Shown here piece after piece: positions 1-37,999 of a DNA stretch of 37,999 nt. A program made the position numbers and the translations under genes. This stretch comes from a virus, in the IMG/VR virus record IMGVR_UViG_3300042397_003072, positions 1-37,999 of that record; one strand, 5' to 3'. Below the pieces are notes generated by a model, which ran no database searches, was not told the DNA's origin, and saw only the letters and a list, made by a program, of their open reading frames with translations. Every line of letters begins with the position of its first letter. The first letter of the stretch is position 1.

Positions 1-3000
1 GGCCTAGAAGCAGATCAAGCCAAATGGGATACCTTCAACCAAGGAATAGAATACAAAGGCACATGGACCACTGCTGTTAGATATAAAGTCAACGATGTAG
101 TAAAATACGGTGCTGGATTATGGATCTGTGTTACTCAACATACTGCAGATGCGGCATTCTTAACAGACAGCACCGCGGGTCGTTGGACACAGTTCACCGA
201 AGGCACAGAATTTGAAAGCACTTGGAATTCAGCTACACTTTATCAACCAGGTGACGTTGTGCAATATGGTGGCAATCAATACATTGCAAAAACTGTGCAT
301 ACAGATGCATTTGTTCCGTCAAGCGTTGGTTCAGCCAACTGGGATCTGTACTCAGAAGGATTTAAATTCCAATCTTCATGGGCCGGCGGCACCTCTTATG
401 AAGTAGGCGAAGTGGTTAGCCTAGGTGGTTATACCTATTTGGCAGTACAAGATTCACCTTCAATCACTGTTACTGTTACAGCAGTAACAGCATCTACTGA
501 TGAATTTACCATAGCCTCAACCGCAGGTATAGTAGTGGGCATGGCAGTAAGATTTACTGGCACAACATTTGGTAATGTGTTTACCTCTGCCCGATATTAT
601 GTGAAAACTGTGGCAGCAGGTAACATCACAGTCAGCACCACCCCAGGCGGCACAACCTTTAACATCACCGCTGATGCCGCAGGCACAATGTCTGCTACTG
701 TTTCTGCAGAACCACCAAACACCACATACTGGTCAAGACTCAACGCTGGTATCAGCTGGCAAGGTTTGTGGTCGGATGACCGAGATTATCTGCTAGGTGA
801 TGCTGTAAGATTTGGCGCAAATGCCTACATATGTTTATTAGCTCATAGGTCAGAAGGTGATGACGGATCCACAGTGGGTGCAACAGGCGGTGGACAGGCC
901 AACAGCAGACCCGATCAAGATAGTACAGGCACATACTGGAGTCTATTGAGTGTGGGATCCGAAACTGATATTCTGTCAGTTCGTGGAGATTTAGTCTATT
1001 ACAGCGGTTCTGGTCCTACTAGATTACCTGTTGGACGCGAAGGTCAAGTATTAACCTCTAACGGCACTGATCCAGAATGGGTTACCTTAGGTGAAGTTGA
1101 TCACACATATTTCGTAGCGACCACAGGAGTCGACTTGCCTTCACCGGTGCATGGAAGAACCTGGGACAAGCCATTTAAGACCATTCGCTATGCTTGCGAA
1201 CAAGTTGAGAAAGGTCCTAGAAATCCCGACGCACGATATCTGTTAGAATTGAATCGCGTGTTTGTTCAACGCGAAGTCACAGAATTTATACAGAATCAGA
1301 TTACCAATAACATTGCACCATTTACTTCTGCATTCGTCTACGATGATTTCAAGTGTGAGCGAGATGTAGGCTTTACATTGGATGCAGTGATCTATGATCT
1401 ATGCCATGGCGGTAATATTAAATCACGCGGAGTTGCTAATTCATTAATCGGCGGACTCAGCGAAGATGAGACAGAAGCATATCCAGGATTGGCTATTGAA
1501 TCAGATGAATCTGTAGCTGCCTACAACTACATGCTCACAGTTGTTGGCAATGTGTTAGCACAGACAGCTCCAACAATAAATTATCAGACGCTGAACGGCG
1601 ACAATTCTACTGCCACAGTGGCCCAATATTTTAACAGCGATCTCACAGCGGAAACTGGTGCATTGGCTAATATAACAGCAAGTGTTACACTGATCACTAA
1701 TGCTATCACTGCACGAGCAGCGGCGGTCACAGCACCTCAGATAGCAGCTGCCATAGCCAGTGTACCAGCAAGACGCAGTCCTAGTAATCTCGTAAGAATT
1801 GCCACAGGTCAATATCGTGAAACACTGCCGATCATAGTGCCAGAACAGACCTGTGTGATTGGTGATGAACTGCGTTCAACCAACGCAGGACCTGCAGGCA
1901 GTCAGACTAATAGATCTGATGCAGGTTACAGCGTAGGCGCATTAACTAGATTGCAAACAGTGGTTGACGAAATAGTACGAGGAGCTAACGTTACAGAAAG
2001 CTCGGGCAATACCGCAGTTCAGAGTACAGCATTCCCATATGCCAGCACAGACGAAGCAGCAGATGCTGCACAGTTGGTCAGAGTCATGCAGCATCAGATT
2101 GATTTCAAGATCAGTTCTACGTTCATGGTGAGTTCTGCAGACCCTACAGGGTATAATACTACATTCTTATCAGGATTTAAGGACGCAAGAACACTGCTGC
2201 GTGAAAACAAAGAATTTATCAAAGAAGAAATCACTGCATTTTTAACAGTGAATTTTCCTGCAGTGAAATACAGCAGAACCAAATGCAAACGTGACGTGGC
2301 ATTTATTGTTGATGCTATGGGCTATGACTTGACCTATGGCGGAACTTGGGCCACTTTAGTAGCTGGCACAGCCTACTTTGACGGCGATAACAGCACAGCA
2401 TTACAGATTGACAGCTCAGAAATCGCTGCTACAGTGGCTGCCTACGCTAGATTGAAAGAAATTGTGCAACAGATTATTGCTAATGCCGGAGTGACAAAAT
2501 CCACAGGTAATGCTGCAACACAGTGGACTGATAGTACCAATTTAACAGGCGGTTCAGCTGCCAACGTCACAGTAGGAGCATTGGTAGATATTATTACTAA
2601 TATCATACAAGGTGATAGCACAGAAGCCACAACACCACAGATTACCATTGGTACTATAGCTGGCACAAACACACTCGTTGCTGTCGGACACACACTAGCA
2701 GTAGGTGATGCAGTGATACCGAGAGAAACTAGCAACGGATTAACTAACGGTGTAAAATACTGGGTGGCAACAGTCGGTTCTTCTGGTGTTGATACATTCC
2801 AACTTGCAGCCACATATGGTGGCAGTGTGTTGAGTACATTTACCAACAACGGCAGCCTCAGCATACCCCTGGAAGTTATAGATTATCCTACTGCAACCAA
2901 TGGTGTAACATCAACCACTGCATTGATAGCTGCGGCTGTGACCCTAGATGCTGCACAAGAAACCATAGTATCAAACGCTACAGCATTTATCGCTGCAAAC

Positions 3001-6000
3001 TTCCCTGCATTGGTCTACAACTCTGCCAAATGTGAAAGAGATACTAGACTTATCTTAGAAGCAGTGATGTTTGACTTTATGTTTAACAGCAACTTTAAAA
3101 CTAGAGAAGCTGCTTACTCATATCTACGAGCCAGCGCCAGCGATGTGTATTCACTGAATCAGAAAGCAGCTACTCGTGCAGCATTTACCTATGTAAAAAC
3201 TCAGGCACTAGCCAACGTGGGCGGCAACGCAACTGCGCAGGCTCGCATTGAAACACTAATGACCACATTAGATGATATAGTCTACGGCGCCACTGATGAA
3301 GGCAGTCGTTGTGCCACAGGCAACAGAATGGTTGACTATGCTGTGCTGCAACTAGAGCGCAACAGAGATTATATAGTTGCGGAAATTGATGCGTATATTG
3401 ATTCAACTTATACTACCACAGTCACAGCTGCCACAGCAGCCACTGACTTATTCACTTGCACATCTACTTCTTGGATGACAAGAAACGCAGCTATAAGATT
3501 TACAGGCACTGTGTTTGGTGGAATTAATACTACCACTACCTACTATGTACAGAATGTGGTCAGTGCAACTACCTTTAAGGTTGCTACCACAAGAGATTCA
3601 AACACCGCGTTTGATATTGCCAGCAACGGCAGTGGTTCGATGACAGTGGCTTTATATTACAGCAGCACAGCCTGTCTCAGAGATGTCAACACTTACATCG
3701 ATGCACTCAAGTACGATTTGAAATATCCAGGAAACTACAAATCTAGATATGCAGCTAGGTACTACGCCAACAGCGTAACAGGCAGTTTAGAAGAGGACAT
3801 GTATTATCTTAGAGACGCCACTGGCGTTAGAGATCAAACACTGCAAGGCCTTACTGGGGACTTGTTGGCAGAAAACGAGTTTGGTACATCAAGGGTGTCG
3901 GCGGGAGCCTATTGTTCTTTGGATCCAGGTTGGGGTCCAGAAGACTATCGCACATGGATCATCACACGTTCACCATATGTGCAAGGTGTAACCACACTGG
4001 GCACAGCAGCTATTGGTCAGAAGATCGATGGTTCCTTGCACAATGGCGGTAATGATTCTATTGTTTCCAACGACTTTACGCAGGTAATATCAGACGGTAT
4101 CGGAGCATGGATTACCAACAACGGTCGTGCTGAGTTGGTGTCAGTGTTCTCATACTATGCACACATAGCATACCTAGCAGAAAATGGTGGACGTATTAGA
4201 GCTACTAATGGCAATAACTCCTACGGTGATTTTGGTTCTGTAGCAGAAGGATTCGACGCAACGGAAACACCTGACACTGGCATAGTGGACAACAGACTAC
4301 AGTTTGAAGCAGTGATTGATCGTGTGATCACTGACGGATCTGCTCTACTACAGATAGAATTCCAAAATGCAGGTATAGACTATACAGAAGTTAGTTATAC
4401 GCTCACAGGTGGCGGCACAGGGCAAGTAGTTGAAACTGACGAATTCCGTGACGATGCTGTATTTGAAGTCCGCATGTTGGATCTAGTTGATGACAGTACT
4501 AACGCCGAAGAAGCTGCAGGTAATCTTGGTGGCTTTGGCTATATCACTAATTCTAACACTGCGCAGGGTGGAACATCAACTTCGGTGACTATTGCGGCCA
4601 CAGACGACGAATCTAGCACTGCCTACATAGGTATGAAAATTGTGCTCACAGGTGGTGCAGGTGTCGGCCAGTTTGGTATCATCAGCACATATAATTCAGG
4701 TACAAAAACAGCTGGATTGGTCAAAGAATCAGACGGTGTAGCAGGATTTGATCATTTAGTGGCAGGTACTGCTATAGTCTCTCCAGATGCTTCTACAACA
4801 TATATCATAGAGCCCAGAGTCACATTCACCGCACCTGGATACACATCTACAGCTGCCACACTACCAACTTCAGGCACGTGGACCGCAGTGAAATACGGAG
4901 AAACTGCTGCGGTGTATACAACACTAACAGGCACCTATGCAGGTGCAGGTGTCGGTGCAACATTCACAGTGATACGTAACGGATGGAAATATACACCTTC
5001 TGTACAGGCCGCCGGCACAGGGTATGTTAGATTACAGACCATAACAATTTTAGGCACCAATCTAGGCGGAGCCACAACTGCCAACGATCTAGTAATCACA
5101 ATCACCGCAGTGAATTCTACCACAGGCGCCATCATAGACTTTGATCACAGTGGTTACGGTATAGGCGGCAGATATGTGGCCTTAAGAGCAGGCAGCACAG
5201 TGGGTGCAACTTCAGAAGATGGCGTAGCGTGGTCTACAAGAACCAGCTTGATGCCAAGTGGTGCAAACTGGATAGCAATGACTGCCGGTTTGTTTGACGA
5301 TGGATCTACAGTAGGCAAAGTAAGTAAATTCGTAGCAGTAGCAGGAGGCAGTGCTAACACTACAGCTGCGTATTCTGAAGACGGTATCACATGGACTGCA
5401 AAGAGCATAGTAACGTCTGCTACATGGGTTGATGTGGCATTTGGTGCTGGAAAATTTGTAGCTGTCAGCAGCGATGTGACTACAGTGCGAATCAGCAACG
5501 ACGGTGAAAACTGGGACCAAACCGGTACATTAACCACAACAGGTTTCACTGCAATTGCATACGGAAAGAACAGATTTGTTGCAATTAAGAGTGGCACCGC
5601 AGTGACCAATCATGCCACATCAACAACAGTCACAGGCACATGGACTGCAGGTACACTGCCGTCAAGCTCAAACTGGAACAGCATCGCCTATGGTAACAAC
5701 AGATTTGTTGCAATATCTGCCACTAGTGGAACCATAGCTGCTTACAGCTTGGACGGAATTACATGGGCAGCCAGCACATTACCAGCGACAGCATTATGGA
5801 CTAAAGTCACTTACGGTCAGGGAGTATTCCTTGCTGTGAGTACAACCACAGCAGCAGCAACTTCACCAGATGGCATCACATGGACTTCAAGAACAACCAG
5901 CACAGCAGCCAGTGGTTTCTCAGCAGTGACTTTTGGTAATAGAAATAGATACGGCTTGTTCGTAGGTGTTGGCGCCGGTACAGGTGATGTGGCTACATAC

Positions 6001-7050
6001 ATCAGAACAGGTGCTACAGCTAGAGGCCGAGCCAAGGTGGCTGCGGCCAAACTGTTCCAGGTCAATATCACAGAACCTGGATCGGGCTATACCACAATAC
6101 CAACAATTACATTCACTGATCCCAATAACACATTTGAAGCTCCGGTTACAGTGAGAAAGAACAGTGGCGTATTGGCCAATCCTAGCTTTGTAAACAGAGG
6201 CACACAGTTTGTCACAGGCAGTGGTGAAGTAGACACAGGTGATGGTTATTCAGATCTGTTCCAATCTGGCACATTTGTGGCCAGCCGTAGACTCAGCCAA
6301 CAGCCCACCCCGGGTTCAAACGTGGTGTTCGCCCATTTACCTGACAGAGTGTTCAAGTTGGTAAACACAGTGACTTTCCTTGGAGAGAATGATGGATCAT
6401 ATACCACATTCTTGCAGATCAGTCCGGCATTGACTATATCAGAAGCTCCGCCGGATGGCACAGATATCAGCATGCGTCTGAGATACAGTCAGGTTCGATT
6501 AACAGGACATGATTTCTTAGACATAGGCACAGGTAGTTTCATCGATACTAATTATCCAGGACTACCATTCCAACCACCTATTCCTGCTAATGAGGCAGTA
6601 GAAGCAGGAGGCGGACGAGTATTCTTTACCTCAACTGATCAAGACGGTAATTTCCGAGTTGGTGACTTGTTTGCTATTGAACAATCAACTGGCATTGCGA
6701 CTCTAAATGCTGATGCATTTAATATTTCTGGCTTGCAAGAACTAAACCTAGGTAACGTTACGTTGGGTGGTGGATCAGCAACAATTACTGAATTTTCAAC
6801 CGATCCGTTCTTCACTGCAGACAGTGATAATATTGTGCCCACACAACGGGCAATCAAAGCATTTATTGCTGGACAGATTGGCGGTGGAGGAGCCAGTTTG
6901 AACGTGAACTCTGTGACAGCAGGTAGTATTTTTATCAGCTCTAACATAATCACTACTACAACTACAGGACCAATCAAGATGAATGCGACCTTTGATTTCA
7001 GAGGCGGAGTAATTGGCTTGCCGTTGGCATTCAACTACTTTTTGAACTAA
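1..7050 (+). CDS. Giant virion structural / tail-fibre-like protein, 5' end outside the window
   Basis: The frame is open from base 1, so the first ATG (259) is internal and the true start lies upstream; 2349 residues are visible. Four modules with a Trp followed by a GDVV-type strand and an aromatic (Trp at visible residues 22, 75, 127, 257) resemble small chitin/carbohydrate-binding folds. Four copies of a Cys-x-RD...DA..YDL motif follow (Cys at about 452, 762, 1011, 1225). About residues 1720-2000 hold six to seven blade-like repeats (FVAV...S.DG.TW), reminiscent of sialidase/Asp-box propellers. The tail (VFFTSTDQDGNFRVGDLF) is of a type I associate with marine T4-like phage structural proteins. 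A roughly 75-residue beta module recurs at three places. The role is inferred: part of the baseplate or fibre apparatus, made late. It is followed by smaller fibre genes on the same strand. The general class is secure; the exact virion position is not. Confidence 0.8.
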   Translation, partial: GLEADQAKWDTFNQGIEYKGTWTTAVRYKVNDVVKYGAGLWICVTQHTADAAFLTDSTAGRWTQFTEGTEFESTWNSATLYQPGDVVQYGGNQYIAKTVHTDAFVPSSVGSANWDLYSEGFKFQSSWAGGTSYEVGEVVSLGGYTYLAVQDSPSITVTVTAVTASTDEFTIASTAGIVVGMAVRFTGTTFGNVFTSARYYVKTVAAGNITVSTTPGGTTFNITADAAGTMSATVSAEPPNTTYWSRLNAGISWQGLWSDDRDYLLGDAVRFGANAYICLLAHRSEGDDGSTVGATGGGQANSRPDQDSTGTYWSLLSVGSETDILSVRGDLVYYSGSGPTRLPVGREGQVLTSNGTDPEWVTLGEVDHTYFVATTGVDLPSPVHGRTWDKPFKTIRYACEQVEKGPRNPDARYLLELNRVFVQREVTEFIQNQITNNIAPFTSAFVYDDFKCERDVGFTLDAVIYDLCHGGNIKSRGVANSLIGGLSEDETEAYPGLAIESDESVAAYNYMLTVVGNVLAQTAPTINYQTLNGDNSTATVAQYFNSDLTAETGALANITASVTLITNAITARAAAVTAPQIAAAIASVPARRSPSNLVRIATGQYRETLPIIVPEQTCVIGDELRSTNAGPAGSQTNRSDAGYSVGALTRLQTVVDEIVRGANVTESSGNTAVQSTAFPYASTDEAADAAQLVRVMQHQIDFKISSTFMVSSADPTGYNTTFLSGFKDARTLLRENKEFIKEEITAFLTVNFPAVKYSRTKCKRDVAFIVDAMGYDLTYGGTWATLVAGTAYFDGDNSTALQIDSSEIAATVAAYARLKEIVQQIIANAGVTKSTGNAATQWTDSTNLTGGSAANVTVGALVDIITNIIQGDSTEATTPQITIGTIAGTNTLVAVGHTLAVGDAVIPRETSNGLTNGVKYWVATVGSSGVDTFQLAATYGGSVLSTFTNNGSLSIPLEVIDYPTATNGVTSTTALIAAAVTLDAAQETIVSNATAFIAANFPALVYNSAKCERDTRLILEAVMFDFMFNSNFKTREAAYSYLRASASDVYSLNQKAATRAAFTYVKTQALANVGGNATAQARIETLMTTLDDIVYGATDEGSRCATGNRMVDYAVLQLERNRDYIVAEIDAYIDSTYTTTVTAATAATDLFTCTSTSWMTRNAAIRFTGTVFGGINTTTTYYVQNVVSATTFKVATTRDSNTAFDIASNGSGSMTVALYYSSTACLRDVNTYIDALKYDLKYPGNYKSRYAARYYANSVTGSLEEDMYYLRDATGVRDQTLQGLTGDLLAENEFGTSRVSAGAYCSLDPGWGPEDYRTWIITRSPYVQGVTTLGTAAIGQKIDGSLHNGGNDSIVSNDFTQVISDGIGAWITNNGRAELVSVFSYYAHIAYLAENGGRIRATNGNNSYGDFGSVAEGFDATETPDTGIVDNRLQFEAVIDRVITDGSALLQIEFQNAGIDYTEVSYTLTGGGTGQVVETDEFRDDAVFEVRMLDLVDDSTNAEEAAGNLGGFGYITNSNTAQGGTSTSVTIAATDDESSTAYIGMKIVLTGGAGVGQFGIISTYNSGTKTAGLVKESDGVAGFDHLVAGTAIVSPDASTTYIIEPRVTFTAPGYTSTAATLPTSGTWTAVKYGETAAVYTTLTGTYAGAGVGATFTVIRNGWKYTPSVQAAGTGYVRLQTITILGTNLGGATTANDLVITITAVNSTTGAIIDFDHSGYGIGGRYVALRAGSTVGATSEDGVAWSTRTSLMPSGANWIAMTAGLFDDGSTVGKVSKFVAVAGGSANTTAAYSEDGITWTAKSIVTSATWVDVAFGAGKFVAVSSDVTTVRISNDGENWDQTGTLTTTGFTAIAYGKNRFVAIKSGTAVTNHATSTTVTGTWTAGTLPSSSNWNSIAYGNNRFVAISATSGTIAAYSLDGITWAASTLPATALWTKVTYGQGVFLAVSTTTAAATSPDGITWTSRTTSTAASGFSAVTFGNRNRYGLFVGVGAGTGDVATYIRTGATARGRAKVAAAKLFQVNITEPGSGYTTIPTITFTDPNNTFEAPVTVRKNSGVLANPSFVNRGTQFVTGSGEVDTGDGYSDLFQSGTFVASRRLSQQPTPGSNVVFAHLPDRVFKLVNTVTFLGENDGSYTTFLQISPALTISEAPPDGTDISMRLRYSQVRLTGHDFLDIGTGSFIDTNYPGLPFQPPIPANEAVEAGGGRVFFTSTDQDGNFRVGDLFAIEQSTGIATLNADAFNISGLQELNLGNVTLGGGSATITEFSTDPFFTADSDNIVPTQRAIKAFIAGQIGGGGASLNVNSVTAGSIFISSNIITTTTTGPIKMNATFDFRGGVIGLPLAFNYFLN

Positions 7051-7064
7051 ATATATACATGGAG
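7046..7064 (+). promoter_or_regulatory. Variant late-promoter element plus ribosome binding site
   Basis: ACTAAATA at 7046-7053 resembles the T4-like late -10 element TATAAATA but differs at two positions. With the usual spacing, transcription would start near 7059. GGAG at 7061-7064 lies 8 bases before the ATG at 7073. The ribosome binding site is clear; the promoter is tentative. Confidence 0.4.
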
Positions 7065-7072
7065 AATAAATT

Positions 7073-7393
7073 ATGGCAACAGGAAGACTAGGAGTAGCGG
7101 ATTTAGCAGCAGCTACAAATACCACACTGTACACAGTACCTGCAACAACATTTACAGTGTTAACAGTGAACTTGGTAAACAGAGGTGCAACAGCAGCTAC
7201 CGTTAGAATAGCGGTAGCATCATCAGCAACCCCAGCAGATTCAGAATACATAGAATATGATGTAAATTTGCTGTCAAAAGGTGTGTTGGAAAGAACAGGT
7301 ATAGTTATGGACACTGGAAAGTTGCTGGTGGTAAGATCCAGTGCTGTGAGTGTGAATGCTGTGGCCTATGGCATCGAAACATCAACTGCCTAA
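7073..7393 (+). CDS. Small virion structural protein (beta-rich)
   Basis: This is a 106-residue protein starting MATGRLGVADLAAATNTTLY, with GGAG ahead of its ATG. It is rich in Ala, Thr and Val with alternating beta-strand character, and has no signal peptide, transmembrane segment or catalytic motif. I recognise the general type (small beta-sandwich-like proteins beside fibre genes in marine T4-like phages) but cannot name a family. It sits 22 bases after the giant structural gene and 12 bases before the next fibre-like gene, so it is probably cotranscribed and incorporated in the tail or fibre apparatus. That role is inferred from its neighbours. Confidence 0.6.
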   Translation: MATGRLGVADLAAATNTTLYTVPATTFTVLTVNLVNRGATAATVRIAVASSATPADSEYIEYDVNLLSKGVLERTGIVMDTGKLLVVRSSAVSVNAVAYGIETSTA

Positions 7394-7405
7394 TAGGAGA
7401 TAGAA

Positions 7406-7678
7406 ATGGGAAGAAGTATTCATACAGGAACTGCAGGTAGTGGTGGCGGCATAGGCTCATTAAATGTCGTAGCTAACAAAATAACCAGTATATCTCCTAA
7501 CGACGACATCGAATTTGAACCCAACGGTACTGGAAAAGTAGAAATGCTCAATAACACTGACGCTAATAGTACCACTTCAGGTGCACTGGTAGTAATAGGC
7601 GGAGTAGGTATCGGTGGAAATCTTTGGGTAGGCGGCAACATTGAAGGAGCTGGTACTATCAACGGTGGAACTTTCTAA
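7406..7678 (+). CDS. Short tail-fibre-like protein with a trimer-type C-terminus
   Basis: A 90-residue protein preceded by AGGAGA. Its N-terminus is Gly-rich, and residues about 40-90 carry the TTSGALVVIGGVGIGGNLWV type of sequence that recurs in marine phage fibres, where it probably forms an intertwined beta-structured shaft. Its stop overlaps the next start in TAATG, so translation of the two genes is probably coupled. It ends abruptly after GTINGGTF, a segment that elsewhere continues into a fibre head, so it may be a shaft subunit that pairs with one of the downstream adhesins. That pairing is inference. Confidence 0.6.
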   Translation: MGRSIHTGTAGSGGGIGSLNVVANKITSISPNDDIEFEPNGTGKVEMLNNTDANSTTSGALVVIGGVGIGGNLWVGGNIEGAGTINGGTF

Positions 7679-8637
7679 TGCCAACAGTCAAGCTGAAAAC
7701 ATCTAGTACACCTAGTGCTACTCCCACAGGACTAGTAGCAGGTGAATTAGCTATTAACACTGCCGACAATGCATTGTTCATAGGCAATGCTTCAGGCACC
7801 ACTATAAAAATAGTAGGAACACTGGCAGCTAGCCCTGCAGATAACGTCACAATCACAGGCGGATCGATACAAGGCACAACCATAGGATCAACCACAGCAT
7901 CTACAATAACAGCAAGTAACCTACAGATAGCCGGCGGCCAAACAATCACAGCCGTTTCTACCAGCACAGCACTAGGCACTAGTAACACAACGATTGCTAC
8001 ACAGAGTGCTGTAAAAACATACATTGACACCCACTCTGCATCTTTGAAAAATATCACGACTTTCACAGCCACAGGTACTTATACCAAAAGCGGCACAGAC
8101 GTGAGACAGATCAGAGTGGTGGTAGTGGGTGGTGGTGGTGGTGGCAGAGGCTACGGTGAAAGCGGCGGCGCTGGCGGTTTCTCGGAACGTTGGTTAGATG
8201 CTACTAGCATCACAACAGTGGCGGTTACTGTGGGCGGTTCTGGTGCAGGCGGAGTGTATTATGGAAACAGTCCAAGCGGCGGAACCACCAGTTTTGGTGC
8301 TTTTGTGTCAGCCTCAGGTGGCAACGGAGCCAACAATAATCAAGATCACACAGGTGGTCGTGGCGGCACAGGCAGCGGCGGCTCATTAAATTTTGATGGT
8401 GGTGGCGGTGTAGGACATCATAATTGTCACACTGCTAGTTATCATAATCCAGGCATGGGTGGTGCAAGTTTCTTTGGTGGAGCTCAACCCGGAGTACATT
8501 ACACATCACGTTCAGATGATGTGGGCGCATTTGGCGCTGGCGGCACAGGATCAAACTTCTACAACAACGGTGCCAACAACTACGATCGAGGCTTTGACGG
8601 CAAAGCTGGTGTGGTCATAGTCTACGAGTATAGATAA
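7678..8637 (+). CDS. Glycine-rich tail-fibre adhesin, copy 1
   Basis: 319 residues. An N-terminal segment of about 60 residues (GELAINTADNALFIGNASG) matches the attachment-like head of many phage fibres, then comes a linker with IATQSAVKTYIDTH. From about residue 120 the protein turns into a Gly-rich beta domain that begins FTATGTYTKSG and runs through GGGGGGRGYGESGGAGG to the C-terminus VVIVYEYR. Gly-rich phage adhesins of this kind often carry receptor specificity. It is the first of three tandem paralogues, each with the same ends and a different middle. Start at 7678 by TAATG coupling. The adhesin role is inferred from architecture and location. Confidence 0.7.
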   Translation: MPTVKLKTSSTPSATPTGLVAGELAINTADNALFIGNASGTTIKIVGTLAASPADNVTITGGSIQGTTIGSTTASTITASNLQIAGGQTITAVSTSTALGTSNTTIATQSAVKTYIDTHSASLKNITTFTATGTYTKSGTDVRQIRVVVVGGGGGGRGYGESGGAGGFSERWLDATSITTVAVTVGGSGAGGVYYGNSPSGGTTSFGAFVSASGGNGANNNQDHTGGRGGTGSGGSLNFDGGGGVGHHNCHTASYHNPGMGGASFFGGAQPGVHYTSRSDDVGAFGAGGTGSNFYNNGANNYDRGFDGKAGVVIVYEYR

Positions 8638-8638
8638 T

Positions 8639-10144
8639 ATGCCAAGAATAAAAATCAAAACATCAACCACAGCATCTGCAGTTCCGGCCAACGGCAGTCT
8701 CACACAAGGCGAACTTGTGGCCAACTTGGCAGATAACATAGTATGGGTAGGTGATGCTGCTGGAAATCCTGTCAAGCTAATCGACACAATTGCCAGCCAA
8801 AATGCCAACTCTGTAGCCATCACTGGCGGCTCAATAAATTCTACTGCGGTGACGGTTACCAATATCAATAGTTCGGGTCTTACACTCACTGGCGAGAGAT
8901 TATACTACGATGAAGGCTCCAATGCCACCAGCTTTACAGGCAACTGGAATAATAGTACCACATATACCATGGCAGATTTTGGTGGGTTAGGTAGTGTCAC
9001 AGCACATGGCTGGACATCAGGACCTGCCACTTATACTCTTTCGTTATCAGCTATTCCTGCACACACAGAAGTGAGATATGTGTGCTTTTTGCACCTTGTG
9101 GATTCAGTAGACAATGAAACCACAAATATCTATACCATGAACAGCGGCGGAACAGAAACTGAAAGACTGCGTTTTAGAAAGTCCTACTCTACTCCTCCGG
9201 TATACGATCTCGTAGCCAGTGGTACCACAACCAGTTGGCACGGAAATAAATTTTATACCTACACTCCCTGGGGCGGCAATTCCAACTATCCCAATGGCGG
9301 CGGAAACGGCTACATCATCATGGACACTGGCTGGTATGCTCATACACTGTCAACGTTTTCGGCCAGACATGTTCTTGGAGCAGATCAAGCTCAGAGCGAC
9401 GAAGCACAGTATATCAGTCATGTGAAACTATACATAAGAGGTGCTGCTAACACGTTTACTTCAATCAGCACTAGTTTGACTTCAGCAGCGTCAAATACTA
9501 TTCCCACACAGGCCGCAGTAAAATCATACATAGACACTAATTTAGGTACCACCGACAGTTTTGTGAAAAACGTTGTGATCTTTACCAGCAATGGCACGTA
9601 TACCAAAAGCGGTTCAGACGTGAGACAGATCAGGGTCATCTGTGTTGGAGGCGGTGGAGGTGGCAGAGGCTATGGTGAAAGCGGTGGTGCTGGTGGCTAT
9701 GCTGAAAGAACCATAGGCGCTACTGGCATCACAACTATATCAGTCACTGTAGGTGGTTCTGGTGCAGGCGGCAATTATTTTGGAAACAGCCCTGCTGGCG
9801 GAACCACCAGTTTTGGATCTTATGTTTCAGCCACGGGCGGATTCGGCGCTAACAATCATGGATCACACATAGGCGGTCACGGCGGTAACGGATCTGCAGG
9901 TGATGTAAACAGCTACGGAGGCGGCGGGAAGGGACATAACAACGGCGCTAACAATCCCTCAAACTCCGCAGTAGGTCGCGGTGGCGCTGGATTCTTCGGC
10001 GGCTCGAGAAACAGTCATCATGGGTCAGGCCGTCCGGCTGATCACGGTGCTCCAGGTGGTGGCGGAACTGGCAGCGTGGGAAGTAGTGGTGGCATTGGCA
10101 GCGATGGCCGAGGCGGTATCTGTATTATATATGAGTTGAGATAA
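8639..10144 (+). CDS. Glycine-rich tail-fibre adhesin, copy 2, with a 200-residue insert
   Basis: 501 residues. It shares the N-terminal head (GELVANLADNIVWVGDAAG) and the C-terminal Gly-rich domain (FTSNGTYTKSGSDVRQIRV onward) with both neighbours. Between them it carries an extra region of about 200 residues (about 75-290) containing PAHTEVRYVCFLHLVDSVDN, which looks like a separate beta-sandwich, probably a ligand-binding module; I cannot assign it to a family. It begins one base after the stop of copy 1. The insert is the main difference in the tandem set and fits gain of a new receptor-binding module. Confidence 0.7.
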   Translation: MPRIKIKTSTTASAVPANGSLTQGELVANLADNIVWVGDAAGNPVKLIDTIASQNANSVAITGGSINSTAVTVTNINSSGLTLTGERLYYDEGSNATSFTGNWNNSTTYTMADFGGLGSVTAHGWTSGPATYTLSLSAIPAHTEVRYVCFLHLVDSVDNETTNIYTMNSGGTETERLRFRKSYSTPPVYDLVASGTTTSWHGNKFYTYTPWGGNSNYPNGGGNGYIIMDTGWYAHTLSTFSARHVLGADQAQSDEAQYISHVKLYIRGAANTFTSISTSLTSAASNTIPTQAAVKSYIDTNLGTTDSFVKNVVIFTSNGTYTKSGSDVRQIRVICVGGGGGGRGYGESGGAGGYAERTIGATGITTISVTVGGSGAGGNYFGNSPAGGTTSFGSYVSATGGFGANNHGSHIGGHGGNGSAGDVNSYGGGGKGHNNGANNPSNSAVGRGGAGFFGGSRNSHHGSGRPADHGAPGGGGTGSVGSSGGIGSDGRGGICIIYELR

Positions 10145-10146
10145 AA

Positions 10147-11103
10147 ATGCCAAAATATAAATTTAGAAACACAACCAGCAGCGGAACTACTCCGTCCAAC
10201 GGTGCATTGGCGGCTGGAGAAATCGCCATAAACATCGCTAACCAGCGCATTTTTGAAGGCACAGCATCCAACACCACGGTAAAAATCACAGACACCTTGG
10301 CATTGCAAAAGCCCAACACTGTGAGTATCACAGGAGGTTCAGTCTCAGTAACAAATATTGGTACCAGCACTGCTGCTGCTGTAACAGCCAGCACACTAAC
10401 TATAGGGGGGACTGCTGTTTCATCATCAGCCGCAGAACCATCTAACAACAGTGCTACTGCTGTGTCCTCAAGTGCTGGCGCATTTGGCAGAGTGGAAGAA
10501 ATTCGAGGAAAACTCAAAAACGTTCTTACATTTACGTCAACCGGCACGTACACCAAAAGCGGACCAGATGTGCAAAGAATACATGTATTGGTCATGGGTG
10601 GTGGAGGCGGTGGTCGTGCATATTCTGAATGCGGCGGCGCAGGTGGTTATGCTGAAAAAATTATTGATGCTACCAGTGTTACGACAGTGTCAGTTACTAT
10701 TGGTGGTGCCGGCACTGGTGGAGTTTATTTTGGATATAGCCCAGGCGGCGGAACTACCAGTTTTGGCGCTTTTGTATCAGCGTCGGGCGGCGACGGTGCC
10801 AACAGCCACATACAGCACAACGGTGGCCGTGGTGGATTAGGATCCGGCGGTGAACTTAATGCTCGTGGTGGTGGTGGTGGTGGACACAACAACATGGATC
10901 AATATTCTGGCTCATGTGCCCCTGGCGGCGAAGGCGGTATAGGATTTTTTGGTGGAGGAACTCCAGGAGCTCATACCAGCGGTGCACAACCTGCTGATGT
11001 AGCATCGTGGGGTGCAGGCGGTGTAGCAGTTAGCCCGAGTCATAACGGTCAAGGCGGAAGAAACGGCAGAGGCGGAATCTGCATAGTATATGAATATAAA
11101 TGA
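10147..11103 (+). CDS. Glycine-rich tail-fibre adhesin, copy 3
   Basis: 318 residues, with the same N-terminal head (GEIAINIANQRIFEGTASN) and C-terminal Gly-rich domain (FTSTGTYTKSG ... GGICIVYEYK) as copies 1 and 2. The IPTQAAVKSYIDT linker of the other two is replaced by an Ala/Ser-rich stretch, and the domain is more diverged (SECGGAGG in place of GESGGAGG). The start is two bases after the preceding stop. It is probably an alternative or additional receptor-binding subunit. Whether all three assemble in one virion or on different fibres cannot be read from sequence. Confidence 0.7.
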   Translation: MPKYKFRNTTSSGTTPSNGALAAGEIAINIANQRIFEGTASNTTVKITDTLALQKPNTVSITGGSVSVTNIGTSTAAAVTASTLTIGGTAVSSSAAEPSNNSATAVSSSAGAFGRVEEIRGKLKNVLTFTSTGTYTKSGPDVQRIHVLVMGGGGGGRAYSECGGAGGYAEKIIDATSVTTVSVTIGGAGTGGVYFGYSPGGGTTSFGAFVSASGGDGANSHIQHNGGRGGLGSGGELNARGGGGGGHNNMDQYSGSCAPGGEGGIGFFGGGTPGAHTSGAQPADVASWGAGGVAVSPSHNGQGGRNGRGGICIVYEYK

Positions 11104-11116
11104 TTGAGGAACGAAA

Positions 11117-11512
11117 ATGAAAAAAGCATTAATTGATAAAAGATTTTGGACGGTTACACAGATCATAGAATTAGATCAACCTGAATTTGAGACTACTACT
11201 GATTTTATGTGGGTGTCGTGCCCAGATAATTGTGAAACCGGTTGGCCATACAATAATGATACCGGAGTATTCACAGATCCTCATGCCCATAGCAGAGATG
11301 AATTTGGAAATCCTGTAGAACCATTTGTCATGCAACGCATGAGATCATATCCTCCTATGGGTGATCAATTTGATATGTTGTTTAAAGAAATCAAAGCCAC
11401 AGGAACTATTTCACCTACCGGCGAGTGGTTTCAATCTATTCAATATGTCAAAGATAACTTACCAAAGCCTGGTTCAGAGGGCGATCCAGCAAATTATCTG
11501 CCACCAACTTGA
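11117..11512 (+). CDS. Small tail-assembly-like protein of unknown function
   Basis: 131 residues, preceded by GAGGA about 8 bases before the ATG. It contains a soluble acidic core with the segment YPPMGDQFDMLFKEIKATG, which resembles the C-terminal part of XkdW-like and other small proteins found beside phage fibre genes; these are sometimes proposed to help fibre assembly. There is no membrane segment or catalytic motif. It is the last plus-strand gene before the terminator at 11579, and its stop codon directly abuts the stop of the convergent oxygenase gene. Function inferred from position and weak motif similarity. Confidence 0.5.
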   Translation: MKKALIDKRFWTVTQIIELDQPEFETTTDFMWVSCPDNCETGWPYNNDTGVFTDPHAHSRDEFGNPVEPFVMQRMRSYPPMGDQFDMLFKEIKATGTISPTGEWFQSIQYVKDNLPKPGSEGDPANYLPPT

Positions 11513-12109
11513 TTACCATACTCCGAAATTAACTACGATCCTCGATCCAGTAGTTGGTCTTGTGCTTGCATGATATCTAGAGCCGTCGAATATGACGGCT
11601 CTTCCTTTTTTAGGAGTTACTGTTTGAAATACTGTGAGATCCTGAACACGCACTTCTGTGGGAGATATGTCTCTAAATGTTTTATCATAAAACACAGTGT
11701 CTCCATCTGCATCGCACACATAGTATAGTACGTTTAAATGTGAAACTTCTCTGTCAACGTGAGGATTATCCACTCTATTAATATGAGTAGGCAATGGAAT
11801 GGTTAAAAAGCTGCGCACCGCAATTATTTCTGTGATGCGAAATTTGACTTTTTCACAAGCGAAATACACAATTGGCAGAACTAGTCCATATGCCGGACTA
11901 ATAACTCCTTGTTCTCGATCATAGAATTTGTGAGCAAACGCCGGCTTGGATTCCGATAATGTGAGATCTTTCATTTTTTCAACGTCGTAGGTTATATCTT
12001 TCATATAATGCCAATTGACATTTTCTGCTGTTAGATTGTTTTCAATCAAAGTTTGATATTGTTCAGGAACAACATCATCTATTACTACAATATCGTCAAT
12101 TATTAACAT
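11513..12109 (-). CDS. Fe(II)/2-oxoglutarate-dependent oxygenase (HxD type)
   Basis: 198 residues. The double-stranded beta-helix signature is complete: HVD at 117-119 (Fe ligands H117 and D119), distal H180 in GSRYH, and R190 for 2-oxoglutarate in TGSRIVVNF. Enzymes of this fold couple 2-oxoglutarate decarboxylation to hydroxylation or other oxidation of a substrate, often a protein side chain. It is the last gene of the minus-strand island, 16 bases after its neighbour. The plus-strand terminator for the fibre operon is written into its codons for residues 170-177, next to the distal His. The substrate is unknown. Confidence 0.8.
   Translation of the reverse strand: MLIIDDIVVIDDVVPEQYQTLIENNLTAENVNWHYMKDITYDVEKMKDLTLSESKPAFAHKFYDREQGVISPAYGLVLPIVYFACEKVKFRITEIIAVRSFLTIPLPTHINRVDNPHVDREVSHLNVLYYVCDADGDTVFYDKTFRDISPTEVRVQDLTVFQTVTPKKGRAVIFDGSRYHASTRPTTGSRIVVNFGVW
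11579..11611 (+). terminator. Rho-independent terminator of the fibre operon, inside an antisense gene
   Basis: A perfect 9-bp stem (AGAGCCGTC 11579-11587 with GACGGCTCT 11594-11602) has a 6-base loop and is followed by TTCCTTTTTT. It lies about 70 bases past the last fibre-operon stop and within the convergent oxygenase gene, whose residues 170-177 it encodes on the other strand. Confidence 0.8.
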
Positions 12110-12125
12110 AATAAAATATCTCTTT

Positions 12126-12707
12126 TTATAATAGTACGGAATTAAAACTTATTACTATTCTCGGGTCTTGGCCAAAATAAGCAGCGGCATCGTGTAGAAT
12201 CATGCTAGGAAATAAAATAAGTCTTCCAGGAACCACTGATGCAGAGAATCGATCGTCTGCAAATTCAAGCCCGGGTTTCCTTTCCATATAGTATGGCAAG
12301 TACCAATTGTTATGACCACTGCCGTCATCACCTGTGCTTGCATGAAATATTCCCGACCACGTTGAATCATTGTGGTAATGGGGACTGTGATACCCACCAA
12401 ATCTTGTTACATGAGCCCAACTTTCTGTGATGACAAATCTGTAATTAGATCTATTAAAATTATTAATTAGGGTTTCCGACTCGCTGATAATCCATAATTT
12501 TAGATCAGTGAGTGAACTATCTGACTCTAAAAAATCAAATTTTGATTCCCACAAATTGTGTTTTGCATTCGGAGAAATATTCGATTCTATAACGTTTGTC
12601 TTTTCATTGGCTAGACAAGTTTGAATTACGGTATCTCTATGGCTATCAAATTGTGCCCAGTCGCTGATTAGTAATGGAATTTTTCCTAATAAAATTTCTT
12701 GAGTCAT
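12126..12707 (-). CDS. 2OG-Fe(II) oxygenase-like protein (HxH type)
   Basis: 193 residues. The Fe-site region reads HSPHYHND (H110, H112, with D114 close by) followed by WSGIFH. The distal site is H172 in LFPSMILHDA and the 2OG-binding Arg is probably R183 in DPRIVISFN. The pattern H-x-H...SG(V/I)(Y/F)(Y/H) with a later LFPS...H is that of the putative 2OG-Fe(II) oxygenase family PF13759, common in marine phages and bacteria. That family assignment is from memory of the motif, not a search. It lies between two other oxygenase genes, with 16- and 17-base gaps. Substrate unknown. Confidence 0.7.
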   Translation of the reverse strand: MTQEILLGKIPLLISDWAQFDSHRDTVIQTCLANEKTNVIESNISPNAKHNLWESKFDFLESDSSLTDLKLWIISESETLINNFNRSNYRFVITESWAHVTRFGGYHSPHYHNDSTWSGIFHASTGDDGSGHNNWYLPYYMERKPGLEFADDRFSASVVPGRLILFPSMILHDAAAYFGQDPRIVISFNSVLL

Positions 12708-12724
12708 AGTCTATTCAACAAATT

Positions 12725-13315
12725 TCATAGTCGTTCATTTTTAAAAATATCTACAGATATTGTCACAGTCATTACTAATCTATCTTCGTGACTATGATTT
12801 TTTTCTGTCATATGATGTAAAAATCCCGGAAAAAATAACACGTCATTTTGTTTTACTTCAACAGTCTTCCACTCATTTCTATCAATTTTAGGATACCCGG
12901 AGAATGTGTATTGCAATGGATCTCGGAACATAATGTTTCCACCATCAACTGGTTGTTTGAGATAAATTACTATGGTTTGGTGGCACTGACCGTGATCGTG
13001 CTCATCGGTGTACGCTCCTGGAGGATGTAAATTTACCCAACTTCTATGTATAAATCTTGGCATGTCGTTGGCAAAGTTCCATTGATGCCAAACTTCATTA
13101 GCAACTACTGTCAACCATTGTCTCATTTGATCACAGGTTGAATCAAAAATAAGATCGTTGGCAGTGTTAAATGTAGTCCTCCCACCATCTTTTTCTAATC
13201 CGTGTAGACTAGTGTCATCTAATTTTGCACGACATAACTTCACGACCTCACTTAGATCCAGCGGACAGTGTGCCTTAAAAATTAGACTAGGCCAAAGTTC
13301 TACAGGTTCAATCAT
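12725..13315 (-). CDS. 2OG-Fe(II) oxygenase-like protein (HDH type)
   Basis: 196 residues, beginning MIEPVELWPSLIFK like PF13759-type proteins. The metal-site region is SWVNLHPPGAYTDEHDHGQ, giving H106-D107-H108. The distal site is FFPGFLHHMT (H167 or H168) and the 2OG anchor is probably R179 in HEDRLVMTV. A conserved segment, LEKDGGRTTFNT (about 40-51), is shared with the oxygenase at 20166-20894 (LEKNGGKSTYAT), so these two are close paralogues. Its start overlaps the stop of the upstream unknown gene by 4 bases (ATGA), indicating coupled translation. Confidence 0.75.
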   Translation of the reverse strand: MIEPVELWPSLIFKAHCPLDLSEVVKLCRAKLDDTSLHGLEKDGGRTTFNTANDLIFDSTCDQMRQWLTVVANEVWHQWNFANDMPRFIHRSWVNLHPPGAYTDEHDHGQCHQTIVIYLKQPVDGGNIMFRDPLQYTFSGYPKIDRNEWKTVEVKQNDVLFFPGFLHHMTEKNHSHEDRLVMTVTISVDIFKNERL

Positions 13316-14070
13316 GATTCTATGTCTAAATCTTTTTTAGTTAATTTGAATCTATTTTTAGCAGATATAAAACTTCGCCAATTATATCTGCTTAGACCGT
13401 TTAATCCTAGAATATTTAAAAATCTGTTGTTATCTTGATCGTTGTATTTTCTGCTTACAGCATCAATTGATTCTCTGCGAAACGGAATAATCCTTACCAA
13501 CGGCTCTCCCATTTTTATCAAAGTATATTTTTTTTCAAAAAACGCTAGATTTATCGGCATGTCATTTAAGATCAAATCAGTGTCTACTATAGCAGGGATG
13601 GCCTGATAATTTTTATTTGTGTAATATATGGGCATCCAAAAACAACTATATCCGTCTAAGGTTTTTATGTGCCAAGGATTGTTTATTTTTATAACCAATC
13701 TAACATCAAACTGATCTCCTAGAATTTTTTGATATTGATTTTCTGTATGCACGTCATGATTATAATCTAAATTACTGTATTTGATACCTACTTGGTCGCC
13801 TTCAAAACTAATTTCTATATCACACCATGCTGGAATAACATAACCGTACTTTAAAAAAGAATTCAGCGACGGGCATTGTCTAGCTGTTAGTTGATAAGAT
13901 AAATTTTTTCTTTCAAACGGACAAATTTTACCCACAGGTAAATCTTGAAATTCCTCTGGCAATTTGTTTTCTGACAGTTCAACCGGAGCATATTTCCGTA
14001 TAGCCCAATCTTTGCAACTGAATGTTATTATATCTTTTTTTCTAAAAAGATTTTTAAATAGATTTTTCAT
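13312..14070 (-). CDS. Unknown protein paired with halogenase A (same family as 19261-19971)
   Basis: 252 residues with a basic N-terminus (MKNLFKNLFRKK) and no signal peptide or membrane span. I do not recognise a named enzyme. It shares a layout with the protein at 19261-19971: a CP motif (C66-P67) followed by YVI, then about 100 residues later an IP-aromatic region, then (I/L)...G(E/Q)PL with a basic strand (IIPFRRE here, VKFRTP there). Its start lies 17 bases inside the end of halogenase A, and its end overlaps the next oxygenase gene, so the three are translated as a block. The pairing with halogenases suggests an accessory or substrate-handling role; this is inference only. Confidence 0.6.
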   Translation of the reverse strand: MKNLFKNLFRKKDIITFSCKDWAIRKYAPVELSENKLPEEFQDLPVGKICPFERKNLSYQLTARQCPSLNSFLKYGYVIPAWCDIEISFEGDQVGIKYSNLDYNHDVHTENQYQKILGDQFDVRLVIKINNPWHIKTLDGYSCFWMPIYYTNKNYQAIPAIVDTDLILNDMPINLAFFEKKYTLIKMGEPLVRIIPFRRESIDAVSRKYNDQDNNRFLNILGLNGLSRYNWRSFISAKNRFKLTKKDLDIES

Positions 14071-15649
14071 ATTTTGATTTTAAATATTCATTTAGGCTAG
14101 GCAGTGTTTTTACAAATTTTCTGCGATTGTCAAGCATTAGGTCCCATATAGGATAACACTCATTTTTTAATCTATCGAGATAGTCTAGCGATCTATTTCT
14201 ATAAAGTATTCTACAGATTTTAGATTCGTCTAACGGAAGAAAATGCAAGCCAGTTGCTACACACAGCGTGCCGCCCATGTCTTCGTCGTATCTACTCTTT
14301 ATATATTTTCTTTGAATAACATCATCAATGCCGTATGAGGCATATATTCCCAACTGCATGGTTTTTGGCCATTCTTTATTTTTGCAGTGCTTCCAATAAT
14401 CTGTATCATCTCTATGGCTTAGAGCATAATGTAGTGCTACGAATTCAGCAAATGCTCTAAAGTCTCCTCTACACGCTTCATTAAATGCGACCCGATCAAA
14501 TTCGCCGATGTCTTCTCTGCCAAGAGCTTCTACTAAGTTCAATAGGAACTCATGCACAGTGTATAATCCAGAGGACTCTAGTGGCTCAATGAATCCTGCA
14601 GACAGTCCAATAGCACAGACATTTTTATGATAGATTTTTTCATGAATTCCTATACGCATCTTTATATTTCTAAATTCTGCAGTATCTACTATTTCTTTTG
14701 ATTTTTTTACAGCTCTGTGATTCATCAAATAGTCTTTGAACTGATCCAACGCATCGGCATCGTTGATAAATTTATCACTATAAACATATCCCGTGCCAAT
14801 TCTTGACCACAAAGGAATATTCCACACCCACCCGTTCTGTATTGCTGTGCAATTTGTGTATGGTTCGAGCTCTGCTTCTTTGTCAGTAAATGGCACCCGT
14901 GTGGCCCAGGCTGAATTATTTGGTAACAAATCTTCGTAGCTGTCAAAATTCACACCTAGTGCCTTTCCTAGCAACAACGACTGAAAGCCTGTGCAATCGA
15001 TAAACAGGTCTGCAGAAACTGAATCTCCAGAAGATAACACAAGTTTTTCTACCCCATCTGATCCTATTTGGATGTCTGCCACATTATCTCGAATTAGTTG
15101 TACTCCTTTGGGTATGGAAAAATTATCTCTCAACCAGATACCAAATTTTGCTGCGTCAAAGTGATAAGCAACATCTCGATCAAAGTCCCACAGTGGGAAT
15201 TGATTTTCACGGTTGTCACAGATTTTATTATTTTCCGACATGGTCACTGCAGGGAAAAAAGTTTCTGCAAAATTCTGTACCGGGATATCTTTATCTGTGG
15301 CTTTCCTTATAAACCAATCTTGCAGACCGTGTGGAAAATGTACAGGGTCATGTATAGGAACTCCGAAGGGGTAATGGAATGCACCCGAGTCCTTTTTGTA
15401 GAAATCTGTGAATTTTATACTTAATTTATAACTAGCGTCACAGAACTGCATCCAGTCATCGTCTTTTATACCTAGAGAAAACAACCATTCATTTATCTGT
15501 CCTATGGTACTTTCACCTACCCCCACAGTGGGCGAATCGGGGCTTTCGATCACTGTGATTGACTTGTTTGGAAAATTTTTAACTAAGGTAGCAGCACTCA
15601 TCCACCCAGCACTGCCACCGCCCACAATAACAATTTTGTCAATTTTCAT
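14054..15649 (-). CDS. Flavin-dependent tryptophan-halogenase-like protein A (canonical motifs)
   Basis: 531 residues, in the size range of PrnA and RebH. The FAD-binding GGGSAG is at 10-15, with GVGEST at 43-48. K75 in SYKLSIKF aligns with the catalytic Lys79 of PrnA. WVWNIP at 274-279 is the WxWxIP halogenase signature. E358-S359 in FIEPLESSGLY matches the Glu-Ser pair of PrnA and RebH. Family members use FADH2, O2 and halide to make HOX, which the Lys directs onto an aromatic substrate such as indole. A ribosome binding site AAAGGAAC precedes the ATG. No flavin reductase is encoded in this window, so the host or another phage gene would have to supply FADH2. Of the three copies it is the most likely to be an active halogenase. 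Confidence 0.9.
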   Translation of the reverse strand: MKIDKIVIVGGGSAGWMSAATLVKNFPNKSITVIESPDSPTVGVGESTIGQINEWLFSLGIKDDDWMQFCDASYKLSIKFTDFYKKDSGAFHYPFGVPIHDPVHFPHGLQDWFIRKATDKDIPVQNFAETFFPAVTMSENNKICDNRENQFPLWDFDRDVAYHFDAAKFGIWLRDNFSIPKGVQLIRDNVADIQIGSDGVEKLVLSSGDSVSADLFIDCTGFQSLLLGKALGVNFDSYEDLLPNNSAWATRVPFTDKEAELEPYTNCTAIQNGWVWNIPLWSRIGTGYVYSDKFINDADALDQFKDYLMNHRAVKKSKEIVDTAEFRNIKMRIGIHEKIYHKNVCAIGLSAGFIEPLESSGLYTVHEFLLNLVEALGREDIGEFDRVAFNEACRGDFRAFAEFVALHYALSHRDDTDYWKHCKNKEWPKTMQLGIYASYGIDDVIQRKYIKSRYDEDMGGTLCVATGLHFLPLDESKICRILYRNRSLDYLDRLKNECYPIWDLMLDNRRKFVKTLPSLNEYLKSKYEKSI

Positions 15650-15680
15650 AAAGTTCCTTTTGCACTATATAATTATCAGA

Positions 15681-16331
15681 TTATGTTTTGAGGAAAAGGT
15701 TTCCTGAAATAGATATTCTATTTTTATCTGAAGTAAAGAAAGGATAAACAAGGTGTTTGAATTTTGAAGGAAAAAATAAAATAGTCCCCTCACATTCGTT
15801 GTCTGGAAAAAAGGGCAGGGATTGTATTGAACCTAAAACATTAGTAAAAACAAAATTAAAGCTAGATGCCATTGAAAAATTAGAATTTACCACATGCGGC
15901 ATGTTCATTTCATCTTGCAGCTCATACGGTATCTGTATCCAGGACACAAAACTAAAAATACCGCTGTGATCATGCAGCGGATTATATTCATATTTCTTTT
16001 GAAAATTAATCCATACTTTATCCAATATAAACTCTAATGGTTTTTCACAGGGGTAACTAGAAAATATTTCTTTTTGGTAGTTCCATGAAAGAATATACTG
16101 AACTGCCATTTCTAAGATATAAGGTTCCAAATGCTTTACAGACTGTCCCAAATACATCTGAGTCTCTATATGACCTGCGAGACTGTTGTGAATTTTTTGC
16201 GAGTGGTCAGCGGTTGTTTGAATGTGCTCTATGTCTTTTTTAACAGCTGATAACACATCGGCTGGCATCTTAGATAATGAATAACCATAATTAGGAAAAT
16301 GTTTTTGTTCAACTGAAAAATTAGGCGTCAT
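15681..16331 (-). CDS. 2OG-Fe(II) oxygenase-like protein (HDH type)
   Basis: 216 residues. The metal-site candidate is NPLHDHSGIFSFVSWIQIP (H120, D121, H122); the distal site is LFFPSKFKHLVYP (H193), and R205 in SDKNRISISGN is in place to bind 2OG. The sequence between the sites is long and hydrophobic and has lost the SGVYY-type strand of the other HxH proteins, so this is a divergent member. It lies between halogenases A and B, overlapping the end of B by 11 bases, which suggests that it works in the same pathway. Substrate unknown. Confidence 0.7.
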   Translation of the reverse strand: MTPNFSVEQKHFPNYGYSLSKMPADVLSAVKKDIEHIQTTADHSQKIHNSLAGHIETQMYLGQSVKHLEPYILEMAVQYILSWNYQKEIFSSYPCEKPLEFILDKVWINFQKKYEYNPLHDHSGIFSFVSWIQIPYELQDEMNMPHVVNSNFSMASSFNFVFTNVLGSIQSLPFFPDNECEGTILFFPSKFKHLVYPFFTSDKNRISISGNLFLKT

Positions 16332-17814
16332 GGTTATATGTGATTTTTGTCATTGAAGATCTATTCATTATTATTTTTAGAGCTTCTCTGTGAGAAACAT
16401 AAGATTGTTTATCTTCCCATTCCTTGTAAACTTTTATCGCATCTTTAGCAGCAAAGTCTATGTCTTGATTTTGAAAAGATAAGATAGCTCTAATTTTGTC
16501 TCGATCTAGCATTCCCAACCCGTGCATGACCAGCAACCAATTTTGATCTTTAAACATTAAATAAGGTTTGGTAAAAAAAACATGACTAGGTAATGTGTTT
16601 TTAAATATTTCCAAGGTATCTTTATTAAAGTCTGTCATAGTTAACTCTTGACAACTGCGCCAAAATTCACTGTCTGTTCTCTTGGTAAAGTAATGAAGCT
16701 GAACAAAATCAATAATATTCTTGCAGACATTTTCAAATTCAATATTGTATTGTTTGGCTGTGATATCATCACCTGCTTCCCAGAGTACTAAGTGATTGGC
16801 CAAAGATATAGACTGCTGAATAGAAGTACCAATGCTACTTGCTTCAAGTGGCTCAACAAAACTTCCGGATAATCCCAACGCAACACAGTTGGCTATCCAA
16901 AATTTATCAACATAGCCTGCAGAAAATTTTATTTTTTTAGCAATGTCTATGGGATGGTCAAATACAGACTGCGCCTCGGCAACAGCCTGATCTTCAGTAA
17001 TGAACTCGTCATTGTAGACATATCCATTCCCGTATCGTTCTTGGGTTGGAATTCTCCACATCCACCCTGCACTCATTGCCGTGCTGGCAGTGTTGGAGGG
17101 GATATTCTCTGTTCGCGGTGTAGGGAATGCAATAGCAGAATTCATAGGAAGATATTTTTTACAGTCTATCCACTTAGCCCCTAATTTTGATGAAATGACT
17201 CTTTTAAATCCGCTGCAATCGATGAAAAAATCAGCACTGTATTTTTGTTGATGGTTATCTAACAAATACGACACAGCACCGGTTTCATCAAGAACTATAT
17301 CTTCTATGACTGTGTCTATGATTTTTACAGATTTTAAATTGCATAATTTAAGAAGGTACTGATTTAGTTTCTGTGTGTTAAAATGAAACTGATTTACTGA
17401 TGTTTCAAAAGATTCAGTATGTGTGTTATCATGAATATTTTTTGGAATAATTTCATGATGATCATACCCTTCGGCAATCATGTGAGAATATATAAACGGA
17501 AATCCAGTAGGAGCTTCGTGCCCAAATGCAGAATGTAATGAGTGGAAATAATAATCGTTGTCGCCATTCCAATTAATAAATTTAATTCCTGTTTTGAATG
17601 TGGCATCGGTTTCTTTGATAAGTTCATTTACAGAAATTCCACAGATTCTCATAAAACTGGTCCAGTGTTCAGTGGATCCTTCTCCTACTCCAATGATTCC
17701 AATTTCTGAAGATTTTATCACAGTGACTTCGAGATTTGAAAATCTAGATTTAAGTATTAGAGCAGCAATTAGCCCGCTAGTGCCACCACCGAGCACAGTT
17801 AAATTTTTAATCAC
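16321..17814 (-). CDS. Flavin-dependent tryptophan-halogenase-like protein B
   Basis: 497 residues from a GTG start at 17814 that overlaps the end of halogenase C by 8 bases. It has GGGTSG at 9-14, GVGEGST at 42-48, K74 in ATFKTGIKF (PrnA Lys79 position), WMWRIP at 251-256 and E324 in FVEPLEASS (PrnA Glu346 position). The Ser that normally follows this Glu is Ala325. The core is thus that of a functional halogenase with one change in the flavin/halide region. Its sequence between the FAD and substrate regions differs strongly from copy A, which suggests a different substrate. Confidence 0.88.
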   Translation of the reverse strand: MIKNLTVLGGGTSGLIAALILKSRFSNLEVTVIKSSEIGIIGVGEGSTEHWTSFMRICGISVNELIKETDATFKTGIKFINWNGDNDYYFHSLHSAFGHEAPTGFPFIYSHMIAEGYDHHEIIPKNIHDNTHTESFETSVNQFHFNTQKLNQYLLKLCNLKSVKIIDTVIEDIVLDETGAVSYLLDNHQQKYSADFFIDCSGFKRVISSKLGAKWIDCKKYLPMNSAIAFPTPRTENIPSNTASTAMSAGWMWRIPTQERYGNGYVYNDEFITEDQAVAEAQSVFDHPIDIAKKIKFSAGYVDKFWIANCVALGLSGSFVEPLEASSIGTSIQQSISLANHLVLWEAGDDITAKQYNIEFENVCKNIIDFVQLHYFTKRTDSEFWRSCQELTMTDFNKDTLEIFKNTLPSHVFFTKPYLMFKDQNWLLVMHGLGMLDRDKIRAILSFQNQDIDFAAKDAIKVYKEWEDKQSYVSHREALKIIMNRSSMTKITYNHDA

Positions 17815-19279
17815 TACTTCTCCAGTTAGACAGATACGAACACTGCCGTGTTATTAATTCAGCTTCAATCATCAATTGAGAATATTCTCTAAATACTGAT
17901 TCCAATAGATTCTTTCTTTTATAGCATAGTTGTTCTTTTAGAAAATCAAAATTAATTATCTTATTGCCTTGTAGAACTACTGCATAATTTTCAAAAGAAT
18001 ACACTGGAAAATCATCTGAAAATACACCCGATTTCCAATTTGAAATTTTAGCGTTGAGGCTATCTGATAATTTTCGACTTTGCATATCTAGCCAAAAATT
18101 AGAATCTTTTCTTGAAGTTACATAATGTAAATTTATAAAATCTTTAATATCTGTAATTATACCCTGATATTTCTCGTTATGTAAAAATTTAGCATTACTG
18201 TCTTCAGATAGGTTTGGATTCCAATATTCGGAAAGCAGTTTAAGTTGCAGTCCTATCAGCGTATGTCCGGGACTGCCTAATGGTTCGAGGAATCCTGTGC
18301 TCAATCCTATACCGATAACATTTTTCTCCCAAGGATGTAAACTTAAAGAAGGATCCCAAGACATTGATGCAACAGGAGTTATGTTTTTTTTAAAAGTTTG
18401 ATTTATTTCGTCTACTGCTTGATCTGCAGTAATATACGAATTATTATAAACATATCCTCGACCAGATCTGTGATGCAGACTAACATCAAAAGACCAGCCT
18501 GCTTTTAATGCAGTCATTTCAGTATACGGTAGTTCGCTGCTTTCGTCCCACCACGCTATCACAGAATGAACTGGCATTTCACTTTTACAGTCTTCGAACT
18601 GTTGATTTAATGTGTTCTTTAACAGCAATTGTGCAAATCCGGAACAGTCAAAAAACCAATCTGAAGTCAGTTCAGTATTATCTTCTAAGATTAATGATTT
18701 TATTGAACCACTATTTTTCAAATTTGCATTAACAAATTTCTTTTCTATAAGACCAATTCCTTGAGATACTCCTAATTTTTTTAAATAGGCAGCATTTTTT
18801 CTAGAATCAAAATGCCACATGGGAGATACCACAGCAGTCTCATTATTAATGAACGGAGTTTTCTTATCTTTAATTAACTTTGTCGAAACAGACAGATCAC
18901 TAACTGACAAATTTAAAGCCAGGCATCCTGCAATTAAATCATTTTTATTTCCGAATTCCGGATAATTGCAATTGTATCGATTTAGATATCTAGAAAATAA
19001 CGGCTGTGTAAAAAAGCTGTGATCTCCAGACCAATTTACAAATTTACCTCCAAGTTTAGGAAATGCACCTACTTCGTTAGTCCACTCTGGTATCGGAACA
19101 TTCAAAAATTCTAGAAGATTAATAAACGGAACAGTGCAGCTTTCTCCTGCAATTATCGGTTGGGAATTAGGATCTTCGATTACTGCGATCTCTAGATTAT
19201 CCCAATTTTTTTTTAGGAATAATGCTGTTAACCATCCTGCTGACCCACCACCTAATATAGCTATTTTTTTCCGAACCAT
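17807..19279 (-). CDS. Divergent tryptophan-halogenase-like flavoprotein C
   Basis: 490 residues. The fold markers are present: GGGSAG at 10-15, an AGES segment at 44-47, and K75 in GAFPKLGGKFVNW, which lines up with PrnA Lys79. Two halogenase hallmarks are lost. WxWxIP is replaced by WSFDVS (262-267), and the catalytic Glu in EPLES is Gly335 (FLEPLGSPGH). The FAD site therefore looks intact but classical halogenation is doubtful. It may be an altered halogenase, a monooxygenase or a non-catalytic partner. It overlaps the upstream unknown gene by 19 bases and halogenase B by 8, so all three would be produced together. Confidence 0.85.
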   Translation of the reverse strand: MVRKKIAILGGGSAGWLTALFLKKNWDNLEIAVIEDPNSQPIIAGESCTVPFINLLEFLNVPIPEWTNEVGAFPKLGGKFVNWSGDHSFFTQPLFSRYLNRYNCNYPEFGNKNDLIAGCLALNLSVSDLSVSTKLIKDKKTPFINNETAVVSPMWHFDSRKNAAYLKKLGVSQGIGLIEKKFVNANLKNSGSIKSLILEDNTELTSDWFFDCSGFAQLLLKNTLNQQFEDCKSEMPVHSVIAWWDESSELPYTEMTALKAGWSFDVSLHHRSGRGYVYNNSYITADQAVDEINQTFKKNITPVASMSWDPSLSLHPWEKNVIGIGLSTGFLEPLGSPGHTLIGLQLKLLSEYWNPNLSEDSNAKFLHNEKYQGIITDIKDFINLHYVTSRKDSNFWLDMQSRKLSDSLNAKISNWKSGVFSDDFPVYSFENYAVVLQGNKIINFDFLKEQLCYKRKNLLESVFREYSQLMIEAELITRQCSYLSNWRSSD

Positions 19280-19971
19280 GTGCTTGGCCTTAGTTTATTA
19301 AATGAATTGTGTATTTTCCAACTGATCTTAGGAATATAATGTTTGAGAGTCAGACTGCTATTCACAGCATGTTCTAATTGCTCAGTGCGATCAATTTCAA
19401 CCAATTTTATTTTATCTTTAATTCCCGGAGTACGAAATTTTACGTATGCCAACGGTTGTCCCCTAGAAATTTTAATCTCAGGTTCCAACATTTCAAATGT
19501 TGTCACAAATGGTCTGTACCAATTCCCTATATTATAGCTACCGGGGATTGCTCTCCAGGATTTATCAATGTCATTAAAAGGTGGTATCACTTCTATGAAA
19601 ACATCATGATCACTAACAAATACAAAACTATTACTAAGTGCTACTATAGGGTTACCGGTATCGGGATCAAAATCACCCCAATGTAGTCTTACAAACGAGT
19701 TGTGACACTCGTGAGTAAGATCACTGTGTAATACTTTATTAGTGCTATCCCATCGCAATGTCACATCTACAGTGTTTCTTATTACATAAAATTGGTTGAC
19801 ATAATTTGTAAATGCAGGACATTGATTATATTTAGATACACTGTCTTCCCAGGTAGATAATTTTTCTAACTCGTAATGAGCAAGGTCTAGCCACCCATAA
19901 TAGTTAAGTGCATTATTGGTGGTATTATGAGTTTTTTCACCCCAGGCGCAATACCCGACTTTAATTTCCAT
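19261..19971 (-). CDS. Unknown protein paired with halogenase C (same family as 13312-14070)
   Basis: 236 residues, no signal peptide or membrane span. It shares the CP...YVI (C51-P52) and IP...ISRGQPLAYVKFRTP landmarks with the protein at 13312-14070, at similar spacing. Here the gene precedes its halogenase (C) and overlaps it by 19 bases, whereas the other copy follows halogenase A. The centre is rich in His, Asp and Trp (HSDLTHECHNSFVRLHWGD, near residue 83), which could suggest a metal or ligand site, but I see no recognised catalytic motif. Physical linkage to halogenases in both copies is the only functional clue. Confidence 0.6.
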   Translation of the reverse strand: MEIKVGYCAWGEKTHNTTNNALNYYGWLDLAHYELEKLSTWEDSVSKYNQCPAFTNYVNQFYVIRNTVDVTLRWDSTNKVLHSDLTHECHNSFVRLHWGDFDPDTGNPIVALSNSFVFVSDHDVFIEVIPPFNDIDKSWRAIPGSYNIGNWYRPFVTTFEMLEPEIKISRGQPLAYVKFRTPGIKDKIKLVEIDRTEQLEHAVNSSLTLKHYIPKISWKIHNSFNKLRPSTWFGKK

Positions 19972-20176
19972 AATACGACGACCAAAATCCCTGCGGACAG
20001 GCGCCCATTTTTAGTCTTGCCCGAGCAGTGTAAGGCTCATTTATAATTTTGCATATCTGTGTGCCTTCCTGTCTTGCATAACATGTATCACAAATTTCTA
20101 ATCTTTCTGTATACTTGGATATTGGAACTAACAGCACCTTTTCATTATGATGCATCACTCTTGGTTTATTTTTCAT
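19961..20176 (-). CDS. Small zinc-ribbon-like protein
   Basis: 71 residues with four cysteines at 29, 32, 42 and 60, in the order CDTC ... C ... ACPQGFW. The CxxC...C...CPxGxW layout resembles small proteins of T4-like phages with a presumed single zinc site. It overlaps both neighbouring genes (the unknown protein by 11 bases, the oxygenase by 11). No function can be assigned. It could be a scaffold or regulator for the island. It is not a good candidate for a modified precursor peptide, because it lacks a leader/core layout. Confidence 0.55.
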   Translation of the reverse strand: MKNKPRVMHHNEKVLLVPISKYTERLEICDTCYARQEGTQICKIINEPYTARARLKMGACPQGFWSSYYGN

Positions 20177-20894
20177 TGGTTAAATTTTCCTTAAGGTTTC
20201 GTATAATAAATTCAAGATTAAGTATTTTATTATACAAATGTTCAACCTCACTCACGTCATGGCTGACAGTTATATTAGGATACTCTACATTGGATGACAG
20301 ATAGTTTCCGGAATATCCTATATTGAAAGATATTACAATCCTATCCTCCCCTGAAAAATTTTCACCTGTTTTGTGTCTTAGGTATCCTGGGAAAAAAATC
20401 ATATCACCCGTACTTACTTTTACTGCGGTTTCTATTTTTTCTTCTATACAACGAGAAAACGGAATATTAGTAATGCCGTATTCTGCTGGATTAGTGAGTA
20501 TGAGATCACCGCAGTTCTTTTCAGCCTTTAGATAAAAAGTTGCTACCATAGGCATAAGACTGTGCGAATGCTGAACAGTAAAAGAACCAGATTTGTGTAT
20601 ATTTGTCCAACATTGATCTATCCGTGGGCTGAGTCTTTCGTCTATGTCTAAAATTTTCCAATACATCTTTGAATGCAACAATACAAGATTGCACAATTCT
20701 TGCAGATAGTTCGAAGTGTGTAGTTGGTTGTTTGTTGCGTAAGTGCTTTTTCCACCATTTTTTTCTAATGATGACAATTCTGCAGATGCAACATTCAAGT
20801 TTTCTCTGACGACTTTCTCTACATCGTTGATGTTCTCCAGATCATCAATGATGTTAATTTTGTAAATCGGAGTCGAAAACAAATTATGAATCAT
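20166..20894 (-). CDS. 2OG-Fe(II) oxygenase-like protein (HSH type) with a C-terminal helix
   Basis: I chose the ATG at 20894 (MIHNLFSTPIYKINI), typical of PF13759-like proteins, over a GTG four codons earlier. Numbering from the ATG, the motif VQHSH puts metal-site His at about 109 and 111, the distal His is in FFPGYLRHKT (about 174), and Arg in GEDRIVISFN (about 185) is in place to bind 2OG. After the oxygenase core come about 45 extra residues ending in a helix with heptad-like leucines and isoleucines (VEHLYNKILNLEFIIRNLKE), a possible coiled coil for oligomerisation. It is a paralogue of 12725-13315. Substrate unknown. Confidence 0.75.
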   Translation of the reverse strand: MIHNLFSTPIYKINIIDDLENINDVEKVVRENLNVASAELSSLEKNGGKSTYATNNQLHTSNYLQELCNLVLLHSKMYWKILDIDERLSPRIDQCWTNIHKSGSFTVQHSHSLMPMVATFYLKAEKNCGDLILTNPAEYGITNIPFSRCIEEKIETAVKVSTGDMIFFPGYLRHKTGENFSGEDRIVISFNIGYSGNYLSSNVEYPNITVSHDVSEVEHLYNKILNLEFIIRNLKENLTNEK

Positions 20895-21501
20895 CGCGGG
20901 TGTCACTGATTAACTTTTGTTGAGTCAAATACCATTTTTTACTCACAAACGTTTTGTATGAGATATATTTTCGTAATTTTTTACAATCCCGTGTGGGTCC
21001 AAGCCCTCGGTGGGGAATATTGCTGTCAAAAACTAAACAGGTATTAGGCAACGGGTAATAGGTTGCAATAACATTTCCGCTGTCATCGAAGAATTGAAAT
21101 TCTCCTCCCCATTCTGGATTCCACTCTCGGTTCGGAAAATAACAAATAGTCATAAACCCATCGCCCATGTCATTGAAATCTACATCTTTGTCTGTGTGAA
21201 TTCCGCCATCTAAGCCAAATGTTTTTCCTCCTGCAATCGCATGATACATTTTAAACTGATAATCAATAGTCTCAGGACAGATTTCGTGTAATTTATTTTG
21301 TATTTCATAGAATGCCACTTCACTGATCAAATGATGCAGAGAAAAATCAGATTGCCAAAACACAGTGGCGTCTTCATCCCAGAGCTCCGGATTGGTTACT
21401 CTGCCAAACTGCCATACTGGTTTATCTAATTCTGCACACACGTTTACAAATGTATCGGCTCGCAATACATTGGTAAGATAAAAAATTTCTTTAGATTTCA
21501 T
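20884..21501 (-). CDS. 2OG-Fe(II) oxygenase, prolyl-4-hydroxylase-like (HxD type)
   Basis: 205 residues. The site is classical: HTD at 102-104 (in GGIHTDKD), a GGEFQFFDD strand, distal H164 in FDSNIPHRGLGP, and R177 in KKLRKYISYKTF. The strand order WGGEFQFF...FDSNIPHRG is typical of hydroxylases acting on sugar nucleotides or on protein or peptide side chains. A consensus late promoter (21523-21530) and a purine-rich GAGAG ribosome site precede it, so this gene can begin a second transcript of the island. Its end overlaps the next oxygenase by 11 bases. Confidence 0.8.
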   Translation of the reverse strand: MKSKEIFYLTNVLRADTFVNVCAELDKPVWQFGRVTNPELWDEDATVFWQSDFSLHHLISEVAFYEIQNKLHEICPETIDYQFKMYHAIAGGKTFGLDGGIHTDKDVDFNDMGDGFMTICYFPNREWNPEWGGEFQFFDDSGNVIATYYPLPNTCLVFDSNIPHRGLGPTRDCKKLRKYISYKTFVSKKWYLTQQKLISDTRDDS

Positions 21502-21517
21502 GGTGTCTCTCGTTAAG

Positions 21518-22132
21518 TTAGCTATTTATAGGACCTGTCTTGCCCTGTTTAAATAATTCGTCACTCCATTCTGGATAATTCCATTGCTCTGCTTGAATAT
21601 TGGTAAGCAACTGCTCTCTCTGATCAAATTTTAAAAACTCAAAATCTCCACCTTTTTTAACATAATGAAAAAACAGTTGGTGTTGAAAATCTTGCCCGCT
21701 CATGGGATGTCTTAGGTGACTAACTTTGCTGCCTTCATAGATCAATGCATCCCCTATATCCAATAAAAATTCCATAAAATTTTCTTGGCCTTGAAGATAG
21801 ATAGGCCATATAAATTTTTCGTAATCCAATGTTACGGTTAGGCTTATTTCTGCACCCGGCCTATCAAAATGTGGCAACAGATAATCGTTTTCTTGATATA
21901 TGCGACCGTAGGTATATACAGGATACAATTCACAGCCTACAACTTTCTCTACTTTTGGTAAAAGAGATATTAGCTGTTCATTAAATATTCCGTACCAAGC
22001 TGGACTTAGCTTGCATTGAGTATCTGGACTTCTGTAAATACCTTTTTGCAACAGATCTTCCATCTTTCTTGCCATTGAAAAACATTCTTCAGTTGATAAA
22101 AACGCTTTTTCTAATTTGTATAATGAAAACAT
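21518..22132 (-). CDS. 2OG-Fe(II) oxygenase-like protein (HxD, Gln in place of Arg)
   Basis: The ATG at 22132 is preferred to a GTG one codon earlier; 204 residues. The metal-site motif LLPHFDRPGAEIS gives H88 and D90. The distal region GDALIYEGSKVSHLRHPMSG gives H139, followed by QHQLFFHYV, where a Gln (Q152) takes the place of the usual 2OG-binding Arg. This layout (GD.L.Y.G...H.R.P..G....Q.F.HY) is one I associate with a family in marine phages. The co-substrate mode is therefore uncertain even though the Fe ligands are intact. It is 10 bases from the upstream gene. Substrate unknown. Confidence 0.7.
   Translation of the reverse strand: MFSLYKLEKAFLSTEECFSMARKMEDLLQKGIYRSPDTQCKLSPAWYGIFNEQLISLLPKVEKVVGCELYPVYTYGRIYQENDYLLPHFDRPGAEISLTVTLDYEKFIWPIYLQGQENFMEFLLDIGDALIYEGSKVSHLRHPMSGQDFQHQLFFHYVKKGGDFEFLKFDQREQLLTNIQAEQWNYPEWSDELFKQGKTGPINS
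21523..21530 (-). promoter_or_regulatory. T4-like late promoter inside the island
   Basis: On the minus strand this reads TATAAATA, a perfect late -10 element. The predicted start is at about 21517, giving a 16-base leader with GAGAG before the ATG at 21501. It lies within the last codons of the upstream gene, so it would boost the 12 downstream genes, including all three halogenases. Confidence 0.7.
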
Positions 22133-22142
22133 CACTGGTTAA

Positions 22143-22703
22143 TTATAGGTTAATTTTTGAATTAGTTGCAGCTACATAATTAATCACTAGTCTTCTATCG
22201 AAGATACTTGGAGATGAACTGGCATGTAACAAGTTAGAAGCAAATATCACACATTGATTTTTTTTAGGATGTATTTTATCCAAACAATTTCCGTCTTTAT
22301 CAAAAAAATAAGTAGGACCATCGGAGTCATTAACATAATAAATTAATGAAATCATGTTATCTGCTGTGTCGTCAACATGCGGAGGATGGTGTTTGTAATC
22401 AGTTGAATTATTTTTTAACAACTGATTTACTTTGATCCTTCTGTAATTTAATACATGTATGTTTAAATCAGAGAATATTTTATTAGACAGATTTACTACC
22501 ATTTGAGTATACGGCGAGTCATAGCGTCCGTTATCCATTATCGGGTGCACTAATTGAAATGTATCGTAGACCGGTTGAGATGCGGATGCGTGTTCATTGC
22601 CGAATGTAGTTGGAGCGTACCACCAACTGGTAAATTTATCTAAAAAAATACTTTCTATTTCGTTCGCTTGATAATGACTTACACAATTTTCTATAATTTT
22701 CAT
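22143..22703 (-). CDS. 2OG-Fe(II) oxygenase (HxD type)
   Basis: The frame is open upstream, but the start is placed at the ATG at 22703 (MKIIENCVSHYQ), 5 bases after the upstream gene; 186 residues. Fe ligands are H109 and D111 in HHPPHVDDTADNM, the distal His is H160 in FASNLLHASSS, and R171 in DRRLVINYV binds 2OG. The strand after the HxD (SLIYYVNDSDG) and the ending resemble the oxygenase at 11513-12109 (LNVLYYVCDADG, SRIVVNF), so the two are paralogues placed near opposite ends of the island. Confidence 0.8.
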   Translation of the reverse strand: MKIIENCVSHYQANEIESIFLDKFTSWWYAPTTFGNEHASASQPVYDTFQLVHPIMDNGRYDSPYTQMVVNLSNKIFSDLNIHVLNYRRIKVNQLLKNNSTDYKHHPPHVDDTADNMISLIYYVNDSDGPTYFFDKDGNCLDKIHPKKNQCVIFASNLLHASSSPSIFDRRLVINYVAATNSKINL

Positions 22704-22707
22704 AATA

Positions 22708-23319
22708 TTAATCCAACGATATCGCAAGGTTAAATGGTATACTAATCTTATTGGCATCTTGATTATGACTGTTATACCCATGATACACATTGGATTTGAA
22801 CATGATTAGTCTGCCCGGTATGCAATCATATTTCATCATTGAGTAATTTGAATAATTGTCCACTGGAGGTTTTAGGGGAAAATATGCATCTCGATAAGGA
22901 GATCCAAATTCTAAACTGCTATTTGCTGGCGCATCAACATAAAACACTCCGCTAAGAAAAGCTCGACCGGTAGTGCTGTGAATATGCTGTGCATGGTAAT
23001 CATGTTTTCCTATCACATTTACCCACATGTTCAAAAAGTTAACATTGGACGGTAGAATTCCCGGAAAACCTAAAAAATTTAAAAATCCCACAGCCTGATC
23101 TATGATTTGTTCAGATAAATTTCTAAAACTTTCTAAATTATAAAGGTGACCGTAGGTTTGGTGCCAAAAACTTGTTTGTAAAGAACTCTCCCCAAACGGA
23201 TGTGGCACATTTTCTAATTCGTTGATTATTTTCATGCATTGTGATTTATATCCATCGAGGCTATCTAACAGATTGTTGTCGCTGTAATAAACAGTAGTGG
23301 GAAATAAGTTATCTATCAT
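22708..23319 (-). CDS. 2OG-Fe(II) oxygenase-like protein (HIH type)
   Basis: The start is placed at the ATG at 23319 (MIDNLFPTTVYY), which overlaps the upstream stop as ATGA; 203 residues. It has the PF13759-like pattern MWVNVIGKHDYHAQHIHS (H112 and H114) followed by LSGVFYV, then PGRLIMFKSNVYHGYN (H180). At the 2OG-binding position there is a Lys (K191, in NKISIPFN) instead of Arg. The N-terminal half contains SFWHQTYGHLYNL, a shared feature of this subfamily. Coupled translation with the upstream oxygenase is likely. Confidence 0.75.
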   Translation of the reverse strand: MIDNLFPTTVYYSDNNLLDSLDGYKSQCMKIINELENVPHPFGESSLQTSFWHQTYGHLYNLESFRNLSEQIIDQAVGFLNFLGFPGILPSNVNFLNMWVNVIGKHDYHAQHIHSTTGRAFLSGVFYVDAPANSSLEFGSPYRDAYFPLKPPVDNYSNYSMMKYDCIPGRLIMFKSNVYHGYNSHNQDANKISIPFNLAISLD

Positions 23320-23900
23320 CTGAATCTCGGACCGTTGACCCATGTCACAAGACTTTTTCTTGTGCCGGCTGTGATTGGTTTTACTTCATGAATTACAAAA
23401 CTTGGAAATACAATTACTGTGCCAGCCTGTTTAGGGGCAACTGTGCATTCTGAAAGTGTATTTCTATAAAATGTTAGATCTCCTCCTTGGTATTCGTCTG
23501 GACTAGATAGCTGAATAGAAACACTGAGTTTTCTAAATAGATTAAATTTGTACCCGTCGTCAGAATGACTTGTGTAAAAATCCTTGTGTTCAGAATTATA
23601 TTCTGTATATTGTAAATCTTCCATTTCTGTTAAATCGTATTTGTAAAACTGTGAGTTCAAAGAATTAACAATGTCAGCTAGCTTGCGAAACAATTTAGAA
23701 GATGTGTCATCAATCGGTATCCATGATAGTTTGCAGTTGCGCACAGATTTATTGGCTACTCCATTTTCTAGTTCTCCGTTGCCCAATACTAATCGTTGTC
23801 CGATATCGATAATTTCTTGTACTTCAGTTTGGTCAAAACAGTTAGTAGCATAAGCAAACGCTTCGTTCGTGTAATTAAAATCTTTCATTAACCAGGACAT
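23316..23900 (-). CDS. PKHD-type prolyl-4-hydroxylase-like 2OG oxygenase (HxD)
   Basis: 194 residues. This is the most canonical hydroxylase of the set: HSD at 112-114 (TSHSDDGYKF), the YQGGDLTF strand (137-144), then GTVIVFPSFVIHEVKP with H171 and R181 in GTRKSLVTWVNGP. The same motif string occurs in PiuC/YbiX-type PKHD hydroxylases and in prolyl-4-hydroxylase alpha-like domains. The start at 23900 overlaps the upstream gene by 13 bases; an ATG at 23888 (TAATG junction) is an alternative. Proline in proteins is a plausible substrate class for this family. Confidence 0.85.
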   Translation of the reverse strand: MSWLMKDFNYTNEAFAYATNCFDQTEVQEIIDIGQRLVLGNGELENGVANKSVRNCKLSWIPIDDTSSKLFRKLADIVNSLNSQFYKYDLTEMEDLQYTEYNSEHKDFYTSHSDDGYKFNLFRKLSVSIQLSSPDEYQGGDLTFYRNTLSECTVAPKQAGTVIVFPSFVIHEVKPITAGTRKSLVTWVNGPRFR

Positions 23901-24457
23901 CTAACTATCTCCGTATCAAAGCTCACCGCATATTTTATTTCGTTGGTATTTTCACTGTAATGTTCTACCCAACTTGGAAAAAGAATCAGCATATTTTCTT
24001 GTATAGGAATAGCGTATTCTTGTAAATTAAATTCGTTGGTCTTTTCAGTGATTTCGTTAATTTTAAATGGTCCGCAAGGATTGCGGATTTTTAAAAAAAC
24101 ATTGTCCCCTTTGATCAACGGATAGTAAACACCACTAATTACACTCATTTCGTGTTTGTGTGGACGGATTTCTCCTCCTTTGATGTAGATGTTACACCAA
24201 CTATATGAGATAGTAGCTGCTTTGATTCCGTAATCATGCACAAACTTATCAACTTCATCTTGAAAAACTTGCTTGAACTGTGGATTTCTATCTAAAAAAG
24301 AGCTGCTGAGAGATCGATGCCCTTTTTTGATCAGCTGATTTGTATTGAGTTTTTCTTGATCAATCTGGTGTATCAAGAGATCAATGCTACGCTGGCACAC
24401 AGATTCAAGTGAAATTATCTTAACAGGAATAGGAAAAATATTTAAAAGTTGTTCCAT
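23888..24457 (-). CDS. 2OG-Fe(II) oxygenase-like protein (HKH type), first gene of the island
   Basis: The start is at the ATG at 24457 (MEQLLNIFPIPV), not at the upstream end of the open frame, because the late promoter at 24483-24489 predicts a transcript starting near 24477. It has 189 residues. Motifs are WCNIYIKGGEIRPHKHEMS (H100 and H102) with VISGVYYP, then LILFPSWVEHYSEN (H166), and Lys (K175) in place of the usual Arg. It belongs with the PF13759-like group. As the first gene of the island it is divergent from the fibre gene at 24550, with 92 bases between the two start codons. Confidence 0.75.
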   Translation of the reverse strand: MEQLLNIFPIPVKIISLESVCQRSIDLLIHQIDQEKLNTNQLIKKGHRSLSSSFLDRNPQFKQVFQDEVDKFVHDYGIKAATISYSWCNIYIKGGEIRPHKHEMSVISGVYYPLIKGDNVFLKIRNPCGPFKINEITEKTNEFNLQEYAIPIQENMLILFPSWVEHYSENTNEIKYAVSFDTEIVRCPG

Positions 24458-24482
24458 TTTGTAATGGTAAAGTGATAATGAA

Positions 24483-24489
24483 TATTTAT
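24483..24489 (-). promoter_or_regulatory. Late promoter heading the halogenase/oxygenase island
   Basis: Reads ATAAATA on the minus strand. The predicted start is about 24477, leaving a 20-base leader to the ATG at 24457 with no clear Shine-Dalgarno. It is divergent from the late promoter at 24537-24544. Confidence 0.65.
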
Positions 24490-24536
24490 TGTTGTTTTTT
24501 TTAAAAAGTTTAAGACTGAGTCCTACGTAACACATG

Positions 24537-24544
24537 TATAAATA
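24537..24544 (+). promoter_or_regulatory. Late promoter, predicted leaderless
   Basis: TATAAATA is a perfect match to the T4-like late element. Five bases separate its last A from 24550, so the predicted first transcribed base is the A of the fibre start codon. Confidence 0.75.
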
Positions 24545-24549
24545 CTAGT

Positions 24550-26562
24550 ATGGCAAAAATACCCGCACTTGACGCAGTAAGAATTATCCCTAGGGACACC
24601 GAATTTCTAAACAGAAGATCCGGAAATCGCGGTGAAATCTTTTATGATCAAACAGCTAATACCCTGAGACTGTATGATGGAGTTACCTCTAGCGGTGTAA
24701 ATCTTGCCAAAGCTAATCTCACTAACGTGTCTAATACAGACTTCTTAGCCAAAGCAAATTCTGCAGGATTCAGCGGTGGAGTACAATCGGGGGTAGCTGG
24801 GAAAATAGCCTATTATCCCTCAAATGGCTCTCAAGTCAACGACTTAAATGCACTAACATGGTTGGATGATTCAACTAATACATTGATATTATCGGGTATT
24901 ATAGATATCACAGGGCAAAAAAATCGCATCAGATTTCATTGGGACACTCTAGCAGATCTCAACTCAGAAGTATCTCCGGTGGATTATCACGGTATGGTGG
25001 CACATGTGCATGACACAGGAAAATTATACTATGCTCATGCCGGGGCTTGGGTACCTGTAGCTAGCGAAGCTAGTCTAGCAGCCGGCCTAGCAGCTAGTCT
25101 ACAAAATTCCACAGCCTTGATTGCAGGCACTAACATAACCATTGACTTTGTCAATGATTCCAGCCAAGATATATATACCATTAATTCAATTACCAGCACA
25201 GGTGCTATCACTTTTGTAGGAACCACTATAGATTCAGCAGACAGTTCTGCTATTACATTTACTCCCACAGTGGCTTTTGACAGTGATATTATAGTTGGAA
25301 ACGCTATTGTATTTCCAGACGGTTCTTATCAGCAGACTAGTGCTGTGGGTGTTCCGGGACCTCAAGGACCCATTGGGCCGACAGGAGCGTCAGGAGCTGG
25401 AACGGGTGATGTTCTTAGCGCAGGCGGTGGATATATCGACAACGCTATCATACGATATGATGGTACTACAGGGACAATTATTCAAAATAGTTCCGCGACT
25501 ATATCAGATGCTGGGTTACTTACGGCTACCAACTTCAGCGGTGGTGGTGCGGCACTTACTGCGTTAAATGCCACTGAATTAACTTCAGGCACTGTACCAG
25601 ATGGTAGATTTCCAGCTACACTACCTGCAGTAAGCGGAGTGAATCTTACAGCACTGCCAGCCACACTGCCAGCTGCCAGTGGCGCGAATCTTACTGCGTT
25701 AAACGCAACTGCACTTACCAGCGGCACTGTGCCTGTTTTGAGATTAGGAGCATCTGGGACTAGAGACAATACCACATACCTTAGAGGCGACAATACGTGG
25801 GCCACAGTTTCAGGCGGTGGCGCAGCATCGGATAGTTTTGCTACCATAGCTGTCGCAGGTCAAAGTTCAGTGGTAGCTGATTCGGCTACAGATACCCTAA
25901 CACTAGTAGGTGCAGGCGGTATTACTATTACAACTAATGCGACCACTGACACCATAACTATTACAGGCTCAGGCGGTGCAGCATCAGATAGTTTTGCTAC
26001 CATAGCGGTGGCTGGCCAATCAAGTGTTGTGGCAGATTCAGCCACCGATACTCTTACTATAGCCGCGGGTACAGGAATCTCAATCACCACCGATGCTGGC
26101 ACAGACACTGTGACTATCACTAATACTGTGTCAGCAGGCGCCACTACATTTGCCGCTCTGACTGACAATGCTGGATTAACTGTAGATCAGTTCTATCTGC
26201 CAGCAATCACAAGATTAAATGTTACTGCAAACGGAGCATCGGCATACAGATTTGACCAATATGGTACCACAGATGACCCTACAGTATTTGCCATCAATGC
26301 CACTACTATAGCATTTAATTTAGCCGGAGCTATGAGCCATCCTTTCTTGATACAAGACAACACTGGTACAAATTATAACACTGGGTTAGTACACGTCGCT
26401 ACCGATGGCACAGTTAGTACAGGATCAGCTGCACAAGGTAAAACATCGGGTACATTATATTGGAAGATTCCGGATAGTATCAGCGGCAACTATAGATACC
26501 AGTGTGGTTCTCATGCTGCTATGGTAGGAACCATCACAATCAAGAACTTTGGCAGTATTTAA
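24550..26562 (+). CDS. Tail fibre with collagen-like stretch and cupredoxin-like C-terminal domain
   Basis: 670 residues. The N-terminus (EFLNRRSGNRGEIFYDQTAN) is a common phage fibre attachment type. Residues 267-284 are collagen-like G-x-y triplets (GVP GPQ GPI GPT GAS GAG). A 52-residue unit beginning AASDSFATIAVAGQ is duplicated in tandem (25822-25977 and 25978-26133). The last 100 or so residues look like a cupredoxin: His597 (MSHPFLI), then YRYQCGSHAAMVG with C652, H655 and M658, which are the four positions of a type-1 copper site. It is the only plus-strand gene between the island and the neck genes, and shares its promoter region with the island. The fibre class is secure; copper binding is inferred. 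Confidence 0.8.
   Translation: MAKIPALDAVRIIPRDTEFLNRRSGNRGEIFYDQTANTLRLYDGVTSSGVNLAKANLTNVSNTDFLAKANSAGFSGGVQSGVAGKIAYYPSNGSQVNDLNALTWLDDSTNTLILSGIIDITGQKNRIRFHWDTLADLNSEVSPVDYHGMVAHVHDTGKLYYAHAGAWVPVASEASLAAGLAASLQNSTALIAGTNITIDFVNDSSQDIYTINSITSTGAITFVGTTIDSADSSAITFTPTVAFDSDIIVGNAIVFPDGSYQQTSAVGVPGPQGPIGPTGASGAGTGDVLSAGGGYIDNAIIRYDGTTGTIIQNSSATISDAGLLTATNFSGGGAALTALNATELTSGTVPDGRFPATLPAVSGVNLTALPATLPAASGANLTALNATALTSGTVPVLRLGASGTRDNTTYLRGDNTWATVSGGGAASDSFATIAVAGQSSVVADSATDTLTLVGAGGITITTNATTDTITITGSGGAASDSFATIAVAGQSSVVADSATDTLTIAAGTGISITTDAGTDTVTITNTVSAGATTFAALTDNAGLTVDQFYLPAITRLNVTANGASAYRFDQYGTTDDPTVFAINATTIAFNLAGAMSHPFLIQDNTGTNYNTGLVHVATDGTVSTGSAAQGKTSGTLYWKIPDSISGNYRYQCGSHAAMVGTITIKNFGSI
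25822..26133 (+). repeat. Tandem 156-bp repeat in the fibre gene
   Basis: Two adjacent in-frame copies (25822-25977 and 25978-26133) encode similar 52-residue beta units, each beginning AASDSFATIAVAGQSSVVAD. The first bases of the copies differ at synonymous sites (GCATCG versus GCATCA), so the duplication is not very recent. Confidence 0.8.
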
Positions 26563-26837
26563 TTTTTCTGTGCCTGTGACCAGTCTTTGAGTCTAGTTTC
26601 TAATTTTTTTCTTATAGCTGTGATATCCTGCTTCATCTCACCGCCCATGGTAGGCAGCTGTCGACTATAGACCATTTCCATGTGCATGCTGTCTAATTTT
26701 TTTATCTCTGCAATCAGTTTATTCAATAATTGTTGAGATTCTTGCTTAGATGCACCGTCAGGCATGCTATCGATAGCAGTGCGATATTTGTCACAGTCCT
26801 CTTGAAATCTACTGGACCTTTGTAATAGATTTGACAT
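26559..26837 (-). CDS. Small helical protein of unknown function
   Basis: 92 residues, almost entirely predicted helix, with leucine-rich segments (QQLLNKLIAEIKKL, IRKKLETRLKDW) compatible with a coiled coil. No membrane span, cysteines or catalytic motif. It is the last gene of the minus-strand neck operon, overlaps the upstream gene by 29 bases, and its stop codon overlaps that of the convergent fibre. It could be a small assembly factor; nothing in the sequence proves that. Confidence 0.6.
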   Translation of the reverse strand: MSNLLQRSSRFQEDCDKYRTAIDSMPDGASKQESQQLLNKLIAEIKKLDSMHMEMVYSRQLPTMGGEMKQDITAIRKKLETRLKDWSQAQKN

Positions 26838-27207
26838 TTTCTAACTCCAATATGGTTTCTATTTTTACACGTATTACTTGATTATTCAATGTGGTACGCA
26901 GACCCGAGTGCAGTTGTTTGGGCAAGCAATCTAAATCTGCCCAACACACCGTTTTTGATGCCAGAGTCAAAAACTCTTGATCAACCACGCAGACATATGT
27001 GCCATATTCAAACCCACGATCTTCAGACAGATATAATTCTATAGGTACTATACGACCCTGTGCATATTGACTAAGTAATATTTCTGCATCTTCTAGGAGG
27101 CTAAGACTACGCTGAAATGTAGGCACAGTCCAGCGTTCTGCATCTAAGATCAGAAGAATTCTACCTGTGGTTTTGGCTAAAAATAGCAGTCCGGCACGCT
27201 GTTGCAT
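26809..27207 (-). CDS. Small protein with Nudix-like N-terminus but no Nudix box
   Basis: 132 residues. The first 35 (AGLLFLAKTTGRILLILDAERWTVPTF) resemble the first strands of a Nudix fold, with the aromatic/proline segment that usually precedes the GG of Nudix enzymes. The catalytic Nudix box (GX5EX7REUXEEXGU) is absent; instead the conserved-looking stretch is LYLSEDRGFEYGTYVCVV. It is therefore probably not a hydrolase, or only a distant relative. It follows gp15 by 14 bases in the neck operon and may have a structural or assembly role. Family assignment is weak. Confidence 0.5.
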   Translation of the reverse strand: MQQRAGLLFLAKTTGRILLILDAERWTVPTFQRSLSLLEDAEILLSQYAQGRIVPIELYLSEDRGFEYGTYVCVVDQEFLTLASKTVCWADLDCLPKQLHSGLRTTLNNQVIRVKIETILELENVKSITKVQ

Positions 27208-27221
27208 CTGTGTACTTAGCG

Positions 27222-28775
27222 TTAGATCATCCTAAAGTTCCAACGTCCTGGCGCATACTCACCTTCAAAGGCCTTGAGCCATTGGGTGCCGTCCCATTTG
27301 TATTTGATACCTGTACGGATGTTTTGGATATAGGTCGCTGTGAAATCTTGGCCAGCAACAGCAGCATCTTGTAAAGTATTATCATCGGGATCCCATATTG
27401 TAGACCAGGTAGCTCCAGTCCATTCAATAATCGAATTTGCTTTTATAATAGGATCTGTGCCGTCTTGATTTTCCCATGATGAATCGTTGTTGCTGGGGTC
27501 TCTCCATGCCTGCGGTCCGCGATAAGGCACATTGGTGCTGTCTGCGGGATTGCTTGGGTATTCAATGAATCCACCACGATTCACACTGTTGTTGACATCA
27601 TCTAACATCAAAAATCTCAAACCTACAGGAATACCAGCATGATTACCATAAACTTCTAGAGGATTGTACTTATAGGGATCGATGATAGCATCTACTGTGC
27701 CTCTAGTTTCTATAGCACTTGCTATGTCTGTGTTAGCAGGATATGTATCCGGATCCAGAGTCACAGCCAACACAGTTCTGTCTAGAGGATTGATCACGAA
27801 CGTGCCAACGATTTCACTGTCATCCTCTTTGAGGAAAAACACATCGCTACCCGGAACGTATCCGCCCTGCACTTCTAGGATACGATCCCATTCTATAGGT
27901 TCACCATTTTTATATTCCTGTTGAGCAAGTCCCAATGACAGCACAGCTGAGTCTGGATTTACTAGAGTTAGGTCATATTGATTATCTGTGAGATTACCTG
28001 TGTTAGATTTAAACAGCAGAACTCTATATCTGTTAGAAGTTGTAGTAAATGAACCTTTGGCACGATTGTACACCAAACTCTCTAAATCTACTATATCACC
28101 GCTTTCCATAAACACATTCGAAATCACACTTTGAACAATACCTAATTTTTTAACTTTTGCAGGAGCAGTGATATAGATTGGAATTTCAAAGTCCAAGGTA
28201 CACACATCTATTTCACTTTCTGCTCCGGCAGGAATAGTTCTTGAGGTAAAGTTAGTGCTGGTAAGATATAACGTGCTGAGACTAGTCCAGTCTAGATAGT
28301 TGTCTGTGGTCTGCAGTTCCAAACTGGGATTAAACAACACTAATATTTGTTCTAATAGTTGCAGTTTCTGATCAGTGTTTGAAGTCCATATGTCTGCCTT
28401 CATGGTCATCTTGAAAGGTGTTGGCGCAAGTCTTTCTACGGTGTAGTTGCCGCCTTGCACATTCTGATATTCTCTAGTTCCTGCAGCATCTGTAAATCTG
28501 CGTTCCCTTACATGCACCTTAGAAACAAATGTAGGATCACTGAGTCTAGAAGTATCCATTTCTAGAGCACTGATGTAACAGCTGATCTTGGGCACTGAAC
28601 TCATTTTATTTTCTGAATTTTCTTTGATTATGGCAGCTACCTGGCGGGTCATGTCACCATAGCTCACAGGCACACTGATCTCATCACCATTGCCTGCCTT
28701 GTATTTGAAGCCTATGAACACACGCATGAACTGCGTGACATATCGTCTTATTTGCCCGTCATAAAAAAAATCCAT
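27222..28775 (-). CDS. 15: Tail sheath terminator / stabiliser (T4 gp15-like)
   Basis: 517 residues against 272 in T4 gp15. The N-terminus MDFFYDGQIRRYVTQFMRVF parallels T4 gp15 (FYNSSMRRYATLMGDLF), followed by VPVSYGDMTRQ (T4 VPITYASKEH), PKISCYISALEMD and PFKMTMKADIWT...LEQILVLFNP (T4 PIKMIYELSIFT...VEQILPYFQP). These shared landmarks in order support the call. gp15 caps the tail tube and sheath and joins the tail to the neck. The extra C-terminal half carries short GQDFTATYIQNIRTGIKYKW-type segments, possibly decoration. It starts one base inside the end of the gp14-like gene (TAATG). Confidence 0.8.
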   Translation of the reverse strand: MDFFYDGQIRRYVTQFMRVFIGFKYKAGNGDEISVPVSYGDMTRQVAAIIKENSENKMSSVPKISCYISALEMDTSRLSDPTFVSKVHVRERRFTDAAGTREYQNVQGGNYTVERLAPTPFKMTMKADIWTSNTDQKLQLLEQILVLFNPSLELQTTDNYLDWTSLSTLYLTSTNFTSRTIPAGAESEIDVCTLDFEIPIYITAPAKVKKLGIVQSVISNVFMESGDIVDLESLVYNRAKGSFTTTSNRYRVLLFKSNTGNLTDNQYDLTLVNPDSAVLSLGLAQQEYKNGEPIEWDRILEVQGGYVPGSDVFFLKEDDSEIVGTFVINPLDRTVLAVTLDPDTYPANTDIASAIETRGTVDAIIDPYKYNPLEVYGNHAGIPVGLRFLMLDDVNNSVNRGGFIEYPSNPADSTNVPYRGPQAWRDPSNNDSSWENQDGTDPIIKANSIIEWTGATWSTIWDPDDNTLQDAAVAGQDFTATYIQNIRTGIKYKWDGTQWLKAFEGEYAPGRWNFRMI

Positions 28776-30166
28776 TATTCGTCCGCCTGTGGTCTAAGTG
28801 CCTTGGTAAGGCTTTGTTTTTCTTCAGTCACATGTCCATCTATAGTAGTCACTGTGGTGTTGTTAACAAAAGTGGCCTTTTGTGTCTGACGAATATCTTT
28901 GCCAACATAGGTGTCGCCCACGCCTACGTCACTGGCACCAAGATTGTTCATGGTCATACGTACATTGTCCTCAAATTTGCGCCATCTAGATCCGTCGAAT
29001 CTGAATAGTCTATTAGGCAAGTAATCTGTTCTGAGTGCAAACTGTCCCACAGTGGGGTTAATAGGAAATGCAATGCCTGCGGTAAACGGAGCACCGTTGG
29101 GAGGAACACCATCACGAGTGAGATATCCATTGTATCCGTCGCCGTCTGCAGGCATCAGCACAGAACTAGCAGTCTGTCCTACGTAAACAGGATCACCGTT
29201 GGTGTCATATAATAAATTTCCATCCTCATCAGTAGCCTGCGTAGCAGCATCTACAGTCACTGCCGTGGCATCTGTTGATGCAATTTCAGCAGTACCATCG
29301 TCTGTTCTCTGCAAGGTGTAGAACTTGCTGGTGTCATAACCACTCTTAGGAGCATCTGCTTCTGCTTGATTTAACACAGCTGAAGTAATCTGCATTTCTT
29401 TGTTGTAGGTTGATATAATATCTTTGAGTGTGTCTGCTATTGCATAGTAGGTTCCATTGGGTGGTGCTATCCCAGTAACTTCTTGAACGACTTCATACTT
29501 CTTACCGTCTGCACCAGTAACAATGTCACCGGGATAGTATGTGATATTTGAATTATAGGCCCCACGATCTGCATCTGTGTTGGCGATACCATCTAAGATC
29601 TGTTTGTATTCTTGGCTGTCTACCAATGGTTTACATTTTGCTCGATATAGATGCGGGTACCATGTCACAGAAAATCCTTCTGCTGCCCTGCTAACTTCTT
29701 CAATGACATAGAATCTTTTCAGCGCATACTGTAGATCATTCAGAGCATACTCGTCAGTGAGGTGCGGTAGTTCTATGACATCACCTGCCATGATTTTTCT
29801 ACCAATTTTTTCCACAGTATCTGTGATATGAAAGGTGATAAAAATAGTGTCATTCTGTAGAAACAGTCCAAATTGGCTGAGATTGAAATCTATGTCTGAC
29901 AGGTTATACACACCTCTAAGCAGATAAATGTCTGGATCATATTTGCGATCACGATTTTCTAAGAACAACAGATCCTGTATATTAAAAGGATCGTCGGCAG
30001 TATATGTAGGTGTTGAGGGTGTGTTGCCCTGCACAGCAGAAGCGGGCCCGAGATATTTGTGCACCAGCACATCTGTGCCACCAACCTGGAACATTTCCCA
30101 GATGGTGTTATCTATAAAACGGTAATCATTGCCTTTTTGAGGCCGGTAGAGACTGAGTCTTGGCAT
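28775..30166 (-). CDS. 14: Neck protein (T4 gp14-like)
   Basis: The start at 30166 (MPRLSLYRPQKG) is chosen because the late element at 30174-30180 predicts transcription from about 30168; an ATG two codons earlier at 30172 is possible. It has 463 residues. The centre (GDVIELPHLTDEYALNDLQY ... FYVIEEV) matches the type of region where T4 gp14 has GDLIYFP...FEINWVE. gp14 forms the neck with gp13, where the tail attaches to the head. Its position, directly before gp15 and divergent from gp13, supports the assignment. Residues about 200-400 are a low-conservation insertion. Longer than T4 gp14 (256). Confidence 0.65.
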   Translation of the reverse strand: MPRLSLYRPQKGNDYRFIDNTIWEMFQVGGTDVLVHKYLGPASAVQGNTPSTPTYTADDPFNIQDLLFLENRDRKYDPDIYLLRGVYNLSDIDFNLSQFGLFLQNDTIFITFHITDTVEKIGRKIMAGDVIELPHLTDEYALNDLQYALKRFYVIEEVSRAAEGFSVTWYPHLYRAKCKPLVDSQEYKQILDGIANTDADRGAYNSNITYYPGDIVTGADGKKYEVVQEVTGIAPPNGTYYAIADTLKDIISTYNKEMQITSAVLNQAEADAPKSGYDTSKFYTLQRTDDGTAEIASTDATAVTVDAATQATDEDGNLLYDTNGDPVYVGQTASSVLMPADGDGYNGYLTRDGVPPNGAPFTAGIAFPINPTVGQFALRTDYLPNRLFRFDGSRWRKFEDNVRMTMNNLGASDVGVGDTYVGKDIRQTQKATFVNNTTVTTIDGHVTEEKQSLTKALRPQADE

Positions 30167-30173
30167 AGTCATA

Positions 30174-30180
30174 TATTTAC
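30174..30180 (-). promoter_or_regulatory. Late promoter for the gp14-gp15 operon
   Basis: Reads GTAAATA on the minus strand, one change from ATAAATA. The predicted start is about 30168, two bases before the ATG at 30166. It lies back to back with the plus-strand element at 30188-30194. Confidence 0.55.
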
Positions 30181-30187
30181 CGCTGCA

Positions 30188-30194
30188 ATAAATA
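30188..30194 (+). promoter_or_regulatory. Late promoter for gp13, predicted leaderless
   Basis: ATAAATA with five bases to the A of the ATG at 30200, so the predicted transcript begins on the start codon. No Shine-Dalgarno is visible before the ATG. Confidence 0.7.
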
Positions 30195-30199
30195 AGAGT

Positions 30200-30958
30200 A
30201 TGAGCACAACTGATCAAGCAAAACAACAGGTTTTCGACTACTGTAAGGCCATGCTGGGCGACGGCATGATCGACATAGAACTAGACCCCATACACTACGA
30301 AACTGCCCTAAACCGCAGCCTAGCAGTATTTCGGCAGCGCAGCGACAACGCCGTAGAGGAAAGTTATTGTTTTCTAACCATAACTGAAAGCATTAACGAG
30401 TATATCCTACCTAAAGAAATACAACAGGTTCGACAGATATTCCGTCGTTCAGTAGGATCTAGAACAGGTAATGGCACGGGCGGTACTGTGTTTGAACCCT
30501 TTAACTTGGCCTACTCTAATACCTATCTGTTGTCATCGACTAATATGGGCGGATTGGCCACATATGAATTATTCTCACAGTATCAAGAACTGATAGGTAA
30601 AATGTTTGGGTCTTTTATAAACTTCACATGGCATCCGCAGAGCCATAAATTGATCATACATCAGCGTCCCAGAGGTGAAGAGTCAGTGATGCTACAGGTC
30701 TATAACACCAAACCTGACTTTGCCATCATAGATGACATATATTCCGGACAGTGGATCAAGGACTATACCTTGGCCAACTGCAAGATGATGCTGGGCCAGG
30801 CTCGCGAAAAATTCGCACAGATAGCAGGACCACAGGGCGGATCAGGCCTCAACGGTGCTGCCATGAAAACTGAAGCTACTGCAGAAATGGAAAAACTAGT
30901 GGATGATCTAATGAAACTGGTACCCGGCGGCAGTGGTTATTCTTGGATAATTGGCTAA
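30200..30958 (+). CDS. 13: Neck protein (T4 gp13-like)
   Basis: The frame is open from upstream, but the start is put at 30200 (MSTTDQAKQQVFDYC), because ATAAATA ends six bases before it and the N-terminus then matches the family. 252 residues. The opening (FDYCKAMLGDGMIDIELDP, then ALNRSLAVFRQRSDNAVEES) follows the gp13 pattern of a short CLRxLG-like helix, an acidic beta turn and a helix. The later WIKDYTLANCKMMLGQAREKF corresponds to the WLKRYTxALxKxxxGxNL region of gp13. gp13 forms the neck ring to which the completed tail joins. It is on the opposite strand from gp14 and gp15, unlike the co-directional order in T4. Confidence 0.7.
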   Translation: MSTTDQAKQQVFDYCKAMLGDGMIDIELDPIHYETALNRSLAVFRQRSDNAVEESYCFLTITESINEYILPKEIQQVRQIFRRSVGSRTGNGTGGTVFEPFNLAYSNTYLLSSTNMGGLATYELFSQYQELIGKMFGSFINFTWHPQSHKLIIHQRPRGEESVMLQVYNTKPDFAIIDDIYSGQWIKDYTLANCKMMLGQAREKFAQIAGPQGGSGLNGAAMKTEATAEMEKLVDDLMKLVPGGSGYSWIIG

Positions 30959-30964
30959 AAACTC

Positions 30965-30993
30965 TTGACCTTGTGATTGATCTATAGTATACT
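30965..30993 (+). promoter_or_regulatory. Sigma-70-type promoter
   Basis: TTGACC (30965-30970), a 17-base spacer, and TATACT (30988-30993) form a near-consensus host-type promoter. The start is predicted around 31000, followed by AAGGAG (about 31002) and the ATG at 31014. It differs from the late elements around it and suggests early transcription of the kinase. Confidence 0.8.
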
Positions 30994-31013
30994 GTCTTTG
31001 TAAGGAGACATTT

Positions 31014-31685
31014 ATGATTATAGGGGTATGTGGTTTTATTGGCAGCGGCAAGGACACAGTCGCAGACTATCTGGTTAACTTTCACGAATTTAGACGAGAA
31101 TCATTTGCCAGCACACTGAAAGATGCGGTAGCAGCAGTATTTGGTTGGGACAGAACCATGCTGGAAGGTCGTACCAAAGCCGCTCGTGAATGGCGCGAGC
31201 AGGTAGATCCATGGTGGGCCAAACGCTTGGATATGCCTACGCTGACTCCACGATGGGTTCTGCAGTATTGGGGCACAGAAGTCTGTAGAAAATCATTCCA
31301 CGATGACATATGGATAGCCAGCCTAGAAAACAAACTGCGCAATTCACAGGATCATGTGGTAATCTCAGACTGCCGTTTTCCTAATGAAATTGCCAGTATA
31401 CGCAATGCAGGGGGTAGGATCATCTGGGTACAACGTGGTCCATTACCTGAGTGGTATGACACCGCAGTGGCAGCTAATCAAGGATATAATTGGGCACATC
31501 AAAATCTTAAAATGCTTAAGATACATGCTTCGGAGACTGCTTGGGTAGGCACAGAGTTTGATCATGTCTTGATCAACGATCACAGCATAGACGAACTCTA
31601 CGACACAGTGAAATCAATAGTCAGCAACGAGATCACCCTGACGCCAAGTGACTCCTTCTTTGCTCAGAACGCCAGCACAGTTTAG
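31014..31685 (+). CDS. 1: Deoxynucleoside monophosphate kinase (T4 gene 1-like)
   Basis: 223 residues. The phosphate-binding loop GFIGSGKDTVADYL (about 7-20) has the SGKDT core seen in T4 gp1 (SGVKRSGKDT). It is followed by LKDAVAAVFGW (T4 IKDALAYAWG), LQYWGTEVCRKSF (T4 LMQALGTDLIVNNF) and VVISDCRFPNEIASIRNAGG (the distal acid/Arg region). These enzymes make dNDPs from dNMPs for phage DNA synthesis in the cytoplasm. It is served by its own sigma-70 promoter, so it is probably expressed early. Its 3' end overlaps the convergent HNH-like gene by 72 bases. Confidence 0.85.
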   Translation: MIIGVCGFIGSGKDTVADYLVNFHEFRRESFASTLKDAVAAVFGWDRTMLEGRTKAAREWREQVDPWWAKRLDMPTLTPRWVLQYWGTEVCRKSFHDDIWIASLENKLRNSQDHVVISDCRFPNEIASIRNAGGRIIWVQRGPLPEWYDTAVAANQGYNWAHQNLKMLKIHASETAWVGTEFDHVLINDHSIDELYDTVKSIVSNEITLTPSDSFFAQNASTV

Positions 31686-31949
31686 GCATATGGTTTTGAG
31701 ATTCGCAGGACGGCAGTTGTCTAGATTGCCGTCCATGTGAAACACTCTAAAAACTTCCGCATGCGGGGAACGAAACCCGCATTTTTCACACTGAGATTTC
31801 ATTTTATAACCACTGCGTAGCCATCTCGGTACACCGGTGTATAATCCATGAGCCATACAGATTTCACAAAGACTTCTGTAGTAGGTCTTGGAATTTTTCT
31901 TGTAGTTCACAGCACATGGCCTTGCACCACACTTGCACATCGGTCTCAT
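31614..31949 (-). CDS. HNH-like zinc protein
   Basis: 111 residues with CxC and CxxC pairs (C5, C7; C28, C31; C54, C57; C88, C91) that probably bind zinc. The core FRVFHMDGNLDNCRPANL (about 67-84), then KTICLNCAG, is the His-Asn part of an HNH nuclease, but the final His that normally follows CxxC is absent (CLNCAG). It may be a degenerate homing endonuclease or a DNA-binding relative common in T4-like phages. The late element TAAATA (31955-31960) predicts a transcript starting exactly on its ATG. It overlaps the convergent kinase gene by 72 bases. Catalytic activity is doubtful. Confidence 0.6.
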   Translation of the reverse strand: MRPMCKCGARPCAVNYKKNSKTYYRSLCEICMAHGLYTGVPRWLRSGYKMKSQCEKCGFRSPHAEVFRVFHMDGNLDNCRPANLKTICLNCAGVLSKEGVTWRQGDLVADY

Positions 31950-31954
31950 AAAGA

Positions 31955-31960
31955 TATTTA
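31955..31960 (-). promoter_or_regulatory. Late-promoter-like element, predicted leaderless
   Basis: TAAATA on the minus strand, with five bases to the A of the ATG at 31949. The base preceding the hexamer is T rather than A, so it is a variant of the late consensus. Confidence 0.5.
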
Positions 31961-32025
31961 ACGTATCTATACCTTTTCCACCCCTTTTATCCTGATATTA
32001 ACCATCCATTTTTCCAGTTGACGGC

Positions 32026-32031
32026 TAAATA
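32026..32031 (+). promoter_or_regulatory. Late-promoter-like element before the sheath gene
   Basis: TAAATA at 32026-32031 predicts a start near 32037 and a 26-base leader containing CAGGAGA (from about 32049), a strong ribosome site for the ATG at 32063. This leader contrasts with the leaderless late genes nearby. Confidence 0.5.
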
Positions 32032-32062
32032 TTATGAGCAACTATTACCAGGAGAAAATGGG

Positions 32063-35000
32063 ATGGCACTACAATCACCAGGCGTACAAGTTACGGTAAT
32101 CGACGAGAGTTTTTATACACCAGCAGAACCTGGTACTACACCTCTTATCGTAGTAGCAACAGCGCAAGATAAAACCAATGGAGCAGGCACAGGCACTGCA
32201 TTGGGTACCACAGCGGCCAATGCTGGCAAGGCCTTTAAGATAACCAGCCAGCGAGAACTAACAGAAACATTTGGTGTTCCGTTCTTTGAGAAAACAGCCA
32301 GTGCTACTCCTGTACATGGTTCAGAGCGCAACGAATACGGACTGCTTACAGCCTACAGTTTATTGGGTGTAAGCAACGCTGCTTTCATCGTGAGAGCAGA
32401 TGTAGACCTAGACGAATTAGAAGCACAGACTGACGCCCCGGGAGCGAATCCTACAAATGGCCAGTGGTGGATTGATACACAGGCCACAACCTGGGGTATC
32501 CAAGAATGGAACGGTGCTGCTGCCACAGTAACAGGCGGACAAAAATTCACATATAAAGTACCAATTGTACTCACAGACGCAGATTATCCATCCAAGATCG
32601 TATTTGGTGGTAATGCTCCAAAAGAGGGAGTAGGCAAGATTGGTGACTATGCCGTGGTTTTCCGCACAGTGGAAGGTGACACTAGTTTTGGTGCAGAAGA
32701 AGAATATTTTAGAATCTATTACAAATCAGCTGGTAACGGCGATATAGGCACCACCCCCGTTGCGGCCGGAGAATGGGTGTTAGTTGGTTCTAAAGCATGG
32801 AAAGCTAGTCATCCTATAGTAACTTTAACTACAGCTCCAGTAGGATCACCAGTACTATATGTCGTGGCTGGTGCTAGTGCTAGCTTGATCACAACCACAA
32901 GTTTTAGCTCAATGGCCACAAGTATAAATGCGATATCTGGTTTAAGTGCTAGAATTGTAGGCACAAGATTGTTGATTTATTCAGACGGCACTACAAATAT
33001 AGGAGATAGCACTGTCCGCGGAGCAATTGCCCTAGAAGGCACCGGCTGGGCAGCACTAGGTGCTACTGAAGGCATTTATTTTGATCCAGACATACAACAA
33101 AGTCCACACACAACTGTGCCTACCTGGAAAAGATCGCAGAATCTCACATCTGTAGAAGGTTATCCTACAGGCAGTGTGTGGATCAAAACCACAGAACCCA
33201 ATAATGGTGCTCGTTTGAGAGCCAAACGTTGGAGCTCAGCCACACTGTCATGGGTCAGTTATGAAGCACCAATCTATGACACTACTTCAGCAGCCCTTTA
33301 TTACTTAGATCGCAGCGGCGGCGGCGCAGGTATCGCGGAAGATGCACTATTCACACAGGCTAATGCCAAAGAAACATCTGGTGCTGTTGATCCTACCACA
33401 GCGACATTTAGACTGTGGCGTAGAAATATTGCTGTGGGTTCAGCTACCAGCATCACCAGTAACATTATCAAAGTTGGTACGCTAGGAGCTCCAGGTACTA
33501 GAACATTTACCATCAGTGAATCACTGAAAACCACACTTGCTCTAGACGCTGCGAAAACAATAACATTTGTAGCAGGCAATACCAGCGCAGATGCAGAATT
33601 GATGGCAGCAGCTATCAACGCAGCTGGATTTACAAACATTGTGGCCTCTGTAACAGAAGTCAGTGACACATCTAACAGACTGATTATCAGTCACACACTA
33701 GGTGGAGATTTTAGACTAGTAGATACTGTTAGTAACGCAGTGGCTAGTGTATTCACTGCTTACAACATAGACACACTAGCAGGCACAGAAAACTTCTACG
33801 CTGCAGAATCTGCGGTCGGCGGCTATATAGCTTCTGGTTGGAAACCACTAGCAGCTACAGAACCAAGATTTGCTGCTTCTCCTGATGCTCCGTTGAACGA
33901 GCCACAAGACGGACAGTTATGGTATAATCCTAACTTCTCAGAAGTGGATCTAATGGTACACAACGGAAACACATGGGTTGGCTATCGTCATCAGGAATCA
34001 CCGTACTACGAAGCTCCAACAGCAACACTGAGAAACGGGTATCTACCTATAGTCTCAGCTTCAAATCCTTACAAGCTCAACGTTACTGCCAATGGTGATA
34101 TATGGATCAGCACAGCAGATCTTGAAAATTATCCAACCATTTACAGATACAATACCAACTTGAGTGATGTACCTGATCTTGCACAGCGTTGGGAACTAGT
34201 GGACAAAGCAGATCAAACCACAGAAGAAGGCGTGTTATTTGCAGATGCACGGTGGAATACCACAGGTACTTCAACAGTGGCCAGCACTATAGAAGACCTA
34301 ATTACCAACAATTTCTTAGATCCAGATGCTCCGGATCCTGCATTATACCCTCAAGGTATGCTGCTATGGAATCTACGACGCAGTGGTGGTAATGTCAAGC
34401 AGTATCAGAACAACTACATCGACAAAGCCGGCGACAATCCAAGAACCAGTGCAGACACACTGGCAGGTGACCCATTTGTCAGCGGCAGCGGTGAAAGCAT
34501 GGAACTCTATGCCACAGACCGTTGGACCACAGCTTCAGGCAACAATGAAGATGGTTCGGGATCATTTGGTCGCAAAGCACAGCGCAAGGTCGTAACACAG
34601 GCCTTGAAGAGTGTGGTTGATACCAGCCAAGAGATACGTGACGAAGAACGTCGTAACTTTAACATCATAGCTGCTCCTGGTTATCCAGAACTGTTGAGCA
34701 ATCTAGTGAACCTAAACATTGATCGCGGTGTTACTGCGTTTGTGGTAGGCGACACTCCGTTGCGTTTGGCTTCAGATGCTACATCATTGACCACATGGGG
34801 TACCAATGCTAATCTAGTCACTGACAACGGTGATGATGGTATTGTAACTTATGATGAGTACTGTGCAGTTTACTATCCAAACGGATTTACCACTGACCTC
34901 GCTGGTTCACCTGCAGTAGTTCCAGCCAGCCATATGATGTTGAAGACTATCACGCTCAGTGACAATGTCAGCTTCCCATGGTTTGCTCCGGCAGGAACAC

Positions 35001-35503
35001 GTCGAGGCGGAATTACCAATGCCACAGCAGTTGGTTACATCGACTCAGCTACAGGTGAATTCCAAACAGTGGCGCTCAACGAAGGACAGCGTGACACACT
35101 GTATGACCTAAAGATCAACCCGATTCCATTCTTCAACGGAATAGGACTAGTAGCACACGGTCAAAAGACTCGTGCAAGAAATGCGTCGGCACTAGATCGT
35201 ATCAACGTAGCACGTTTAGTAGTATATCTACGTAGTCAATTGAACAAGTTGGCTCGTCCATATATCTTTGAACCCAATGATAAAATCACACGTGATGAAA
35301 TCAAACAAGCTGTAGAAAGTCTATTATTAGAGCTAGTAGGTCTAAGAGCACTCTACGACTTTGCGGTTGTCTGCGACGAAAGCAACAACACTCCGTCAAG
35401 AATAGACCGAAACGAACTGTATGTTGATATCGCAATTGAACCTGTGAAGGCGATTGAGTTCATTTACATCCCGTTACGTGTCAAGAACACAGGAGAAATT
35501 TAA
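32063..35503 (+). CDS. 18: Tail sheath protein (T4 gp18-like), oversized
   Basis: The start is the ATG at 32063 (MALQSPGVQVTVIDESFYTP) after AGGAG; an upstream TTG in frame (32018) is rejected. 1146 residues against 659 in T4. The C-terminal third carries the sheath core (DEERRNFNIIAAPGYPELL, ... FPWFAPAGTRRGGI, ... NTPSRIDRNELYVDIAIEP), including the C-terminal strand that links neighbouring subunits. The middle (about 120-800) holds inserted beta modules with a repeated P..G..W motif (GANPTNGQWWID, PTGSVWIKT, PQDGQLWYN, ANGDIWIST), probably outward-facing decoration domains. The sheath contracts to drive the tube into the host. Directly followed by the tube gene (2 bases). Confidence 0.9.
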   Translation: MALQSPGVQVTVIDESFYTPAEPGTTPLIVVATAQDKTNGAGTGTALGTTAANAGKAFKITSQRELTETFGVPFFEKTASATPVHGSERNEYGLLTAYSLLGVSNAAFIVRADVDLDELEAQTDAPGANPTNGQWWIDTQATTWGIQEWNGAAATVTGGQKFTYKVPIVLTDADYPSKIVFGGNAPKEGVGKIGDYAVVFRTVEGDTSFGAEEEYFRIYYKSAGNGDIGTTPVAAGEWVLVGSKAWKASHPIVTLTTAPVGSPVLYVVAGASASLITTTSFSSMATSINAISGLSARIVGTRLLIYSDGTTNIGDSTVRGAIALEGTGWAALGATEGIYFDPDIQQSPHTTVPTWKRSQNLTSVEGYPTGSVWIKTTEPNNGARLRAKRWSSATLSWVSYEAPIYDTTSAALYYLDRSGGGAGIAEDALFTQANAKETSGAVDPTTATFRLWRRNIAVGSATSITSNIIKVGTLGAPGTRTFTISESLKTTLALDAAKTITFVAGNTSADAELMAAAINAAGFTNIVASVTEVSDTSNRLIISHTLGGDFRLVDTVSNAVASVFTAYNIDTLAGTENFYAAESAVGGYIASGWKPLAATEPRFAASPDAPLNEPQDGQLWYNPNFSEVDLMVHNGNTWVGYRHQESPYYEAPTATLRNGYLPIVSASNPYKLNVTANGDIWISTADLENYPTIYRYNTNLSDVPDLAQRWELVDKADQTTEEGVLFADARWNTTGTSTVASTIEDLITNNFLDPDAPDPALYPQGMLLWNLRRSGGNVKQYQNNYIDKAGDNPRTSADTLAGDPFVSGSGESMELYATDRWTTASGNNEDGSGSFGRKAQRKVVTQALKSVVDTSQEIRDEERRNFNIIAAPGYPELLSNLVNLNIDRGVTAFVVGDTPLRLASDATSLTTWGTNANLVTDNGDDGIVTYDEYCAVYYPNGFTTDLAGSPAVVPASHMMLKTITLSDNVSFPWFAPAGTRRGGITNATAVGYIDSATGEFQTVALNEGQRDTLYDLKINPIPFFNGIGLVAHGQKTRARNASALDRINVARLVVYLRSQLNKLARPYIFEPNDKITRDEIKQAVESLLLELVGLRALYDFAVVCDESNNTPSRIDRNELYVDIAIEPVKAIEFIYIPLRVKNTGEI

Positions 35504-35505
35504 AA

Positions 35506-36156
35506 ATGGCAATTACATCACTGAATAATTTAGGTATTCCAACAACCAACGCAGCTGGCAGCACCCAGGTGTTGTTGATGCCTAAATTAAAATATCGCTT
35601 TAGAGTAACACTGTTGGGTTTTGGAGTTGCTGCTGCCACAGAACTTACCAAGCAGGTACAGGACGTAACCAGACCTAAGGTATCATTTGAAGAAATGACT
35701 CTGGATGTTTATAACTCCAAGGTCAAACTTGCTGGACGATACACTCTAGATAATATCACGCTAACATTACGTGATGATGCCAGCGGTCAGGTACAAAAAC
35801 TTGTAGGACAACAGATTCAGAAGCAGTTCGATTTCATGGAACAGGCATCTGCCCGTTCAGGTATCGACTACAAGTTTACTACACGCATCGAAGTCCTAGA
35901 CGGTGGTAACGGCACACTGGTTCCAGAAACTCTAGAAACATTTGAACTCTATGGATGTTTTGTGCAGAACGCAGACTACGGTGATGCTAACTACTCAACC
36001 AATGAACACATGACTGTGGCACTGATCATTTCCTACGATAATCTATCGCAGTTCGCGGCAGGCGCAGCAGCTACCAGCCCAATTGGTGGTATTGGTGCAG
36101 CAGTAGGACGTACTTTAGGTGCAGCTGTAACAGGTGCTTCAACTACACAGGGATAA
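35506..36156 (+). CDS. 19: Tail tube protein (T4 gp19-like)
   Basis: 216 residues. Order and motifs fit gp19: an N-terminal strand MPKLKYRFRVTLLGF, then VTRPKVSFEEMTLDVYNSKV, then YTLDNITLTLRDDASGQVQ and a C-terminal ELYGCFVQNADYGDANYSTN..MTVALIISYDN. Tube monomers stack as hexamers to form the channel for DNA. It starts two bases after the sheath stop and ends with a strong terminator (36174-36201), as fits a highly expressed late transcript shared with the sheath. The last 40 residues are Ala/Gly-rich and probably flexible. Confidence 0.85.
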   Translation: MAITSLNNLGIPTTNAAGSTQVLLMPKLKYRFRVTLLGFGVAAATELTKQVQDVTRPKVSFEEMTLDVYNSKVKLAGRYTLDNITLTLRDDASGQVQKLVGQQIQKQFDFMEQASARSGIDYKFTTRIEVLDGGNGTLVPETLETFELYGCFVQNADYGDANYSTNEHMTVALIISYDNLSQFAAGAAATSPIGGIGAAVGRTLGAAVTGASTTQG

Positions 36157-36173
36157 TTAACCTTGTAATCAAG

Positions 36174-36201
36174 AAAAGCTCGATTTATTCGAGCTTTTTT
36201 T
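36174..36201 (+). terminator. Rho-independent terminator after the tail tube gene
   Basis: AAAAGCTCGA (36174-36183) pairs perfectly with TCGAGCTTTT (36189-36198) across a 5-base loop, and T residues continue to 36201. It ends the sheath-tube transcript. Confidence 0.9.
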
Positions 36202-36206
36202 GTGGC

Positions 36207-36213
36207 ATAAATA
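36207..36213 (+). promoter_or_regulatory. Late promoter, predicted leaderless
   Basis: ATAAATA with exactly five bases to the A of the ATG at 36219. It immediately follows the terminator, forming a terminator-promoter junction. Confidence 0.7.
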
Positions 36214-36218
36214 TTTGT

Positions 36219-37322
36219 ATGGCAAACTATTTCACACGATTTCTCACTGGTGTCGGCGAAGGACTATTAACTCCTAAAGGGCAGACTGCCAATTGGCGTC
36301 ATGCTACTAAGCTGTTCATAGACGGCAACATGAGATTGGCCCCTCGCACCAAGTTCAACTACTATGTAAGATTTGAGATAGACAAAAATGTAATGCGAGT
36401 CCCGGCATTTTCTAATAAACATCATGATGAAGTTGGATTACTTGTAAAAACTGCAGAACTACCCAAATATAATTTTGATAGTGTGGTAAAAAATCAGTAC
36501 AATAGAAAAAAAATAATCTATAAAAATTTCAATTACGAACCAGTAAACATCACCATGCATGACGATGCTACCGGAGTTATCAGTGCCATGTGGGCTGTGT
36601 ACTATGGATATTATATTGCCGATAGACAACTTCCAGAATCAGCTTACTCTGAAACCAAATATCGTGCAGCTGATACACCAAAAGATAATTTTCGATATGG
36701 TATGGACAACGACGTTACCGCTGGTTTTTTTAAATCTGTTAGTATCTATACCATGGCTCGTAGAAGATTCCTGGGCTACACATTGATTAATCCGAGAATT
36801 AAAACTTGGAGCCATGGCAACATGGATTACTCTGCTAGCGAATTTGCAGAAAGCACAATGACTTTAGAGTATGAATCAGTCAAATATTCAGCAGGACAGG
36901 TATCATATAACAATCCCAAAGGATTTGCTACACTGCACTATGATTCTGTACCAAGTCCTATATCAGTAGCAGGCGGCGGCGTTGCTACACTTACCGGAGA
37001 AGGCGGAGTATTAGATGGCCTTGAACAGATATTTGGTAATCTAGGATCAGGTGCAGCCTTCGACAGTCCAGGTGGATTTCTCAGCACAGCAATAGCGTCA
37101 ATCAATACCTATAAAAATATCAAGTCATTATCATCGGCACAATTAAAATCTGAAGCTATTAACATACTCAGCAATCCGGGTAATATTTCCTCAGCTATCA
37201 GCACCGTAGGTGGAGTAGTAGGCGCTGTGTTTCCTAAAAGTGCTAATCGTTCACCGTCTACCTCAGCGACTCAAAGACCATTAGTAGGAGATTTTCCTTC
37301 TGATCCAGGAAACGTAGCGTAA
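36219..37322 (+). CDS. Second tail-tube-like protein with C-terminal extension (possible gp54-type tube initiator)
   Basis: 367 residues. The first 240 or so follow the tube-fold pattern: FNYYVRFEID near residue 50, VGLLVKTAELPKYNFDSVVK, NYEPVNITMHDDATG, FLGYTLINPRIKTWSHGNMD, then STMTLEYESVKYS. These parallel the gp19 landmarks next door, but the protein is larger and ends with about 125 Gly/Ser-rich residues. In T4, gp54 shares the tube fold and starts tube assembly on the baseplate, so a gp54 counterpart is a reasonable guess. A minor tube or tail-terminal protein is the alternative. It has its own late promoter and is followed directly by the next gene. Confidence 0.6.
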   Translation: MANYFTRFLTGVGEGLLTPKGQTANWRHATKLFIDGNMRLAPRTKFNYYVRFEIDKNVMRVPAFSNKHHDEVGLLVKTAELPKYNFDSVVKNQYNRKKIIYKNFNYEPVNITMHDDATGVISAMWAVYYGYYIADRQLPESAYSETKYRAADTPKDNFRYGMDNDVTAGFFKSVSIYTMARRRFLGYTLINPRIKTWSHGNMDYSASEFAESTMTLEYESVKYSAGQVSYNNPKGFATLHYDSVPSPISVAGGGVATLTGEGGVLDGLEQIFGNLGSGAAFDSPGGFLSTAIASINTYKNIKSLSSAQLKSEAINILSNPGNISSAISTVGGVVGAVFPKSANRSPSTSATQRPLVGDFPSDPGNVA

Positions 37323-37323
37323 T

Positions 37324-37689
37324 ATGGCAACTAATCTACCCTCATTTGAAATTCAAGATAGTGCTGCAGGCACAAAACTATATTTCGATATCTACGGCGA
37401 AGCTGCACTGGAGTTCGCAGCCAATGACGTTACGGCCGCTGTGAGTTTTTTTACCAGTGCAGGCTTTGACTCAGACGCCGCAGCTACCGTAGCTATGACT
37501 CTGTTACGACAGGCAAAAATTGATTCTACACCTATCTCGCAGATCTTAGATACACTTACAGGGGTGAACAAAAACACCCTAAGCCAATTAGTAGGTGAGA
37601 TACTAAACAATAATCGAGTACCTACCAGCCTTTTAGGTTTCAGAACGTCAGATATTAAGCCTAATCAGACTAGAAATATAGCTGCATAA
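37324..37689 (+). CDS. Small protein of unknown function in the tail/head-completion cluster
   Basis: 121 residues, mostly helical, with no Cys or membrane span. The start lies one base after the preceding stop. The segment VTAAVSFFTSAGFDSDAAATVAMTLL (split here by motif: FFTSAGFDSDAAATVA) and the end (LGFRTSDIKPNQTRNIAA) look conserved in style, but I do not recognise a family. Its stop overlaps the next start (TAATG), coupling it to the head-completion gene. Its place between tube-like and gp4-like genes suggests a virion assembly role, by location only. Confidence 0.55.
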   Translation: MATNLPSFEIQDSAAGTKLYFDIYGEAALEFAANDVTAAVSFFTSAGFDSDAAATVAMTLLRQAKIDSTPISQILDTLTGVNKNTLSQLVGEILNNNRVPTSLLGFRTSDIKPNQTRNIAA

Positions 37690-37999
37690 TGGGCAAATTC
37701 GCACAGGGTAGATTTGAAATGAAAAATCCTGCCAAGTACGTGGGGTTAAAAACTCCATTGGCTCGCAGCTCGTGGGAGTTTGTGTTCATGAGAATGTTGG
37801 ATGAACATCCAGGCGTACAGAATTGGGCCAGCGAAAGCATCAAGATACCTTATAGAGATCCATTGACTGGTCGCAGTACCATATATGTGCCAGATTTCTT
37901 TATCGTATATCAAGATAAGAATGGTGCTAAACACGCAGAAGTTGTGGAAGTAAAACCTTCTAATCACACCTTCAGAGAAGCTGTAGGTAAAAGCCAATA
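37689..37999 (+). CDS. 4: Head completion protein / nuclease-like (T4 gp4-like), 3' end outside the window
   Basis: 103 residues are visible. The N-terminus MGKFAQGRFEMKNPAKYVG and LARSSWEFVFMRMLDEHPGV resemble T4 gp4 (also called gp50). ASESIKIPYRDPLTG, then YVPDFFIVY and EVVEVKP, are the E...D...(E)xK acidic elements of the restriction-endonuclease-like fold shared with TnsA. In T4 this protein is needed to finish filled heads before tail joining. It starts in a TAATG overlap. The ATG position and conserved elements make the call strong, although the C-terminus is not seen. Confidence 0.8.
   Translation, partial: MGKFAQGRFEMKNPAKYVGLKTPLARSSWEFVFMRMLDEHPGVQNWASESIKIPYRDPLTGRSTIYVPDFFIVYQDKNGAKHAEVVEVKPSNHTFREAVGKSQ

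Follow-up and report, generated by a model that had tools for sequence, protein, structure and literature searches.

Cyanophage genomes can contain halogenase genes in multiple copies and up to 24 oxygenase genes each (PMC3037559, PMC9964418), and a cluster of cyanophage S-SSM6a that combines a halogenase with 2-oxoglutarate (2OG) dioxygenases was reported by Iyer et al. 2021 (PMC7824862). The flavin halogenase VirX1 possesses an open active site and accepts large phenols and diverse aromatics (PMC8407142). No substrate is known for the cyanophage oxygenases and halogenases; nitrogen balance, DNA repair and antibiotics have been suggested. Glycine-rich domains constitute the receptor-binding tips of phage fibres (PMC9608196, PMC12892980).

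Here we analysed a stretch of 37,999 nt of viral DNA, one strand of the IMG/VR record IMGVR_UViG_3300042397_003072 from position 1 to 37,999 (the window), which harbours an island of halogenase and oxygenase genes. A previous interpretation made from the letters alone (the sequence-only reading) knew of one phage halogenase, of a few oxygenases per phage and of no comparable locus. Multi-copy halogenases had already been published (PMC3037559, PMC9964418), and islands of this kind are also present in Syn10, the source of VirX1, and in several further isolates. New is the linkage of halogenases and oxygenase arrays to glycine-rich (PF21722) fibre genes. Its best explanation, to which we give an even chance, is that these enzymes oxidise and halogenate fibre-tip adhesins post-translationally.

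Organisation of the island

The island consists of 17 contiguous open reading frames between positions 11513 and 24535, all on the minus strand and separated by overlaps or short gaps (Table 1). Three of the products are flavin halogenases (PF04820) and ten are oxygenases of PF13640 or PF13759; the others are one further protein with an oxygenase fold (phrog_2954), two proteins of predicted dUTPase fold and one Cys-rich protein of 71 aa, previously called zinc-ribbon-like and assigned here to phrog_13558. For the first gene (23888-24535), the length of the L010 orthologue (189 aa) points to an internal ATG near 24460 as the probable start; the end at 24457 in the sequence-only reading fits this start. 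The GC content is 35% in the island and 44-47% in the flanks.

Table 1. Genes of the island and of the adjacent fibre region in the window
Feature	Position	Strand	Evidence and remarks
Fibre protein, C-terminal PF21722 glycine-rich domain	7678..8637	+	Proposed substrate; Tyr194, His224, His247
Fibre protein, PF21722 domain	8639..10144	+	Proposed substrate; Tyr380, His410, His433
Fibre protein, PF21722 domain	10147..11103	+	Proposed substrate; Tyr194, His224, His247
Small phrog_1787 protein between fibre genes and island	11117..11512	+	PHROG
2OG-Fe(II) oxygenase-type, PF13640-like, phrog_274, HxD	11513..12109	-	Pfam, PHROG
PF13759 oxygenase, HxH	12126..12707	-	Pfam, PHROG
PF13759 oxygenase, HxH	12725..13315	-	Pfam, PHROG
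U7084, DUF6065/phrog_7084-like, predicted dUTPase-like fold	13312..14070	-	PHROG, predicted structure
HAL1, VirX1-type flavin halogenase	14054..15649	-	Pfam; every catalytic motif present
PF13759 oxygenase, HxH	15681..16331	-	Pfam; closest isolate relative in S-SM2
HAL2, flavin halogenase, distinct clade	16321..17814	-	Pfam, catalytic motifs present, tree
HAL3, halogenase homologue, altered motifs	17807..19279	-	Pfam; Lys79 kept, EPLGS (Glu to Gly), WSFDV replaces WxWxIP
U7084 paralogue, dUTPase-like family, motif Asp lost	19261..19971	-	PHROG
71-aa Cys-containing protein, phrog_13558	19961..20176	-	PHROG; same order in L008, L010, L011/L012, L088
PF13759 oxygenase, HxH	20166..20906	-	Pfam
PF13640 oxygenase, HxD	20884..21501	-	Pfam
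2OG-fold protein, phrog_2954 ('ferrochelatase')	21518..22135	-	Motif (H89-x-D91...H140 invariant), predicted fold
PF13640 oxygenase, HxD	22143..22790	-	Pfam
PF13759 oxygenase, HxH	22708..23343	-	Pfam
PF13640 oxygenase, phrog_61, HxD	23316..23900	-	Pfam
PF13759 oxygenase, HxH	23888..24535	-	Pfam; start probably near 24460

All 17 genes occur in unchanged order in contig L010 at near-saturated synonymous and low replacement divergence (pS 0.63-0.80, pN 0.09-0.25), and purifying constraint acts on all of them. An assembly artefact, which the sequence-only reading had named as a possible refutation, is ruled out because the gene order recurs in the independent contigs L008, L010, L011/L012 and L088. 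At the DNA level no isolated phage matches the window. A cellular origin was rejected as well: a pattern-based, non-exhaustive scan of genome contigs yielded only relatives of 30-35% identity (Nostoc, Alteromonas, Asticcacaulis and similar) lacking oxygenase arrays and U7084. The T4-type late promoter TATAAATA was found at 2 sites versus 2.6 expected, and counts of sigma-70-like and terminator-like sites did not differ from chance.

Halogenases and oxygenases

Profile searches confirmed the halogenase and 2OG oxygenase families claimed previously, with one oxygenase assigned by predicted fold. The three halogenase-like proteins all match PF04820 over most of their length (E 1e-78 to 1e-105; 353, 341.5 and 264.5 bits for HAL1, HAL2 and HAL3 at a cut-off of 21). 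HAL1 and HAL2 contain GxGxxG, the catalytic Lys (K79), WxWxIP and the catalytic Glu (EPLES). In HAL3, WxWxIP and the catalytic Glu are absent and the sequences GWSFDVSL and FLEPLGSPG are found instead; hence, probably only two of the three are ordinary halogenases. The HAL3 motifs are likewise altered in L008, L010 and L088, while the Glu is kept in L011/L012 and L068. The best PDB match of HAL1 is VirX1 (E 1.6e-106, about 37% identity), and both belong to the same large tree clade, apart from other phage halogenases.

Eleven proteins had been credited with oxygenase motifs. Of these, nine exceed the curated Pfam cut-off for PF13759 or PF13640, the product of 11513-12109 reaches 26.6 bits at a cut-off of 27 and matches phrog_274 at 6e-36, and the eleventh (21518-22135), which lacks a Pfam match, has a predicted structure (pLDDT 92) resembling prolyl-4-hydroxylase and other 2OG folds. 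With respect to the HxD/E...H metal triad, HxD occurs in the eleventh protein as well as in all four of the PF13640 group, and HxH in the six PF13759 proteins and in 114 of 122 relatives. Every island oxygenase is closer to its counterpart in another phage than to any paralogue in the island (34% identity for the best one), which rules out recent tandem duplication; judged by these identities, each is an old, separate lineage.

The two proteins previously described as related but of unknown family are indeed related and can now be assigned as DUF6065/phrog_7084-like with a dUTPase-like fold, according to the predicted structure of U7084 (pLDDT 74; Foldseek E 5e-5 against dUTPase; Z 11.5, rmsd 5.1, 127 aligned residues). 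The dUTPase profile PF00692 matched only one of 29 family members, at E 0.12. A halovirus homologue of U7084 adjoins thymidylate synthase, and phrog_274 bears the PHROG label 'DNA endonuclease V'. These observations would suit AlkB/TET-like oxygenases modifying nucleic acids, with the dUTPase-fold proteins sanitising nucleotides. We consider this highly improbable: no island protein matches a TET/JBP or AlkB profile, no DNA role is known for halogenases, no DNA-modification gene lies nearby, and, because the proteins so labelled match PF13640, the label probably goes back to a propagated mis-annotation.

The main rival is a role in making or tailoring a small molecule, such as a halogenated amino acid-derived metabolite, an antibiotic or a signal, to the benefit of the infected host cell. 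Such a product was predicted by Iyer et al. 2021 for the S-SSM6a 10-gene cluster, which includes carbamoyltransferases (PMC7824862), prnA-like cyanophage genes have been interpreted as antibiotic protection (PMC2984593, PMC9964418), and HAL1, HAL2 and HAL3 match free-tryptophan halogenases in the PDB. Against it, profile searches of the 17 island proteins detected no synthetase, precursor-peptide gene, transporter, carbamoyltransferase, methylase or other scaffold-building enzyme, and the intergenic gaps are too short for a hidden precursor peptide. The reported lack of a peptide synthetase and a precursor peptide thus holds, while that of a flavin reductase applies to this 38-kb fragment only. 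A metabolite would also leave the tracking of glycine-rich fibre genes on two backbones unexplained, and we regard it as unlikely.

Linkage to glycine-rich fibre genes

The three fibre proteins beside the island carry PF21722 at the C terminus, with 37.0, 32.7 and 32.8 bits at a cut-off of 24.3. The phrog_1787 gene is similarly placed in Syn10, S-RIM44, P-RSM6, P-TIM40, S-WAM1 and jumbo-like contigs. In 27 T4-like genomes with 20,000 random rotations, a halogenase lay within 10 kb at 14 of the 22 PF21722 fibre loci versus 2.6 expected, and 59 oxygenase genes were found at these loci versus 24.6 expected; no rotation reached either value, with the reservation that the genomes are related and the p-value overstates their independence. 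Fibre loci devoid of a halogenase showed a modest excess of oxygenases (16 versus 7.9 expected; 691 of 20,000 rotations). S-SM1, P-RSM4 and S-SSM5 have no halogenase near the fibre, yet combine a glycine-rich fibre, an oxygenase array and phrog_2954.

The association differs between halogenase types: a glycine-rich reading frame was nearby at 36 of 52 VirX1-type loci versus 1 of 18 loci of other types (p 3e-6). Whether the gene set always flanks fibres, as the sequence-only reading asked, can be answered in part. In 10 of the 11 isolates having a VirX1-type halogenase, 1.0-2.0 kb separate it from a glycine-rich fibre gene. In S-B64, such a halogenase lies far away from the fibre genes, and seven contigs of at least 8 kb with such a halogenase contain no glycine-rich reading frame. 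The island is convergent with the fibre genes in the window and co-directional in Syn10 and S-RIM44; hence, the pairing survives inversion. It is present on two distant phage backbones, with the halogenases in two tree positions, as judged by sequence comparison. The fibre neighbourhood noted previously is borne out, and its highly non-random character supports the earlier suggestion of virion-protein decoration.

This pattern could arise if an insertion-tolerant region between fibre and neck genes collected unrelated oxygenases and halogenases with separate functions, such as nitrogen/2OG balance or DNA repair. Sullivan et al. proposed 2OG/NtcA and DNA-repair roles (PMC3037559), fibre neighbourhoods are insertion hot spots, further oxygenases are dispersed genome-wide in every genome tested, and island GC lies below that of the neighbours in nearly all loci examined. 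However, the gene content is selective, with little besides halogenases, oxygenases, U7084 and phrog_2954. In addition, gene order is retained across saturated synonymous divergence and the same content adjoins fibres in a different phage lineage, so that we judge such hitchhiking rather unlikely.

The target might instead be a different virion protein, a polysaccharide or lipid of the host envelope, or an outer-membrane receptor, for instance to block superinfection. Capsule decoration was offered as an alternative by Iyer et al. (PMC7824862), VirX1 accepts diverse aromatics (PMC8407142), and further large fibre proteins are encoded adjacently in the window (259-7050, 24550-26562). The probability of this we consider small: the linkage is specific to glycine-rich fibre genes and the island lacks any sugar- or lipid-active enzyme.

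Proposed modification of fibre tips

If the fibre tips are the substrate, the island would be a mobile module for virion maturation. Late in the infection, the products of the neighbouring tail-fibre genes (7678-11103) would be modified at their glycine-rich, receptor-binding tips by two or three flavin halogenases together with some eleven small oxygenases of the non-haem iron type. The oxygenases would hydroxylate or otherwise oxidise exposed fibre residues and the halogenases would act on aromatic ones, with FADH2, 2-oxoglutarate, Fe(II) and O2 presumably supplied by the host. The dUTPase-fold proteins may serve as trimeric binding or scaffold subunits; VirX1 is a trimer. The modification would alter or stabilise the host-contacting surface and might thereby influence adsorption.

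Candidate sites are one Tyr and two His, conserved without exception in the 23 fibre domains adjacent to halogenases; a Tyr and a single His are missing from non-adjacent homologues, a comparison comprising only two related outgroup sequences. Overall, the halogenase-adjacent domains show no enrichment in Trp (p 0.38) or Tyr (p 0.34); enrichment was seen for His, Lys and Ser, with phylogeny as a confounder. In the open literature we found no report of hydroxylation or halogenation of phage fibres or of a modified fibre residue.

The wider proposal, that at least two unrelated marine phage lineages share a mobile halogenase/oxygenase system modifying glycine-rich fibre tips into non-standard recognition surfaces, we hold tentatively, at somewhat less than an even chance. 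If true, modifying fibre tips would be what VirX1 does in nature and what the oxygenase arrays of cyanophages, long unexplained, are for; halogenation and multi-site oxidation would join the means by which phages shape host range, and these loci would be a source of protein-modifying halogenases. The fibre linkage names one concrete substrate that can be checked by standard virion proteomics. Published virion mass spectrometry of S-CREM1 used only trypsin (PMC9964418), and Lys and Arg are scarce in glycine-rich domains.

Comparison with known systems

The cyanophage cluster of S-SSM6a/S-SSM7 (10 genes) resembles the island in that a halogenase is grouped with several 2OG dioxygenases. It differs in having carbamoyltransferases along with further biosynthetic enzymes (PMC7824862), and its halogenase falls in another clade; neither a carbamoyltransferase nor an amino-acid methylase is among the 17 island proteins. 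Among isolated phages, the window's sheath and a neighbouring structural protein have their closest relatives in the jumbo phages Phosso, Atu_ph07 and PA5oct (34-41% identity), which are absent among the listed phage matches of the three halogenases. Only about the last 180 of the 1161 sheath residues match Kyanoviridae, and by these matches the backbone is jumbo-like, not Kyanoviridae.

The VirX1 locus of Syn10 (PDB 6QGM; L006) shares with the window a VirX1-type halogenase, U7084, oxygenases and phrog_2954. Its island, with two halogenases, seven oxygenases and phrog_2954, directly follows glycine-rich fibre genes and phrog_1787, but is located on a Kyanoviridae backbone, is co-directional with the fibres and lacks the 71-aa protein. 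The same kind of island exists in P-RSM6, S-RIM44 and P-TIM40; these phages, S-WAM1 and Sf-CH11 combine glycine-rich fibre(s), halogenase(s) and an oxygenase array, mostly with phrog_1787 in between, but have one or two halogenases, fewer island oxygenases and another gene order. The gene order of the window, including HAL3 and the 71-aa protein, is found in L008, L010, L011/L012 and L088, and the L008, L012 and L088 contigs also have the backbone in common with the window. They differ from the window in that L010 has 11 profile-level oxygenases, and L011/L012 has four halogenases with the Glu of HAL3 kept.

Composition and age of the island

The 38 kb viral record carries 17 tightly packed genes, all on the minus strand, with a GC content of 35% compared with 44-47% in the flanks, a contrast also found in most related loci examined. 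Contig L010 holds orthologues of 17/17 island genes in identical order, with near-saturated synonymous (pS 0.63-0.80) and low replacement differences (pN 0.09-0.25) per gene. This marks the island as an old functional unit, whose order is not the assembly accident that the sequence-only reading had allowed for.

Features of the window
Feature	Number	Coordinates (strand)	Remark
Fibre-protein genes	3	7678-11103	invariant Tyr/His/His: 194/224/247, 380/410/433, 194/224/247
Island	17	11513-24535 (-)
PF04820 halogenases	3	island (-)	HAL3: 17807-19279
PF13640-type oxygenases	4	island (-)
PF13759 oxygenases	6	island (-)
phrog_274 protein		11513-12109 (-)	one of the four PF13640-type
phrog_2954 protein	1	21518-22135 (-)
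U7084 proteins	2	island (-)
71-aa protein	1	island (-)
Terminator-like hairpin		11579-11602 (+)
Late-promoter motif		24537-24544 (+)	TATAAATA
Structural backbone		27222-37689
Deoxynucleoside monophosphate kinase		31014-31685	amid structural genes
Tail sheath		32018-35503	1161 aa, unusually long
Tail-tube paralogues	2	35506-36156, 36219-37322	follow the sheath

Oxygenases, U7084 and halogenase active sites

In all six PF13759 island proteins H-x-H occupies the site of the PF13640 H-x-D, as is usual in that family here (114/122). The island oxygenases are old separate lineages, not recent copies. The phrog_2954 protein, which PHROGs labels 'ferrochelatase', has an oxygenase fold: H89, D91 and H140 are invariant across 24 homologues, and structural matches to its predicted model (pLDDT 92) include prolyl-4-hydroxylase and other 2OG enzymes at ~1e-8. 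Because this and the phrog_274 protein ('DNA endonuclease V') are 2OG-oxygenase-like here, both labels are probably propagated mis-annotations.

U7084 (DUF6065/phrog_7084-like) is a divergent family with a dUTPase fold (Z 11.5); the dUTPase profile gave no significant match to it. In L017, L027 and L075 four U7084 copies surround a halogenase of the type of VirX1, the Syn10 enzyme, and no glycine-rich fibre ORF was detected there. A halovirus homologue, HSTV-2 ORF40 (L198:6854-7723), adjoins thymidylate synthase ~1.4 kb from the glycine-rich protein ORF35 (26% Gly).

HAL1 and HAL2 possess the dinucleotide motif, Lys, WxWxIP and Glu. HAL3 retains the Lys, with Gly at the Glu position (EPLGS) and WSFDV replacing WxWxIP. 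Its orthologue in L010 has the same change, and a similar one is seen in L008 and L088; the orthologues in L011/L012 and L068 still have the Glu. Slow catalysis or a new function is possible for HAL3.

Linkage to glycine-rich fibre genes

Each of the three fibre proteins encoded before the island ends in a PF21722 glycine-rich domain; this domain type serves as the receptor-binding tip in Pam3, S16/PP01 and haloviruses (PMC9608196, PMC12892980, PMC8651126). The linkage test covered 27 whole T4-like genomes, of which 20 have a PF04820 gene and 7 do not; fibre hits were merged into 22 loci and compared with 20,000 random rotations at a distance limit of 10 kb. A halogenase lay within this limit of 14/22 fibre loci (2.6 expected), and 59 oxygenase genes did so (24.6 expected), values each reached by 0/20,000 rotations. 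Fibre loci without a halogenase alone had a modest excess, with 16 oxygenase genes versus 7.9 expected (691/20,000 rotations). A VirX1-type halogenase lies 1.0-2.0 kb from a fibre gene in 10/11 genomes having one, the exception being S-B64, where it stands between recombination and clamp genes. Among IMG/VR and isolate loci, a glycine-rich ORF is nearby in 36/52 VirX1-type loci versus 1/18 with other halogenase types (p 3e-6).

S-SM1 and P-RSM4, which lack PF04820, and S-SSM5, which has none near the fibre, still carry the fibre gene, the oxygenase array and the phrog_2954 gene consecutively. Thus the core pairing is oxygenases plus glycine-rich fibre, and halogenases are an addition in some lineages.

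The 19 kb contig of L028 (G014) encodes six PF21722 domains, one ending ~30 bp from a VirX1-type halogenase. S-SSM7 encodes Cys-rich PF21722-like domains at 98.4-100.7 kb (L146-L148), with 23-24 Cys in ~210 aa and 14 in 129 aa. The strong terminator-like hairpin for the fibre transcript lies inside the 3' end of the opposite-strand last island gene. A T4 late-promoter motif just precedes the start at 24550; across the window this motif occurs about as often as chance predicts.

Phage backbone and movement

The window's tail sheath and a neighbouring structural protein have their closest counterparts not in Kyanoviridae but in the jumbo phages Phosso, Atu_ph07 and PA5oct (34-41% identity). Window-type sheaths occur in the contigs of L012, L068 and L069 (54-67%), and the neighbouring protein in those of L008, L012, L068, L069 and L088 (~49-68%). 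The backbone belongs to an uncultivated jumbo-like lineage, which possibly infects picocyanobacteria. The large fibre protein is cyanophage-like, and HAL1-type genes on the jumbo-like backbone take two separate tree positions, one sister to Syn10 VirX1 (support 0.998), the other near Sf-CH11 and S-B64. Fibre and island therefore appear, from these affinities, to have crossed between backbones at least twice. Island and fibre genes are convergent in the window, as in its closest relatives, but co-directional in Syn10, thus their adjacency outlasts operon structure.

Candidate targets and known relatives

One Tyr and two His are invariant across 23 aligned halogenase-adjacent fibre domains, and the Tyr and last His are replaced in two homologues without an adjacent halogenase. 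As these two are related to each other, the contrast at these candidate modification sites is no more than suggestive. Overall Trp and Tyr content of the fibre domains did not differ with or without an adjacent halogenase.

The analysis establishes the island's gene content, its age and its linkage to fibre genes. The halogenases and oxygenases would, on the simplest single account, modify the neighbouring fibre tips. We give this an even chance. The account covers the selective gene content, the linkage despite inversion and backbone change, the open-site halogenase and the absent scaffold-making genes. Its main rival is a small-molecule pathway; Iyer et al. 2021 (PMC7824862) interpreted a halogenase and 2OG-dioxygenase cluster in S-SSM6a as making a metabolite or capsule.

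Homologues of the halogenases are present in 78 phage records. In bacterial relatives (L173-L197; Alteromonas, Asticcacaulis and others) the halogenase genes mostly form tandem pairs. The sequence-only reading knew of no described locus of this kind, and on this it was wrong: several isolates have one. Most genes of their loci are annotated 'hypothetical' or misleadingly named. In Syn10, two glycine-rich fibre genes and phrog_1787 precede two halogenases (VirX1 at L006:10001-11593), U7084, seven oxygenases and phrog_2954. The P-RSM6 locus includes two halogenases and nine oxygenases, and those of S-RIM44, P-TIM40, S-WAM1 and Sf-CH11 are similar.
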